From contig NZ_PDOB01000006.1 of assembly GCF_002760665.1 (NCBI RefSeq), forward strand, positions 62,001-126,000: DNA of 64,000 bases, in the 5' to 3' direction. The notes below the pieces were generated by a model. That model saw only the letters and a program-made list of their open reading frames with translations, did no database searches and had not been told where the DNA came from. Within the stretch, counting starts at the first letter, position 1. The number at the start of each line of letters is the position of its first letter. The stretch comes from Massilia psychrophila (GTDB lineage: Bacteria > Pseudomonadota > Gammaproteobacteria > Burkholderiales > Burkholderiaceae_D). A program made the translations under genes and the position numbers. Shown one piece after another: positions 1-64,000 of the stretch.

Positions 1-834
1 AACCTGCAGGCGGGTGGCTGCAAGCTGTACCTGCACGACCAGAAAAATCCGCCAAGCTCGCTGATCGAAGGCGGCGCCACGGTCTGCACGTCGGGCGCGG
101 AAGTGGCCAAGCGCGCCGACATCATCATCATCATGGTGCCGGACACGCCGCACGTGGCGGCGGTGCTGTTCGACGCCGACGGCGTTGCCGCAGGTCTTTC
201 AAACGGCAAGATCGTCATCGACATGAGCTCGATCTCGCCGATAGAAACCAAGCTCTTCGCCAAGAAGATCAACAAGCTCGGTTGCGAATACCTCGATGCG
301 CCGGTGTCGGGCGGCGAAGTGGGTGCGCGCGCCGCTTCGCTGACGATCATGGTGGGCGGCTCGGAAGAGGCGTTCACGACCGCCAAGCCGCTGTTCGACC
401 TGATGGGCAAGAACATTACCCTGGTCGGGGGCAACGGCGACGGCCAGACCACCAAGGTGGCCAACCAGATCATCGTCGCGCTCAACATCCAGGCGGTGTC
501 GGAAGCGCTACTGTTCGCCTCGAAAGCGGGCGCTGATCCGGCCAAGGTGCGCCAGGCGCTGATGGGCGGTTTCGCCGCCTCGCGCATTCTTGAAGTGCAC
601 GGCGAGCGGATGATCAAGCGCACCTTTGCGCCGGGCTTTCGGATCGAATTGCACCAGAAGGACCTGAACCTGGCGCTGGCCGGCGCCAAGGCGCTCGGCG
701 TGTCGCTGCCGAACACCGCCACCGTCCAGGAACTGATGAATTCCTGCGCCGCCCACGGCGGCAGTGCCCTCGATCACTCGGCGCTGTGCCAGGCCATCGA
801 GCGCATGTCGAACCATGAAATAGCGAAGGCGTAG
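1..834 (+). CDS. glxR: 2-hydroxy-3-oxopropionate (tartronate semialdehyde) reductase, 5' end outside window
   Basis: Reduces tartronate semialdehyde to D-glycerate with NAD(P)H in the cytoplasmic glyoxylate/glycerate pathway. The frame is open from base 1, so the gene starts upstream; about 20 residues with the GxGxMG dinucleotide motif are probably missing. The visible 277 residues match the beta-hydroxyacid dehydrogenase family: a Rossmann part with IIIIMVPDTPHV and IDMSSISP, the substrate-binding signature DAPVSGGEVGA, and a C-terminal helical domain with the catalytic Lys in GGNGDGQTTKVANQ. Glycerate 2-kinase follows five bases after the stop, which supports a glycerate role over other family members such as 3-hydroxyisobutyrate dehydrogenase. 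Confidence 0.9.
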   Translation, partial: NLQAGGCKLYLHDQKNPPSSLIEGGATVCTSGAEVAKRADIIIIMVPDTPHVAAVLFDADGVAAGLSNGKIVIDMSSISPIETKLFAKKINKLGCEYLDAPVSGGEVGARAASLTIMVGGSEEAFTTAKPLFDLMGKNITLVGGNGDGQTTKVANQIIVALNIQAVSEALLFASKAGADPAKVRQALMGGFAASRILEVHGERMIKRTFAPGFRIELHQKDLNLALAGAKALGVSLPNTATVQELMNSCAAHGGSALDHSALCQAIERMSNHEIAKA

Positions 835-839
835 CGTTC

Positions 840-2129
840 ATGACCAATCCGGGCATGGTGGATCCGCGCATGGATCCACGTAACTTCCTGCTTGACCTTT
901 TCAACACCGCGGTCGGCGCCGTTACTGCCGAAGGCTGCCTGCCGGCGTTTTTGCCGGCGCCGCCAACAAATGGCCGCACGCTCGTGATCGGCGCCGGCAA
1001 GGGCGCCGCCGAAATGGCGCGGGTGCTCGAAGCGCACTGGCGCGGCCCGCTCGAAGGCCTGGTGGTCACGCGTTACGGCCACAAGGTGGCGACCGAACAC
1101 ATCGAGGTGATCGAGGCAGCCCATCCGGTGCCGGACGCGGCCGGCGAAATTGCGGCGCAGCGCATTCTGGACAGCGTGGCCGGCTTGAGCGAAAACGACC
1201 TGGTGCTGTGCCTGATCTCCGGCGGCGGCTCGGCACTGCTGGCGCTGCCCGCGCCAGGCATCACGCTGGCCGACAAGCAGGCGCTCAACCAGGCATTGCT
1301 GGCCAGCGGCGCCACCATCGCCGACATGAACTGCGTGCGCAAGCATTTATCAAGCATAAAAGGCGGGCGCCTGGCGCTGGCGTGCGCGCCGGCGCGGGTG
1401 GTAACGCTGCTCATTTCCGACGTGCCGGGCGACGACCCGGGAGTCGTTGCCAGCGGGCCGACCCTGTCCGACGCCGGCACCTGCCAGGACGCGCTGGCGA
1501 TCCTGGCGCGCTACCGCGTCGACGTGCCGGCCAACGTGCGCCGCGTGCTCGAGTCGGGCGACGGCGAAACACCAAAGCCGGGCGAGCCGCGTTTTGAGCG
1601 CAACAGTTGTCACATCATCGCGTCGGCCCGGATCGCGCTGGAGGCGGCGGCAGCCAAGGCGCGCGCGGCCGGCATTGCGGCGCACATCCTGTCCGACGAA
1701 ATCGAAGGCGAGGCGCGCGACATCGCGCTGATGCACGCGGCAATGGCGCGCGCGGTGTCAGTGCACGGCCAGCCGTTCAGCGCGCCGTGCGTGATCCTGT
1801 CGGGCGGCGAGACCACGGTGACGCTGCGCGGCAAGGGCCGGGGCGGGCGCAACACCGAGTTTTTGCTCAGCCTGGCGGTGGCGCTGGCCGGCCAGCGCGG
1901 CGTGCATGCGATCGCCTGCGACACCGACGGCATCGACGGCTCCGAGGACAACGCCGGCGCGCTGCTGGCGCCGGACAGCCTCGCACGTGCTGGTGCGCAT
2001 GGTTTGCGTCCGCAAGCAATGCTGGACAATAATGACGGCTACAGTTTTTTCGAAGCGCTCGGGGACCTGGTCGTTTGTGGCCCGACGCTCACCAACGTCA
2101 ACGATTTTCGCGCCGTCCTGGTCCTGTGA
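840..2129 (+). CDS. ttuD: glycerate 2-kinase (MOFRL family; also annotated hydroxypyruvate reductase TtuD)
   Basis: Probably phosphorylates D-glycerate to 2-phosphoglycerate, feeding lower glycolysis. The 429-residue protein has the family's two-domain layout: an N-terminal DUF4147 domain with VIGAGKGAAEMA near residue 45 and LISGGGSALLALP near 130, then the C-terminal MOFRL domain with GRGGRNTEFLL and the acidic CDTDGIDGSEDNAGA. Length is normal. It starts five bases after glxR, so the two are cotranscribed and form the last two steps of glyoxylate assimilation through tartronate semialdehyde. In-frame ATGs lie 15 and 30 bases further in, so the exact start is uncertain. Older annotations call this family hydroxypyruvate reductase; the kinase reading fits the neighbour better. 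Confidence 0.88.
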   Translation: MTNPGMVDPRMDPRNFLLDLFNTAVGAVTAEGCLPAFLPAPPTNGRTLVIGAGKGAAEMARVLEAHWRGPLEGLVVTRYGHKVATEHIEVIEAAHPVPDAAGEIAAQRILDSVAGLSENDLVLCLISGGGSALLALPAPGITLADKQALNQALLASGATIADMNCVRKHLSSIKGGRLALACAPARVVTLLISDVPGDDPGVVASGPTLSDAGTCQDALAILARYRVDVPANVRRVLESGDGETPKPGEPRFERNSCHIIASARIALEAAAAKARAAGIAAHILSDEIEGEARDIALMHAAMARAVSVHGQPFSAPCVILSGGETTVTLRGKGRGGRNTEFLLSLAVALAGQRGVHAIACDTDGIDGSEDNAGALLAPDSLARAGAHGLRPQAMLDNNDGYSFFEALGDLVVCGPTLTNVNDFRAVLVL

Positions 2130-2159
2130 GCGGGCCGCGCGCGCTTAAAGGATTCGCAC

Positions 2160-3092
2160 ATGAGCACATTCGTCTATACCCATGCGGCCTGCTTCAAGCA
2201 TGAGCCGGGACCGAGCCACCCGGAGTCGCCGGCGCGCCTGAAGGCGGTGCTGGAAGTGCTCGAAGCACCGCCATTCAAAGACCTTGAATGGCGCGAAGCG
2301 CCGATGGGCACGCGCATGCAGGCGATGCTGGTGCACGACCAGGACTTCGTCGACAGCATCGCCGACCTCGCCCCCGCCAGCGGCAGGGTCGCGCTCGACG
2401 GCGGCGACACCGTGATGTCGGCCGGTTCCTGGGACGCGGTGATGCGCTGCATCGGCGCCGCCTGCGCCGGCGTCGACGCCGTGATGGCGGGCGAAGCCGA
2501 TAACGTTTTTTGCGCCACCCGCCCGTGCGGCCACCACGCCGAGCCGGACCGGGCGATGGGTTTTTGCATCTTCAACCAGGCCGCCATCGCCGCCGTGCAC
2601 GCCCTGCAGGCGCACGGCCTCGAGCGCGTCGCGGTAGTCGATTTCGACGTCCACCATGGTAACGGCACCCAGGCCGCGTTCTATGCGCGCCCCGAGCTGT
2701 TTTACGCGTCCAGCCACCAGTCGCCGCTGTATCCGGGCACAGGCGATCGCAGCGAGCACGGGGTTGCCAACAATATCGTCAACGTGCCGCTGCCGCCGGG
2801 CTGCGGCTCGGACCTGTTCCGCGCGCGCATCGAAGCCGACATGCTGCCGGCATTGCGCGCGTTCAAGCCGGACTTTCTCATCATCTCGGCCGGCTTCGAC
2901 GCCCACCGGCTCGATCCGCTGGCCGGCATGAATCTGGAAGACGACGATTTTGGCTGGGTGACGGCGCAACTGATGGCGGTGGCCGACCAACAGTGCGCCG
3001 GGCGCATCGTGTCGATCCTGGAGGGTGGCTACAGCGGGGAAGGGCTCGCCGGCGGGACGGCGGCGCACGTGAAGGCGTTGATGCGGGGGTAA
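2160..3092 (+). CDS. histone deacetylase family protein (AcuC/APAH-like zinc deacetylase)
   Basis: A 310-residue zinc-dependent amidohydrolase of the arginase/deacetylase fold, likely removing acyl groups from acetylated polyamines or lysines. Catalytic signatures are present: RPCGHHAEPDRAMGFC carries the paired catalytic histidines, VVDFDVHHGNGTQ supplies the Asp and His zinc ligands, and SAGFDAHRLDPLAG supplies a further Asp ligand. AAAGGATT lies upstream of the ATG. It follows glycerate kinase by 30 bases and may be in the same transcript, but the family gives no direct link to glyoxylate use. The substrate cannot be told from the sequence. Confidence 0.88.
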   Translation: MSTFVYTHAACFKHEPGPSHPESPARLKAVLEVLEAPPFKDLEWREAPMGTRMQAMLVHDQDFVDSIADLAPASGRVALDGGDTVMSAGSWDAVMRCIGAACAGVDAVMAGEADNVFCATRPCGHHAEPDRAMGFCIFNQAAIAAVHALQAHGLERVAVVDFDVHHGNGTQAAFYARPELFYASSHQSPLYPGTGDRSEHGVANNIVNVPLPPGCGSDLFRARIEADMLPALRAFKPDFLIISAGFDAHRLDPLAGMNLEDDDFGWVTAQLMAVADQQCAGRIVSILEGGYSGEGLAGGTAAHVKALMRG

Positions 3093-3176
3093 GCGTTCAA
3101 GGTCAAGGTCAAATGGGGGCCCGATCACCTTCGTGCATCGCCTCCGCCGTCGGCAATGCGTTCTCCTTAAACGCCG

Positions 3177-4151
3177 TCAAGAATCGCCAACCCGCTGCCT
3201 GGCGGGAGCCGGGCTGCGCTGCAGGCCTGGCGTCGACGGCGGGATCAGCGCGGCGATCAGGCTTGCGCCATCCCTGAGTAAAAACTCCTTGAACGCGCGC
3301 GCCACCGGCGGCAGCCGCTTGTCGCTGCGGTGCACCACGTACCAATCCAGCATCAGCGGGAAGCCCTGCACCGGCAGTACCACCAGGCTGCCGGTCTTGA
3401 GTTCCTGGCCGATCGTATGGGCCGACAGGAAGCCGATGCCCATGCCGGCGATGATCGCCTGCTTGATCGTCTCGGTGCTCTTGATCTCCATCGCGATGTT
3501 CAGCTGGCCCAAGTGGTCGCCGAATCCCGCCTCCATCGAAAACCAGGTATCCGATCCCTTCTCGCGCACCACGAACGCTTCGCGCATCAACGCCGTCATC
3601 GAAATGCGCTTCCTGCCGGCCAGGTGATGGCCGGGCGCGGCGACGATGACGTACGGGTGCGGCGCGAACGATTCATTGAGGGTGTCGAGGTTGTGCGGCG
3701 GGCGCACCATGATCGCCAGGTCGGTCAGGTTGTTGGCCAGCTGGCCGAGCAGCTCTTCGCGATTGTGTACCGTCAGGTGCAGCTTGACGCCCGCATGCTG
3801 GCGCGCAAACTCGACCAGCAGGTGGGGGAAGAAATAGTCGCCGGCGCTGATCACCGCCACGTTCAGCGTGCCGCCGGAAATCCCTTTGAAATGCGCCAGC
3901 GCTTCCTCGGCGTCCTGGAACTGGGCAATGATCGCGCGCGAGTAGTACAGCAGCTCGGCGCCGCCCTGGGTCAGATAGACTTTTTTTCCCAACTGCTCGA
4001 ACAGCGCCAGGCCGACGTGGCTCTCGAGCGTCTTGACCTGGGTCGAAACGGCCGGCTGGGTCAGGTGCAATTCCTCGGCCGCGCGCGAAAAACTCAGATG
4101 ACGCGCGACCGCTTCAAACACTTTTAGTTGTCGCAAGGTGGCGTTCTTCAT
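3177..4151 (-). CDS. LysR family transcriptional regulator (CbbR-like)
   Basis: A 324-residue LysR-type regulator. The N-terminal winged helix contains LRQLKVFEAVARHLSFSRA and LTQPAVSTQVKTLE, and the co-inducer-binding domain follows from about residue 90. The N-terminal half, including the QF.DAEEALAHFKG linker, resembles CbbR-type regulators of carbon metabolism, but the resemblance is not specific enough to name a target. It is convergent with the deacetylase gene and divergent from the small gene at 4282, so the 130-bp A/T-rich gap between them is its likely site of action. The C-terminal 25 residues are Pro/Arg-rich and probably disordered. Confidence 0.9.
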   Translation of the reverse strand: MKNATLRQLKVFEAVARHLSFSRAAEELHLTQPAVSTQVKTLESHVGLALFEQLGKKVYLTQGGAELLYYSRAIIAQFQDAEEALAHFKGISGGTLNVAVISAGDYFFPHLLVEFARQHAGVKLHLTVHNREELLGQLANNLTDLAIMVRPPHNLDTLNESFAPHPYVIVAAPGHHLAGRKRISMTALMREAFVVREKGSDTWFSMEAGFGDHLGQLNIAMEIKSTETIKQAIIAGMGIGFLSAHTIGQELKTGSLVVLPVQGFPLMLDWYVVHRSDKRLPPVARAFKEFLLRDGASLIAALIPPSTPGLQRSPAPARQRVGDS

Positions 4152-4281
4152 GGGGCTTTATGTTGATGTATTCAGGGTCATGAATCATTATGCTTAATAA
4201 ATTTAACTATTACTAATCATTTGTAGCGCTTACAGTGGATTCATCGAACTTCAACCGCACCTTATTTTCCCGGAGCACGCC

Positions 4282-4602
4282 ATGAACACCAGCCACAGCA
4301 GCAATCAAGCCGACGCCCACCGCAACGCTTTTAACGCCGCCTTCCACGAACTGGGGCTGAGCTTTCACTGGGACAGCGCGCGCTACCAGAGCGTATTGTG
4401 CCAGGACGGCGAGCGCGAATGCGTGCGCCGCTACCTCGAGCAACACCAGTCGCACCTGCTCAGGGCGTATGACGCCGAGTTCCTGGCCGACGCCATCCAC
4501 GCCGCCAAGGAGCGCTGCTACAGCGTCATGACGGCGGCCGGTTGCCGGCCGGAGGCGTTCATCAACTGGGCCGAAATTCAACGCCACCATGCCGGCGCAT
4601 GA
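4282..4602 (+). CDS. small conserved-looking protein of unknown function
   Basis: An 106-residue soluble protein that I cannot assign to a family. It has a GGAG ribosome-binding site eight bases before the ATG and uses codons like its neighbours, so it is probably real. It is His-, Cys- and Arg-rich and predicted mostly helical, with no signal peptide or membrane segment. It is divergent from the LysR gene, the usual arrangement for a LysR-regulated target. Confidence 0.6.
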   Translation: MNTSHSSNQADAHRNAFNAAFHELGLSFHWDSARYQSVLCQDGERECVRRYLEQHQSHLLRAYDAEFLADAIHAAKERCYSVMTAAGCRPEAFINWAEIQRHHAGA

Positions 4603-4831
4603 ACCGGCTTTCATTCGCTCTGTTGTCGAAACTTAACCGTGGTCAAGGTCATCGAAAAATTCTTCTTACACAATCCTGATCAATGCCGCAGTCGCATCAC
4701 GTAAAAAAGACGCGTTCCACCTGGCTGTGGCCCGCATGGCAGGCTAAAATAAATACATGTGCCGGGGACGGGGCGATTGCCCCCCTCGCGCCGATTTCAA
4801 CCCACCAATCTGGCGCAAGTCGAGGATAATC

Positions 4832-5602
4832 ATGAAGATTCAACGCTGGATTCGCTTTCAAACCATGGACGCGGTGTGCTTCGGTACACTGGAAGGCGAC
4901 AAGATCCGGGTCTTTCAGGGCGACATGTTCAACTCCCCTGTACCGACCGGCGAGTCGATGCGGCTCGATGCTGTACAGGTGCTGGCGCCGCTGGTGCCGG
5001 GCAAGATATTGGCGATGTGGAACAACTTCCATGCGTTGGGTAAGAAGCTGGGCCTGGAACCGCCGGCCGAACCGCTTTACCTGATCAAAACGCCCAATAC
5101 CCTGCTCGCTCCGGGCGGCACGATCAAAAAGCCGCTGTGCGAAGGCAAAGTGGTATTTGAGGGCGAACTGGCGATCGTTATCGGTCGCACGTGTTTTAAT
5201 GTCAGCGAGGAAGAAGCCCCCGATTATGTCTTCGGGCTCACTTGCGCCAATGACGTCACGGTGTCCGAGATCATTGCCCGTGACCCGACTTTCCCGCAGT
5301 GGTGCCGGGCCAAGGGCTTCGACACTTTCTGCCCGCTCGGTCCTGTCATCGCAAGCGGTCTCGACCCGGCGATGCTGGTGGTGCGTACCATCCTCAACGA
5401 CGAGGTGCGGCAGGATTATCCGATCAACGACATGGTGTTTTCAGTCGCCCAGTTGGTCAGCAAGATATCGAAGGACATGACATTGAATCCGGGCGACGTC
5501 CTGTTGTGCGGGACGTCGGTCGGTGTGGGCTCCATGCGACCAGGAAGTACGATCGAAATCGAGATCGATGGCATCGGCAAGCTCAAAAACCGGTTCGAGT
5601 AA
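4832..5602 (+). CDS. fumarylacetoacetate hydrolase (FAH) family protein
   Basis: A 256-residue FAH-fold enzyme that probably cleaves or decarboxylates a 2-oxo acid with a divalent metal. Family landmarks are KTPNTLLAPGG, the metal-binding VVFEGELAIVIGR, GLTCANDVTVSEI and the C-terminal GDVLLCGTSVGVG. I chose the ATG at 4832 because CGAGG lies eight bases upstream and the product aligns with the family's N terminus; the frame stays open about 75 bases further upstream. The 2-dehydropantoate reductase-like gene starts 17 bases downstream, so the two form an operon. Possible activities include acylpyruvase, oxaloacetate decarboxylase or 2-hydroxyhepta-2,4-diene-1,7-dioate isomerase. Confidence 0.88.
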   Translation: MKIQRWIRFQTMDAVCFGTLEGDKIRVFQGDMFNSPVPTGESMRLDAVQVLAPLVPGKILAMWNNFHALGKKLGLEPPAEPLYLIKTPNTLLAPGGTIKKPLCEGKVVFEGELAIVIGRTCFNVSEEEAPDYVFGLTCANDVTVSEIIARDPTFPQWCRAKGFDTFCPLGPVIASGLDPAMLVVRTILNDEVRQDYPINDMVFSVAQLVSKISKDMTLNPGDVLLCGTSVGVGSMRPGSTIEIEIDGIGKLKNRFE

Positions 5603-5619
5603 ACAGGTGGGAGCACGTC

Positions 5620-6636
5620 ATGAAAATTGCAATTATAGGAGCTGGTGCAATCGGTGGTTATGTCGGCGCCAAGTTGGCATTGGCCGGCGAGGAGGTGACG
5701 TTCATCGTCAGGGGCGCCAATCTGGAGGCAATCAAGGCCAGGGGCATCAAGCTGATCGATAACGACGGCACGGAACACGTGGTGCCGGATGTAAAGGCAA
5801 CCAACAACTACGCCGAAGCCGGTGTGCACGAGCTGGTGATCCTGGCCCTGAAAGCACACCAGGTCGACGCCGTCGCTGACGACGTCGCCAAACTGATGGG
5901 CCCCGACACCGTCGTGGTGACCATGCAGAACGGTATCCCGTTCTGGTATTTCCACAAGCATGGCGGACAGTTTGGAGGTTACACCGTCAAAAGCGTCGAT
6001 CCGACCGGCCAGCTGGCGAGCAAGATCGACCCAGGCCGCATCCTTGGCTGCGTGGTCTATCCGGCCGCCGAACTGATTGCCCCGGGCGTGATCAGGCATG
6101 TCGAGGGCGAGCGCTTTCCAATTGGCGAGCTCGACGGAACTACCAGCGCGCGCGCCAAAGCAATCTCCGAAGTGTTCCAGCATGCCGGTTTGAAGGCGCC
6201 GGTGCTCGACAACATCCGCGCCGAGATTTGGCTCAAGCTGTGGGGCAACGTCTGCTTCAATCCGATCAGCGCGCTGTCGCATTCGACGCTGGTCGACATC
6301 TGCCAGTTTCCGCTGGCGCGTGAATTGGCGGCGAACATGATGCTCGAAGCGCAGGCAGTTGCCGCCAAGCTCGACATCTCGTTCCGGGTGTCGCTGGAGC
6401 GCCGCATCGAAGGCGCGGAAAAGGTCGGCAAGCACAAGACGTCGATGCTGCAGGACGTTGAAGCGGGGCGCGGCCTCGAAATCGACGCGCTGGTGGGATC
6501 GGTGGTGGAGCTGGGGCGGCTGACCGGCACGCCGACGCCGCACATCGACTCGGCCTATGCGCTCGTCAAGCTGCTCGAGCGCACGATGAGCGAGGAGCAC
6601 GGCGGAGTCCGCCTGCAAAAAACCGTTGCCGTCTGA
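5620..6636 (+). CDS. panE: 2-dehydropantoate 2-reductase family protein (PanE/ApbA)
   Basis: A 338-residue NADPH-dependent reductase of the ketopantoate reductase family. The N terminus is a textbook Rossmann motif, IIGAGAIGGYVGAKLALAG, followed by VTMQNGIP, the family's catalytic Lys region near LILALKAHQ, and a C-terminal helical domain with LWGNVCFNPISALS. The ATG at 5620 is preceded by AGGTGGGAG. It follows the FAH-family gene by 17 bases. Because of that pairing it may act on a different 2-oxo acid from ketopantoate; many genomes carry several paralogues, so the gene symbol is tentative. Confidence 0.82.
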   Translation: MKIAIIGAGAIGGYVGAKLALAGEEVTFIVRGANLEAIKARGIKLIDNDGTEHVVPDVKATNNYAEAGVHELVILALKAHQVDAVADDVAKLMGPDTVVVTMQNGIPFWYFHKHGGQFGGYTVKSVDPTGQLASKIDPGRILGCVVYPAAELIAPGVIRHVEGERFPIGELDGTTSARAKAISEVFQHAGLKAPVLDNIRAEIWLKLWGNVCFNPISALSHSTLVDICQFPLARELAANMMLEAQAVAAKLDISFRVSLERRIEGAEKVGKHKTSMLQDVEAGRGLEIDALVGSVVELGRLTGTPTPHIDSAYALVKLLERTMSEEHGGVRLQKTVAV

Positions 6637-6683
6637 CTGTCTGACAAAGTTTTTTGGATCCCAAAAGGGTTGACCTAAAAGAC

Positions 6684-6726
6684 AACACCCCGCCACGCCA
6701 TACAAGGCTTGCCGGGGTGTTTTTTA
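6684..6726 (+). terminator. rho-independent terminator after panE
   Basis: Inverted repeat AACACCCCG ... CGGGGTGTT followed by a run of T. It lies between two convergent genes and may also stop transcription from the minus strand, where the run is CTTTT. Confidence 0.85.
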
Positions 6727-6765
6727 TTGCGCCGCACAGTGGCGCGGTGCAAATCTACGTGCAGG

Positions 6766-7374
6766 TCAGATTTTGCCCTGGTTTTTCAGGCGGCTCAGGG
6801 TTTCCGGCGACAGGTTCAGGTAGGCCGCCAATTCCTTCTTGGGCAGACGTTCGAACAGTTCCGGGTACTTGCGCATGAAGCGGTGGACGCGGCCGGGGGC
6901 GTCGAGCAGGTGCAGCGTGATGGCATGGCCCATGATCGAGCTCATCAAATTCATCACCTCGTACTCGAACGCGGCCTTGACCTGGCTGTGACTTTCCAGA
7001 AAGGCCACCCATTGCTGCAGCGGCATGCGCGCCACCCGCGCCTTGGTCACGCAGACGATGCTGTAGGGCGTTGGCGTGCCGAGCCGCCACGCGGCGTAGC
7101 TGGTCTCGATGTCGCGCTCGGCGGGGAAGCGCAGGATCATCTCTTTCGCGTCCTGATTGGTGACCACGCGCTTGAGGATGCCGTCGAGCACGAAGTACTG
7201 CTCCATGTCGTGCACGCCCTGGCGTAGCAGCAGGTCGCCCTTCTGGTGGTTCTCGACCGTCAGATAGGGTTCAAGCGCCTCCATCTCGCTACCGCGCAAC
7301 TCTTTCAGAACGACGTTCTGTTTGAGCTGGACGCGAATAATATTTCGCTCGGGATGGTTTGCAACTAAGGTCAT
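6766..7374 (-). CDS. Crp/Fnr family transcriptional regulator, probable oxc-frc regulator
   Basis: A 202-residue cAMP-receptor-fold regulator: cyclic-nucleotide-binding-like beta-barrel (about residues 20-125), dimer helix, and a short helix-turn-helix at the C terminus ending ETLSRLKNQGKI. Residues Glu191, Ser194 and Arg195 match the E..SR pattern that FNR-class proteins use to read TTGA half-sites. Only one cysteine (about 108) is present, so it cannot hold a 4Fe-4S cluster like FNR, and the effector is unknown. It is divergent from oxc, and the shared gap contains ATTGACCCCGGTCAAT, a good FNR-type site. I infer that it controls the oxalate genes. Confidence 0.88.
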   Translation of the reverse strand: MTLVANHPERNIIRVQLKQNVVLKELRGSEMEALEPYLTVENHQKGDLLLRQGVHDMEQYFVLDGILKRVVTNQDAKEMILRFPAERDIETSYAAWRLGTPTPYSIVCVTKARVARMPLQQWVAFLESHSQVKAAFEYEVMNLMSSIMGHAITLHLLDAPGRVHRFMRKYPELFERLPKKELAAYLNLSPETLSRLKNQGKI

Positions 7375-7422
7375 GGAAAATTCACTATCTTATTTCGCGG
7401 CAGCCGACATCATGCGGCGAAA

Positions 7423-7466
7423 ATTGACCCCGGTCAATGAGAGATATCAAGTGGTCTAGCTATGAT
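7423..7466 (+). promoter_or_regulatory. FNR-type operator and -10 box of the oxc-frc promoter
   Basis: A perfect 16-bp palindrome ATTGACCCCGGTCAAT (7423-7438) contains TTGAC-N4-GTCAA, close to the FNR consensus TTGAT-N4-ATCAA. A -10-like TATGAT sits at 7461-7466. A start site about seven bases after that box puts the palindrome centre near -41.5, the position of class II FNR/CRP activator sites. A good -35 hexamer is absent, as expected for an activator-dependent promoter. The site also lies about 50-65 bases upstream of the divergent regulator gene, so autoregulation is possible. Confidence 0.6.
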
Positions 7467-7581
7467 CATCGCACTAAAAGACCGGCTGCGCTCTGCGTGG
7501 CACGGGACCAGGTTTCACCGGCCCCGCTCTTGCAGTCGCCTAGTACGACTTTATCGATTCACAAGGAGGAGACATCTCATC

Positions 7582-9297
7582 ATGACAGACACCACGCAAA
7601 CACCAGCAATGACCGACGGTTTCCATCTGGTCATCGATGCCCTCAAGCATAATGACATCGACACCATCTTTGGCCTGGTCGGCATTCCTATCACCGACCT
7701 GTGCCGCCTGGCGCAAGCGCAAGGCATGCGCTTCATCGGTTTTCGCCACGAGCAACATGCCGGCAATGCTGCGGCAATCGCTGGTTACATCACGCAAAAG
7801 CCAGGCATCTGCATGACCGTCTCCGCGCCGGGTTTTCTCAACGGCTTGACGGCTCTGGCCAATGCTACCACCAACTGCTTCCCGATGATCCTGATCTCAG
7901 GCTCGAGCGAGCGGGAAATCGTTGACCTGCAGCAGGGCGACTACGAGGAGATGGACCAGCTGAACGCGGCCAAGCCGTACTGCAAGGCGTCCTACCGGAT
8001 CAACCGCGCCGAAGACATCGGCATCGGCATCGCCCGCGCCATTCGCGCCGCGGTATCGGGCCGTCCGGGCGGCGTCTACCTCGACCTGCCGGCGCAATTG
8101 CTGGCGCAGACGCTGGACGCTGAAAAAGGCAGGAAGTCGCTGGTCAAGGTCGTCGACCCTGTGCCGCGCCAGTTGCCGGCGCCGGAATCGGTGCAGCGCG
8201 CGCTGGATCTGCTCAAGAGCGCCAAGAAGCCGCTGATCCTGCTTGGCAAAGGTGCGGCTTATGCACAGGCCGACGCCGACATTCGCGCGTTTGTCGAAAA
8301 CTCCGGTATTCCTTACCTGCCGATGTCGATGGCCAAAGGCTTGCTGCCTGACACCCACGCGCAATCCGCATCGGCGGCGCGCTCGTTCGTGCTGGCCGAA
8401 GCCGACGTCGTGGTGCTGATCGGCGCCCGCCTGAACTGGCTGCTGTCGCACGGCAAAGGCAAGACCTGGGGTTCCGTTCCTAAGCAATTCATCCAGATCG
8501 ACATCTCGCCAACCGAGATCGACAGCAACGTGCCGATCGCGGCGCCGCTGATTGGCGACATCGGCTCTTGCGTGTCGGCACTGCTGAAGGGCATCGAAAC
8601 GAACGGCCACAGCAAGCCTGACGCGGCCTGGACCGGCGCCATCTACGAGCGCAAGGACAAGAACCTGACGAAGATGGCGGCCACGCTCGACCTGAACCCG
8701 TCGCCGATGAATTTTCACAGCGCCCTGCGTGCGATCCGCGACATCCTCAAGACGCGCCCGGACATCAACGTCGTCAACGAAGGCGCCAACACGCTCGACT
8801 ACGCCCGCTCGATCATCGACATGTACGAGCCGCGCAAGCGCTTCGATTCCGGCACCTGGGGTATCATGGGTATCGGCATGGGTTACGCGATCGGCGCGGC
8901 CGTCATCAGCGGCAAGCCGGTGGTGGCGATCGAAGGCGACAGCGCGTTCGGCTTCTCCGGCATGGAACTCGAAACCATCTGCCGCTACGATTTGCCGATC
9001 GTGACGATCGTCTTCAACAACAACGGCGTCTACAAGGGCACCGACCCTAACCTGAACCCGAACAACGCCAACGACGTGCCGGTCACTTCGTTCGTCAAGG
9101 GTGCGCGTTACGACAAGATGATCGAAGCATTCGGCGGTATCGGCTACCACGTCACCACGCCGGCAGAAATGACCGCGGCGCTGTCCAAAGCGATCGCGTC
9201 CGGCAAGCCTTCGCTGATCAACGCGGTGATCGACCCGAACGCCGGCACCGAAAGCGGCCGCCTGACCAACCTGAACCCACAAAGTGGCAAGAAGTAA
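7582..9297 (+). CDS. oxc: oxalyl-CoA decarboxylase
   Basis: Thiamine-diphosphate enzyme that converts oxalyl-CoA to formyl-CoA and CO2, the key energy-yielding step of oxalate catabolism. It has 571 residues, close to the 568 of the Oxalobacter formigenes enzyme. The N-terminal domain carries [11 protein letters not shown] and the conserved Glu in [12 protein letters not shown]; the C-terminal ThDP site has [19 protein letters not shown] ending in FNNNGVYKG (about residues 451-482). The ATG at 7582 is chosen because an optimal AAGGAGGA lies 11 bases upstream; the open frame extends about 120 bases further back without a good site. The leader is about 110 bases. frc follows 32 bases downstream. 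Confidence 0.97.
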
Positions 9298-9329
9298 GCT
9301 GGCTTACCCGAAAACCAAGAGGAAAAATC

Positions 9330-10583
9330 ATGAGCAATAAACCGTTAGAAGGCATCAAGATCATCGACTTCACGCACGTGCAAGCCGGTCCGGCTTGTAC
9401 CCAGATGCTGGCATGGTTCGGCGCCGACGTGATCAAGGTCGAGCGTCCTGGCTCGGGCGACGTTACCCGCTCGCAACTGCGCGACATCCCGGGCGTCGAT
9501 GCACTGTATTTCACTATGCTTAACAGCAACAAGCGGTCGCTGACGCTGGATACCAAGAGCGAATCCGGCAAGGAAATCCTGACCAAGCTGATCAAGGAAT
9601 CGGACGTGCTGGTCGAGAACTTCGGACCAGGCGCGCTGGACCGCATGGGCTTCACGTGGGAGCACATCCACACGTTGAACCCGGGCATGATCGTCGCGTC
9701 CGTCAAGGGCTTTTCCGACGGTCACCACTACGAAGACCTGAAGGTGTACGAAAACGTTGCTCAGTGCGCGGGCGGCGCCGCATCGACCACCGGTTTCGAC
9801 GATGGTCCTCCGACCATTTCGGCCGCGGCACTGGGCGATTCGAACACCGGCATGCACCTGGCCATCGGCATCCTGACCGCGCTGCGCGGCCGCGATAAGA
9901 CCGGCCAGGGCCAGAAAGTGGCGGTCTCGATGCAGGACGCCGTGCTGAACCTGTGCCGCGTAAAAATGCGCGACCAGCAGCGCCTCGACCGCGTTGGCTA
10001 CCTGGAAGAGTATCCACAGTACCCGCACGGCAAGTTCGACGACTACGTACCGCGCGGCGGCAATGCCGGCGGCGGCGGCCAGCCAGGCTGGGTACTGAAG
10101 TGCAAGGGCTGGGAAACCGATGCCAACGCGTACATCTACTTCACTATCCAGGGCCACGCCTGGGCGCCGATCTGCAGGGCGATCGGCAAGGACGAGTGGA
10201 TTGACGATCCTGCCTATATGACCGCTGGGGCGCGCCAGGACAAGATCATGGACATCTTCGCGACGATCGAAATCTGGCTCGCTGACAAGACCAAGTTCGA
10301 AGCGGTCGACATCCTGCGCAAGTTCGACATCCCATGCGCACCAGTGATGACGATGAAAGAACTGCTCAACGACGAGTCCCTGCGCGCCAGCGGCACGATC
10401 GCGGAAGTGGATCACAAGGAACGCGGCAAGTACTTTACTGTCGGTAGCCCGATCAAGTTTTCGGAAACCACGGTCGAGATCACCGGTTCGCCGCTGCTTG
10501 GCGAGCACACCGATGAAGTGCTGGAAAGCCTCGGCTATACTTCCCAGCAGATCGCCGGTTTCCACGATCAAAAAGTAGTGTAA
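9330..10583 (+). CDS. frc: formyl-CoA:oxalate CoA-transferase
   Basis: Class III CoA-transferase that moves CoA from formyl-CoA to oxalate, regenerating oxalyl-CoA for Oxc. It has 417 residues (about 428 in O. formigenes). The N terminus has [19 protein letters not shown], and the catalytic Asp lies in GDSNTGMH at residue 170, equivalent to Asp169 of the characterised enzyme. The glycine-rich loop [12 protein letters not shown] (about residues 242-253) is the mobile loop that protects the active-site intermediates. AAGAGGAAAAATC precedes the ATG. It is cotranscribed with oxc and closed by a terminator. Confidence 0.96.
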
Positions 10584-10617
10584 GCACGGTGGCGACTTGC
10601 GTCGCCTGACCTGCGAG

Positions 10618-10656
10618 CGGCGCGCCGGGGCTTGATGCCGCGGGGCGCCGTTTTTT
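10618..10656 (+). terminator. rho-independent terminator after frc
   Basis: GC-rich imperfect hairpin (outer arms CGGCGC and GCGCCG) followed by six T residues, 35 bases after the frc stop. The PAS-domain gene begins 26 bases later, so it is either expressed by read-through or has its own promoter. Confidence 0.75.
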
Positions 10657-10681
10657 ATTCCTGAAACAGAAAGGTAGTAGC

Positions 10682-11134
10682 ATGCAAACCACTATCGATT
10701 TCCACCAACTAGTCGATGCGCTCGGCGATGGCGTCATCGTGTGCGATGCCGCCGGGGCGATCATCTTCTGGAACCAGTCGGCGACGCGGATATTCGGCTT
10801 TACCGAAGCCGACGCGCTCGGCCAGTCGCTCGACCTGATCATTCCCGAGCGCCTGCGCCAGCGCCACTGGGACGGCTATCACAAGACGATGGACACCGGC
10901 GAAACCCGTTACGGGGCCGACGTGCTGCGGGTACCGGCGCTGCACAAGGAAGGCACGCCGCTGTCGATCGCGTTTACGGTGGCGATGCTGCACACGCCGG
11001 AGAACAAGGTATCGTCGATCATCGCCATCGTGCGCGATGAGACGGTGCGCTGGGGTGAAGAGCGCGCGTTGAAGGCGAAAGTGGCGCTGCTCGAAGGGCA
11101 GATCAAGGCATCGGCGCCAGCGGTCGCACAATAA
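10682..11134 (+). CDS. stand-alone PAS domain protein
   Basis: A 150-residue protein made of one PAS/PAC module. The PAS core runs from ALGDGVIVCDAAGAIIFWN through ATRIFGFTEADALGQSLDLIIPE, with the PAC part in PLSIAFTVAML and IIAIVRDET. A short C-terminal coiled-coil segment (EERALKAKVALLEGQIKA) could mediate dimerisation. No output domain is visible. GAAAGGTAGTAG precedes the ATG. Its position directly behind frc suggests a sensory role linked to oxalate use, but ligand and partner are not evident. Confidence 0.85.
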   Translation: MQTTIDFHQLVDALGDGVIVCDAAGAIIFWNQSATRIFGFTEADALGQSLDLIIPERLRQRHWDGYHKTMDTGETRYGADVLRVPALHKEGTPLSIAFTVAMLHTPENKVSSIIAIVRDETVRWGEERALKAKVALLEGQIKASAPAVAQ

Positions 11135-11260
11135 GCTGACGTGACAAGCTCGGCGGTTTGCTGTTACTGGAAAAGTCAGCCCGTGCGGGGCGCCTGCTAA
11201 AATGGTAATAGCGCTTGGTATTTACCTTGAAACGCGCTTGCCAGAGAGGTCAAACATGCA

Positions 11261-11650
11261 ATGCTGAAATCGCTCAAGGTATGGGCCAAGCGACTAAAGC
11301 GCGACGTTATCACGCTCATGTTTGCCAGTCGGGATCCAGCGACCCCACTACTGCCGAAATTGCTTGCAATCGCGACCGTGGCCTATGCGCTCAGTCCCAT
11401 CGACCTGATCCCCGATTTTGTTCCCGTCATAGGCTATCTTGACGATTTGATTATCGTGCCGATCGGCATCTGGCTGTGTTTGCGCTTGATCCCTTGCCCA
11501 GTGATTGTCCATAACCGGGCAAAGGCCGAAGCCTGGTTGGCAAGCAATCCCATCAAACCACGCAGCATGATCGGTCTCGCCGTTATTTTAAGTATCTGGC
11601 TATGCAGTGCCTGGCTTTTCTGGCGTTGGCTTGCTAACGGCGCAGTGTAG
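11261..11650 (+). CDS. DUF1232 (YkvA family) membrane protein
   Basis: A 129-residue protein with the DUF1232 signature LLPKLLAIATVAYALSPIDLIPDFVP followed by IGYLDDLIIVPIGI; a second hydrophobic segment lies at the C terminus (MIGLAVILSIWLCSAWLFW). It is likely an inner-membrane protein of unknown function. AGAGAGGT lies ten bases before the ATG at 11261, and TAAAAT near 11198 could be a -10 box. It stands alone between the oxalate module and a minus-strand group. Confidence 0.85.
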   Translation: MLKSLKVWAKRLKRDVITLMFASRDPATPLLPKLLAIATVAYALSPIDLIPDFVPVIGYLDDLIIVPIGIWLCLRLIPCPVIVHNRAKAEAWLASNPIKPRSMIGLAVILSIWLCSAWLFWRWLANGAV

Positions 11651-11696
11651 AGCCGCGTCTTCCGGGGTTCGCAAGGCCTGAACATGTAGCCGATCT

Positions 11697-12269
11697 TCAG
11701 CGGCGCTCGTCTCCTTCGCTGGCGATCAGCATCGCGGCCGCGTACAGGTCGGGGGCGATGCGGGTCGGCACCCGGCGCGGGCCGAGGCGCCATTCGGTTT
11801 CAGTGCCATTGTCGACCAGCAGGGTGCGGCAGCCGGCGCGGTTGCCGGCCTCGACGTCATGCAGCCTGGCGCCGACCATCCACGACGCGCGCAGGTCGAT
11901 CTGGTGTTCGCTGGCGGCTTTGAGCAACAGGCCCGGCTGCGGTTTGCGGCAGCCGCAGGCGAACGCATAGCGCGTCACCGATCGCTTCGGATGATGCGGG
12001 CAGTAATAGAAGGCGTCGAGCGCGACCCGCTCGCGAAACATCAGGTCGCCAAGCCGGTCGGCGATTGACGCCATCGCCACTTCGTCGACCTGTCCATGGG
12101 CAATCGCGGCCTGGTCGCCGACGACGACGAGACGGTAATTGAGGCGCGCCAGCAGCCGCAGCGCCGGACCGGCCGCGCTGCACAGCGTGATGCAGCGCGG
12201 CTCGACGTTGCACGGGTTGTCGTCGACCAGCGTGTCGTCCTTGTCGAGAAAGACAGCTTTCATGGGCAT
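11697..12269 (-). CDS. HAD-IIIA family phosphatase (GmhB-like)
   Basis: A 190-residue HAD-superfamily phosphatase. Motif I is FLDKDDTLVDDNP, with the paired Asp nucleophile and acid; CPHHPKRSVTRYAFACGCRKPQPG resembles the zinc loop and motif III Lys of D-glycero-D-manno-heptose-1,7-bisphosphate 7-phosphatases; the last Asp motif is MVGARLHDVEAG. ATGs exist at 12269 and 12263; GAAG lies six bases before the first. It follows the glycosyltransferase gene by about 14 bases, so the pair probably acts on a sugar or surface glycan. The exact substrate is unknown. Confidence 0.82.
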   Translation of the reverse strand: MPMKAVFLDKDDTLVDDNPCNVEPRCITLCSAAGPALRLLARLNYRLVVVGDQAAIAHGQVDEVAMASIADRLGDLMFRERVALDAFYYCPHHPKRSVTRYAFACGCRKPQPGLLLKAASEHQIDLRASWMVGARLHDVEAGNRAGCRTLLVDNGTETEWRLGPRRVPTRIAPDLYAAAMLIASEGDERR

Positions 12270-12283
12270 GCAAGCTTCATCAA

Positions 12284-13306
12284 TCAGGCGAACCGGACGC
12301 GGTACCTGATGGCGCCGATCACGCGCCAGAACACCGCGACCGGCGGAATCAGCGCCGAGGTGACCAGTATGTCGGCGATGTGGACGGCACTGTGCGCTGC
12401 GCCGTCCAGGCGCCGGATGCACAGCATCGCCGTCAGTACCAGCCAGGCGCCGCAGCCGATGACGGCGACGACTTCGTTGCCGGCCACCAGGCCCAGCACC
12501 GCGATGACAATAGCGGCAACGATCGCGTATTCTTCCCAGCATGGCAGGCGGCGGATTTTCTGGCGGTACAGCTCGGGATGCTTTTTGTAGAGCAGGGCGT
12601 CGAAGCTGATCTTGTGCAGCTCGAACAGGCTGGCGCCCCACCGCGCCGGCGGCTCCGGATGGATCACCGTCGCCAGCGGCGAGCGGGCGATGTTGGCTTG
12701 CATTTTCAGCAGCCGGAAGTGGAGCTCGATGTCTTCGCGCCAGCCGGCGCAGAAACGCTCGTCGAAGCCGCCGAGGGCGTCGAGCACGGCGCGCCGGCAG
12801 AAACAGTTGGTGACGAGGATTTCAGAGTCGGGCGCGCCGGCGTCGCGCTCGTGGGCGGCCGGCACGCGCCGGTGCGGCGACTCGGTGCGGCCGCACAGCA
12901 CGTCGGTCTGGTCGCCGAAGCCGGCCATGGCTTGCGTCAGCCAGCCGGGCGAGGCCACCATGGCGTCGTCAAGGAAAGCGATGATCGGCGCCTTGGCGAT
13001 GCGCCAGCCGCAATTGCGCGCCGCTCCCGGCCCATGCGCGCCATCGTTGGCGACGTACGCCAGGCGCATGCCGCGCTCGAGGGTGCGGGCGCGCCAGTTG
13101 GCGACCAGTTGCAGCGTGTAACGGTTGGACTCGTCATCGACGACGATGATCTCGAAGGCGTCGGCGGCAAAGTCCTGGCGCGTCAGCGCGTCGAGACAGC
13201 GCTCGAGCAAGTCGAGCCGGCCGCGGGTCGACACCACGACCGATACTTGCGGCACCGTTTGCGCACCGGCCTGCGCCGGCTGTACTGCTGATGTCGTTGA
13301 CGGCAT
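12284..13306 (-). CDS. family 2 glycosyltransferase with C-terminal membrane segments
   Basis: A 340-residue GT-A glycosyltransferase. The N-terminal domain has QVSVVVSTRGRLDLLERC and EIIVVDDESN, then AFLDDAM as a DxD-like metal motif, and GGFDERFCAGWREDIELHFR as the acceptor ED motif. Two or three hydrophobic helices occupy the last 80 residues, which places the protein at the inner membrane. I prefer the ATG at 13306 over the one 12 bases upstream because GGAGGGG sits four bases before it. The HAD phosphatase gene follows. The sugar donor cannot be named. Confidence 0.85.
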   Translation of the reverse strand: MPSTTSAVQPAQAGAQTVPQVSVVVSTRGRLDLLERCLDALTRQDFAADAFEIIVVDDESNRYTLQLVANWRARTLERGMRLAYVANDGAHGPGAARNCGWRIAKAPIIAFLDDAMVASPGWLTQAMAGFGDQTDVLCGRTESPHRRVPAAHERDAGAPDSEILVTNCFCRRAVLDALGGFDERFCAGWREDIELHFRLLKMQANIARSPLATVIHPEPPARWGASLFELHKISFDALLYKKHPELYRQKIRRLPCWEEYAIVAAIVIAVLGLVAGNEVVAVIGCGAWLVLTAMLCIRRLDGAAHSAVHIADILVTSALIPPVAVFWRVIGAIRYRVRFA

Positions 13307-13403
13307 CGCCCCTCCCATGGAATCGCTATCATGCTTGGAGGGCGCAACCGGCGCGCGGTTCCTGGCGCTTCACCAGGTTTGGACCTGGCTCAATAAAGCT
13401 GGC

Positions 13404-14291
13404 TCAATGAAGCGCAATCGCTGTCGATTTGCCTTTGACGAAAGCGTCGATCGTGTCCAGGGTCGGCGCCAGCGCGCGCAGCGGCGCGGCGATCGAGGCG
13501 ACCAGGGTGATGTGGCTGACGCCGTCGTAATAGACTTCCTCGACCGGCACGCCGTGGGTCCGTAACTTGGCGGCCAGTCCGCCGGTGTTGCGCACGGGAT
13601 TAACCAGTTGGTCCTTGTTGGCGGCGATCAGCAGCGCCGGCAGCACGGCCCCGTCAGTGTGGTTGATCGGCTGCGATTGGGGCGGCGTGTCGGGGAAGTG
13701 AAAGACCGGGCGGGCGGTCTTGTTTTCTATCGGCATGAAATCATAGGGCCCGGCCAGGCCGATCCAGCCAGCTAGGCTGGCGCTGGCCATGCCTTGCTTG
13801 CCGAGATAGCGCGCGTCGAGCGCGAGCATGGCGGCGTTGTAGGCGCCGGCGCTGTGGCCCATCAGGAACAGCTTGCGCGGGTCGCCGCCGTAGTGGGCGA
13901 TATTCTTCGCTGTCCACGCGACTGCCTGGGCCGAGTCGTCGAGGAAGTCAGGGTAGCGCACTTCGGGATACAGCCGGTAGTCGGGAATCACGGCGACGAT
14001 GCCGCGCGAGGCGAGGGCGCGGCCGACAAAGGCGTAGTCGCCGCGTTCGCCCGTGGCCCAGTTGCCGCCATAGAAAAACACCACCACCGGCGAGGCCCCG
14101 GTAACGCGCGCCGGCCGGTAGATGTCGAGCTTGAAACGGGCGCCGCTGCCGTAGGCGAGGCCAAGGCTGGTGTCGGCGTCGCCGCCCGGCGACAGCGCGT
14201 TAATCGCTGTCAAAGGCGAGCACGCTGCAAGGCCGCCGATAGTAACGACGGCGGCGGCCAGGCCGTACAGGGTCAGGCGGAGCTTGCGCAT
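13404..14291 (-). CDS. alpha/beta hydrolase, predicted lipoprotein esterase
   Basis: A 295-residue alpha/beta hydrolase of the esterase/lipase class. The N terminus is a lipoprotein-type signal (hydrophobic stretch ending GGLAAC), which suggests membrane-anchored export. The oxyanion-hole region is VVVFFYGGNWATGERGDY, the nucleophile elbow is GHSAGAYNAAML, and the terminal His lies in DGVSHITLV. The ATG at 14291 is chosen because the signal peptide begins there; the frame is open 60 bases further upstream without signal character. Natural substrate unknown. Confidence 0.87.
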   Translation of the reverse strand: MRKLRLTLYGLAAAVVTIGGLAACSPLTAINALSPGGDADTSLGLAYGSGARFKLDIYRPARVTGASPVVVFFYGGNWATGERGDYAFVGRALASRGIVAVIPDYRLYPEVRYPDFLDDSAQAVAWTAKNIAHYGGDPRKLFLMGHSAGAYNAAMLALDARYLGKQGMASASLAGWIGLAGPYDFMPIENKTARPVFHFPDTPPQSQPINHTDGAVLPALLIAANKDQLVNPVRNTGGLAAKLRTHGVPVEEVYYDGVSHITLVASIAAPLRALAPTLDTIDAFVKGKSTAIALH

Positions 14292-14384
14292 GAGAATCTC
14301 GTGTCGGTGGTTTTGTCCACGACAATTATAGCCATTTGACAAAAACCGCAAGCACGCTTGAGAGCGGCCACCCTTGCCGTGGCC

Positions 14385-15275
14385 TCAAAGCGAGCGCGCG
14401 CCGAAGGTATCGCATTGGGTAAATTCGCCCGTCTCGATGCCTTTGCTGAACCAGCGCACCCGCTGCGCCGACGTGCCGTGGGTGAACGAATCGGGCACGA
14501 CGCGGCCTTGCGACTGTTGTTGCAAGGTGTCGTCGCCGATCGCCGCTGCCGCCGCCAGCGCACCCTCGACGTCGCCTTGCTCGAGGATGTTGCGGCTGCG
14601 GTTGGCGTGGAACGCCCACACGCCGGCGAAGCAGTCGGCCTGCAGCTCGAGCTTGACCAACATCGCGTTAGCCTGTTTTTCGCTGCCGCCCTGGCGCGCG
14701 GCATTGACTTTTTCGTCAATGCCGAGCAGGTGCTGGACATGGTGGCCGACTTCGTGCGCGATGACGTAGGCCTGGGCAAATTCGCTGTTGACGTTGAAAC
14801 GCTGCTGCATCAGCCGGTAGAACGCCAGGTCGATATACACCTTCTGGTCGGCGGGGCAGTAGAACGGGCCGGAGGCGGTTTCTCCGGTGCCGCAGGCAGT
14901 CTGGGTGGCGCCGGTAAACAGCACCAGTTTCGGCTTTTTGTACTGGGCATTCTGCGCGCGGAACAGCGCGGTCCAGGTGTCTTCGGTGTCGGCCAGCACG
15001 ACCGCAACGAATTTCGCCTGGGTGTCCGAGGCCGGCGGCGCGCGCGCGGGTGACTGCTGCTGCACCGGCGCCATCGCGCCGCCGCCGCCGCTAAGGGCAT
15101 TAATGATCGTCATCGGGCTCACGCCCAGGAAGTAGGAGCCGACCAGCGCAATGGCGATGGTGCCGATGCCGATGGAGCGTCCGCCGAAACCAAATCCGCC
15201 GCCACCGCCACCGCCGCCGTCGTCGCCGCGACGGTCTTCTACGTTATCGCTCTCGCGATTGCCTTCCCACTTCAT
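14385..15275 (-). CDS. ypfJ: YpfJ-type neutral zinc metallopeptidase
   Basis: A 296-residue putative metalloprotease. The N terminus is acidic and followed by an extraordinary glycine run (GGGGGGGGFGFGG), then a single transmembrane helix, so the catalytic domain is predicted in the periplasm. The zinc site is AHEVGHHVQHLLG, with the third-ligand region in LELQADCFAGVWA. C-terminal landmarks such as DSFTHGTSAQRVRWF are typical of the family. The length is normal. Function in the cell is not established. Confidence 0.9.
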   Translation of the reverse strand: MKWEGNRESDNVEDRRGDDGGGGGGGGFGFGGRSIGIGTIAIALVGSYFLGVSPMTIINALSGGGGAMAPVQQQSPARAPPASDTQAKFVAVVLADTEDTWTALFRAQNAQYKKPKLVLFTGATQTACGTGETASGPFYCPADQKVYIDLAFYRLMQQRFNVNSEFAQAYVIAHEVGHHVQHLLGIDEKVNAARQGGSEKQANAMLVKLELQADCFAGVWAFHANRSRNILEQGDVEGALAAAAAIGDDTLQQQSQGRVVPDSFTHGTSAQRVRWFSKGIETGEFTQCDTFGARSL

Positions 15276-15466
15276 GGTTGTTCTCCTGCTGAGTTCGATA
15301 GGACCATCATGCCACTTTGTACTGCCGCCGTCCTATTGTCGTCCACGCGCGCCGTCGACGCCGTCAACGCCGTCAATATACCCGCTCGCGCGAAAGTGCA
15401 GGGTTACGTTGAATGCGCCTGGGAAACAGGAGCCCCCATCGGCGCGGTGAAAATCAACGCAGTGAC

Positions 15467-15802
15467 TCAGTCCGGCGTGCCGTCGCTGCGGCGGCCGACG
15501 TTGCTTTGCCGTTCCTGCTGCTTGTTCTGCTCGACTTCGGAAACCTCGCGGTTGGCGGTGTTCGACAGGCCGGTGTCGTCATCCATTTTTTGGTCGGCCG
15601 CCAGGTGACTGCCAGCCGGCGCCATCGGCAAGCCGGCGCTCTCGGCGCTTTGCGCGCTGCCGGGTGATTCGCCCTGCTGCATCGCGTCGCCGCCAGCAGC
15701 GGCAGGCTTGGCGCTGCTGAAAGCGCGCGACGACGATTCGGCCGGCTTGTTGCCGCCATTGCTGGACTGGTTATTGGTGTCGCTTCGTTGGTTCGAGTTC
15801 AT
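15467..15802 (-). CDS. hydrophilic, low-complexity protein of unknown function
   Basis: A 111-residue protein rich in Ser, Asn, Gln, Ala and Glu with no hydrophobic core, predicted intrinsically disordered. The ATG at 15802 is supported by AAAGGA eight bases upstream. It is divergent from the KGG-motif stress protein gene at 16149, which is also disordered. No family is recognised; a general stress or desiccation role is only a guess from composition and neighbour. Confidence 0.6.
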   Translation of the reverse strand: MNSNQRSDTNNQSSNGGNKPAESSSRAFSSAKPAAAGGDAMQQGESPGSAQSAESAGLPMAPAGSHLAADQKMDDDTGLSNTANREVSEVEQNKQQERQSNVGRRSDGTPD

Positions 15803-16148
15803 GTGGATTCCTTTATCGTCTAAGAGAACTGCAAGACGGTTGCACGTTGTCAGGACCGCCATCATGCGCGCCGGTTCCGTGTTCTCGAATAGGAAGAAAG
15901 ATCGACTCCCTGTAGGACTCGCACTTACAGCAATGTTCTTACGGCAGCACTATTTATTTATCGCACTTTCTGTCACCTGTTGTCCTACAAGCACGTCTGC
16001 TTTGGTCCTATACCCTCATCCATGCGCGCTGCATAAGATGACTTCACTCCGCTCGCTCATCGGCGCTTTGCCGGAACGATCGGACTTCGAACTCCGCCGT
16101 CGCGCATGGCGCAACACGGGGCAATTGCAAAGCTTAGGGAGGTGTACC
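15803..16148. other. 346-bp divergent intergenic region
   Basis: No gene is evident. It must hold the promoters of the two divergent small hydrophilic proteins. It is more A/T-rich than its surroundings around 15940-16020. GGGAGGT before 16149 is the ribosome-binding site of the KGG protein. I see no convincing operator. Confidence 0.5.
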
Positions 16149-16535
16149 ATGGTTACAAGAAATGAAGCTAACAAGCAGAGCGGCACTGCAGGCGCAAGCC
16201 AGGGCGGCGGCACCAAGAATCGCGGCTTCGCGTCGATGGACCCGGCACGCCAGCGCGAAATCGCCAGCCAGGGCGGTAAGGCTGCGCATCAAAAGGGAAC
16301 CGCCCACGAATTCACATCCGAAGAGGCACGCCGTGCCGGCAGCATGAGCCACGGCAACCGGCAATCGGCTGCGGCCAGCGCCGGCGCGGCAGGCTCGGGT
16401 ACGGCCAGCGCCACGGCGTCGTCCGGCGAGCAGGGCGGCAACAAGCAAGGCGAGCAGAGCGTCAGCCGCGGCGGCGAGGACGGCGCGCGCGGCGCCGCGA
16501 AGAGTTCGTCCAGCGCGTTGAAAAAATCGCGCTAG
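16149..16535 (+). CDS. KGG/Con-10 motif stress-induced protein
   Basis: A 128-residue small hydrophilic protein with two copies of the KGG-type motif: GFASMDPARQREIASQGGKA, then HEFTSEEARRAGSMSHG. This matches the YciG/GsiB/Con-10 class induced by general stress and, in many bacteria, by stationary phase. The last 65 residues are a Gly/Ser/Ala/Gln-rich disordered tail ending in KKSR. The start at 16149 follows GGGAGGTGTACC; the frame is open for more than 400 bases upstream, but without matching composition. rpoS lies in the same window, yet no sigma-S promoter can be pinned down here. Confidence 0.85.
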   Translation: MVTRNEANKQSGTAGASQGGGTKNRGFASMDPARQREIASQGGKAAHQKGTAHEFTSEEARRAGSMSHGNRQSAAASAGAAGSGTASATASSGEQGGNKQGEQSVSRGGEDGARGAAKSSSSALKKSR

Positions 16536-16726
16536 CGAGCGATGCCGGCCCACCAGTTGGCAGTCGCGAGACGCACGTGAGCAAAGCGGGAAGCGCAAGC
16601 TCCCCGCTTTGCAGGCTTTATTTTCACGCTTTATTGCCACGCTTTATTTCCAATTTCTTCATACAAAAGCCCGAATGGATGGGGTAGAATCGACGCGCCT
16701 TTTCAATCTACCCTGGGGAAATTTTG

Positions 16727-17131
16727 GTGAAACAAACGCTTATCCGCCAAGTCAAGAGCATGTCGATGTCGTGCGATGCGGTCGGCAACCTGCTGCTCGC
16801 AAAATTTTCCTACCAGGGCGGCGGCAGGGATTCCTGCGTCGTCATCCCGGCGTCGATCGTCTTCTGGCTGCTGCGCCACCTGCCGGTAAACCAGGATCCG
16901 GCCCTCAGGCAGCCACCGGCCATGCCGCAGATTGACCAGGAAGATTGGGATTCCCGGGACACACCGCGCGCGCTGACGGTCAACTGCAATCAGCAACGCG
17001 ATGCGTTGCGCATGGCCCTCGCGCTCGACGTCAAACCCGACCTCACCGTTGTGTTCGATCGCGCCAACGTCGAACTGATGCGCCAGATCATGGTTCATTA
17101 CGCCGCCGACCTGATCGACCTGGATAAGTAG
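16727..17131 (+). CDS. conserved-looking protein of unknown function
   Basis: A 134-residue soluble protein. The GTG at 16727 is preceded by TGGGGAAA; a TTG immediately before it is less likely. The product has a beta-rich N-terminal half (LLLAKFSYQGGGRDSCVVIPASIVFWLLRHL) and an alpha/beta C-terminal half ending HYAADLIDLDK. I do not recognise the family. TAGAAT at 16687 may be the -10 box of its own promoter. Confidence 0.65.
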   Translation: MKQTLIRQVKSMSMSCDAVGNLLLAKFSYQGGGRDSCVVIPASIVFWLLRHLPVNQDPALRQPPAMPQIDQEDWDSRDTPRALTVNCNQQRDALRMALALDVKPDLTVVFDRANVELMRQIMVHYAADLIDLDK

Positions 17132-17224
17132 CGTAGCGCTCTGCCGTGCCGCGCTGTTATTGAAGCGGCCTGAAATCCGGGTATCATGCCCATTGATGTG
17201 AACCCGAATTTTCAAGGATTGCCC

Positions 17225-18346
17225 ATGCCTATTAAAATCAGCCAGTTGTTCGACTCCGGCGCCATCGACGTGGTGTGCTCCGACAGTGCTTCCGGCATCG
17301 ACCTGAAGCTGCGCAGCGATTCGCATGCGGACATCCGCCAGTGGTTCCATTTCCGCCTGCAGGGGGCGCGCGGCCAAGCTTGCACGATGCGCATCCTGAA
17401 CGCCGGCCAGGCAACCTATCCGAAGGGCTTCGAAGGCTACCAGGCCGCGGCGAGCTACGACACCGAAACCTGGTTCCGCGTGCCGACCAGCTTCGACGGC
17501 GAAGTGATGACCATCAGCCATACCCCTGAACTGGACAGCGTTTACTACGCCTACTTCGAGCCGTACTCATGGGAGCGCCACTTGCGCCTGCTCGGCGAGA
17601 TCGCCGAAAACCCGTTGGCGCGTGTTTCCGACCTCGGCACCACGGTGGACGGGCGCGACATCAACCTCGTCACCATCGGCGACGAATCGGCGGAAAACAA
17701 AATCTGGGTCATCGCGCGCCAGCACCCGGGCGAAACGATGGCCGAATGGTTCGTCGAGGGCATGATCGACGCCTTGCTCGACGACGCCAACCCGGTCGCC
17801 CGCAAGCTGCTTGCGCGCGCCGTGTTTTACATCGTGCCGAACATGAATCCGGACGGCGCCTTCCGCGGCAACCTGCGCACCAACGCCGCCGGCGCCAACC
17901 TGAACCGCGAGTGGATGACGCCCTCCAACGAGCGCAGCCCGGAAGTGCTGTGCGTGAAGAACAAGATTCACGCCACCGGCTGCGACATGTTTTTCGACAT
18001 CCATGGCGACGAGGCGCTGCCGTACAATTTTGTCGCCGGCAACGAGATGCTGGCCGATTTCACGCCCGAGCGCGCCGCCCACCAGAACGCGTTCATCGAG
18101 CGCTACAAGGCGGCCAGCCCCGACTTCCAGAACGTTGTCGGCTACTCGGCCAGCAAGTACAACGCCGACATGCTGACCCTGGCCTCGAAATACATCGGCC
18201 ACACCTTCAAATGCCTGTCGCTGACGCTGGAGATGCCGTTCAAGGACAACGCCGACCTTCCTGATCCCCACACCGGCTGGAACGGCGCGCGCAGCAGCGA
18301 ACTGGGCGCCGCCCTCCTGCAGCCGATCCTGCTGTCGCTCGGTTAA
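17225..18346 (+). CDS. M14 family zinc carboxypeptidase (cytosolic carboxypeptidase-like)
   Basis: A 373-residue metallocarboxypeptidase. An N-terminal beta domain of about 115 residues resembles that of cytosolic carboxypeptidases. The catalytic domain follows: ARQHPGETMAEWFVEG holds the HxxE zinc ligands, NPDGAFRGNLRTNAAGANLNRE holds the substrate-binding Arg/Asn region, FDIHGDEALPYNF holds the third ligand His, and LSLTLEMPF holds the catalytic Glu. There is no signal peptide, so it acts in the cytoplasm. AAGGATTGCCC precedes the ATG at 17225. The CYTH gene starts four bases after its stop. Confidence 0.92.
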   Translation: MPIKISQLFDSGAIDVVCSDSASGIDLKLRSDSHADIRQWFHFRLQGARGQACTMRILNAGQATYPKGFEGYQAAASYDTETWFRVPTSFDGEVMTISHTPELDSVYYAYFEPYSWERHLRLLGEIAENPLARVSDLGTTVDGRDINLVTIGDESAENKIWVIARQHPGETMAEWFVEGMIDALLDDANPVARKLLARAVFYIVPNMNPDGAFRGNLRTNAAGANLNREWMTPSNERSPEVLCVKNKIHATGCDMFFDIHGDEALPYNFVAGNEMLADFTPERAAHQNAFIERYKAASPDFQNVVGYSASKYNADMLTLASKYIGHTFKCLSLTLEMPFKDNADLPDPHTGWNGARSSELGAALLQPILLSLG

Positions 18347-18350
18347 GTCC

Positions 18351-18812
18351 ATGGGCGTCGAGATCGAGCGCAAATTTCTGCCAAATGGCGATGCGTGGCG
18401 CGCGCTCGGCGAGCCGGTGCTGCTGCGCCAGGGATATTTATCGTCCAACCCGGCGCGGGTGGTGCGGGTGCGCATCGAAGGCGAGCAGGCCTACATGACG
18501 ATCAAGGGCAAAAGTGTCGGCGCCACCCGCGGCGAGTGGGAGTATCCGATTCCGCTGGGTGACGCCGGCGAACTGCTGGCGCTGTGCGAACAGCCGCTGG
18601 TCGAGAAGTTTCGCCGCAAGATCGAATTTGCCGGCAACGTCTGGGAGGTCGACGAGTTTTTGGGCGCGAACGCGGGCCTGGTGGTGGCCGAGATCGAACT
18701 GCACGCCGAAGACCAGGCGTTCGAACGGCCTGACTGGATCGGCGTTGAAGTGACGCACGATGCGCGCTATTTCAATTCGGCGCTGGCGCGCCATCCTTTT
18801 TCAGCCTGGTAG
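18351..18812 (+). CDS. CYTH domain protein (triphosphatase-like)
   Basis: A 153-residue CYTH fold protein, probably an inorganic or organic triphosphatase. The defining ExExK motif is EIERKFL at residues 4-10, followed by the tunnel-forming Arg/Lys/Glu residues in RVRIEGEQAYMTIKGK, EKFRRKIEF and VDEFLG. It is a single domain without the CHAD domain often attached. It is translationally close to the carboxypeptidase gene (four-base gap), so the two are cotranscribed. Substrate not determined. Confidence 0.9.
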   Translation: MGVEIERKFLPNGDAWRALGEPVLLRQGYLSSNPARVVRVRIEGEQAYMTIKGKSVGATRGEWEYPIPLGDAGELLALCEQPLVEKFRRKIEFAGNVWEVDEFLGANAGLVVAEIELHAEDQAFERPDWIGVEVTHDARYFNSALARHPFSAW

Positions 18813-18887
18813 CAGCAGCGTAAATCAACTACCCAGGAACTATCCGGCAGTCTACGGTCAAATCCCTTTGACGCGCGGAGCCTGCCG

Positions 18888-19539
18888 ATGGATTATCTGT
18901 TTTTGAACAATGCAGTGAGCCGCTGGGCGATGGCGCTCGGTATCGCGCTGGGGCTGTATCTGGTCGCTGTCGATCATGCTCGACAAACCGTTTGCAGTGG
19001 GCGACTTCATCGTCGTCGGCGATGCCATGGGGTCGGTCGAAATGATCGGCCTGAAGACCACCCGCGTGCGCGGCCTCGGCGGTGAACAGATCATCTTTTC
19101 GAATGCCGACCTGCTCAAGAGCCGCATTCACAATCAGCAGCGCATGCAGACGCGCCGCGTGGCGTTTTTCTTGCGCGTGACCTACGCCACCAGCGAGGAG
19201 CAGCTGCGGGCGATTCCCGCCATGGTGCGCGAAGCGGTCGAAGCGGAGCCGGCCGCGATGTTCGAGCGGGTGCATTTTTGCGCCTACGCGGAGTCGTCGC
19301 TCGACTTCGAAACCGTGTACCACGTCAACAGCGCCGACTACCTGATTCACATGGAAACCCAGCAAGCCATCTTCCTGACCCTGTTCGCGCGGTTTACCCG
19401 CGCCAACATCGAGTTCGCCCAGCCGACGCGCATGGTGCGGCTGGTCGACACGGCGGCCGGCGCGGGTGAAGCTGACGGAGAATGGGACGGAGAAAGCGAA
19501 AACCTGCGGCGCCTGAAGCGCCCGGCCAGGACGTCTTAG
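18888..19539 (+). pseudogene. mechanosensitive ion channel (MscS family) remnant with internal deletion and frameshift
   Basis: The 5' part encodes a plausible start and first hydrophobic helix (MDYLFLNNAV ... LGIALGLYL). At about 18957-18963 the reading frame jumps directly into the conserved MscS core, SLSIMLDKPFAVGDFIVVGD, in a different frame. That core is followed by the beta domain (GLKTTRVRGLGGEQIIFSNADLL) and a C-terminal domain to 19539. The remaining transmembrane helices and the pore-lining helix are missing. A full-length homologue would have roughly 350 residues. A truncated protein from ATG 18976 could be made but would lack the channel. Confidence 0.8.
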
Positions 19540-19562
19540 CGCACTGGTGCGCAAACCGGGAC

Positions 19563-19587
19563 AAAAAAAAGCCCGGTTGCCCGGGCT
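19563..19587 (-). terminator. rho-independent terminator of the DUF2863 gene
   Basis: Read on the minus strand, GCCCGGG-CAA-CCGGGC is followed by eight T residues. It lies just after the stop of the DUF2863 gene. Confidence 0.85.
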
Positions 19588-19593
19588 GAAGAA

Positions 19594-20859
19594 TCAGTGG
19601 AAGTGCTCGCCACCGCTTGGCGTGTCGTCCGGCATTTCCGCATGCACCAATTCGCCTGCCGGGTCGGCGAACAGCGGCGCGCCGCAGTCGTCGCAATATT
19701 CGGCGACAAAATGCTCGGCGTGGCGCTTGACGTGGGTGATGCCCGCTTCGTTCAGGTGGCCCAGGATGTCGTCGAGCGGCGCCTTCTGCTCTTCGATGCC
19801 GGAAATGCCGGCGTTGATCAATCCCTCGACCGGGGTGCCGTCCTCGTCTTCCTGGCCATACAGCGGCCAGACGATGCCGTAGATGACGTCGGCCGTCTGG
19901 CGCAGCGTGAAACCGACGCGGTATTCGTCGATTTGGCCGTCGGCCGATTCCTCGCCGAAGCCAGCCACCACCGCGCGCAGGTCGGACGGCTCGATTGCGA
20001 GCGTGTTGGTCAGATAATGCACGGCGGCGCGGATCGATACCGGACGGATCAGCTTGTCGGCTTCGCGGCAAGCTACGTAATACGCTTCCGGCAGCAGCAA
20101 TTCGATGCCGCAGCCGGGCAGCAGCCGGGCCACGTTTGGCGTTGCCTGTTCCTGCCACTGCGCCAGTGCGAGGCTGCGTTCGGCGGCGAAATTGATATGG
20201 TGCTGCGGCTCCTGCCAGCGAAACAGCGGTGCGCCGAGCGGCGCCACCACTGCCATCAGCAGGTAGCGGGTGTCGGCCAGGAAGGGCGCCGTGTCCGGCG
20301 TCTTGGCGGCCGGCTTGATTGAGCCGCCCTTGAAGGCCGCCTGCGCCAGCTTGTGGGTGACGGCGTAGGTTTCAGCGTGGGTGCGCGGCAGCTGATCGAT
20401 CGAAAACAGCGTCGGCGCGATCGCCACCCGCGTGCCGGCGGCCAGCATGTGGGCCGAAAAATGCGCCGACAGGGTCGACAGCAAGTCGGCCGGGATGCTG
20501 CCCGAACCAATCGAGAAACGCGTCCAGGCGAGGATCGGCGCCGCCACCAGCAGCGCTTGCCAGCTGGTCTCGACGCCGTCGTTCAGTTCCACCATGACCG
20601 ACGATTCACTGACCGCCTCGACTGCTTCCATCAGCACGTCGTAGGCGTTCAGGTCGTCCTTGAACAGCGTATTGAGCACGTTGTCGACGGTGTCCTGGTG
20701 GCTTGATTTAAGCAGCTTTTGAAGCTGCGTATCCAGTTGACGCTCCCAGGCCCGTTCCTCGATGCGGCTGGCGGCCTGCGCGATGGCAATGGAGATGCTG
20801 ACGAGACGTTGGCTCTCGGCAGACAGTTTGTGGGATGAATCTTTTGATGGACGACGCAT
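19594..20859 (-). CDS. DUF2863 family protein
   Basis: A 421-residue protein of the DUF2863 family, which is characteristic of betaproteobacteria and has no known function. The C terminus carries a zinc-ribbon-like pair, EYCDDCGAPLF, and ends with a His-containing tail (GGEHFH). There are no signal or membrane segments. I start it at MRRPSKDSS (20859), which fits the usual short basic N terminus; an in-frame ATG lies 30 bases upstream at 20889 inside an 11-bp tandem duplication. No close operon partner; it has its own terminator. Confidence 0.85.
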   Translation of the reverse strand: MRRPSKDSSHKLSAESQRLVSISIAIAQAASRIEERAWERQLDTQLQKLLKSSHQDTVDNVLNTLFKDDLNAYDVLMEAVEAVSESSVMVELNDGVETSWQALLVAAPILAWTRFSIGSGSIPADLLSTLSAHFSAHMLAAGTRVAIAPTLFSIDQLPRTHAETYAVTHKLAQAAFKGGSIKPAAKTPDTAPFLADTRYLLMAVVAPLGAPLFRWQEPQHHINFAAERSLALAQWQEQATPNVARLLPGCGIELLLPEAYYVACREADKLIRPVSIRAAVHYLTNTLAIEPSDLRAVVAGFGEESADGQIDEYRVGFTLRQTADVIYGIVWPLYGQEDEDGTPVEGLINAGISGIEEQKAPLDDILGHLNEAGITHVKRHAEHFVAEYCDDCGAPLFADPAGELVHAEMPDDTPSGGEHFH

Positions 20860-21214
20860 AGCGCTATTGAGCTCTTTAATAAGTGGCATGAAAGTGGCAT
20901 GAGCGGGCCGGGATCATCATTGACGACCAACCCTCATCACCCGTATTGTAGTTGATTCGGCCACGGACGATGAACACGGCGCAAGCAGGGCTAAAAATGG
21001 TGCTGTGCCTTATCCGCTGTTGCAAAAATTTGGCTCATTGGTCGATGCCTGCCAGTGTTTCATGAGCAGTGGCGGCGTACCTGAGCTGGTTTTCGATCAT
21101 CGCTGCAAAAAATACCATAGAAAGAAAACCGGTTTAAAACCGGCGCCCCGGCACTTGCCACCGCGCACACGCGAAGCGCGCTGCGGCGGATCGTGCAGAG
21201 ACCACGATCCAGGC
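20860..21214. other. 355-bp intergenic region between DUF2863 and acnA
   Basis: No gene is supported. It contains an 11-bp tandem duplication (20881-20902) at the DUF2863 start and a small palindrome CCGGTTTAAAACCGG at 21129-21143. The minus-strand hexamer TACAAT (20945-20950) could be a -10 box for DUF2863. Nothing else stands out. Confidence 0.45.
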
Positions 21215-21215
21215 C

Positions 21216-21246
21216 AAAAAAACGCCGAACTCATTCGGCGTTTTTT
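21216..21246 (-). terminator. rho-independent terminator after acnA
   Basis: CGCCGAA-CTCA-TTCGGCG flanked by A-run and T-run, so it can act in both directions. It lies about 40 bases after the acnA stop. Confidence 0.9.
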
Positions 21247-21284
21247 GAAAGCGTCCGCGGGGGACGCTCCAGGTCAAGCCTGCG

Positions 21285-23993
<2,709 letters not shown>

Positions 23994-24025
23994 AACCTCT
24001 CCTTTAGTGGTGGCTTGTTATTAGA

Positions 24026-24622
24026 TTAAAGCGGTGTGGCCGGCGCCGGCGGCATTGTTTCAGGTGCCGGTGCCGTTATCTTTGCCGGCGTCGGCAGCGT
24101 CGGCAGCATCGGCTCGATTGTTTCCTTCACTGTGGCCGAAACCGTCCCGGCTGGCTTCGACGATGCGGCGTTGCCGGCTACCTGGTCGGCATTCTTGCAT
24201 TCGTTCGCCAGCTGACGGTTCTGCTTGGCGTCGAGCAGCATGCCTTTCGACGGAATGCCGATCCAGATCAGGCCGAACGTGGTGTTTTCGAAACGCTGGG
24301 CGCCGGTGGTGGTGCCGACCCGCTCTAACCGGTGGATGCGCTTCTTCCAGCGCAGCGCGATGTGCGAATCGTCTTTTTCGTTGATGAAGATCGTCAGCTT
24401 GTTGCCCAGTTCGCAGCTGTAGTCGGTGGTGGTGCTGTCGGTGGTGTCGGCGTCGGGACCGTCGGGAATCGCCGACGCTTCCGCTTTCGGATGCACGGCC
24501 TTGGCCGCGGCCTTGGTTTTGGCAGGTTTCTTTGGCTCGGCGGCGAACGACGGCGCCGCCACCAGGCTCGCCGCGGCCAGCGCCAGGCTGACAGCGATCA
24601 TTGTTTTGGAAAATGTGGTCAT
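24026..24622 (-). CDS. exported protein with MliC-like (lysozyme inhibitor) core
   Basis: A 198-residue secreted protein with a clear signal peptide (MIAVSLALAAASLVAAPSFAAEP). A Lys/Ala/Pro-rich linker precedes a core of about 75 residues with the layout of the MliC lysozyme-inhibitor fold: YSCELGNKLTIFI, HIALRW, IHRLERV, TTGAQRFEN, GLIWIG, GMLLDA and a closing Cys in LANECKN. The two cysteines would form the usual disulfide. The C-terminal 45 residues are Pro/Ala/Thr-rich. It is cotranscribed with acnA and the CitE-like gene, an odd place for an envelope protein. The MliC call is from pattern, not from a search. Confidence 0.6.
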   Translation of the reverse strand: MTTFSKTMIAVSLALAAASLVAAPSFAAEPKKPAKTKAAAKAVHPKAEASAIPDGPDADTTDSTTTDYSCELGNKLTIFINEKDDSHIALRWKKRIHRLERVGTTTGAQRFENTTFGLIWIGIPSKGMLLDAKQNRQLANECKNADQVAGNAASSKPAGTVSATVKETIEPMLPTLPTPAKITAPAPETMPPAPATPL

Positions 24623-24626
24623 TGAA

Positions 24627-25625
24627 TTAAATGGGTTCCGGTTGGGAGTCTTGATTGACCAGTGCCGCCGCAGCTTCCGGCAACGCCAGGCCTGCCAGCT
24701 TCGCGCGCTGCAGTACGGTCCAATAATAGCGGTAGCTGGCACGGTCGTGTAGCCGGCCATGCTGGGCAATCGGTCCCCAGCGCGCGTTGGCCGCATCGAC
24801 CAGGATGTTGGTTGCCTCATTGACTTCCGACATGCGCGGGGTGAAAGCCTTGATGATCGGCTTGATCTGGTTCGGATGGATGCTCCACATGCGGGTGAAA
24901 CCGAATTCGGCGGCGGCGCGCTGGGCGTCGTTGGCGACCACCGCGCTGTCCTTGAGTTCGGTCGTCACGTTGTGCGCGGGCACCTTGCCATGGGCGTGGC
25001 AGGCCGCCACCATCTCCAGCTTGGCGCGCACCACCAGCGGGTGGGTGAACTGCAGCGGCGTGCGCATGGCGTTGCCGGGGATGGCGCCGTAGTGGGACGA
25101 GACGAAATCCATGATGCCAAACGAGAGGCACTCGACCTGGGGCAGGGCGGCGATGTCCCAGGCGTCGCGCAGCGCGCCATGGGTTTCGATCAGCACGTGG
25201 ATCGGCAGCGCGGCGCGCCCGGCCGGTTGCGCGTAGCGGTTGACGAATTCGATCATGCGCTTTACGTCGGCTAGGTTGTCCGCTTTTGGGAGCGTCAGGT
25301 AGGCCAGCTTGCCGGCGCAGGCGCCGACGATGGTGGCGACATCGAAAGCGAAGTGCGCGCTGGCGCTGTCGTGCACGCGCGCGCCGATGCGGCCGAAGCG
25401 ATTGGTGTCGTCGCCAAGCAGCGTGGCGACCAGGTGGGCGTGTTCCTGCTCGGCGCCAGCAGCGGCGCCGTCTTCGCAGTCGAAGGTGATGTCGAACAGG
25501 GGCCCGAGCTCCTGCTGCAGCGCGCTTGACTTGCGCATCAGCTTTTCGGAGCCGGCGTAGTGGTCGCAGGTGGGCAGCAGCAATGGCTGGCGCTTGCCCT
25601 GGAATAGGACTTCGGATGGATTCAT
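24627..25625 (-). CDS. HpcH/HpaI aldolase / CitE-like CoA ester lyase
   Basis: A 332-residue TIM-barrel lyase of the CitE superfamily, which cleaves or forms malyl-CoA, methylmalyl-CoA or citramalyl-CoA. Signatures: LLLPTCDHYAGSEKLMRKSS, the acidic metal site FDITFDCEDGAAAGAE, LTLPKADNLADV, and HVLIETHGALRDAWDIA with the catalytic Glu. It lies between the MliC-like gene and mdh on the minus strand. The start at 25625 fits the family N terminus although the ribosome-binding site is weak. The exact CoA ester is not determined by the sequence. Confidence 0.88.
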   Translation of the reverse strand: MNPSEVLFQGKRQPLLLPTCDHYAGSEKLMRKSSALQQELGPLFDITFDCEDGAAAGAEQEHAHLVATLLGDDTNRFGRIGARVHDSASAHFAFDVATIVGACAGKLAYLTLPKADNLADVKRMIEFVNRYAQPAGRAALPIHVLIETHGALRDAWDIAALPQVECLSFGIMDFVSSHYGAIPGNAMRTPLQFTHPLVVRAKLEMVAACHAHGKVPAHNVTTELKDSAVVANDAQRAAAEFGFTRMWSIHPNQIKPIIKAFTPRMSEVNEATNILVDAANARWGPIAQHGRLHDRASYRYYWTVLQRAKLAGLALPEAAAALVNQDSQPEPI

Positions 25626-25779
25626 GCGTGTATTTGGGGAAGCATTTGCTGAAATTTGCTTTGAAACAGGCGAAGAGCGGAGCGAAGAACTACCCGCGTC
25701 AGTGCCGCCAGGGGCGGCGCGGACGCGGGTGCGGCGAACAGGTGGGCTGGATGGCTCCACGAAATGCGCCGCCTGGTAC

Positions 25780-26769
25780 TTAGGCCAGCAGGTGGGCGAC
25801 GCCGTCGCGTTCTTCGGTCAGTTCCTTGAGCGTGAGGTTGATGCGCTCTTGCGAGAACTGGTCGATGGCGAGGCCCTGGACGATGGCGTACTCGCCGTTC
25901 TCGACCGTGACCGGGAAGCCGAACATGGTGCCTTCCGGGATGCCGTACGAGCCGTCCGACGGGATGCCCATCGTGGTCCACTTGCCGCCGGTGCCGAGGT
26001 GCCAGTCGTGCATGTGATCGATCGCCGCGTTGGCGGCGGAGGCCGCCGACGACAGGCCGCGCGCTTCGATGATCGCTCCGCCGCGCTTGCCGACGGTCGG
26101 CAGGAAGGTGTCGCGGTTCCAGGCGTCGTCGCCGATGGTGTCCTTGACCGACTGGCCGTCGATGGTGGCGAAACGGTAATCGGCGTACATCGTCGGCGAA
26201 TGGTTGCCCCACACGCACAGCTGCTCGATCGAAGCGACCGGCTTGCCGACCTTGGCGGCGATTTGCGACAGCGCGCGGTTATGGTCCAGGCGCAGCATGG
26301 CGGTGAAATTTTTGGCTGGCAGCGAAGGCGCCGATTTCATCGCGATATAGGCGTTGGTATTGGCCGGGTTGCCGACCACCAGCACCTTGACGTTACGCGA
26401 AGCGACGGCGTCGAGCGCCTTGCCCTGCACCGTAAAAATCTGCGCGTTCGCTTCCAGCAGGTCCTTGCGTTCCATGCCCGGACCGCGCGGGCGCGCGCCG
26501 ACCAGCAGGGCGAAGTCGGCGTCCTTGAACGCGGTCATCGGATCGCTGTGGGCGGTCATGCCGGCCAGCAGCGGGAAGGCGCAGTCATCGACTTCCATCA
26601 TGACGCCCTTGAGCGCCTTTTGCGCTTTTTCGTCAGCGATTTCCAGCAGTTGCAAGATGACCGGCTGGTCCTTGCCCAGCATGTCGCCGTTAGCGATGCG
26701 GAACAACAGGGAATAGCCGATCTGGCCGGCGGCGCCGGTGACAGCAACGCGCATTGGGGTTTTAGCCAT
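25780..26769 (-). CDS. mdh: malate dehydrogenase
   Basis: NAD-dependent oxidation of malate to oxaloacetate in the TCA cycle. The 329-residue protein has the dinucleotide motif [17 protein letters not shown], the substrate-binding mobile loop [28 protein letters not shown], the Asp in LRLDHNRA, and the catalytic His in [12 protein letters not shown]. The ATG at 26769 follows TTGGAGA. It is divergent from gntR, and the shared gap holds a 16-bp palindromic operator. It leads a minus-strand group with the CitE-like lyase, MliC-like protein and acnA. Confidence 0.97.
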
Positions 26770-26960
26770 GAGAATCTCCAAGGTGGGAAAGAAAACGGTC
26801 GAAGCCGAGGATACGCTTGTTTGGGGAAACTGTAATCATATCGAAACCGAACCCCTTCCGGACCGCGGTGGGAGAAGCTTGACTCGCGCGGAACCGTCGG
26901 CGTATGCCGGATCGACCGTGAGTTTAGGCCGCGCAAGCCCATCTGTCAATTTATATCATA

Positions 26961-26976
26961 TGTCTTATATAAGACA
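26961..26976. promoter_or_regulatory. 16-bp perfect palindrome, probable GntR operator
   Basis: TGTCTTATATAAGACA is a perfect palindrome inside an A/T-rich island (26945-26990) between mdh and gntR. HutC-type GntR proteins bind symmetric sites of this size, and the site is placed to control both divergent genes. The binding protein is inferred from position. Confidence 0.65.
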
Positions 26977-27033
26977 CATAATATATGAGTTATTGCTGGA
27001 CGGCGCAAGCCAATTGTGGTGAAATCCTGGTCT

Positions 27034-27831
27034 ATGAACCCACTCCCATCCCATCCTCAAGGCGATGGCAACATGCCAGCCGGGGCCAGCGGCTCGACTG
27101 CGGGCGCCGGCAACCTGCCTACCTTCAGCCCGCTTTACCAGCAGATCAAGGCGCTGCTCACGCAAAGCCTGCAATCGGGCGAATGGAAGCCCGGCGAACT
27201 GATTCCCAGCGAAGTCGAACTGGCCGCCCGCTTCAAGGTGAGCCAGGGCACGGTGCGCAAGGCGATCGACGAGCTGGCGGCCGAAAACCTCGTCATGCGG
27301 CGCCAGGGCAAGGGTACGTTCGTGTCGACCCACCACGAGGAGCGCGCCCATTTCCGCTTCCTCAGGCTGATGCCCGACGCCGGCGTGCCGCACCATCCGG
27401 ACAACCGCATCCTCGACGTCGCCCGCCGCAGCGCGCCGGCCGAAGTGGCCCAACTGCTGGACCTGAAAGCGGGCGACGCCGTGATTTACATCCGGCGCCT
27501 GATGTTGTTCGACGGCGCCCCGACCATCCTTGAAGAACTGTGGCTGCCCGGCGCCATCTTCAAGGGCCTGACGGCCGAACGCCTTGACCAGTACAAAGGG
27601 CCGATGTACGGCCTGTTCGAGTCGGAGTTCGGCACCCGCATGATCCGCGCCAGCGAGAAAATCCGGGCGGTCGGCGCCGACGCCAGCGCGGCCGAGCTGC
27701 TGGGCGTCGCCGCAGCCACGCCGCTGCTGTTTGCCGAGCGCGTTTCGTTCACTTACGGCGACAAGGCGGTCGAGCTGCGGCGCGGGCTGTACTTGACTGC
27801 CCATCACCATTATCAAAACGATTTGTCCTAG
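27034..27831 (+). CDS. GntR family (HutC/UTRA subfamily) transcriptional regulator
   Basis: A 265-residue regulator. The winged helix spans about residues 30-100, with PLYQQIKALLTQSLQSGEW, IPSEVELAARFKVSQGTVRK and MRRQGKGTFVS. The UTRA effector domain follows, with VIYIRRLMLFDGAPTILEE and LFAERVSFTYGDKAVELRRG. I prefer ATG 27034; an in-frame GTG lies 18 bases upstream at 27016. Its place between mdh and sdhCDAB, with a palindrome in front, suggests it regulates TCA-cycle genes and itself. The ligand is unknown. Confidence 0.9.
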   Translation: MNPLPSHPQGDGNMPAGASGSTAGAGNLPTFSPLYQQIKALLTQSLQSGEWKPGELIPSEVELAARFKVSQGTVRKAIDELAAENLVMRRQGKGTFVSTHHEERAHFRFLRLMPDAGVPHHPDNRILDVARRSAPAEVAQLLDLKAGDAVIYIRRLMLFDGAPTILEELWLPGAIFKGLTAERLDQYKGPMYGLFESEFGTRMIRASEKIRAVGADASAAELLGVAAATPLLFAERVSFTYGDKAVELRRGLYLTAHHHYQNDLS

Positions 27832-27916
27832 ACAGCGACCCGTCAGCGGCCGATGGCGGCGCCTGCAGGAATATCCGGCACGGATTAAAATGGCCGGGTT
27901 CAAGAAAAAATTCACG

Positions 27917-28004
27917 GTATCTGACGCTAGATACTGTTGCAGTACATAAAAATCGTTGAAAATAGCGCGCTTATCATTTTATCATTTTATCATTTTGTCA
28001 GTTT
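27917..28004 (+). promoter_or_regulatory. sdh operon leader with inverted repeat and 8-bp tandem repeats
   Basis: The 190-bp gap before sdhC holds an inverted repeat GTATCT-N6-AGATAC (27917-27934), a possible operator. Three perfect tandem copies of ATCATTTT (27973-27996) follow, plus a degenerate fourth, GTCAGTTT (27997-28004). AGAGAGGT precedes the sdhC start. The repeats are in the untranslated leader or promoter core. Confidence 0.5.
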
Positions 28005-28022
28005 GTCTAGAGAGGTGTCGTC

Positions 28023-28445
28023 ATGTCTGAAGCCGTGCGGGAAATTCCAAAAAAACAGCGGCGTGAATTCCGTAATATCCATATCACGGAGCTGAGCAAT
28101 TACCGCATGACGCTGGCATCGATCGTATCGATCCTGCACCGCATCAGCGGCTTCATCATGTTCGTCGCGCTGCCGCTGGTGCTGTACATGCTGCAACAAA
28201 GTCTGCTGTCGGAAGACACCTTCAAACACTTCGCCGGCATCGCCTCGCACCCGCTGGCCAAGCTGGTGATCCTCGGCCTGGCCTGGGCCTATTTCCAGCA
28301 TTTCTGCGCCGGCGTGCGCCACCTGTTCATGGACCTGCACCTGGGCCTGGACAAGGATTCGGCCCGCCAAAGCAGCGTCGGCGTGCTCTCCGCCAGCGTG
28401 CTGCTGACCTTCCTCACCGCCCTCAAACTGTTTGGAGTGTTTTAA
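28023..28445 (+). CDS. sdhC: succinate dehydrogenase cytochrome b556 subunit
   Basis: One of the two membrane anchors of complex II, helping bind haem b and ubiquinone. The 140-residue protein has three transmembrane helices and the family motif SILHRISGFIMFVALP; the haem-ligand His is probably in HFCAGVRHLFMDLH. AGAGAGGTGTCGTC precedes the ATG. It opens the operon sdhCDAB-sdhE-gltA and ends one base before sdhD. Confidence 0.95.
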   Translation: MSEAVREIPKKQRREFRNIHITELSNYRMTLASIVSILHRISGFIMFVALPLVLYMLQQSLLSEDTFKHFAGIASHPLAKLVILGLAWAYFQHFCAGVRHLFMDLHLGLDKDSARQSSVGVLSASVLLTFLTALKLFGVF

Positions 28446-28446
28446 G

Positions 28447-28812
28447 ATGGCTAATAATAATATCGGCCCGAAGCGCATGGTCGTCGGCGCGCATTACGGC
28501 TTGAAGGACTGGCTGGCCCAGCGTATCACCGCCGTTGTGATGGCGGTCTATACCTTTACCCTGCTGTTTTCTTTCCTCTCCGGCCAGAACTTCACGTATG
28601 AAGGCTGGGCCGGCATGTTCGCCCACCAATGGTTCAAGCTGTTCTCGCTGGTCACTTTTGCGGCGCTGTTTTTTCACGCCTGGGTCGGCTTGCGCGACAT
28701 CTGGATGGATTACGTCAAATCGGTCGGCCTGCGCCTGACCTTGCAGATGGCCACCATCGTCTGGCTGCTCGTCTGTGCCGCCTGGACAGTACAAATTCTC
28801 TGGAGTGTTTAA
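28447..28812 (+). CDS. sdhD: succinate dehydrogenase membrane anchor subunit
   Basis: Second membrane anchor of complex II, 121 residues with three transmembrane helices. Family landmarks are GLKDWLAQRITAVVMAVYT and FFHAWVGLRDIWMDYVK, where the His is the likely haem ligand. GGAGTGTTTTAAG, overlapping the sdhC end, provides the ribosome-binding site. sdhA starts one base after its stop. Confidence 0.95.
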   Translation: MANNNIGPKRMVVGAHYGLKDWLAQRITAVVMAVYTFTLLFSFLSGQNFTYEGWAGMFAHQWFKLFSLVTFAALFFHAWVGLRDIWMDYVKSVGLRLTLQMATIVWLLVCAAWTVQILWSV

Positions 28813-28813
28813 C

Positions 28814-30592
<1,779 letters not shown>

Positions 30593-30604
30593 GTTAGGCA
30601 AGTC

Positions 30605-31315
30605 ATGACACGCACAGTAAAGCTGAAAATCTACCGCTACAATCCGGACCAGGATGCCAAGCCGTACATGCAGGACGTTACCGTCGAGCTGCAGGACTCC
30701 GACAAGATGCTGCTCGACGCACTGCAGCGCATCAAGGCCGACGTCGACGACACCTTGTCGCTGCGCCGCTCGTGCCGCGAAGGCGTGTGCGGCTCGGACG
30801 CGATGAACATTAATGGCAAGAACGGCCTGGCCTGCACCACCAACCTGAACGAGCTGACCGAACCGATCGTGCTGCGTCCGCTGCCGGGCCTGCCGGTGAT
30901 CCGCGACCTGATCGTCGACATGACGCAGTTTTTCAAGCAATACGACTCGATCAAGCCCTACCTCATCAACGACTCGATCCCGCCTGAAAAAGAGCGGCTG
31001 CAAAGCCCGCTCGAGCGCGAAGAGCTCGATGGCCTGTACGAGTGCATCCTGTGCGCCTGCTGCTCGACGTCGTGCCCGTCGTTCTGGTGGAACCCGGACA
31101 AGTTCGTCGGCCCCGCCGGCCTCCTGCAAGCTTACCGCTTCATCGCCGACTCGCGCGACGAGAACACCGCCGCGCGGCTCGACAACCTGGAAGACCCGTA
31201 CCGCCTGTTCCGCTGCCACTCGATCATGAACTGCGTCGACGTCTGCCCGAAAGGCTTGAACCCGAACCGTGCGATCGGCAAGATCAAGGAATTGATGGTC
31301 CGCCGCGCCGTCTGA
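30605..31315 (+). CDS. sdhB: succinate dehydrogenase iron-sulfur subunit
   Basis: Electron-transfer subunit of complex II, 236 residues, carrying three clusters. The 2Fe-2S site is CREGVCGSDAM with a later Cys in GLACTT; the 4Fe-4S site is CILCACCSTSCPSFWW; and the 3Fe-4S site is CHSIMNCVDVCPKGLNP. It follows sdhA by 12 bases. The gap to sdhE (84 bases) contains an inverted repeat ACAGTA-N9-TACTGT at 31330-31350. Confidence 0.97.
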   Translation: MTRTVKLKIYRYNPDQDAKPYMQDVTVELQDSDKMLLDALQRIKADVDDTLSLRRSCREGVCGSDAMNINGKNGLACTTNLNELTEPIVLRPLPGLPVIRDLIVDMTQFFKQYDSIKPYLINDSIPPEKERLQSPLEREELDGLYECILCACCSTSCPSFWWNPDKFVGPAGLLQAYRFIADSRDENTAARLDNLEDPYRLFRCHSIMNCVDVCPKGLNPNRAIGKIKELMVRRAV

Positions 31316-31399
31316 TTGTGAAAATAAATACAGTAGTAGTACCGTACTGTCCATTTCGGGCAGGCGGAGTATGATGTTGACCAAACAACGGACTCTAGT

Positions 31400-31666
31400 G
31401 TGACTACGCATCAATCCGATCCGGCCAACCGCGCCCGCCTGCGCTGGCGCAGCCGCCGGGGACTGCTCGAAAATGACCTGATTCTCACCCGCTTTCTCGA
31501 CGCCAACGAGGCGACCCTGAGCGACGAGGACGTCGATGCGCTGACGCGCCTGCTCGACCTGGCGGACAACCCGCTGATGGACTTGCTGCTGGCGCGCAAC
31601 GAACCCGATGGCGAGATTGACCTGCCGCACGTGCGCGCCCTGCTGGCGCGGCTGCGGCAAACGTAG
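31400..31666 (+). CDS. sdhE: FAD assembly factor SdhE
   Basis: An 88-residue soluble factor that promotes covalent attachment of FAD to SdhA. The family signature RRGLLENDLILTRFLD (RGxxE) is present, followed by the helical bundle with LTRLLDLADNPLMDLLL. It starts with GTG at 31400. Position between sdhB and gltA is the normal one in betaproteobacteria. Confidence 0.93.
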   Translation: MTTHQSDPANRARLRWRSRRGLLENDLILTRFLDANEATLSDEDVDALTRLLDLADNPLMDLLLARNEPDGEIDLPHVRALLARLRQT

Positions 31667-31719
31667 GGCCCGGTTCCCGTATTTTTATTTTGTAGACTCG
31701 CATCCAAGAAGGAAGTGAA

Positions 31720-33021
31720 ATGAATATCTCCGAAACCAAAGCTACCCTGTCGTTCTCCGATGGCAGCGCGGCCATTGACATGCCGATCTACAATGGCACC
31801 ATCGGCCCGGACGTCATCGACATCCGCAAGCTGTACGCCCAGACTGGAAAATTTACCTACGACCCTGGCTTCATGTCGACCGCCGCCTGCAATTCGGCGA
31901 TCACCTACATCGACGGCGACAAGGGCGAGCTACGCTACCGCGGCTACCCGATCGAACAGCTGGCCGAAAACTGCGACTTCCTCGACACCTGCTACCTGCT
32001 GCTGAACGGCGAACTGCCGAGTGCCGCACAGAGCAAGACCTTTGACGCGACCGTCACCAAGCACACGATGGTGCACGAGCAGATGCAATTCTTCTTCCGT
32101 GGCTTCCGCCGCGATGCCCACCCGATGTCGGTACTGGTCGGCACGGTCGGCGCGCTGGCCTCGTTCTACCACGACTCGCTCGACATCAACGATCCGCACC
32201 ACCGCGAAGTATCGGCCATCCGCCTGATTGGCAAGATGCCGACCCTGGTGGCCATGTCGTACAAGTACTCGATGGGCCAGCCGTTCATGTATCCGCGCAA
32301 CGACCTGTCGTACAGCGCCAACTTCATGCGCATGATGTTCGGCAATCCGTGCGAAGAGTATGTCGTCAACGACGTGCTGGTGCGCGCGCTCGACCGCATC
32401 CTCATCCTGCACGCCGACCACGAGCAGAACGCGTCGACGTCGACGGTCCGCCTGGCGGGGTCGTCCGGCGCCAATCCGTTTGCGTGTATTGCCGCCGGCA
32501 TCGCCTGCCTGTGGGGTCCGGCGCACGGCGGTGCCAACGAAGCGGCACTCACCATGCTCAAGGAAATCGGCACCGTCGACAACATCCCCGAGTTCATCGC
32601 CAAGGTGAAAGACAAGAACTCCGGCGTCAAGCTGATGGGTTTCGGTCACCGCGTCTACAAGAACTTCGACCCGCGCGCAAAATTGATGCGCGAAACCTGC
32701 CACGAGGTGCTCGACGAACTCGGCCTGCACGACGACCCGTTGTTCAAGCTGGCGATGGCGCTGGAGAAAATCGCCCTGGAAGACGAGTATTTCGTGTCGC
32801 GCAAACTGTATCCGAACGTCGATTTTTACTCCGGCATCGTGCAATCGGCGCTCGGCATCCCGGTGTCGCTGTTCACCGGTATCTTCGCGATGGCCCGCAC
32901 CGTCGGCTGGATCGCCCAGTGGAACGAGATGATCGCCGATCCCGAGCAAAAGATCGGCCGTCCGCGCCAGCTGTACATCGGCGACACCACGCGCGATGTG
33001 CCGGCGATGGACCAGCGCTGA
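31720..33021 (+). CDS. gltA: citrate synthase
   Basis: Condenses acetyl-CoA and oxaloacetate to citrate. The 433-residue type II (hexameric, NADH-sensitive class) protein has catalytic landmarks [28 protein letters not shown] and the catalytic region [25 protein letters not shown] precedes the ATG. It is the last gene of the sdh operon and is followed by a strong terminator. Confidence 0.97.
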
Positions 33022-33036
33022 TTTTCAAAGGCCATG

Positions 33037-33066
33037 AAAAAAGCGAGCTTCGGCTCGCTTTTTTTT
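33037..33066 (+). terminator. strong rho-independent terminator after gltA
   Basis: AAAAAAGCGAGC-TTCG-GCTCGCTTTTTTTT: a 12-bp stem closed by a UUCG tetraloop and followed by T residues, 15 bases after the stop. Confidence 0.95.
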
Positions 33067-33129
33067 CGATTGTTTAACGCGATGATTGAAACGACGGTTA
33101 CTTGCACTTGCCCCGGGCCGCCGCAATGA

Positions 33130-33169
33130 GCAGCAACCAGCCGCAACCAGCAGCAACCAGCAGCAACGG
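33130..33169. repeat. four 10-bp tandem repeats
   Basis: Units GCAGCAACCA, GCCGCAACCA, GCAGCAACCA and GCAGCAACGG follow head to tail. They lie in the 270-bp gap between gltA and the next gene. On the minus strand they fall inside an open stretch encoding a hydrophobic peptide that ends GKCK at 33098. Confidence 0.8.
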
Positions 33170-33293
33170 CATTGCCCGCAGGCCGCCACCGCTGAAGAGG
33201 CCAATCAAAGCTGAGAAGTACGATTTGCGGCCTGGATCAATATTGGTAGGTGTACAATATTTACTCCAGAAAGATCACCGTCACGAGGATTGC

Positions 33294-34316
33294 ATGAAGT
33301 CATTGTTTGCCTTTGCCTTACTACTGCTGATGAACGTCTGCAGCGCCGCCAACCCGGCGCCGCCGGCCGCCTGGTTCAGCAACGCCGGGCGCAGCGATGT
33401 GTTGACCGGCGGGGTGCGGATGATTCCCATATCCACGCCCAAAGGCAGCTTCAATGTCTGGACCAAGCGTGTCGGCAACAATCCGACCATCAAGGTCTTG
33501 CTGCTGCACGGTGGCCCCGGCATGACGCACGAATACTTCGAAGCGTTCGACAGCTATCTGCCGGGCGCCAGCGTCGAATATTATTACTACGACCAGCTCG
33601 GTTCGGCCTATAGCGACCAGCCTGACGAGCCTTCGCTGGTGAACCTGCCGCGCTATGTGGACGAGGTCGAGCAGGTGCGCAAGGCGCTTGGGCTCGACCG
33701 CAGCAATTTCTTTGTGCTGGGCCACTCCTGGGGCGGCATCCTGGCGATCGAATATGCGCTGAAATACCCGCAAAATTTGAAAGGCGTGATCATCTCGAAC
33801 ATGATGGCCAGCATCCCGGCTTACAACGCGTATGCGCAAAAAGTGCTGATGCCGGCGATGGACCAGGAGGCGCTGGCGGAAATCCGGCAACTCGAGACCG
33901 ACGGCAAATATGCCGATCCGCGTTACATGGACCTGTTGATGCCGCACCACTATGCCCATCACATCTTGCGCATGCCGCCGGATACATGGCCGGAGCCGGT
34001 CATGCGTTCGTTCAAAAAGGTCAATAACAAGGTCTACATCCCGATGCAAGGTCCCAGCGAACTGGGCGCCAGCGGCGCGTTGCTGGACTGGGACCGCGTG
34101 GCCGACCTGCCGCGCGTAAGCGTGCCGACGCTCGTCATCGGCGCGCGCTACGACACGATGGACCCGGCTCACATGAAGATGATGGCCGCCAAGGTCAAGC
34201 GCGGGCGCTACCTGTACTGCCCGAACGGCAGCCACATGGCCATGTACGATGACCAGAAGACCTACGTCGAAGGCCTTATTCGCTTCCTGCGCGACGTCGA
34301 CGCCGGCCGTTTTTGA
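33294..34316 (+). CDS. exported proline iminopeptidase-like alpha/beta hydrolase
   Basis: A 340-residue S33-family hydrolase that probably removes N-terminal proline or cleaves a related amide. A signal peptide is visible (MKSLFAFALLLLMNVCSAAN). The S33 signature HGGPGMTHEYFEAFDSYLP is present, the nucleophile elbow is GHSWGGILAIEYA, the Asp is in GARYDTMDP and the His in CPNGSHMAMYDD. ACGAGGATTGC precedes the ATG at 33294, and TACAAT at 33253 is a possible -10 box. It is the first of six genes lying between gltA and odhA. Confidence 0.88.
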   Translation: MKSLFAFALLLLMNVCSAANPAPPAAWFSNAGRSDVLTGGVRMIPISTPKGSFNVWTKRVGNNPTIKVLLLHGGPGMTHEYFEAFDSYLPGASVEYYYYDQLGSAYSDQPDEPSLVNLPRYVDEVEQVRKALGLDRSNFFVLGHSWGGILAIEYALKYPQNLKGVIISNMMASIPAYNAYAQKVLMPAMDQEALAEIRQLETDGKYADPRYMDLLMPHHYAHHILRMPPDTWPEPVMRSFKKVNNKVYIPMQGPSELGASGALLDWDRVADLPRVSVPTLVIGARYDTMDPAHMKMMAAKVKRGRYLYCPNGSHMAMYDDQKTYVEGLIRFLRDVDAGRF

Positions 34317-34334
34317 ATTTCACCTGGGACGACA

Positions 34335-34835
34335 ATGAAGCGATTCATCCTCGCCTGCTCGCTGCTGCTGCTGCTGCTGATCAGCGCCGGCGCGCTCGCC
34401 CAGGACATCGACGCCGCCATCAGGCAGCAGGTCAACGTGTTTATCGACGAGTGGCATGACGATGCGGCGCACGCACGCGCGGCCTATTTCGACAAGATGG
34501 CCAAAGACGGCGTCTACATCGGCACCGACAAGACCGAGCTGTGGCGCCGCGACGACTTCAAGGCCTGGGCAAAAAAATACTTCGAGCGCAAATCGGCCTG
34601 GGCCTTCAAACGCATCGAACGTAACGTCTATGTCGGCGCCGACAAGCACACCATCTGGTTCGACGAGCTGCTCGATACGTCGATGGGGGTGTGCCGCGCC
34701 AGCGGCGTGATCTACAAGACGGCGAGCGGTTTCGAGATCAAGCATTATCAGTTACCGATCGCCGTGCCGAACGCCGTCACGGCGCCGGTCACCAAGATCA
34801 TCAAGGATTTCGAGGCGAAGAGCGCCGCAACATAG
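34335..34835 (+). CDS. exported SnoaL/NTF2-like protein
   Basis: A 166-residue protein with a signal peptide ([19 protein letters not shown]) and a SnoaL-like cone-shaped domain, seen in [30 protein letters not shown]-type alpha-beta alternation (residues 35-65) and in the beta strands around [13 protein letters not shown] and [19 protein letters not shown]. Such domains often bind small molecules; no catalytic residues can be assigned. It begins 18 bases after the hydrolase and is followed by gluQ after ten bases. Confidence 0.8.
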
Positions 34836-34845
34836 AAAGGTCGCA

Positions 34846-35763
34846 GTGCCCGGCGAAGCCCACTACATTGGCCGTTTCGCACCGTCGCCGACCGGCCGCC
34901 TGCATGCCGGTTCGCTCGTTGCGGCGGTGGCCAGTTATCTCGACGCCCGCGCCCACGGCGGCCGCTGGCTGGTGCGCATCGAGGATGTCGACGAGGCGCG
35001 CAGCGCGCCGGGCGCGGCCGATGCGGTGCTGGACCTGCTGCGCCAGCTCGGCATGCACCGGGATGGCGAAGTCATGTGGCAAAGCCGGCGCGGCGCGCTG
35101 TACCAGGCGGCGTTCGAGCACCTGCGCGAGGCTAGCTATCCGTGCGGCTGCAACCGGCGCGAGATCGCCGACTCGCGGCTCGGCACCGCGCCCGACGGCT
35201 CGGCGGTGTATCCCGGCACCTGCCGCCAGGGCCTCGGCGCCGGCAAAGCCATGCGCAGTCTGCGCCTGCGCGTCCCCGCGCCGGGCGAGGACCTAGTGCG
35301 CTTCGTCGACCGCTTTGCCGGACCGGTCCTGCACTACCTGGCGCGGGACGCCGGCGACTTCGTGCTCCGGCGCGCCGACGGTTATTGGGCCTACCAGCTG
35401 GCGGTGGTGGTCGACGATGCCGCGCAAGGCGTCACCGACGTGGTGCGCGGTGCCGACCTGCTCGATTCGACGCCGCGCCAGATCTACCTGCAGCGCCTGC
35501 TCGGCGTGCCGACGCCGCGCTACCTTCACGTGCCGGTGCTACGCAACGAACATGGCGAGAAGCTGTCCAAGCAGACGGGCGCTTGCGCGGTGACGCCGCA
35601 GGGCGAAGCCGAAGCGGTGGCCGCCTTGCTGGCAGCGGCGCGCAGCCTCGGCTTGCCGCTTGACACTGCCGCGCGCGAACCCTGCAGGTCGCTGGCCGCA
35701 TTCTGGCCGGCGGCGATTGGCGCCTGGGCGAGCTTGCTGGCGGCGCATGGCGAGACGCTGTAA
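34846..35763 (+). CDS. gluQ: glutamyl-Q tRNA(Asp) synthetase
   Basis: Attaches glutamate to the queuosine base at the wobble position of tRNA-Asp. The 305-residue protein has the GluRS catalytic core, with [20 protein letters not shown] (HIGH-like) and KLSKQTGA (KMSKS-like), but lacks the anticodon-binding domain, as expected. A zinc knuckle is formed by YPCGCNRRE and YPGTCRQG. The GTG start at 34846 follows GAAAGG. Confidence 0.94.
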
Positions 35764-35838
35764 GCCGTCGTCGGCAAGCGCGCCGTGTGGGCGAATTCCT
35801 GGCTGTCCGGCATAATGTGAAAGACAAAAGGATTTATT

Positions 35839-36798
35839 ATGCACATTAAATTTCTGATACTGTCGTGGCTGGCCGCATCCAGCCTGGCTTGCGCCCAGGA
35901 CGTTTCGCTGCTGGCCGGTTCACTCGACAGCCATAAGGCGCAGGAACGCTCGTTCGCCGCCGAACTCGGCTTTTCGCAGCGGATGAACGACTTCTTCTCG
36001 CTCAGTGCCGAGTACTACAACGAAGGTCATCCGCGCCAGCATCACCGCGACGGCTTTACCTCGCAGCTGTGGCTGCACACGCCGTACCCGGAGCATGGCG
36101 CCTCGTTCGGCGTTGCCGTCGGCCCCTATTATTATTTCGACACCACCACCGGCCTTGGGGCCGCCAGCGATTACCGCAATTTGCACGGCTGGGGCAAATT
36201 GTTCAGCGCCAGCGCAAAATGGCATTTTAAGAAGCGTTCCTACGTGGAAGTGCGCGTCAATCACGTCAGCACGCATGGCGACGGCGATTCGAACAGCGTG
36301 CTGATCGGCATGGGCTATGAATTGAAGAACGTGCCGGACCGCGAGCGCCTGAAAACCGAGAGGCCGGGCGACCGGCTGTTGATGGTCCAGGCCGGCCAGG
36401 CTATCGTCAACAGTTTCGAATCCGAGCGCGCTGCCGCCTACGGCATCGAGTACCGCGATACCGTCACCCAGAACATGGAATGGAGCGTCACCGCGCTCAA
36501 TGAAGGACGGGTCGGGCTGGTGCAGCGCAAGGGCGTGGCCGGGCAAATCTGGCTGCTGCGCCCGTTCACCGACCGCACCGTGCTCGAACTGGGCGGCGGC
36601 GGCTACCTGATGCGCGACCGCATCAACCGCAACAACGCGAACGAAGCATCGAAGACCCACTTGGTGCCGATCGTCACCATCGGCATGCGCTACCGGATCA
36701 ATCCGGATTGGCGCGCCCAGCTCAGTTTCAGCCGGGTCGTCACCGACTACCACCGCGATTCCGATATCCTGCTGGTGGGCATCGGCCGGGTGTTTTAA
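35839..36798 (+). CDS. predicted outer-membrane beta-barrel protein (partly PagL-like)
   Basis: A 319-residue exported protein (signal MHIKFLILSWLAASSLACAQ) built of alternating hydrophobic/polar beta strands and ending in the aromatic GIGRVF, a typical outer-membrane insertion signal. The first half ends with YVEVRVNHVSTHG around His142/Ser144 and the strand IGMGYEL, which recalls the lipid A deacylase PagL (acyloxyacyl hydrolase) active site. The second half is another set of strands. The PagL resemblance is weak; it may be only a porin-like barrel. AAAGGATTTATT precedes the ATG. Confidence 0.7.
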   Translation: MHIKFLILSWLAASSLACAQDVSLLAGSLDSHKAQERSFAAELGFSQRMNDFFSLSAEYYNEGHPRQHHRDGFTSQLWLHTPYPEHGASFGVAVGPYYYFDTTTGLGAASDYRNLHGWGKLFSASAKWHFKKRSYVEVRVNHVSTHGDGDSNSVLIGMGYELKNVPDRERLKTERPGDRLLMVQAGQAIVNSFESERAAAYGIEYRDTVTQNMEWSVTALNEGRVGLVQRKGVAGQIWLLRPFTDRTVLELGGGGYLMRDRINRNNANEASKTHLVPIVTIGMRYRINPDWRAQLSFSRVVTDYHRDSDILLVGIGRVF

Positions 36799-36816
36799 AG
36801 CGCGCCGGGGCGGCTT

Positions 36817-37155
36817 TCAGTCCTTCAGCGCGTACGAGCGCAGCAAGAACTGCATCTTGCCGCCTTCACGCTCGCACATTCCGGTCATTGTCTCGCCCTT
36901 GCCGACAACGTACGTAAGCAACGTGCCGGCGGTCTTGGCTGCGCAAGCGGCGTGCGCCGCAGTGGGGACCGCCGGCAGCGGGGGTGGCGCAGGCGGGGCG
37001 GGTGGAACAGGGGGCTCGGGCGGCAACGGTGGCGGCGGGCACCTGCCGCTGCTCGAGTGGCAGCTGTGTTGATCGGGTTCGTTTGCCGGCGCCGCGCCTG
37101 CAACCGTGCCGAGCATGATGAACATGCCTGGCAACAGCAGCGAAATGATGTTCAT
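36817..37155 (-). CDS. small exported protein with proline-rich stretch
   Basis: A 112-residue protein with a signal peptide (MNIISLLLPGMFIMLGTVAGA), a Cys pair around HSCHSSSGRC, a polyproline segment (PPPPLPPEPPVPPAPPAPPP), and a C-terminal part with AACAAKTAGTLLTYVVGKGE and GMCEREGGKM. Four cysteines suggest disulfides in the periplasm. CAGGAGACACC precedes the ATG on the minus strand. It lies directly downstream of the two-component genes, same strand, and may belong to their regulon. No family recognised. Confidence 0.65.
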   Translation of the reverse strand: MNIISLLLPGMFIMLGTVAGAAPANEPDQHSCHSSSGRCPPPPLPPEPPVPPAPPAPPPLPAVPTAAHAACAAKTAGTLLTYVVGKGETMTGMCEREGGKMQFLLRSYALKD

Positions 37156-37271
37156 GGTGTCTCCTGGTTGATCGGGATTGGTCGGCGTGCAGTCGGTGGA
37201 GAAAATGCGCAGCCGATGACCCCAGTGTGCCGCCCGATTGTGGAGAAACCGTGTAGAAGGCGGGGAAACTT

Positions 37272-37949
37272 TTACAGGTCGAGCCGATAGCCCAGGCCGT
37301 AGATCGAATGGATGGCGTCGAAGTCCGGCAGCGCGGCGGCGAGCTTGCGGCGCAGGTTCCTGATGTGGCTGTCGACGGCGCGGTCGCCCACGCCGAGGCT
37401 GTCCTGGCAGGCCAGGTCGAGCAACTGCGCGCGCGAGAACACCTGGCCTGGCCTAGCAGCCATGCCGGCCAGGATGAAAAATTCGGTCGGCGTCAGCGCG
37501 AGCGGGCGGCCGTGAATCGACATGCGCTGGCCGGCGGCGTCGACGCTGAGCCAGCTACCAGGTGCAGCGAAGTCGGCCCGCCGCGGGGACGCCCGCCGCA
37601 ATATGGCTTTGATGCGTGCCATCAGTTCGCGCGGGCTGAACGGTTTGCACAGGTAGTCGTCGGCGCCAGTGTCCAGCCCGATCAGCCGGTCGATCTCTGC
37701 CACCCGCGCCGTCACCATCACGATCGGCACGCTTGAGAACGAGCGTACCGCACGGCACACGGCCAACCCGTCCAGGCCAGGCAGCATCAGGTCAAGCACG
37801 ATCAGATCGGGGTCGCCGGCGCGCACCGCCGCCAGCGCATCGAGGCCGTTGCCAAACATTGTCGGCGCGTAGCCGGCCGCCCGCGCATAGTCGGCCACCA
37901 GCGCCGCCAGTTCCGGCTCGTCCTCGACGATGAACAGCGACGCGCTCAT
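37272..37949 (-). CDS. OmpR-family response regulator (BaeR-like)
   Basis: A 225-residue response regulator. The receiver domain has the acidic pair in IVEDEPE, the phosphoacceptor Asp53 in LIVLDLMLPG, the conserved Thr in VMVTAR and the Lys in LCKPFSPREL. The C-terminal winged helix contains LTPTEFFILAGMAARPGQVFSR and VDSHIRNLRRKL. It is intact and starts at ATG 37949, overlapping the TGA of the upstream kinase remnant by the usual ATGA. With its cognate kinase broken, it may be unphosphorylated or served by another kinase. Confidence 0.92.
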   Translation of the reverse strand: MSASLFIVEDEPELAALVADYARAAGYAPTMFGNGLDALAAVRAGDPDLIVLDLMLPGLDGLAVCRAVRSFSSVPIVMVTARVAEIDRLIGLDTGADDYLCKPFSPRELMARIKAILRRASPRRADFAAPGSWLSVDAAGQRMSIHGRPLALTPTEFFILAGMAARPGQVFSRAQLLDLACQDSLGVGDRAVDSHIRNLRRKLAAALPDFDAIHSIYGLGYRLDL

Positions 37950-39256
37950 GCCGGCAACAGCGGCAGCGACAGCATCACCCGCAGGCCGCCCAGTGGCGAA
38001 TGCGCGAACGCCAGTTGTCCGCCATGCGCCTCGGCGATGCGCAGGCACAGCGCAAGCCCGAGGCCGGCCCCGCCCAGCGAACGGCTGCGCGACGCGTCGA
38101 CCCGGTAAAAACGCTGGCCCAGCTTTGCGCCGGCCTGCTCGCAAGCGAGCTGCCACAGGTCGAGCGGCGCCTTGTTGCATCCGAGCTCGCCAACGTCGGC
38201 GCGCGCCAGCGCGTACAGCTGGTCGAGCAGGGTGTTGGAGGGACATCACCTGGCGCAGCATCGCCGCGGTGCTGTCCCTGCCGGCCGGGCGCACGCCATC
38301 CTGGATCGCTTCCAACTGGGCGCGCAGCACCGACAGCGGGGTGCGCAGCTCGTGCGAGGTGTCGGCCACCCACTGGCGTCGCGCATCCTCGGCCGCGCCG
38401 AGGGTATGCGCCAGCCGGTTGAAGCTTTGTGCCAGTTCGCCCAGCTCGTCGCTGCGCTGTTCAGGCAGGCGAGTGTCGAAACGGCCTTCGGCAAGCAGGC
38501 GGGCACCGATGTTCAGGCGGGCGATCGGGCGCCGGAAATGCGCCGCCAGCAGCATGGCCGTCAGCGCGCTCAATGCGATGCCGGCAGCGCCGATGATCAG
38601 CACGTTGTGCCCCAGCTGTTGCAGGAAGGCGCCGGCCAGCGCATCGCTCGGGCGGCGCGCCCTGGCCACCGCGAGGTAGCCGATCGGCGCGCCTGTGCCC
38701 GGGATGGCGCGCCGCGCCGCGCCGCCAGTTCGGCGCCCGGCAGCCGGCCGGCCAGCCATCTGCCTTGCGCATCGAGCAGGCTGATGCGCTCCTGCAGCGG
38801 CAGTTCGGCATCGACAGCGAAGCCCGCCGGCGTCTCGGGGGCGTTTGGCATGGCGGGCGGCGGCAGCGGCGGCAAGGGCGGCTGGGGTGGCTGGGGTGGC
38901 TGGGGTGGCTGGATTGGCTGGGCCGCCGCTGGCGCCAGCTCCCTCCCGCCGCCGCCGCTGGCGGTTCGGGCCGGCCCGGGGGCGCGGCGTTCGCGCTGCA
39001 GGCGCGCCAGTTCGCCGACGATCCAATCTTGGCGCACCGCCTGGCCGCCGCCGATGAAGCCCCAGCCTTCATAAGCTTGGTAGCCGGCCGCCAGCGCCGC
39101 CGACAGTTCGCCAAGGCGGTCGAGCTCGATGCTTTGCGCGTAGTCGGAAAAGCTGTCCGTCACCTGCTGGCGCAGCAGCAAGATGGCGCTGGCCGCGACC
39201 GCGAGAATCGCCAACAGTACGCAGGCAAACAGGCGGTGGCCGATCGACAGTCTCAT
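37946..39256 (-). pseudogene. sensor histidine kinase, disrupted by two frameshifts and loss of part of the ATPase domain
   Basis: Reading from ATG 39256: transmembrane segment, periplasmic domain with a QPP/PPL-rich stretch, second membrane helix (LIIGAAGIALSALTAMLLAAHF), HAMP, H-box with His in ADTSHELRTPL, and C-terminal GLGLAL G2 box ending PLLPA at 37948. The frame shifts at 38707-38725 (GC repeat) and again near 38237 (one extra base). Between KLGQ and RFYRVDASRSRS (about 38110) roughly 80-100 residues containing the N and G1 boxes are missing. No functional kinase can be made. The stop overlaps the response-regulator start. Confidence 0.85.
38879..38922. repeat. 9-bp tandem repeat in the kinase periplasmic region
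   Basis: About four copies of GGCTGGGGT (the last one degenerate, GGCTGGATT) encode (QPP)n on the minus strand. The unit is a multiple of three, so copy-number change keeps frame. Confidence 0.8.
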
Positions 39257-39557
39257 GCGAAAGGGCCTTTCGGGAATCGATCAAGCCGTGAGTGTCATAC
39301 AAAATAGCCTAAAAGCAACACTGTGGCAGGCGAGGGCAGCAAGCGGGAAAGTTCTTGGAATGCAACATTCCGTCGTGTTATTCGCACGATTGGGTGTCGC
39401 GTTACAATATCGCGTGGTATTGTGATGAGCCTCAAAGATTTCAGATATAAAAGTCCTTCCCCACAACTTGATGTGCAATCCGCTAACCGGTCAGGCCGTG
39501 TCGCGGAAGGTTAGATTAACCCGCCAATTTCGCGAAGCGCGAAGAAAGGTGAGCAAG
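39257..39557 (+). promoter_or_regulatory. odhA upstream region
   Basis: The 301-bp gap holds no supported gene. An inverted repeat ACAATA-N8-TATTGT (39404-39423) overlaps a -10-like TACAAT (39403-39408), so it could be an operator at the odhA promoter. The transcript would have a leader of about 140 bases. GAAAGGTGAG before 39558 is the ribosome-binding site. Confidence 0.4.
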
Positions 39558-42413
39558 ATGATGCAGCAACAGACAGCGAACTCATATCTGTTCGGTGGTA
39601 ACGCCCCCTACGTGGAAGATTTATACGAGGCTTATCTCGACAACCCTGGTTCTGTGCCCGACAACTGGCGCTCGTATTTCGACTCGATGCAGAACGTGCC
39701 GGCAGTGGACGGTTCGAACAAGCCCGACGTCGCCCACGCCTCCGTCATCGCCTCGTTCGCGGAACGCGCGAAGGCCGGCCCCATGCGTGTCGTGACCGCT
39801 TCGGCCGACGCCGAAATGGGACGCAAGCGCGTCGCCGTCACCCAGCTGATCGCCACCTACCGCAACCTCGGTTCGCAATGGGCCAACCTGGACCCGCTGC
39901 AGCGCCAGGAGCGGCCGACCATTCCTGAAATGGAACCGGCGTTCTACGGCTTCACCGATGCCGACCTGGACATCCAGTTCAATATCAGCAACACCTATTT
40001 TGGCCAGGAAACTGCGTCCCTGCGCGACCTGCTCAACTTCCTGCGCGAAACTTATTGCCGTTCGATCGGCGCTGAGTTCATGTACATCAGCGATCCGGCC
40101 GAGAAGCGCTGGCTGCAGGAAAAGCTCGAATCGATTCGCTCGACGCCGAATTTCACGGCCGAGAAAAAAATCCACATCCTCGACCGCCTGACGGCCGCCG
40201 AAGGCCTCGAGCGCTACCTCCACACCAAATACGTCGGCCAGAAGCGCTTCTCGCTGGAGGGTTCCGAGTCGTTCATCGCCTCGATCGACGAAACGATCCA
40301 GCGCGCCGGCGAAAACGGCGTGCAGGAAATCGTCATCGGCATGGCCCACCGCGGCCGCCTGAACGTGCTGGTCAACACGCTCGGCAAGTCGCCGGCCGAA
40401 TTGTTCGAAGAATTCGAAGGCAAGCACGGCGACGAACTGCCGTCGGGCGACGTCAAGTACCACCAGGGCTTCTCGAGCGATATCTCGACCGCCGGCGGCC
40501 CGGTTCACCTGTCGCTGGCCTTTAATCCTTCCCACCTCGAGATCGTCAACCCGGTCGTCGAGGGTTCCGTCAAGGCGCGCATGGACCGCCGCGGCGACAA
40601 GGAAGGCTCGCAAGTGCTGCCGATCCTGGTGCACGGCGACGCCGCTTTCGCCGGCCAGGGCGTGGTGATGGAAACGCTGAACCTGGCGCAGACGCGTGGC
40701 TACGGCACCGGCGGCACGGTGCACATCGTGATCAACAACCAGATCGGCTTCACCACGTCGGACCCGCGCGACTCGCGCTCGACCTTGTACTGCTCGGACG
40801 TGGTCAAGATGATCGAAGCGCCGGTGCTGCACATTAACGGCGACGATCCCGAAGCCGTGGTGCTGGCGACCCAGATCGCGATGGACTACCGCGTGCTGTT
40901 CAAGAAGGACATCGTCCTCGACATCATCTGCTACCGCAAGCTCGGCCACAACGAGCAGGACACCCCGGCGCTGACCCAGCCGCTGATGTACAAGAAGATC
41001 GCCCAGCACCCGGGCACCCGCAAGCTGTACGCCGACAAGCTGGCCGCGCAAGGCACCATCGCGCTCGACGCCGGCGACAAGATGGTTGCCGCCTTCCGCG
41101 ACGCCATGGACGCCGGCAAGCACACGGTCGACCCGGTCATCTCGAACTTCAAGAACAAGTACGCCGTCGACTGGCTGCCGTTCCTGAACAAAAAGTGGAC
41201 CGACAGCGCCGACACGGCGGTGCCGATGACCGAACTGAAACGCCTGGCCCAGCGCATCACCACGGTGCCGGAAGACTTCAAGGTCCACTCGTTGGTCGAA
41301 AAAGTACTGGCCGACCGCGCCTCGATGGGCCGCGGCGAGTCGAACCTCGACTGGGGCATGGGCGAACACCTGGCCTACGCTTCGCTGGTGTCGTCCGGCT
41401 ACGCGATCCGCCTGACCGGCCAGGACGCCGGTCGCGGTACCTTCGTGCACCGCCACGCGGTGCTGCACGACCAGAACCGCGAGCGCTGGGATGCCGGCAG
41501 TTATGTCCCGCTGTCGAATGTGTCGGAGGCCCAGGCGCCGTTCACGGTGATCGACTCGGTGCTGTCGGAAGAAGCGGTGCTCGCCTTCGAGTACGGCTAT
41601 TCGACGGCCGAGCCGAACACGCTGACCATCTGGGAAGCGCAGTTCGGCGACTTCGCCAACGGCGCCCAGGTGGTGATCGACCAGTTCATCAGCTCCGGCG
41701 AAGTGAAGTGGGGCCGCGCTTCCGGCCTGGTGATGATGCTGCCGCACGGTTATGAAGGCCAGGGTCCCGAGCACTCGTCGGCCCGTCCCGAGCGTTTCCT
41801 GCAACTGTGCGCCGACAACAACATGCAAGTGGTGCAACCGACGACGTCGGCGCAGATCTTCCACCTGCTGCGCCGCCAGATGGTGCGCCAGTTCAGGAAG
41901 CCCTTGGTCATCATGACGCCGAAGTCGCTGTTGCGTAACAAGGACGCCGGTTCCGCCTTGACCGATCTGGCCAAGGGCGCCTTCCAGACCGTGATCGGCG
42001 AAGTCGACGACAAGGTCGAGGCGAAGAAAGTCAAGCGCGTCATCGCCTGCTCCGGCAAGGTCTATTACGACTTGGTCAACGCCCGCAAGACGCGCGGCCT
42101 GACTGACGTCGCCATCATCCGTGTCGAGCAGCTGTATCCGTTCCCGCACAAGTCGTTTGCAGCCGAACTGAAGAAGTTCCCGAATGCGACCGAGCTGGTA
42201 TGGACCCAGGACGAGCCGCAGAACCAGGGGCCGTGGTTCCAAATCCAGCACAACATCTTCGAGAGCCTGGAGTCAGGCCAGCGCCTGGCCTATGCGGGCC
42301 GGCCCGCTTCGGCGTCGCCGGCAGTCGGTTACTACGACAAGCACTACGCGCAGCAGAAGGAATTGCTGGAAACGGCATTCTCGAAACTCAAGGGTTTTAT
42401 CTTGACCAAATAG
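39558..42413 (+). CDS. odhA: 2-oxoglutarate dehydrogenase E1 component
   Basis: Thiamine-dependent E1 subunit that decarboxylates 2-oxoglutarate and succinylates the lipoyl group of OdhB. The 951-residue length is normal. It has the N-terminal [30 protein letters not shown], the ThDP motif [11 protein letters not shown] ending in [10 protein letters not shown], and the C-terminal [19 protein letters not shown]. The ATG pair at 39558/39561 follows GAAAGGTGAG. It opens the odh operon. Confidence 0.97.
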
Positions 42414-42457
42414 GTCCGGGTGGTGAGCCGCGCCAATTGCGCGATACAGCAATGACG

Positions 42458-42484
42458 CGGCGCCCCGCCACAGGCGGGGCGCCG
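42458..42484 (+). other. 12-bp GC hairpin between odhA and odhB without a T-run
   Basis: CGGCGCCCCGCC-ACA-GGCGGGGCGCCG is a perfect stem with a three-base loop, followed by AAAAAA rather than T residues. It therefore does not look like a simple terminator. It lies 25 bases before the odhB start and may affect mRNA processing, stability or relative expression of the two subunits. Confidence 0.75.
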
Positions 42485-42508
42485 AAAAAACAAGATACGG
42501 AGTTCTAC

Positions 42509-43774
42509 ATGGCACAAATTGAAGTCAAGGTTCCACAACTGTCGGAGTCGGTAGCGGAAGCGACCATGCTTTCATGGCACAAGAAAGTCGGCGAGCCGGT
42601 GGCGCGCGACGAAAACCTGATCGACATCGAAACCGATAAAGTGGTTCTTGAACTGCCGGCGCCAGCCGCGGGCGTGATCGTCCAGATCATCAAGGGCGAC
42701 GGCACCACCGTGGTTGCCGGCGAAGTGATCGCCATCATCGATACCGAAGCATCTGCCATGGTCAGCCCGATCCCGATTTCGGCAGTGGCTACGCCAAACG
42801 CACCGGTCGCCGGCGTCGCAAGCGCTGCCGCGCCCGCGGGCACCAAGGGCGACGTTGCCATGCCGGCCGCCGCCAAGATACTGGCCGATAACGCCATGAG
42901 TACCAGTCAGGTCGCCGGCACCGGCAGGGACGGCCGCGTCACCAAGGGCGACGTGCTGGACGCGCTGTCGTCGGCCGCAAAGCCTGCGCCGGTTGCGCCG
43001 ATGGCACTGGTTACCGCACCGGCGAAACCGGCGCTGCAGCAGATCCAGGCGCCGGCGATGGCCAGCCTGGGCGATCGTCCGGAAGAGCGCGTGCCGATGA
43101 GCCGCCTGCGCGCCCGCATCGCCGAGCGCCTGGTGATGTCGCAGTCGACCAACGCGATCCTGACAACGTTCAATGAAGTGAACATGCAGCCGGTGATCGA
43201 CCTGCGCAACAAGTACAAGGACAGGTTCGAGAAAGAGCACGGCGTCAAGCTCGGCTTCATGTCGTTCTTCGTCAAGGCGGCCGTCGCCGCCCTCAAGAAG
43301 TACCCTGTCATCAACGCGTCGGTCGACGGCAACGACATCGTCTACCACGGCTACTTCGACATCGGCATCGCGGTCGGTTCGCCGCGCGGCTTGGTGGTGC
43401 CGATCCTGCGCAACGCCGACCAGATGTCGATTGCCGACATCGAAAAGAAAATCGGCGAATTCGGCGCCAAGGCCAAGGAAGGCAAGCTGACCATGGAAGA
43501 CCTGACCGGCGGCACCTTCTCGATCTCGAACGGCGGCATTTTCGGCTCGATGCTGTCGACCCCGATCATCAACCCGCCGCAGGCGGCCATCCTCGGCGTG
43601 CACGCCACCAAGGACCGCGCTGTCGTCGAAAACGGCGTTGTCGTGGTGCGTCCGATGAATTACCTGGCGATGTCGTACGACCACCGCATCATCGACGGCC
43701 GCGAAGCCGTCTTGGGCCTGGTCGCGATGAAGGAAACGCTGGAAGATCCATCGCGCCTGCTGCTCGACCTGTAA
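42509..43774 (+). CDS. odhB: dihydrolipoyllysine-residue succinyltransferase (E2 of 2-oxoglutarate dehydrogenase)
   Basis: Core subunit of the 2-oxoglutarate dehydrogenase complex. The 421-residue protein has one lipoyl domain with the lipoyl-Lys in [14 protein letters not shown] (residue about 43), an Ala/Pro-rich linker, the E3/E1-binding domain with [20 protein letters not shown], a second linker, and the catalytic domain with the active-site His in [26 protein letters not shown] precedes the ATG. Confidence 0.97.
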
Positions 43775-43853
43775 CATGAGGCGATGCGCCGAACCGAAAC
43801 CGGCGCGCTGACGGCAAGCGCGTGCCAACTGTGTTTTTTGAGAGGTAGTCGTC

Positions 43854-44207
43854 ATGAATGTCTCCGATGAAATCAAACGTTTGCACGAATTGCACCAGGC
43901 CGGCGCGCTGACGGACGCCGAATTCGAACGCGCCAAGGCCAAGGTGCTCGACAGCGTCGTCAATTTGGAGAAGCAGTCCGGCCCAGGCGCCGGCAGTGGC
44001 AATGGCAATGGCGACTTCGCCAGCGAAATCGGCGCGCTGCGCCGTTCGCGCAGCGACCGCTGGCTGGGCGGCGTCTGCGGAGGGCTGGGCAAAGCCTCCG
44101 GCATGGAAGCGTGGATCTGGCGGCTGGTGTTTGCGCTGTTTACGCTCACGTTCGGTTTCGGCCTGCTGATCTATCTGCTGATGTGGATTTTCGTCCCTGA
44201 AGAATAA
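43854..44207 (+). CDS. SHOCT-PspC domain membrane protein
   Basis: A 117-residue protein with an N-terminal SHOCT motif (DEIKRLHELHQAGALTDAEFERAKAKVL), a Gly/Asn linker and a C-terminal PspC domain (RSRSDRWLGGVCGGLGKASG, then one membrane helix ending LMWIFVPEE). PspC proteins take part in envelope-stress responses. GAGAGGTAGTC precedes the ATG. Its location between odhB and lpdA, 18 bases before lpdA, is unusual for a membrane stress protein and implies cotranscription with the dehydrogenase complex. Confidence 0.9.
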   Translation: MNVSDEIKRLHELHQAGALTDAEFERAKAKVLDSVVNLEKQSGPGAGSGNGNGDFASEIGALRRSRSDRWLGGVCGGLGKASGMEAWIWRLVFALFTLTFGFGLLIYLLMWIFVPEE

Positions 44208-44225
44208 AACTAGGAATATCAAACA

Positions 44226-45665
<1,440 letters not shown>

Positions 45666-45675
45666 TGGTCCCCCA

Positions 45676-45700
45676 CCGGGCCGGCGTCCTGCCGGCCCGG
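45676..45700 (+). other. 10-bp GC hairpin after lpdA without a T-run
   Basis: CCGGGCCGGC-GTCCT-GCCGGCCCGG begins ten bases after the lpdA stop. It is followed by ATTGCATGG, so it lacks the T-run of an intrinsic terminator. It may attenuate or stabilise the odh transcript; zapE begins 21 bases later. Confidence 0.7.
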
Positions 45701-45721
45701 ATTGCATGGTTTGCGTCCCCA

Positions 45722-46819
45722 ATGAATGTCCAAGAGTTCTATCAGCACGCGCTCGCCGAGCGCGGCTTTCAATCCGACGCGGCCCAGCAGCGCGCGGTCG
45801 ACCGGCTGCAGCAGGCTTACGAGGAGTGGACCGGCTACAAGTCGCGCCGTTCGTCGTCCTTGCGGCGCCTGGTCCTGCGTCCCGACGTGCCGCGCGGCGT
45901 TTACCTGTGGGGTGGGGTAGGGCGCGGCAAGTCGTTTCTGATGGACAGCTTCTATTCGGTGGTGCCGCTGGTGCGCAAGACGCGCGTGCATTTCCACGAG
46001 TTCATGCGCGGTGTGCACCGCCAGCTCGATGACCTCAAGGGCGTCGCCGATCCGCTCGACGAAGTGGCGCGCCGCATCGCCAAGAAGTACCGCCTGATCT
46101 GCTTTGACGAATTCCACGTCTCCGACATCGCCGACGCGATGATCCTGTACAACCTGCTCAAGCCCTTGTTCGATCACGGCGTCTCGTTCATCATGACGTC
46201 AAACTACGATCCGGACCTGCTGTACCCGGACGGCCTGCACCGCGACCGCATGCTGCCGACCATCGCGCTGCTGAAAGACAAGCTCGACGTGCTCAACGTC
46301 GACGCTGGCGTCGACTACCGCAAGCGCGCGCTCGAGCAAGTCGACAGCTACTACACGCCGCTCGGCGCTAAAGCCGACCAGGGGCTGCGCACCGCCTACG
46401 CCAGGATCGCGGAAACCGCCGACGAAGACCCGCGCGTGCGTATCGAGGAGCGCGAGATCCGCGCCCTGCGCCGCGCCGGCGGCATCATCTGGTTCGATTT
46501 CGCTACCCTTTGCGGCGGCCCGCGTTCGCAGAACGACTACCTCGAAATCGCCAGCCGCTTCCATACCGTGGTGCTGTCGTCGATTCCGGCGATGTCGGCC
46601 GCGCAGTCGTCCGAGGCGCGCCGCTTCACCTGGCTGATCGACGTTTTCTACGACAACAAGGTCAAGCTGCTGATGTCGGCCGAAGTGGTGCCCGAGGCGC
46701 TCTACACCGAAGGCATGCTGGCCATCGAGTTCCAGCGCACCGTCTCGCGTATCATTGAAATGCAGTCGCGCGAGTACATGGAAGCGGAACGCCGCAGCGC
46801 CGCCGAAGCCATCGCTTGA
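45722..46819 (+). CDS. zapE: cell division protein ZapE (AFG1 family ATPase)
   Basis: A 365-residue AAA-type ATPase that associates with the division ring under stress and destabilises FtsZ polymers. Walker A is WGGVGRGKSFLMDSFY, Walker B is ICFDEFHVSDIADA, and MTSNYDPDLLYPDGLHRDRMLP is a family landmark; FHTVVLSSIPAMS and FTWLIDVFYDNKVKLL close the fold. The ATG at 45722 gives the usual N terminus. It follows lpdA closely. Confidence 0.93.
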   Translation: MNVQEFYQHALAERGFQSDAAQQRAVDRLQQAYEEWTGYKSRRSSSLRRLVLRPDVPRGVYLWGGVGRGKSFLMDSFYSVVPLVRKTRVHFHEFMRGVHRQLDDLKGVADPLDEVARRIAKKYRLICFDEFHVSDIADAMILYNLLKPLFDHGVSFIMTSNYDPDLLYPDGLHRDRMLPTIALLKDKLDVLNVDAGVDYRKRALEQVDSYYTPLGAKADQGLRTAYARIAETADEDPRVRIEEREIRALRRAGGIIWFDFATLCGGPRSQNDYLEIASRFHTVVLSSIPAMSAAQSSEARRFTWLIDVFYDNKVKLLMSAEVVPEALYTEGMLAIEFQRTVSRIIEMQSREYMEAERRSAAEAIA

Positions 46820-46860
46820 ATTTGTCGACCGTTGGCGCCTCCCAAAAAGGAATTACAACC

Positions 46861-47511
46861 ATGATCATCCTGTATTCACACCTGCGGCGGCGGGCCCTGG
46901 CCGCGGCGCTGCTGGCGGCGCTGGCCGGATGCGGCGCCGTCACATTGCAGCCGCTTGACGCGACCGTGACGAAATCGGAATCGGTGGCCGATGCAGAGCG
47001 CAAGCTGGTGCAGACGGCGCGCGACAGGGCACAGGCCGAGGCCGCGTTCGCCGCCAGCGAGCAGGTTTGCCACGCCAAGTTTTTTGTCAATAACTGCCTC
47101 GACAAGGCGCGCGAGAAGCGCCGCGACGCCCTGGTCGGCTTGCGCGCGATCGAGGTCGAAGCCGATCGTTTCAAGCGCCAGGCGAAGGTCGATGAGCGCG
47201 ACCGCGACCTGGCCAAGGCGGAGGCAGACTTTCAGGCGGAGGAAGCGAGGATGGCCGCCACGCCACTGCCAGTGGGCGCGCAGGAGCCGGGTCCCGCGCT
47301 CTCTACGGCGCCGAAACCGGCGGTGGCGCGCAATCGCGCCGCCGGGCAGGCCGCCAAACTGAAACAGCGCGATGCCGACGATCAGGCCGGCGCCGCCAAG
47401 CGCGCTGCCAACGTGCAGGCCTTCGAAAAGCGCAAGCGCAATTCGGCGCAGCGGCAGAAGGAAATCGCGGAGAAAAAAAAGCAGAGGGTGAGCGAAGCGG
47501 AGGGGCAGTAA
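46861..47511 (+). CDS. predicted lipoprotein with long charged coiled coil
   Basis: A 216-residue protein with a lipoprotein signal ending LLAALAGCG (Cys about residue 21). Most of the mature protein is Ala/Arg/Lys/Glu-rich helix, predicted to form a coiled coil, with a Pro-rich break in the middle and a Lys-rich end. AAAAAGGAATTAC precedes the ATG at 46861. The family is not recognised; it may tether complexes in the periplasm. Confidence 0.75.
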   Translation: MIILYSHLRRRALAAALLAALAGCGAVTLQPLDATVTKSESVADAERKLVQTARDRAQAEAAFAASEQVCHAKFFVNNCLDKAREKRRDALVGLRAIEVEADRFKRQAKVDERDRDLAKAEADFQAEEARMAATPLPVGAQEPGPALSTAPKPAVARNRAAGQAAKLKQRDADDQAGAAKRAANVQAFEKRKRNSAQRQKEIAEKKKQRVSEAEGQ

Positions 47512-47517
47512 TCGTAA

Positions 47518-47640
47518 CGTCGTCCTCGCGCACGCGGGGACCCCATTTCGTGAAACAATCGAAAAAGGTTGTGTCGATATACGTCAACGGGTCTCGCAGC
47601 TAATGAGGTCCCGGGGGGCTCCGCGTTCGCGAGGACGACG
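47518..47640. repeat. REP-like inverted repeat pair
   Basis: Perfect 13-bp inverted ends CGTCGTCCTCGCG (47518-47530) and CGCGAGGACGACG (47628-47640) flank about 97 bases; the inner flanks (CACGCGGGGACCCCAT and its partial complement) extend the match imperfectly. The sequence style, CCTCGCG-CA-CGCGGGG-ACCC, is that of dispersed intergenic palindromes common in betaproteobacteria. It fills the gap between two convergent genes. Confidence 0.65.
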
Positions 47641-47678
47641 AGGTTCGTTAAGCGCTCTTTCCAACGCGAACGTTAGCC

Positions 47679-48476
47679 TTAAACCGCCCGCCCCATCTTC
47701 TGCACCGTGTAATTCGGCACATCCTTCGGCGGCTTTACCAGCTTGACGATTGCCATCGTGCAGTTGCCGCCCTTGCCCTGGGCGCGCTCGGCGGCCTTGT
47801 CGATCAGCAGCCCGGACGCCTGGCGCGGCGCGTTCCGGGCGAGGACGGCGCCGAGCTCGGCGTCGGTGAAAAAATGCCACAAGCCGTCCGAACACAACAG
47901 GAAAGAATCGCCCGCATCGAGTCTCTCGTGGCTGCCGATGGCAACGAACGGTTCCTTGCGGCTGTTGCCCAGCACGTTCACCAGCAGCTTCGAATGACGG
48001 TGGTTGTGCGCCGTTTCGGGCGGCAGTTTGTCGGTTTCCATCAGGTAATCGATGTACGTCGCGTCGCTGGTGCGCGACTTGCACTCGCCGTTCTGGAAAC
48101 GGTACAGGCGCGAATCGCCGACGTGCGCCCACACCCCCTGACCGCCCGGGGTGATGATCAGGGCGGCGAAGGTGGCGTGCGGCTCGGTCTGGGTTGCGAC
48201 CCCGTTCATCTTGATGACGAGATGGGTTTCGTGGACGATTTCGCGCAGCAGGTTCGATAACCGTTCGATGCCCGGGTTGTCGCCGGGCTTGAATTCGTCG
48301 AACAGTTGCTTGGCCGTGTGCAGTACCTGCTCGGACGCGTTGGCGCCGACGGCCAGCACCGCCATCATGTAGCCGGGCGCGCGGGCGCCGGTGAACAGGG
48401 CGGTGCGGTCATTTTGTTGGGGCCGGTTACCGATGTGCTGGGCCGTGCCGGCTTCGATCTTGTATGAATTCATCAC
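47679..48476 (-). CDS. PP2C-type protein phosphatase fold, lacking metal-ligand motifs
   Basis: A 265-residue PP2C-fold protein. Motif 1 (NRPQQND), GDSRLYRF and CSDGLWHF are present. The second motif, normally ADGMGG, reads LAVGANASEQ (residues 41-50), as if a few residues including the Asp were lost, and the last metal motif, normally DN, reads GGNCTMAIV. Two aspartates that bind the catalytic metals are therefore absent, so it may be an inactive pseudophosphatase. An inverted repeat TTTAATCTA/TAGATTAAA lies just upstream. Confidence 0.82.
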   Translation of the reverse strand: MMNSYKIEAGTAQHIGNRPQQNDRTALFTGARAPGYMMAVLAVGANASEQVLHTAKQLFDEFKPGDNPGIERLSNLLREIVHETHLVIKMNGVATQTEPHATFAALIITPGGQGVWAHVGDSRLYRFQNGECKSRTSDATYIDYLMETDKLPPETAHNHRHSKLLVNVLGNSRKEPFVAIGSHERLDAGDSFLLCSDGLWHFFTDAELGAVLARNAPRQASGLLIDKAAERAQGKGGNCTMAIVKLVKPPKDVPNYTVQKMGRAV

Positions 48477-48483
48477 TACGCTT

Positions 48484-48521
48484 TTTAATCTATGTTGGCG
48501 GCAACGTCGCGGTAGATTAAA
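48484..48521. promoter_or_regulatory. 9-bp perfect inverted repeat upstream of the PP2C-like gene
   Basis: TTTAATCTA (48484-48492) and TAGATTAAA (48513-48521) are separated by 20 bases, so their centres are about three helical turns apart. This suits a dimeric regulator. It begins eight bases upstream of the PP2C-like start. Confidence 0.4.
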
Positions 48522-48647
48522 CTATGCCCTGGCACCACAAAATGTTGCAAGCAGATACTATTACTGTGCGACACCATTTTTTGATTGTATGCGGTTCGGC
48601 CGCTGCCAATCGAAAGTATTTGTAATTATCTGTTGGGAACAGCAAAA

Positions 48648-48848
48648 ATGATCGATGACCAAACCATCCAGCGGCGGCTGATCGAACTTGACGTGGAACA
48701 CCGCGATCTCGATGCGGTCATAGACTTGCTGACTTTAGACGGTCATCACGACCAATTGCAGCTGCGCCGGCTGAAAAAGCGCAAACTGCAGTTGAAGGAC
48801 CATATCACCCTGTTGAAAATGCAATTGGTGCCGGATGTTCCGGCCTGA
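48648..48848 (+). CDS. YdcH family (DUF465) small protein
   Basis: A 66-residue helical hairpin protein of the YdcH/DUF465 type: EHRDLDAVIDLL in the first helix and LQLRRLKKRKLQLKDHITLL in the second carry the family pattern (HxxLDxxI ... LKKxKLxLKDxI). The ATG at 48648 gives a normal-length product. Function unknown. The helicase gene follows after 28 bases. Confidence 0.9.
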   Translation: MIDDQTIQRRLIELDVEHRDLDAVIDLLTLDGHHDQLQLRRLKKRKLQLKDHITLLKMQLVPDVPA

Positions 48849-48876
48849 TCCGTCTTCGCTTCACTGAAATGCCAAT

Positions 48877-50913
48877 TTGACCGATTCCATCCAGGCGCCT
48901 GGCGACAATGTCGACGCCGCCGACCCGCTCATCGCGCCAGTCGGCAAATTCGACGCCGAGATCGACCGCCTGTTCAGTGCCAGCGGCCCGCTCGCGCCCG
49001 CGGTCGGCAGTTTCAGCCCGCGCCGCTCGCAAACCGAAATGGCCAAGGCGATTGCCCAGGCCATCGCCGGCCAGGAAACACTCATTGCCGAAGCCGGCAC
49101 CGGCACCGGCAAGACCTTCGCCTACTTGGTGCCGGCGCTGCTATGGGGCGGCAAGACCATCGTCTCGACCGGCACCAAGAATTTGCAAGATCAGTTGTTC
49201 CTGCGCGACATCCCGACCGTGCGGGCCGCCTTGCGCGCCCCGGTTTCGGTGGCGCTGCTCAAGGGCCGCTCGAACTACGTCTGCCACTATCACCTCGAGC
49301 GCACCATGCAGAATGGGCGCATGACGTCGCGCGACGACATCGGCCACCTGCGCGAAATCTCCCGCTTCATCAAGATGACAAATTCCGGCGACAAGGCGGA
49401 ACTGGCGAAGGTGCCGGAAAACGCGACAATCTGGAACCTGGTCACTTCCACCCGCGACACCTGCATGGGCGCCGAGTGCCAGTACTACCAGGACTGTTTC
49501 GTCATGAAGGCGCGCCGCGAAGCGCAGCAAGCCGACGTGGTCGTGGTCAACCATCACCTGTTTTTCGCCGACGTCGCGCTCAAGGACACCGGGGTGGCTG
49601 AGCTGCTGCCGTCGGCCAACACCATCATCTTCGACGAAGCCCACCAGCTGCCCGACACCGCCACCCTGTTCTTCGGCCAGACGGTGTCGACCTCGCAGAT
49701 CCTCGAGCTGTGCCGCGACGTGCTGGCCGAAGGCCTAGCGCACGCGCGCGGTGGCGTCGACTGGGCCAAGGTCGTGACCGTGGTCGAAAAAGCGGCGCGC
49801 GATTTGCGGCTGACGTTCCCGCAAGACGTGGTGCGCATGTCGCTGGCGCAGATCACGCCGTCGTCCGACTTTTTTCCGGCGCTGGCCACGCTCAAGGAGC
49901 AGTTGGCGGCGATGGTCGAGGTGCTGGAAGACCAGGCCGCGCGCGCCGAAACGATCGAGCAGGTGCGCGTGCGGGCGGTCGAACTGGCCGCGGCGCTGGA
50001 CGGCTGGACCGCCGCCGGCAAGGGCAAGCTGGCCGAGGGCAAGGAATTCGATGACGCGGTGCTGTGGGTCGAGGCGTTCTCGTCGTCGCTGCAGCTGCAC
50101 AAGACGCCGCTGTCGATCGCGCCGATCTTCAACAATCAGCGCGAAGGCACGCCGCGCACCTGGATTTTTACGTCTGCCACGTTGGCGGTAAAAAACGACT
50201 TCAAGCATTTCTCCGACCAGATGGGACTGGGCGGCGAGCCGGCCAAGACCTGGCCAAGCCCGTTCGACTACGAGCAGCAAGGTTTGCTGTACGTGCCGAC
50301 CGGCCTGCCCGACCCGAACGCGATGGGTTACACCGACGCCGTCGTCGACTGCGCCTTGCCGGTGATCGAAGCGGCCGGCGGGCGCACCTTCTTCCTGTGC
50401 ACCACGATTCGCGCCGTCAAGCACGTCGCCGAAAGGCTGCGCCAGGAGTTTGCCGACCGCGGCCTTGAGTACCCGCTGTTCGTCCAGGGCGAGCGCGGGC
50501 GCACCGAACTGCTCGACTCGTTCCGCAGCGCCGGCAACGCGGTGCTGGTGGGCAGCCAGAGCTTTTGGGAAGGCGTCGACGTGCGCGGCGACGCCTTGTC
50601 GCTGGTGATCATCGACAAACTGCCGTTCGCCCCGCCGGACGATCCGGTGCTGGCGGCGCGCATCGACGTCATGGAAAAGCAGGGCAAGAACGGCTTCATG
50701 CACCACACGCTGCCCGAAGCGATCATCAATCTGAAGCAGGGCGCCGGACGCCTGATCCGCGACGAGACCGACCGCGGCGTGCTGATGATTTGCGATCCGC
50801 GCCTGATCTCGAAATCGTATGGCAAGCGGGTGTGGCAAAGCCTGCCGCCGTTCAAGCGCACCCGCTTGCAGGCCGACGTCATCGCCTTCTTCAAACCGCC
50901 TGCGGCCGACTAG
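48877..50913 (+). CDS. DinG/YoaA-type ATP-dependent DNA helicase
   Basis: A 678-residue superfamily 2 helicase of the XPD-like iron-sulfur group. Walker A is AEAGTGTGKTFAYLVP (about residues 71-86). Four cysteines that can hold a 4Fe-4S cluster are in NYVCHYHL and CMGAECQYYQDC. DEAH is in IFDEAHQLPD, and C-terminal motifs are GSQSFWEGVDVRGD and QGAGRLIRDETDRG. It likely unwinds damaged or structured DNA. The start is a TTG at 48877 because the nearby ATG reads into a stop after three codons. Confidence 0.9.
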   Translation: MTDSIQAPGDNVDAADPLIAPVGKFDAEIDRLFSASGPLAPAVGSFSPRRSQTEMAKAIAQAIAGQETLIAEAGTGTGKTFAYLVPALLWGGKTIVSTGTKNLQDQLFLRDIPTVRAALRAPVSVALLKGRSNYVCHYHLERTMQNGRMTSRDDIGHLREISRFIKMTNSGDKAELAKVPENATIWNLVTSTRDTCMGAECQYYQDCFVMKARREAQQADVVVVNHHLFFADVALKDTGVAELLPSANTIIFDEAHQLPDTATLFFGQTVSTSQILELCRDVLAEGLAHARGGVDWAKVVTVVEKAARDLRLTFPQDVVRMSLAQITPSSDFFPALATLKEQLAAMVEVLEDQAARAETIEQVRVRAVELAAALDGWTAAGKGKLAEGKEFDDAVLWVEAFSSSLQLHKTPLSIAPIFNNQREGTPRTWIFTSATLAVKNDFKHFSDQMGLGGEPAKTWPSPFDYEQQGLLYVPTGLPDPNAMGYTDAVVDCALPVIEAAGGRTFFLCTTIRAVKHVAERLRQEFADRGLEYPLFVQGERGRTELLDSFRSAGNAVLVGSQSFWEGVDVRGDALSLVIIDKLPFAPPDDPVLAARIDVMEKQGKNGFMHHTLPEAIINLKQGAGRLIRDETDRGVLMICDPRLISKSYGKRVWQSLPPFKRTRLQADVIAFFKPPAAD

Positions 50914-50968
50914 GGGTCTGACCCCGGCTAGCGGTGGGGCATGCGTGTCGATGAGCTTGGCCTGATTA

Positions 50969-51943
50969 TCACGGCACGATCACAACCTTCCCTGTCACCT
51001 TGCGCGCCGCCATGTCATTGAGCGCCCTGGCCGTGTCTTCCAGCGCATAACGCCCGGAGATGCGCGGCCTGATCTTGCCCTCACTTAGCCAGCCAAGCAG
51101 CTGGCGCATCGCCGCCATGTTGGCCTTCGGCTCGCGTTTGGCGAACTCGCCCCAGAACACGCCGATCAGCGAAGCGCCTTTCAACAGCATCAGGTTGAGC
51201 GGCAGTTTCGGGATTTCGCCGTTGGCAAACCCCACCACCAAGTAGCGCCCGCGCCAGCCGATCGCGCGAAACGCCGCTTCCGTGTAGGCGCCGCCAACCG
51301 GGTCGTAGATCACATCCGGGCCGTTGCCGCCGGTGGCCGCCTTGATTGCCTCGCGCAGGTTTTCGGTGGTGTAGTTGATGGTGGCGTCGGCGCCGTGTTC
51401 GCGGCATACGGCCAGCTTGTCGTCGGTCGAAGCGGCGGCGATCACGCGCGCGCCGAGCGCCTTGCCGATGTCGATCGCGGCCAGCCCGACCCCGCCGGCC
51501 GCACCCAGCACCAGCATCGTCTCGCCCGGCATCAAAGCGGCGCGGTCGACGATGGCGTGGTGCGACGTGCCGTAGGTGAGGGTAATGGCGGCAGCGATGT
51601 CGAACGCCATCCCGGGCGGCATCGGCATTACCGCCTGCGCCTGTGCCACCACCTGCTGGGCAAAGCCGCCCTGGGCAGTGAAGGCGATCACCTGGTCACC
51701 GATCTTGATGCCCGCCACGCCGGCGCCGACTGCCTTGATGACGCCGGAAATTTCGCTGCCTGGCGTGAACGGCAATTCCGGCCTGACCTGGTACTTGCCC
51801 TCGATAATGAGGACGTCGGGGAAGTTGACCCCGGCCGCCTTGACGTCGATCACCACCTGGCCCGGTCCCGCCACCAGGTCAGGCAACTCCTGCACTTCCA
51901 GGCTGTCGGGCAGCCCCCACGCTTTGCATACTACCGCTTTCAT
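50969..51943 (-). CDS. NADPH:quinone oxidoreductase family protein (zinc-free MDR)
   Basis: A 324-residue medium-chain reductase without the zinc ligands of alcohol dehydrogenases. Landmarks are AAGVNFPDVLIIEGKYQ, PFTPGSEISGVI and the nucleotide motif VLGAAGGVGLAAIDIGKALG. It likely reduces quinones or enoyl substrates with NADPH. I prefer the ATG at 51943 because GGAGACGGCA precedes it; an in-frame ATG lies 15 bases upstream. It is divergent from the TIR gene across an A/T-rich 194-bp gap. Confidence 0.9.
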   Translation of the reverse strand: MKAVVCKAWGLPDSLEVQELPDLVAGPGQVVIDVKAAGVNFPDVLIIEGKYQVRPELPFTPGSEISGVIKAVGAGVAGIKIGDQVIAFTAQGGFAQQVVAQAQAVMPMPPGMAFDIAAAITLTYGTSHHAIVDRAALMPGETMLVLGAAGGVGLAAIDIGKALGARVIAAASTDDKLAVCREHGADATINYTTENLREAIKAATGGNGPDVIYDPVGGAYTEAAFRAIGWRGRYLVVGFANGEIPKLPLNLMLLKGASLIGVFWGEFAKREPKANMAAMRQLLGWLSEGKIRPRISGRYALEDTARALNDMAARKVTGKVVIVP

Positions 51944-52137
51944 TGCCGTCTCCGTCATGGTTGCTTTTAAAATAGTACGACCGTTTGATTTTAAGATTAT
52001 GCCCGAAGTGTATGGCGCCAGCCATCGCCGATGAGCTGAGGGCGCGTTTGCGAAAACGCAAAGCGGTAAAAGTCGAGCTTGTTACAGTCTTGGTGGCGAG
52101 CGCGCGATGTTGACTTTTGTACATCGGGAGGGTGGAA

Positions 52138-52746
52138 ATGGCAATCCGTTACGGCTGTTTCTTCAGCTATGCACATGGCCGCCGGGACTTGATGATGAAC
52201 AAGTTCACCACCGAGCTGGCCGAATCCCTGCGTTGCTATCTCGAACCCTATTTTAACGACGAGGACGAGCTGTTCATCGACCGCGAACAGCTCGGCGGCG
52301 GCGACGACATCGACCACAAGATCGCCCGCGCGATGTGCGAAAGCGTCGCCATGATCATGATCTATACGCCGAAATACGAGGCCCACCTCTTCACCCGGCG
52401 CGAACATGCGGCAATGAAGTTGATCGAAGCCGAGCGCAGCACGTGGTATGCGATGCCGAGCCACCTGATCATCCCGGTCATCCTGACCCACCACCCGGAC
52501 CACCTGCCGCCGCAAATTACCAGTTCCATGTACGTGGATTTCTCGCGCTTCACGATGGCCACCACCGACATGAAGTCCAATCTCGACTTTATCCCGGATA
52601 TCAAAAAAATCGCCACTCGCATTGCCCAGCATTACGTGTGTCAAAAGAACCATACGCCGGCTAGTCACAACTGCAACCAATTTGTACTTCCCGCTGTCAC
52701 ACCGGAATGGCGTGAAAAGCCGGAAGTTTCGTTCCCAAAAATATAA
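52138..52746 (+). CDS. TIR-domain protein (FxsC-like), first gene of a TIR-TPR pair
   Basis: A 202-residue protein that is essentially one TIR-like domain. The first strand motif is CFFSYAHG (residues 7-14), the BB-loop region is LFIDREQLGGGDD (45-57), and ARAMCESVAMIMIYTPKYEAHLFTRREHAAM (64-93 region) includes Glu89 at the position of the catalytic Glu of NAD-cleaving TIRs. The C-terminal 50 residues are unassigned, and their DNA is more A/T-rich than the surroundings. GGGAGGGTGGAA precedes the ATG, and the TPR gene starts eight bases after the stop. Layout resembles the TIR-like FxsC of actinobacterial FxSxx-COOH loci. NAD cleavage is inferred, not shown. Confidence 0.85.
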   Translation: MAIRYGCFFSYAHGRRDLMMNKFTTELAESLRCYLEPYFNDEDELFIDREQLGGGDDIDHKIARAMCESVAMIMIYTPKYEAHLFTRREHAAMKLIEAERSTWYAMPSHLIIPVILTHHPDHLPPQITSSMYVDFSRFTMATTDMKSNLDFIPDIKKIATRIAQHYVCQKNHTPASHNCNQFVLPAVTPEWREKPEVSFPKI

Positions 52747-52754
52747 GGAGTTCT

Positions 52755-55229
52755 ATGGAAATTAACCGAATTACACTGCCGCCGATAACCGCTCCCGGCG
52801 ACGTGACCACCTTCTATTCATTCGAGAGTGGAACGGCGCGCAGTGTCGCGCTGTCGAACATGGCGATGCTGCTCGCGGGGCGACAAAATGCCACCGTGCC
52901 AGTACTCATGATCGATTGGGATACCGAAGCACCCGGCCTGCACCATTTCTTCGAGCAGCCGGGGCAGACGCAAGGGAAACGGCCAGGCGTGCTCGAGTAT
53001 TTCGAGGCCTGCCGCGAGCATCTGCACCTGGTGCAGCGCACCGCCCCTGGACTCGACGACGCCGCTCTTGCCATCCGGGTCCTCGAAGCGGTTGACTGGG
53101 AACCGTACGTCGAGCGGGTCGACCAGAGCCGTCCGTTGTACCTGATGCGCGCCGGCTGCTTCGACAGCAGCTATGGCGAACGGGCCGACCGGATGGACTG
53201 GGACAGCCTGTTTGCCGCCTGCCCGGCGTTTTTCCGCTGCTTCGGCGAACACCTGGCGCGCCAGTTCCGCCATGTGCTGATCGATGCGCGCAGTGGCCGC
53301 TCGGCCGCCGTCAGCATCTGCACCACGCTGCTGCCGCGCAAGCTGGTGGCGCTGTTTACGCCCAACCAACGCAGCCTCGAAGGCCTGGCCGGGGTGGTCA
53401 ACCGCGCCATTGAATACCGTTGCAGCCACGAAGATGAACAGCGGCCGCTGCTGGTCTACCCGCTGCCGTGCTCGGTCGACAGCGCCGACTGCGGGCGCCG
53501 CCTGCAATGGCGCCGCGGCGACCCGCACAAAGGCGTCGGCGGTTACCAGCCGGTGCTCGAAAAACTGCTGCGCCAGACCTATGGCATGGCGCAGATATCG
53601 CTCGACGGCTATTTCGACGAAGTGCAGCTGCAGCAGACCAGCGCGATGTCCAGTGGCGACCATTTGACGGCCTGCCCGGAACGCGGAGGCGATCGCTTTT
53701 CACTGACGCGCACCTTTGAAATCCTGCTCGACTGGGTTGCTGACGGTCATTTTCCATGGCAATCGCGCGCCGAGATCGCGCTGCTGTCGAACATCGCCGC
53801 GGCCCGGGCGCTGTCGATCGACGGCATCGCGACGGCGGTGTCGATGCCGCTTGCGGCCGACCTCCTGCGGCTTGGCGAGCTGTACCGGCTGCAGGGCCGT
53901 TACCGGCAGGCCGAGCAATGTTTCGAGGAAAGCGTCACCTTGCGCGAGTGCCTGCTCGGCATTGATCATGCCGACACCCGCGCCAGCCGCGCCGGCCTGG
54001 CCGGTCTGCTGCGCGAGAACGGCAAGCCGGACGAAGCGAGTCTCCTTTACGCGCTGCTGGCCGGCGACTGCCGGCGCCTGCTTGGCGCCGACCATCCCGA
54101 AACGCTCGGCGTGCTGGCCGGGATGGCCGCTACGCTGGCCGACTTGCGAACATTCCCCCAGGCGCTGGCCTTGCACGGGGAAGTCACCGAGGCGTGGGAG
54201 CGGCTGGTCGGTCCCAACCACGTCCAGTTCCTGACCAGCCTTGCCGAGCAGGCCGGCACGCAGGCGCGCTCCGGCGAGCTGAGCCGGGCCCGTTATGGCT
54301 ATGAACGGGTGCTCGAAGGGCGACAGCGCCTGCTCGGCACCGAACACGAGGACACTTTGCGCTGCACCGAGCAGCTAGCCACGCTGCTGTGCGAGCTGGG
54401 CGATCTCGGCAATGCCCGCAAATTGCAGGACGAAGTGGTACTGGCGCGCGAGCGGCATGTCGGCGCCGACCACGTCGATACGGTGCGCTCGCGCGAATCC
54501 CTGGCCGAAATCGTCGCCACGCTGGGCGACCTGGACGCCGTGCGCACCATCCAGGAGACGCTGGCCGGGTCGCGCGAACGGCGGCTCGGCGCCGAGCATC
54601 CTGAAACGCTGAGCATCAAGCTGCGGCTGGCGACGACGCTCGGCGAGCAGGGCGACCTGGAAGCGGCGCGCCGCATCCAGCAGCACGTCGTCAACCAGCA
54701 GGAGCGGATGTACGGAATGGACGATTTCGAGACGCTGCGCAGCAAGAAAATGCTGGCCGCTACTTTGTCGAGCCAGGGCAATGCCGATGCCGCGCGCCAA
54801 CTGGTCGAGACCGTCCGCCTGGGCACCAACCGGCTGCGCAACATGGGCGGCATGGCCTCCGGCCCGCACGAGTCGGACTTCGGAACGGTCGGCTTGAAGG
54901 CGGCGATCCTCGAAGCGCGCGGCGGCAATGGCGACCCCGACACGCTCGACCATAAGCTGGCCCAGCTGCAGCAGTTGATCGACAACCAGAGTCCGCGCGA
55001 GGCGCGCGCGCTGGCCGACAGCCTGCGCGCAATGGTGCTGCAGCCGTGCGTTGCGCATCCCCTGCGGCGGCGCGGCGTGGCAATGATCAAGCAGGTCTAT
55101 GAACAGGAGGGCGACCTCGGTGCGCTGGTGGCCTTTTTGAAGGCCGAATTGACGTCGGTGAGCGGGGCGCTGATCAATGCAGTCGGCGGCAAGACAGCAG
55201 TCGCCCAACAAGCCGATGCGTCAGGTTAA
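52755..55229 (+). CDS. MinD/KGGVGR-like domain fused to kinesin-light-chain-type TPRs
   Basis: An 824-residue protein. Residues 18-270 resemble the SIMIBI ATPase of KGGVGR-type proteins: TFYSFESGTARSVALSNMAMLL at 19-40 aligns with the usual FYSFKGGVGRS, and LMIDWDTEAPGL at 51-62 matches the Walker A-linked Asp strand. The signature Lys and glycines are changed (ESGTARS), so nucleotide hydrolysis is doubtful. Residues about 365-690 form seven or eight 42-residue TPRs with the LLGxxHxDTL pattern. It is translationally linked to the TIR gene. Similar domain pairs occur in FxSxx-COOH loci and NTPase-based conflict systems; here it may sense a partner through the TPRs and control the TIR. Confidence 0.85.
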   Translation: MEINRITLPPITAPGDVTTFYSFESGTARSVALSNMAMLLAGRQNATVPVLMIDWDTEAPGLHHFFEQPGQTQGKRPGVLEYFEACREHLHLVQRTAPGLDDAALAIRVLEAVDWEPYVERVDQSRPLYLMRAGCFDSSYGERADRMDWDSLFAACPAFFRCFGEHLARQFRHVLIDARSGRSAAVSICTTLLPRKLVALFTPNQRSLEGLAGVVNRAIEYRCSHEDEQRPLLVYPLPCSVDSADCGRRLQWRRGDPHKGVGGYQPVLEKLLRQTYGMAQISLDGYFDEVQLQQTSAMSSGDHLTACPERGGDRFSLTRTFEILLDWVADGHFPWQSRAEIALLSNIAAARALSIDGIATAVSMPLAADLLRLGELYRLQGRYRQAEQCFEESVTLRECLLGIDHADTRASRAGLAGLLRENGKPDEASLLYALLAGDCRRLLGADHPETLGVLAGMAATLADLRTFPQALALHGEVTEAWERLVGPNHVQFLTSLAEQAGTQARSGELSRARYGYERVLEGRQRLLGTEHEDTLRCTEQLATLLCELGDLGNARKLQDEVVLARERHVGADHVDTVRSRESLAEIVATLGDLDAVRTIQETLAGSRERRLGAEHPETLSIKLRLATTLGEQGDLEAARRIQQHVVNQQERMYGMDDFETLRSKKMLAATLSSQGNADAARQLVETVRLGTNRLRNMGGMASGPHESDFGTVGLKAAILEARGGNGDPDTLDHKLAQLQQLIDNQSPREARALADSLRAMVLQPCVAHPLRRRGVAMIKQVYEQEGDLGALVAFLKAELTSVSGALINAVGGKTAVAQQADASG

Positions 55230-55253
55230 ATCAGCCGGCCACCAGCTGCGCCA

Positions 55254-55310
55254 GCTTGGGACCGAAGTCGGCTCTGCCGTTGGCAGAGCCGACTTCGGCC
55301 ATTGGCACAA
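55254..55310 (+). other. 17-bp perfect hairpin closing the TIR-TPR operon
   Basis: CCGAAGTCGGCTCTGCC-GTT-GGCAGAGCCGACTTCGG (55262-55298), with outer GCTTG/CAAGC extending the symmetry with bulges. It begins 33 bases after the TPR stop. There is no clear T-run (AATTTTC lies 15 bases on), so it could be a terminator with a weak tail or a palindromic element at the boundary of the pair. Confidence 0.7.
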
Positions 55311-55420
55311 GCAATTTTCTGCAAAGGGGAATCGGCGCCATTTTGCCCCCGCTGTCGGCGCTGCGACGAATGTTTTCCGCCACCCGCCGATGTGGGCTTC
55401 GGTTGGGGTAAAATTGCTGC

Positions 55421-56158
55421 ATGAGAATACTAATCAGCAATGACGACGGCTATCTCGCCCCCGGTATCAACGCCTTGGCCGAAGCGCTCGCCCTTGTCGC
55501 CGAGATCGTGGTGGTTGCGCCCGACAGCAACCGTTCGGGCGCGTCGAATTCTCTGTCGTTGGACCGGCCGTTGTCAGTCCAGCGAGCCGCCAACGGCTTT
55601 TACTTCGTCAACGGTACGCCGACCGACTGCGTCCACGTGGCGCTCACCGGCATGCTCGACTACCGTCCGGATCTGGTGGTGTCGGGCATCAACAACGGCC
55701 CCAACATGGGTGACGACACCTTGTATTCCGGCACCGTCGCGGCCGCCACCGAAGGCTACCTGTTCGGCATTCCCGCGATCGCTTTTTCACAGGCCGAGCA
55801 CGGCTGGACCAACCTCGACGCCGCCGCCCGCGTTGCCCGCGACCTGGTGCTGCGCCGCTTCGACGAGCTCGCCTCGCCCTATCTGCTGAACGTCAACATC
55901 CCCAATTTGCCGTACGAGCGTCTCGGCGCCATCACCGCTACCCGGCTCGGCCGGCGCCACCAGGCCGAGCCGGTGATCCGCGCCCTCGACCCGCGCGGGC
56001 GCGAGATTTTCTGGATCGGCCCGCCCGGCGCTACTCTTGACGCCGGCGAAGGCACCGATTTCCATGCGGCCGCGCATGGCCTGGTATCGGTGACTCCCTT
56101 GCAGGTGGACCTTACCCACAAGACCCAGCTCGCCGCGCTGGCACGGGGCCTCGCATGA
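55421..56158 (+). CDS. surE: 5'/3'-nucleotidase SurE
   Basis: Metal-dependent phosphatase for nucleoside 5'- and 3'-monophosphates, linked to stationary-phase survival. The 245-residue protein has the N-terminal [15 protein letters not shown] metal site, [39 protein letters not shown] and AFSQ. It opens the conserved surE-pcm-nlpD-rpoS group. TAAAAT at 55409 is a possible -10 box very close to the start. Confidence 0.96.
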
Positions 56159-57075
56159 AAGACCGGTTCGGCGCCGCGAAGAACAGCAATTTTCCCTTGC
56201 CGCTGTCGTCGCTGACCCGGCCGGCCGAACGCAACAAGGCATCGTTTTCAACCGCAGGCGTGGCCACGCCGCAAACTGCGACGCAGAACGCGGCGCAGTC
56301 CGTGCCAAGCCCGGCGCCGCACCGCGCTGCGTACCCCGGACAAAAAACCGGCGCCGCGCCGTCGAAGTCGCACAGCGAGGCCATGCAGCGGGCTCAGCCG
56401 GCAGCGCCGATCCCGCCGCGGCCCGATCTGATGGTGTCGGAAGCGATCCGGCGCGCGATGGTGGCGCGGGTGGCCAAACAGGGCGTGCAGGACCCGGTGG
56501 TGCTGGCCGCGCTGGAAAGCGTGCCGCGCCACATGTTCATCGAGCCGGCGATGTCGGCCCAGGCCTACGTTGACGCCTCGCTGCCGATCGGCCATCACCA
56601 GACTATTTCCCAGCCGTACATCGTGGCCCGGATGATCGAAGTGATGCTCAATGGCGGCAAATTCGGCGGCAAACTCGGCCGCGTGCTCGAGATCGGCACC
56701 GGCTGCGGCTACCAGGCCGCAGTGCTCGCCCGCGTGGCCCAGGAAGTGTATTCGATCGAGCGGATCAAGCCGCTGCACGAGCTCGCCAAGTCCAACTTGC
56801 GGCCGTTGCGCATTTCAAACCTGCGCTTGCAGTACGGAGATGGTATGCTTGGCCTGCCGCAGGTTGCCCCTTTCGACGGCATCATCTTGGCTGCGGCCGG
56901 CCTCGAGGTGCCGCGGGCACTGCTCGAACAACTCGCCATCGGCGGCCGCTTGGTCGCGCCGGTGGGCGCACAGGTCCAACACCTGCAACTGATCACTCGC
57001 AGCGGCAAGGCGGAATGGACGAGTGAGACGCTCGAGGGCTGTCACTTTGTGCCACTGCGTCCCGGCATCGCCTAA
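56155..57075 (+). CDS. pcm: protein-L-isoaspartate O-methyltransferase with N-terminal extension
   Basis: Repairs age-damaged proteins by methylating L-isoaspartyl residues with S-adenosylmethionine. The catalytic domain (about residues 90-306) has [19 protein letters not shown] and the SAM motif [16 protein letters not shown]. The start ATG overlaps the surE stop (ATGA). The first 85 residues are Ala/Pro/Gln-rich, predicted disordered, and absent from the roughly 210-residue E. coli enzyme; similar extensions occur in some relatives. Confidence 0.94.
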
Positions 57076-57106
57076 GCCCTGCCCAAGATTGCCGACACCC
57101 TATACA

Positions 57107-58033
57107 ATGAGAATGAAACAAACACGAATCCTAGCCCTGCTGACCATTGCCTTTGGATTGTTGAGTGCCTGCAGCACCGCGATCCGCCGCGCGCCGGTCA
57201 TCGACCGCGTCGCCCCTCCCGTAGCAAGCCGCCCGTTAGCCCCTGCAGCAGATGATTCCAAAGAAGACGGCCGCGGCACCTACACCGTCAGGAAGGGCGA
57301 CACGCTGCTGCGGATCGCGCTCGACCATGGCCAGAACTACCGCGACGTGGTGACCTGGAACAACCTCGTCAATCCAAACGACATCAAGGTCGACCAGGTC
57401 CTGCGGGTTGCCCCGCTCGACCATGTAGCCAGTACCGTGACCGCCCCAGTGAGCATGCCGGAAATCCGCCCATCGGCGTCGCCAGCGCCAAAGAAAATCG
57501 CGCCGCGCGGCGACAAGCGGGCGTCCACCGACACCGCGCTTGTCGAGCTGAAGAAGGACGACAATGCCAAAGGCGAGCGCGACGAATCGAAGATCGACAA
57601 GCCGGTCATCGTGGCGGCTGCGCCGTCGATCGGCGCCGGCAGCATCGTACGCGCCGACGACGACGAGAAGCTGAGCTGGATGTGGCCCTCGGACGGCAAG
57701 GTCGTCGCCACTTTCGATGAAGGCAAGAACAAGGGCATCGACATCGCCGGCAAGCCGGGCCAGCAAGTGATGGCGGCGGGCTCCGGAAAAGTCATGTATG
57801 CCGGCAGCGGCATCCGCGGTTATGGTAATCTAGTCATCGTCAAGCATAGCAACAGCTTGCTTTCGGCCTACGCCCACAACCGCAGCATTGTGGTGAAGGA
57901 AGGCCAGAACGTAAACAAGGGCCAGATGATCGCCGAAATGGGCGACTCCGACGCCGACTCGGTCAAGCTGCACTTCGAGATTCGCCAGCAGGGCAAACCG
58001 GTCGATCCATCCAGGTTCCTGCCAACCCGTTAA
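57107..58033 (+). CDS. nlpD: NlpD-type lipoprotein (LysM and degenerate M23 domains)
   Basis: Outer-membrane lipoprotein that activates amidases to split the septal wall. The 308-residue protein has a lipoprotein signal ending GLLSACS, a LysM domain ([22 protein letters not shown]), a Pro/Lys/Asp-rich linker, and an M23 domain ([24 protein letters not shown] ... AYAHN ... [14 protein letters not shown]). The first zinc-ligand His is replaced by Asn in NKGIDIAG, as known for NlpD and EnvC. rpoS follows after 20 bases and is often transcribed from a promoter inside nlpD. Confidence 0.94.
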
Positions 58034-58053
58034 GCCCATGCCATGAAGCGTCC

Positions 58054-59097
58054 ATGACACCGCATCCGCCACACCCGCTGGAAGACGATCCAGTTGCAGA
58101 CGACTTCGCCGACGGACGGTTGGATGACGGCGCCATCGATCCGGAGGAGGAGGGCGAGGGTGCCAATCAGGGTCGCGATGGCCACGATGGTCATGCGGTG
58201 CCGGTCCCGGAGGTTGCACTGGCTAGTGTCGATGAACTGAAAAAAGTGCTGGCGGCCGAGTTGTCGACCGACACCACCCAGCACTATCTGAACCAGATCG
58301 GCACCCGGCCGCTGCTGACGGCGCCGCAGGAAGTGCATTTCGCCACCCTCGCCAAGGCCGGCGAGTTCAGCGCCCGCCAGACCATGATCGAACACAACCT
58401 GCGGCTGGTGGTGTCGATTGCCAAGCACTACATCAACCGCGGCGTCGTCTTGCTCGACATGATCGAGGAGGGCAATATCGGCCTGATGCGGGCAATCGAC
58501 AAGTTCGAGCCGGAGCGCGGCTTTCGCTTTTCCACCTACGCCACCTGGTGGATTCGCCAGAGCATCGAGCGCGCCATCATGAACCAGGCCCGCACGGTGC
58601 GATTGCCGGTGCACATGGTGCGCGAACTGAACCAGGTGTTGCGCGCCAAGTACCACCTCGAAGCCCGGCATCACAACGGCAAGGACGCCACCGCTGAAGA
58701 CATTGCCCACCTGGTCGGCCGCCCGGTCGAGGAAGTACAGGACATCCTGGCGCTGTCCGAGCACGCCACCTCGCTCGACGCCCCGCTCGACAACGATCCT
58801 CAATCGAGCCTGATGGACATGCTGCCGGGCGACGCCGACGACAGCCCCGACGCCCGGGCCGAACACCACGAAATGACGGTACTGGTGCGCGACTGGCTCA
58901 CCAAGTTGCCCGACAAACAGCGCATCGTCGTGATGCGCCGCTTCGGCCTCGACAATGACGATCCGGCCACGCTCGAAACCTTGGCCGAGGAGATGGGCGT
59001 GACGCGCGAGCGGGTGCGCCAGATTCAGCAGGAGGCGCTCGTCAAGCTGAAGCGGGCCATGGCCGCCCGTGGCGTGGTGCGCGATTCCTTGCTATGA
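58054..59097 (+). CDS. rpoS: RNA polymerase sigma factor RpoS
   Basis: General stress and stationary-phase sigma factor. The 347-residue protein has an acidic N-terminal extension of about 60 residues, then region 1.2 ([19 protein letters not shown]), region 2 ([37 protein letters not shown]), region 3 and region 4 ([40 protein letters not shown]). It starts at 58054; a nearby ATG 11 bases upstream reads into a stop. Its products probably include the small stress proteins seen earlier in the window. Confidence 0.96.
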
Positions 59098-59215
59098 TGC
59101 GCCCGGGCCGACCCGCCCGGTTCACACCTTTTCCCTTCCATTCCAGTTCACTGGCGCCGTTTGCGCCTGCGACCGTTTTTTTGCCACCCCTGCTGCCACC
59201 CCTTTGCCTACTCAC

Positions 59216-60559
59216 ATGCCAGATACCCAGATCGACATCAAATCCCTCGACATGGACGCCCGCGGCGTAGGTCACCTGGTCAATGAGGATGGGTCGCAGG
59301 GCAAGGTGGTGTTCGTCGAAGGCGCGCTGCCGGGAGAAACGGTCAGCTTCCTGACGTTCAAGAAAAAGAAGAACTGGGAAGCGGCCCGCATGACCGAACT
59401 GCACCACGCCACGCCGATGCGGGTGGTGCCGCAGTGTCGCCACTTCGACAACTGCGGCGGCTGTTCGATGCAGCACCTCGAGCCGTCGGCCCAGGTGGCG
59501 ATGAAGCAGCGGGTGCTGGAAGATAATCTCTGGCATATCAGCAAGGTCAAATCGGAAAACATCATGCGCCCGATCTACGGGCCGACTTGGGGCTACCGCT
59601 ACCGCGCCCGCCTGTCGGTGCGCCACGTTGCCAGGAAGGACGTGGTGCTGGTCGGCTTCCACGAAAAACGCTCCGGCTTCGTTGCCGACATGAGCACCTG
59701 CAAAATCCTGCCGCCGCATGTCGACGCCATGCTGTTGCCGCTGCGCGCGCTGATCAAGGCGCTGTCGATTTACGACCAGGTGCCGCAGATCGAAGTGGCG
59801 GTCGCCGAAACAGTCACTGCCATGGTGCTGCGCATCATGGCCCCGCTGTCAAGCGCCGACGAAATTCTGCTCAAGGCCTTCGCCGACCAATGGAACATCC
59901 AGTGGTGGCTGCAGAGCAAGGGGCCGGAAACGGCGGCGCCGTTTTACCCGCAGGACAAAGAACTGTTTTACTCGCTGCCCGAATTTAACGTGAAAATGCC
60001 GTTCAAGCCGGTCGATTTCACCCAGGTCAACCCGATGATCAACCGGGTGCTGGTGTCGACCGCGCTGCGCCTGCTCGACGTGCAACCACATCACCGCGTG
60101 GCCGACCTGTTCTGCGGCCTTGGCAACTTTACTCTGCCGCTGGCCACCTTGTCAGCCGAAGTGGTCGGCATCGAGGGCAGCACCAGCCTGTCCGAGCGCG
60201 CGCGCGACAATGCGCTAGCAAACGGCCTGGCCGGCAAGACCAGCTTCCAGACGCGCAACCTGTTCGACGTCACTGTCGAGGATCTGGTCGCGCTGGGCAA
60301 GTTCGATCGCATGCTGATCGACCCGCCGCGCGACGGCGCGCACGCGCTGGCGCTGGCGCTGGCGGGCCTTGCCGCCAGCCGCCCCGACATGCTGCCGCAG
60401 CGCATCGTGTACGTGTCGTGCAGCCCGTCGACGCTGGCACGCGATGCCGGCATCCTGACCCATGGCGCCGGTTACGTGCTCAAAAAAGCAGGGGTGGTGA
60501 ACATGTTCCCGCACACGTCGCACGTCGAATCGATGGCGCTGTTCGAGCTGCCAAAGTAG
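59216..60559 (+). CDS. rlmD: 23S rRNA (uracil-1939 C5)-methyltransferase
   Basis: SAM-dependent methyltransferase that modifies U1939 of 23S rRNA. The 447-residue protein has an N-terminal TRAM-like domain (SLDMDARGVGHL ... VVFVEGALPGETV), the 4Fe-4S cysteines in CRHFDNCGGCSMQHL with a fourth in STCKIL, the SAM region DLFCGLGNFTLPLA, and the catalytic DPPRDG and YVSCSPSTLARD motifs. The ATG at 59216 fits the family N terminus. It ends at a bidirectional terminator. Confidence 0.95.
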   Translation: MPDTQIDIKSLDMDARGVGHLVNEDGSQGKVVFVEGALPGETVSFLTFKKKKNWEAARMTELHHATPMRVVPQCRHFDNCGGCSMQHLEPSAQVAMKQRVLEDNLWHISKVKSENIMRPIYGPTWGYRYRARLSVRHVARKDVVLVGFHEKRSGFVADMSTCKILPPHVDAMLLPLRALIKALSIYDQVPQIEVAVAETVTAMVLRIMAPLSSADEILLKAFADQWNIQWWLQSKGPETAAPFYPQDKELFYSLPEFNVKMPFKPVDFTQVNPMINRVLVSTALRLLDVQPHHRVADLFCGLGNFTLPLATLSAEVVGIEGSTSLSERARDNALANGLAGKTSFQTRNLFDVTVEDLVALGKFDRMLIDPPRDGAHALALALAGLAASRPDMLPQRIVYVSCSPSTLARDAGILTHGAGYVLKKAGVVNMFPHTSHVESMALFELPK

Positions 60560-60563
60560 GGAC

Positions 60564-60597
60564 GTAAAAAAGCCGACCCGCGGGTCGGCTTTTTTAC
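60564..60597. terminator. bidirectional terminator between rlmD and yccA
   Basis: A perfect 17-bp palindrome with A-run, GCCGACCCG core and T-run stops the convergent rlmD and BI-1 transcripts. Confidence 0.95.
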
Positions 60598-60611
60598 ACG
60601 CGCCGCAACGA

Positions 60612-61298
60612 TCAATCGCGGCTGCCGCCACCCAGGCCCAGTAGGGACAGCAGACTGGTAAAGATGTTGTACACGTCGAGGTAGATCGACAGCGTCGCGG
60701 TAATATAGTTGGTTTCGCCGCCGTTGATGATGCGCTGCACGTCATACAGGATGAAGGCCGAGAAAATACCGATTGCCATCACCGAGATCACAATCGACAG
60801 CGCCGACATGCCCAGGAAGATGTTGGCGACCGACGCCAGGATCAACACGATCACGCCAGCGAACAGCCACTTGCCCATCATCGAGAAGTCACGCTTCGAC
60901 ACCGTGGCGACGCTGGCCATCACCGCGAAAATGCAGGCGGTACCGCCGAAGGCGGTCATGATCAGGCTGCCGCCATTGCTGTAGCCGAGGGTATGGCGCA
61001 GCAGCGGCGTGAGCATCAGGCCCATGAAGAAGGTGAAGCCGAGCAGGAAAGCGACGCCGGCTGCCGAATCCTTGGTTTTTTGGATTGCGTAGATGAAGCC
61101 GAAAGCCACCGCCATGAAAACCATGAAGCCCATGAAGCCGGCCGGCATAGGCAGTTGCATCGACACGCCGACGGCAGCGCCGATGACAGTGGGAATCATC
61201 GACAACGCCAGCAACCAGTAGGTATTGCGCAGCACGCGATGGCGTACCGCCTGGCTGTCGATCGCAGGTTGGTAACTTTGTTGCATGGTTGGAATCAT
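60612..61298 (-). CDS. yccA: Bax inhibitor-1/YccA family membrane protein
   Basis: A 228-residue integral membrane protein with seven predicted helices, related to E. coli YccA (a modulator of FtsH) and to calcium-leak BI-1 proteins. Family landmarks are NTYWLLALSMIPTVIGAAVG, SGxx-like GGSLIMTAFGGTACIFAVM and the C-terminal FILYDVQRIINGGETNYITATLSIYLDVYNIF. The ATG at 61298 follows CGGAGGCACT. Confidence 0.93.
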   Translation of the reverse strand: MIPTMQQSYQPAIDSQAVRHRVLRNTYWLLALSMIPTVIGAAVGVSMQLPMPAGFMGFMVFMAVAFGFIYAIQKTKDSAAGVAFLLGFTFFMGLMLTPLLRHTLGYSNGGSLIMTAFGGTACIFAVMASVATVSKRDFSMMGKWLFAGVIVLILASVANIFLGMSALSIVISVMAIGIFSAFILYDVQRIINGGETNYITATLSIYLDVYNIFTSLLSLLGLGGGSRD

Positions 61299-61458
61299 AG
61301 TGCCTCCGGTACGTGAATGAGGTTGGGGCCCGCTTAAAGAATAGCACGGCGCGCGAAAAGCGTTTACAAATGCCGAAATTGCCGGCAGGATTTTGCTGCG
61401 CCACTCTATCACCTCAATGGCCGCAAGTGCAATACCAGTCAGGTGGGGTGTTGTATGG

Positions 61459-61464
61459 TAAAAT
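61459..61464 (+). promoter_or_regulatory. candidate -10 box for ndk
   Basis: TAAAAT preceded by TGG, about 60 bases before the ndk start. A good -35 hexamer is not obvious. Confidence 0.35.
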
Positions 61465-61527
61465 CAAAGGTTGATTGAGTTCTTTTTTTCTCGATTTAAA
61501 CCTTTCTTTTTATTGGAGTTTTTACAC

Positions 61528-61935
61528 ATGGCAATCGAACGCACCCTGTCGATCATCAAACCAGATGCAGTGGCAAAAAACGTCATCGGCCAAATCTACA
61601 GCCGCTTCGAAGGCGCTGGCCTGAAGATCGTCGCTGCCCGCATGACCCAATTGTCGCGCGAACAGGCTGAAGGCTTTTACGCCGCCCACAAAGAGCGCGG
61701 CTTCTTCAAAGACCTGGTCGACTTCATGGTGTCCGGTCCAGTCATGATCCAAGCCCTCGAAGGCGAGAACGCAGTTGCCGTTCACCGCGACCTGATGGGC
61801 GCAACCGATCCGAAAAAAGCAGATAAAGGCACGATCCGCGCCGATTTCGCCGATTCGATCGACGCAAACGCAGTCCACGGTTCCGACGCTGTCGACGCCG
61901 CGGCAATCGAAATCGCTTACTTCTTCTCGAAGTAA
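61528..61935 (+). CDS. ndk: nucleoside diphosphate kinase
   Basis: Transfers the gamma-phosphate between nucleoside triphosphates and diphosphates. The 135-residue protein is slightly short for the family. It has [10 protein letters not shown], the Arg/Lys-binding residues in [30 protein letters not shown], and the catalytic His in [25 protein letters not shown] precedes the ATG. A hairpin and short repeats separate it from rlmN. Confidence 0.97.
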
Positions 61936-61968
61936 GCGCATTTTAGGCAGTAAGGCACGCATCAAGAA

Positions 61969-62038
61969 CCGCTCGCCGAGTACCTCGGGTCCTGCGAGCG
62001 GGGTTCGCATCTGCTTCGCACCTGCTTTGCATCCGCTT
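61969..62038 (+). other. hairpin and three 11-bp repeats in the ndk-rlmN gap
   Basis: CCGCTCGC (61969-61976) pairs with GCGAGCGG (61994-62001) around an inner CGAG-TAC-CTCG stem. It is followed by three imperfect 11-bp direct repeats, CGCATCTGCTT, CGCACCTGCTT and TGCATCCGCTT (62006-62038), and then TT. The hairpin may terminate or attenuate ndk transcripts, although a classic T-run is absent. Confidence 0.6.
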
Positions 62039-62069
62039 TTAAGTATCAAATTTAAGTATTGAAAACATC

Positions 62070-63239
62070 ATGACGACTCTCACCAACTTGCTGGACTTCG
62101 ATCCCGCGCAACTCGTCGCTTACTGCGCCGGCTTGGGTGAGAAGCCGTTCCGCGCCAAGCAGCTGCAGCGCTGGATCCACCAATTCGGCGCCGCCGACTT
62201 CGACAGCATGACGGACCTCGCCAAATCGCTGCGCGACAAGCTCAAAACGCGCGCCGAGATCCGCTCACCAAGCGTCATCAGCGACAATACATCGACGGAC
62301 GGTACCCGCAAGTGGCTGGTTGACGTCGGCAACGGCAACGCCGTCGAAACCGTGTTCATCCCGGAAGAAAATCGTGGCACGTTGTGTATTTCGACGCAAG
62401 CTGGCTGCGCCGTCAATTGCCGCTTCTGTTCGACCGGCAAGCAGGGCTTCAACCGCAACCTCACCGTTTCCGAAATCATCGGCCAGCTGTGGATGGCCGA
62501 ATTCGAGCTGCGCCGCACCAAGGGGATCGAACCCGGCCCGAAAGGCGAGCGCCAGATCACCAACGTGGTAATGATGGGCATGGGCGAGCCGCTGCTCAAT
62601 TTCGAGCCGACCGTCACCGCCCTCAAGCTGATGCTCGACGACAACGCCTACGGCTTGTCGCGCCGCCGCGTCACCCTGTCGACCTCGGGCGTGGTGCCGA
62701 TGATGGACAAACTGTCGCAGGAAGTGCCGGTGGCGCTGGCCGTGTCGCTGCATGCGTCGAACGATGCGCTGCGCGACGGTCTGGTGCCGCTGAATAAAAA
62801 GTACCCGTTGCGCGATTTGATGGCCGCCTGCAAGCGCTACCTCGCATTTGCTCCACGCGACTTCATCACGTTCGAATACTGCATGCTCGACGGCGTCAAC
62901 GATACCGACGAACACGCGCGCGAACTGCTGGCGCTGGTGAACGACCCGGTGCTCGGCGTGTCGTGCAAGTTCAACCTGATTCCTTTCAATCCCTTTCCCG
63001 AGTCCGGCCTGCTGCGCTCGAAAAACCCCCGCATCAAGGGGTTTGCCCAGGTGCTGATGGACGGCGGCCTGGTCACCACCATCCGCAAGACGCGCGGCGA
63101 CGACATCGATGCTGCCTGTGGCCAGCTGGCCGGCGAAGTGCAGGACCGCACCCGGGTGCAGGAGCGGATGGAAAAGATGGACGAATATAAGAAGAAATTC
63201 GGCGCCAACTTCGGCCGCATCGTGGAGATCGCTTCTTGA
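62070..63239 (+). CDS. rlmN: dual-specificity RNA methyltransferase RlmN
   Basis: Radical-SAM enzyme that methylates C2 of A2503 in 23S rRNA and A37 in some tRNAs. The 389-residue protein has the cluster motif [15 protein letters not shown], the glycine-rich SAM site in [10 protein letters not shown], and the second catalytic Cys in DIDAACGQL near residue 351. It is the first of the rlmN-pilW pair; the pilW start TTG overlaps its stop codon. Confidence 0.96.
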
Positions 63240-64000
63240 GCGCCGGCCGGGCAGGGCGTTTTGCCGCGCGGCTCGCGCCGTGCTTATTTGTGTTGGCGCT
63301 GGCCGGTTGCGCCGCGGTCGGCAAGGGTAGTGCTGCCAGCGCCGGTGGCGAACTGAAAACCGCCTCCGACCAGACGCCGGCCGAAAAGCGCGCCGGCATC
63401 CGGCTGCAGCTGGCGGTCGGCTATTTCCAGGACGGCAAGCTGGAAGTGGCGCTCGACGAAGTCAAGCAAGCCATCGCCATCAATCCGGACCTCGCCGATG
63501 CGTACGGCGTGCGGGCGCTGATCTATTCGCAAATGGGCGAAACGCGGCTGGCCGATGAAAACTATGTGCGCGCGTTGAAACTGGCGCCGCGCAATCCGGA
63601 ACTGGCCAACAACTACGGCTCCTTCCTGTGCCAGAACGGCCGCGGCGCCCAGGGCATCGATTACTTCGACAGCGCGCTGAAGAACCCGACCTACCAGTCG
63701 CCCGTGAAGGCGTACCTGAACGCCGGCTCGTGCAGCCTGAAAATGAAGAACCTCGACGCCGCCGAGCGCTACCTGCTCGACGCCTTGCGCTACGAGCCCG
63801 ATCATCCGGCTACCAACGCCAACTTGGCGCGGGTCTACCATGAACGGCGCAACTACCAGCGCGCCGGGTTTTTTATCAGCCGCGTCAAAGCCGCTGCCAA
63901 GCTTGACAACCTGCCGGCCGACGTGTTGTGGCTGGCGATGCGGATCGATCGCAAGCTCGGCGACAAGGCCTCCGAGGCCAGCCTGGCGACCTTGCTGCGC
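63236..64000 (+). CDS. pilW: type IV pilus biogenesis/stability protein PilW, 3' end outside window
   Basis: Outer-membrane lipoprotein needed for PilQ secretin assembly. The frame runs open from a TTG at 63236, overlapping the rlmN stop, to the window end (255 residues). It has a lipoprotein signal ([10 protein letters not shown]) and four or five TPRs, including [56 protein letters not shown] and [18 protein letters not shown]. The rlmN-pilW order is standard in betaproteobacteria. The TTG start is inferred from coupling; no ATG lies near. Confidence 0.9.

Follow-up and report, generated by a model that had tools for sequence, protein, structure and literature searches.

Introduction

Most of what is known of bacterial TIR genes comes from defence systems of patchy distribution, and the TIR domains of SPARTA, AbTir and SARM1 are NADases. 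Passages of PMC7159879 describe TIR, TPR and MinD-like modules as recurring in conflict systems and predict that the MinD/ParA-like domains of related systems are inactive. We analysed a 64,000-nucleotide stretch of a Massilia psychrophila contig (the window), in which a TIR gene is followed by a partner gene encoding a MinD-like domain and TPRs. Both open reading frames lie, eight bases apart, where the preliminary description had placed them (Table 1).

Table 1. Features of the TIR-partner locus and its surroundings, in window positions
Feature	Position	Strand	Comment
Operator TTTGCG-AAAA-CGCAAA	52047..52062	+	FNR/CRP-type palindrome, N4 spacer; about 41 bp before predicted transcription start
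-10-like hexamer TACAGT	52083..52088	+	20 bp after operator
TIR protein gene	52138..52746	+	202 aa; predicted NAD+-acting effector
Glu89 codon	52402..52404	+	predicted to be catalytic; F-T-R-R-E corresponds to W-x-x-x-E
Partner protein gene	52755..55229	+	824 aa; MinD-like KGGVGR-family domain and TPR solenoid
MinD/ParA-like alpha-beta domain	52800..53474	+	residues 16-240 approximately; AAA_KGGVGR match at residues 17-216; alpha/beta order in model
Degenerate P-loop ESGTARS	52824..52844	+	most sister-clade proteins have KGGxGR[ST]
Kinesin-light-chain-type TPR solenoid	53766..54842	+	about 8 repeats, residues 338-696
surE (presumed)	55421..56158	+	context; directly downstream of the pair, first of surE-pcm-nlpD-rpoS
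rpoS-like sigma factor gene (presumed)	58054..59097	+	context; end of neighbouring stress genes

Comparison with described systems

FxSxx-COOH loci, to which the pair had been likened, also combine a stand-alone TIR-like protein with a TPR protein whose repeats are of the same type, and FxsC_Nterm and FxSxx_TPR are the best NCBIfam matches of the pair. A reduced FxSxx-COOH system that has lost its peptide and maturase could produce these likenesses, but we consider it highly improbable. The TIR protein scores 38.1 bits to FxsC_Nterm (cut-off 130) and the partner 142.4 bits to FxSxx_TPR (cut-off 300), the best stretch of the latter match lying within the TPRs (residues 374-513), and neither protein matches the NB-ARC profile. 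In line with the preliminary description of the window, no recurrent FxsA-like peptide was seen near the pair: across 95 loci there were 10 ORFs of 30-90 aa within 4.5 kb, and the six of these ten that were compared were mutually unlike. Unlike FxSxx-COOH, the pair is a core chromosomal locus in Pseudomonadota. The likeness thus holds for the modules, while membership of the FxSxx family was rejected on both profile cut-offs.

For the KGGVGR-motif variant AAA ATPases (NF047398), two of the scanned partner orthologues exceed the cut-off of 90 bits (L071, 119.1; L068, 100.8), but the window partner falls slightly below it (84.1 bits in one scan, 87.6 in another) and has lost the P-loop lysine. 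The mate also differs, being a TIR protein here, whereas none of 73 neighbouring ORFs in 30 KGGVGR loci matched TIR (1.5-kb flanks; 91 ORFs, of which 18 were removed as KGGVGR ORFs themselves).

One full-length relative was found outside the clade, in another Burkholderiales family (L197), where four genes of conflict-system type encode CHAT, TIR, KGGTGR-TPR and TPR-S-cyclase proteins. Its TIR protein is 28% identical to that of the window, including Glu89 and a C-terminal W...FPR, and the KGGTGR protein with kinesin-type TPRs lies directly downstream of it. The cluster differs in its CHAT-hydrolase and cyclase proteins, its intact P-loop and its upstream region, which has no such operator as that of the window (five mismatches at best).

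The TIR NADases SPARTA (TIR-APAZ), AbTir and SARM1 share the fold and, through an alignment with BtTir, the position of the catalytic Glu, but the window TIR protein is single-domain, is partnered by a MinD-like TPR protein and has a predicted activity. For Thoeris, neither ThsA/ThsB nor type III components were recognized: the only match was ThcB4 (17.5 bits against a cut-off of 220), and no Thoeris model was among the PADLOC matches.

The TIR protein and its partner

The identification of the first gene product as a single-domain TIR protein holds. It exceeds the Pfam cut-off for TIR_2 (PF13676; 35.2 bits against 28), and the top structural matches of its model are TIR-bearing entries. Five AlphaFold models were made, the best with a mean pLDDT of 78 and the remaining four at 52-69; the best model matched SPARTA (Z 12.5, 3.0 A over 135 residues), AbTir (Z 11.6, 2.8 A over 129 residues) and SARM1 (Z 10.3, 2.9 A over 120 residues). 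A sequence search of PDB chains with the TIR protein alone gave no match up to E 1. The ORF finder begins this ORF at an upstream TTG (52117).

Glu89, previously put forward as a plausible catalytic residue, is placed opposite the E of BtTir's W-T-E-Y-E by a weak profile match (E 0.0077). Both it and the preceding T86-R87-R88 are unchanged in 94/94 homologues (the frameshifted L167 is left out of protein counts). By the position of this glutamate the protein is predicted to be of NADase type, and it may cleave NAD+.

The count of seven or eight kinesin-light-chain TPRs in the partner is borne out by TPR_10 matches in seven stretches, 17 helices across residues 338-696 of the model, and kinesin light chain 1 as the best PDB match of the repeats. 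Partner proteins range from 346 to 950 aa, some with and some without a match to the window's TPRs, and the number of TPRs runs from none to many. The partner had also been called KGGVGR-like, which is right for the MinD-like N domain but not for the motif itself, which is not intact in the window. A KGGxGR[ST] P-loop is present in 47 of 51 partner proteins from genera g5 and g40 and in 0 of 42 from g1, g11 and g18, the window's clade, where the lysine is replaced by E or D in all 42 (partner counts also leave out L164, which has no partner).

A non-enzymatic scaffold, in which a complex of the TIR and MinD-like proteins would position other proteins with no NAD+ chemistry, would fit this loss of the lysine throughout one clade, the predicted inactivity of MinD/ParA-like domains in related systems, and the high structural rank of MyD88 TIR assemblies (Z 12.0, 3.3 A over 134 residues). 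Such a scaffold is nonetheless unlikely given the invariance of Glu89 and T86-R87-R88 and the presence of the SPARTA, AbTir and SARM1 domains among the top structural matches.

Linkage, distribution and selection

A gene-neighbourhood survey, which had been proposed as a check on the pairing, found TIR and partner linked in 94 of 95 loci; these are related and so are not 95 independent observations, and the linkage argues for a pairing that is more than chance. The 95 do not include G128, at 27% identity and from another genus, or G212, whose TIR and partner genes lie on separate contigs. In L164 the partner has been lost and the TIR gene retained. Across four related genera, 184 of 193 genomes carry the TIR gene (36/40, 57/62, 17/17 and 74/74), one copy per genome apart from one split gene; for genus g1 there are at least five genomes among the matching genomes listed.

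The place of the pair is equally fixed. The gene that we take to be surE lies directly downstream in all 92 loci that reach it (of 95 examined), and dinG and/or qor lie upstream in 94 of 95, although an adjacent qor was not seen in 24 of 26 g5 loci. The compact two-gene unit upstream of surE was thus correctly recognized, and ten outgroup genomes have no pair there. Pair-less genomes comprised seven clean empty sites, one TPR remnant and one deletion fusion, which indicates that the locus is not essential. By a crude test, 10 of 91 loci have a hairpin with a T-run between partner and surE. Three features go beyond the preliminary description: the degenerate P-loop, the conserved promoter considered below and the presence of pcm-nlpD-rpoS beyond surE.

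Trees and dN/dS were based on 88 loci or fewer. The split of g1+g11+g18 from g5+g40 is common to the TIR, partner and surE-pcm-nlpD-rpoS trees (88 loci). At a support of 0.95, 15 of 18 TIR splits and 30 of 32 partner splits are compatible with the core tree (36/45 and 42/56 at 0.8), and the locus is therefore largely congruent with its neighbour genes. Median within-genus dN/dS was 0.109 for TIR, 0.135 for surE, 0.095 for rpoS, 0.139 for pcm and 0.267 for nlpD, and 0.329 and 0.413 for the N domain and C part of the partner, the latter the highest of the parts measured (within-genus pairs only, dS 0.15-1.0; pairs differ per gene and P-loop states are mixed). TIR is under housekeeping-level purifying selection, its low dN/dS being comparable to those of surE and rpoS, and the partner is fast-evolving. 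The rapid evolution of the partner N domain, together with the loss of the P-loop in the window's clade, weakens the case for an ATP-driven mechanism.

These data bear on whether the locus is an anti-phage abortive-infection system that became fixed in the clade, with TPRs that sense a phage protein and a TIR protein that kills the cell or starves it of NAD+. The recurrence of such modules in conflict systems, the high dN/dS of the partner C part and the variable TPR forms expected of a sensor, a match of partner residues 16-65 to the PADLOC phage-defence candidate model PDC-M28B (28.2 bits, E 2.4e-7) and the CHAT/cyclase setting of L197 would all suit such a system. We nevertheless find it doubtful, because the locus is near-universal and single-copy at one chromosomal place by dinG, surE, pcm, nlpD and rpoS, its TIR gene is constrained like rpoS, a dedicated CRP/FNR-type promoter suggests physiological control, and the PADLOC matches of TIR itself are weak (best E 0.0012). 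Carriage by plasmids or phages was rejected, as tblastn with the window TIR found no match in either collection; the L197 TIR likewise had no match in the plasmid collection. Of the original reading as a conflict or signalling system, the two-gene unit of TIR and KGGVGR-type TPR proteins stands; a defence-island, accessory or mobile locus is not supported and was rejected on census, synteny and selection data.

A conserved predicted promoter upstream of TIR

The CRP/FNR-like palindrome and -10 hexamer upstream of TIR are a new observation. Of the 95 loci, 94 carry the operator TTTGCG-N4-CGCAAA with at most three mismatches, 35 of them as a perfect copy, and a TANANT hexamer follows it in all 94, at 20 bp in 75 and 21 bp in 19. 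The combination was absent from all 950 shuffles, from all 522 regions examined upstream of six neighbouring genes, and from all 19 loci lacking the pair (L191 is not among these 19, because it retains the operator further upstream). The window holds no other perfect match, and at two or fewer mismatches the bare operator is not enriched there (3 found, 6.65 expected), so that the signal rests on the perfect match, fixed spacing and conservation rather than on pattern frequency. The operator can be assigned to the TIR gene because it persists both in g5, with no adjacent qor in 24 of 26 loci, and, as a perfect site, in L164, which has no partner. The arrangement fits a candidate CRP/FNR-activated class II promoter, with the palindrome near -41.5 from the predicted start; counts from a scan for sigma-70 sites and terminators did not exceed what its shuffles allow.

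A search of 800 kb, or 16%, of a genome from the same genus gave six operator-like matches, two of them both strands of one site, and only one other site with a hexamer, by a hemerythrin-like gene; the regulon is therefore small or poorly sampled. The operator resembles, by sequence only, boxes of the Bradyrhizobium NnrR regulon: passages of PMC6710368 give TTGCG-N4-CGCAA for some NnrR-dependent genes (norE, nnrR, hemN2), in a search for FixK2-type sites in which many boxes are TTGAT-type, and state that no NnrR consensus is defined.

Control by quorum sensing was also considered. Table 3 of PMC5080296 lists, for Janthinobacterium sp. HH01, the core gene Jab_2c19720 for a 'TIR domain containing protein', whose log-fold change in an autoinducer-synthase mutant is -2.29 and which is marked 'y' for the JAI-1 motif; its place in the core genome minus Marseille fits the distribution of the window TIR. 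Jab_2c19720 is only putatively the same gene, however, and of the 95 loci only 3, each from g11, carry the JAI-1 motif (TTGAN6/7TCAA) in the 350 bp preceding TIR, against 0.7 expected from resampling. General control of TIR by quorum sensing was therefore rejected; such control would be lineage-specific at best, and a quorum-sensing-controlled effector is quite improbable as an account of the locus.

A proposed role in stress signalling

A core locus beside general-stress genes with its own conserved promoter suggests that an immune-type switch has been taken into everyday stress use. We tentatively favour, at somewhat less than even chances, the domestication of a conflict-type TIR module as a regulated NAD+-signalling switch, probably one induced by stress or redox conditions. 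Domestication would have occurred in one Massilia/Pseudoduganella-related clade, most likely through a single entry upstream of surE, with the promoter either brought along or acquired, and mostly vertical inheritance as a single-copy core locus thereafter. A CRP/FNR-family activator would probably switch on the class-II-type promoter, with NO, low oxygen or a cyclic nucleotide as possible cues, and the TIR enzyme would then probably cleave NAD+ or convert it into a nucleotide signal. The MinD-like domain and TPR solenoid of the partner may hold, position or license TIR by physical contact, the TPRs reading a variable protein ligand that would govern it, and the outcome would be metabolic slow-down or a signal under stress. 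The pair adjoins surE-pcm-nlpD-rpoS and is possibly transcribed into it.

A more specific version is conceivable but on the whole less probable: a clade-wide core switch in which a CRP/FNR redox/NO regulator would control a TIR NAD+-signalling enzyme held by a pseudo-ATPase (with an acidic residue fixed in place of the P-loop lysine) that carries a fast-changing TPR sensor, the whole transcriptionally tied to the rpoS stress operon.

Constrained like rpoS, near-universal and with its own promoter, this TIR gene would offer a tractable case for TIR chemistry outside phage defence, and its locus one for how immune modules become domesticated. The operator puts the inducing signal within direct experimental reach, and the natural partner-loss and TPR-less forms provide a ready-made structure-function series.

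Structure and constraint of the TIR protein and its partner

The preliminary description had placed a TIR gene just upstream of a gene for a MinD-like TPR protein, and both ORFs were recovered at those places, with 8 bases between them. The first protein matches Pfam TIR_2 at 35.2 bits (cut-off 28). Its structure was modelled from a 13-row alignment (mean pLDDT of 78 for the best model and 52-69 for the other four); TIR-bearing entries were among the best 50 Foldseek rows, and VIA-align superposed the model on SPARTA TIRs (Z 12.5, 3.0 A over 135 residues), AbTir (Z 11.6, 2.8 A over 129 residues) and SARM1 (Z 10.3, 2.9 A over 120 residues). The predicted catalytic Glu89 pairs with the E of W-T-E-Y-E in BtTir in a profile search of PDB sequences, a weak match (E 0.0077), and is invariant, with T86, R87 and R88, in 94/94 TIR proteins. 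Length is held at 200-203 aa in every locus except the frameshifted L167.

The partner's N-terminal domain resembles AAA_KGGVGR but scores below the family cut-off (84.1 bits against 90); two orthologues that have the P-loop lysine score above it. Kinesin light chains are the best structural matches of its modelled solenoid. Partners range from 346 to 950 aa, and eight (six in g40, two in g18) lack any match to the TPR portion of the window's partner. Median within-genus dN/dS was 0.109 for TIR, compared with 0.095, 0.135, 0.139 and 0.267 for the downstream genes rpoS, surE, pcm and nlpD, and 0.329 and 0.413 for the partner's N domain and C part. These values, the length ranges and the invariant residues therefore identify the enzyme-like TIR as the constrained part of the pair and the sensor-like partner as the variable part.

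All 25 g5 partners and 22 of 26 from g40 keep the P-loop KGGxGR[ST]; it is found in 0/42 partners of g1, g11 and g18, the clade of the window's copy, in which Glu (38) or Asp (4) replaces the lysine. Since the distant relative L197 has KGGTGR, the motif was more likely lost than gained, probably a single time in the ancestor of g1+g11+g18 and independently in four g40 proteins. Together with the lysine orthologues above the cut-off, these P-loop states make the window's partner a derived family member, probably a non-ATPase.

Features of the pair and of related loci
Feature	Location	Strand	Size	Description
TIR protein	window 52138-52746		202 aa	ORF with Pfam TIR_2
Partner protein	window 52755-55229		824 aa	N-terminal alpha/beta domain and TPR solenoid
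Presumed PP2C-like phosphatase ORF	window 47679-48476	-		named from sequence
Four-gene cluster	L197 (genome G768) 4501-16210	one strand		CHAT + LCAT-like hydrolase giant (2062 aa), TIR, KGGTGR-TPR (984 aa), TPR-S/cyclase (603 aa)
Hemerythrin-like gene	L274 5143-5898			behind FNR-type box

Distribution and inheritance

A TIR match was present in 97 of 294 genomes sampled from the family, 96 of them in five genera and one, in G128, a weak match in a sixth. Censuses by genus gave 184/193 (g5 36/40, g18 57/62, g11 17/17, g40 74/74), a few matches being partial, with one copy per genome save for a split gene in G237. Named carriers include Massilia eurypsychrophila, M. agrisoli, M. polaris, M. soli, M. 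norwichensis and M. glaciei, Pseudoduganella namucuonensis, P. lurida, P. violaceinigra and P. umbonata, and two metagenome bins. Outside the family, profile searches found a single full-length relative, in G768, among 399 genomes of the order, and none in 398 genomes of the phylum; the remaining matches were partial and weak. There was no other full-length match in 28 genomes of G768's family, and no TIR match in 72,556 plasmid and 50,697 phage records.

For 95 loci of the family sample (matches in G128 and G212 were dropped), surE lies downstream of the pair wherever the sequence extends that far (92 of 92), and dinG and/or qor upstream in 94; neither is seen in the 5 kb retrieved for L091, and in six g40 loci qor is present without dinG. 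The order TIR, partner, surE, pcm, nlpD, rpoS is kept in two further named loci checked singly (L066, L072). Among nine g5/g18 genomes without a TIR match, seven had clean empty sites, one a TPR remnant (L177) and one a contig edge (L179), and none of ten outgroup genomes from other genera carried the pair upstream of surE. The locus is best explained by a single insertion followed by largely vertical descent with rare loss.

Trees from 88 loci support this history for the most part: those of TIR, partner and surE-pcm-nlpD-rpoS share the split of g1+g11+g18 from g5+g40, and splits compatible with the core tree numbered 15/18 (TIR) and 30/32 (partner) at support 0.95, and 36/45 and 42/56 at 0.8. 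Some recombination or weak signal remains, because g18 is non-monophyletic in all three trees and g11 and g40 are monophyletic in some only.

A conserved promoter

A palindromic operator, TTTGCG-N4-CGCAAA with at most 3 mismatches, lies upstream of TIR in 94/95 loci (35 perfect) and is followed in 94/94 by a TANANT hexamer at 20 bp (75 loci) or 21 bp (19 loci). Positions T3, G4, C13, A14 and A15 are invariant in 95/95 loci, while in spacer columns 8 and 9 no base is found in more than 37 and 34 loci, respectively. Twelve loci named by contig, some from the same genomes, have the hexamer at 20 bp in every case, with 0-4 operator mismatches. The combination was found in 0/950 Markov-resampled copies of these upstream regions, 0/522 regions upstream of surE, pcm, nlpD, rpoS, rlmD and dinG in the same loci, and 0/19 stretches upstream of surE in pair-less genomes (two shorter than 700 bp). 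It is retained in L164, which no longer has the partner, and in L191, whose pair has decayed through a deletion.

Given a predicted start about 7 bp past the hexamer, the centre of the operator falls near -41, where CRP/FNR activators bind at class II promoters. TTGCG-N4-CGCAA boxes are listed for the NnrR-dependent norE, nnrR and hemN2 of Bradyrhizobium (PMC6710368); they come from a FixK2-type search, other listed boxes are TTGAT-type, and that paper defines no NnrR consensus. Because of this geometry and likeness, a CRP/FNR protein that responds to NO or oxygen is a candidate for the regulator rather than an established one. An 800-kb portion of a same-genus genome, without its own TIR locus, contained only one operator-like site with the hexamer; it lies upstream of a gene for a hemerythrin-like protein, whose profile match, at 24.5 bits, falls slightly short of the 25.3 cut-off. 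In L274, the FNR-type box (TTTGCGCTAGATCAAA) is likewise 20 bp from a -10-like hexamer.

Related systems and possible function

In G768, a TIR 28% identical to the window's and a KGGTGR protein bearing kinesin-type TPRs are flanked by a CHAT/hydrolase giant and a TPR-S/cyclase protein, and the cluster resembles a more complete conflict system, related to the pair. None of 73 ORFs neighbouring 30 KGGVGR loci, which were taken from 369 searched genomes of the phylum, matched TIR; TIR-KGGVGR pairing therefore looks uncommon. Three loci (L169, L170, L172) hold three-gene units of a small protein, what we take to be an MqsA-like/HTH-type protein, and a KGGVGR-TPR protein; that of L170, on a 23-kb contig, adjoins presumably integrase- and transposase-like ORFs. 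These units look like a sporadic mobile system.

Conflict systems include TIR, TPR, AP-ATPase and inactive MinD/ParA-like parts (PMC7159879), and the main rival to a stress-response role is phage defence that has become fixed in the clade. PADLOC gave weak matches only for the TIR protein, a match of partner residues 16-65 to the candidate-defence model PDC-M28B (E 2.4e-7), type IV DinG matches for the neighbouring dinG, and none for surE or the PP2C-like ORF. A core TIR gene is lowered in an autoinducer mutant of Janthinobacterium HH01 (PMC5080296); it may be the same gene, as a candidate only, and the autoinducer motif lies upstream of TIR in just 3/95 loci. Among the matches listed in a search largely outside subscription journals, we found no published account of the pair or its promoter.

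Two variant loci are natural forms of the pair. In L191 (G346, counted among the 74 of g40), an in-frame deletion has produced a fusion between the first part of TIR and the end of the TPR region, behind a still perfect operator. L164 (G243), the one locus with TIR and no partner gene, also has a perfect operator; its TIR without a partner argues against a simple toxin-antitoxin pair.

From the computed anatomy and evolution of the locus we infer its chemistry, trigger and protein contacts. The TIR protein would be a regulated enzyme, with the partner as scaffold or sensor; it would be induced by a CRP/FNR-type signal and may act on NAD+ under stress.
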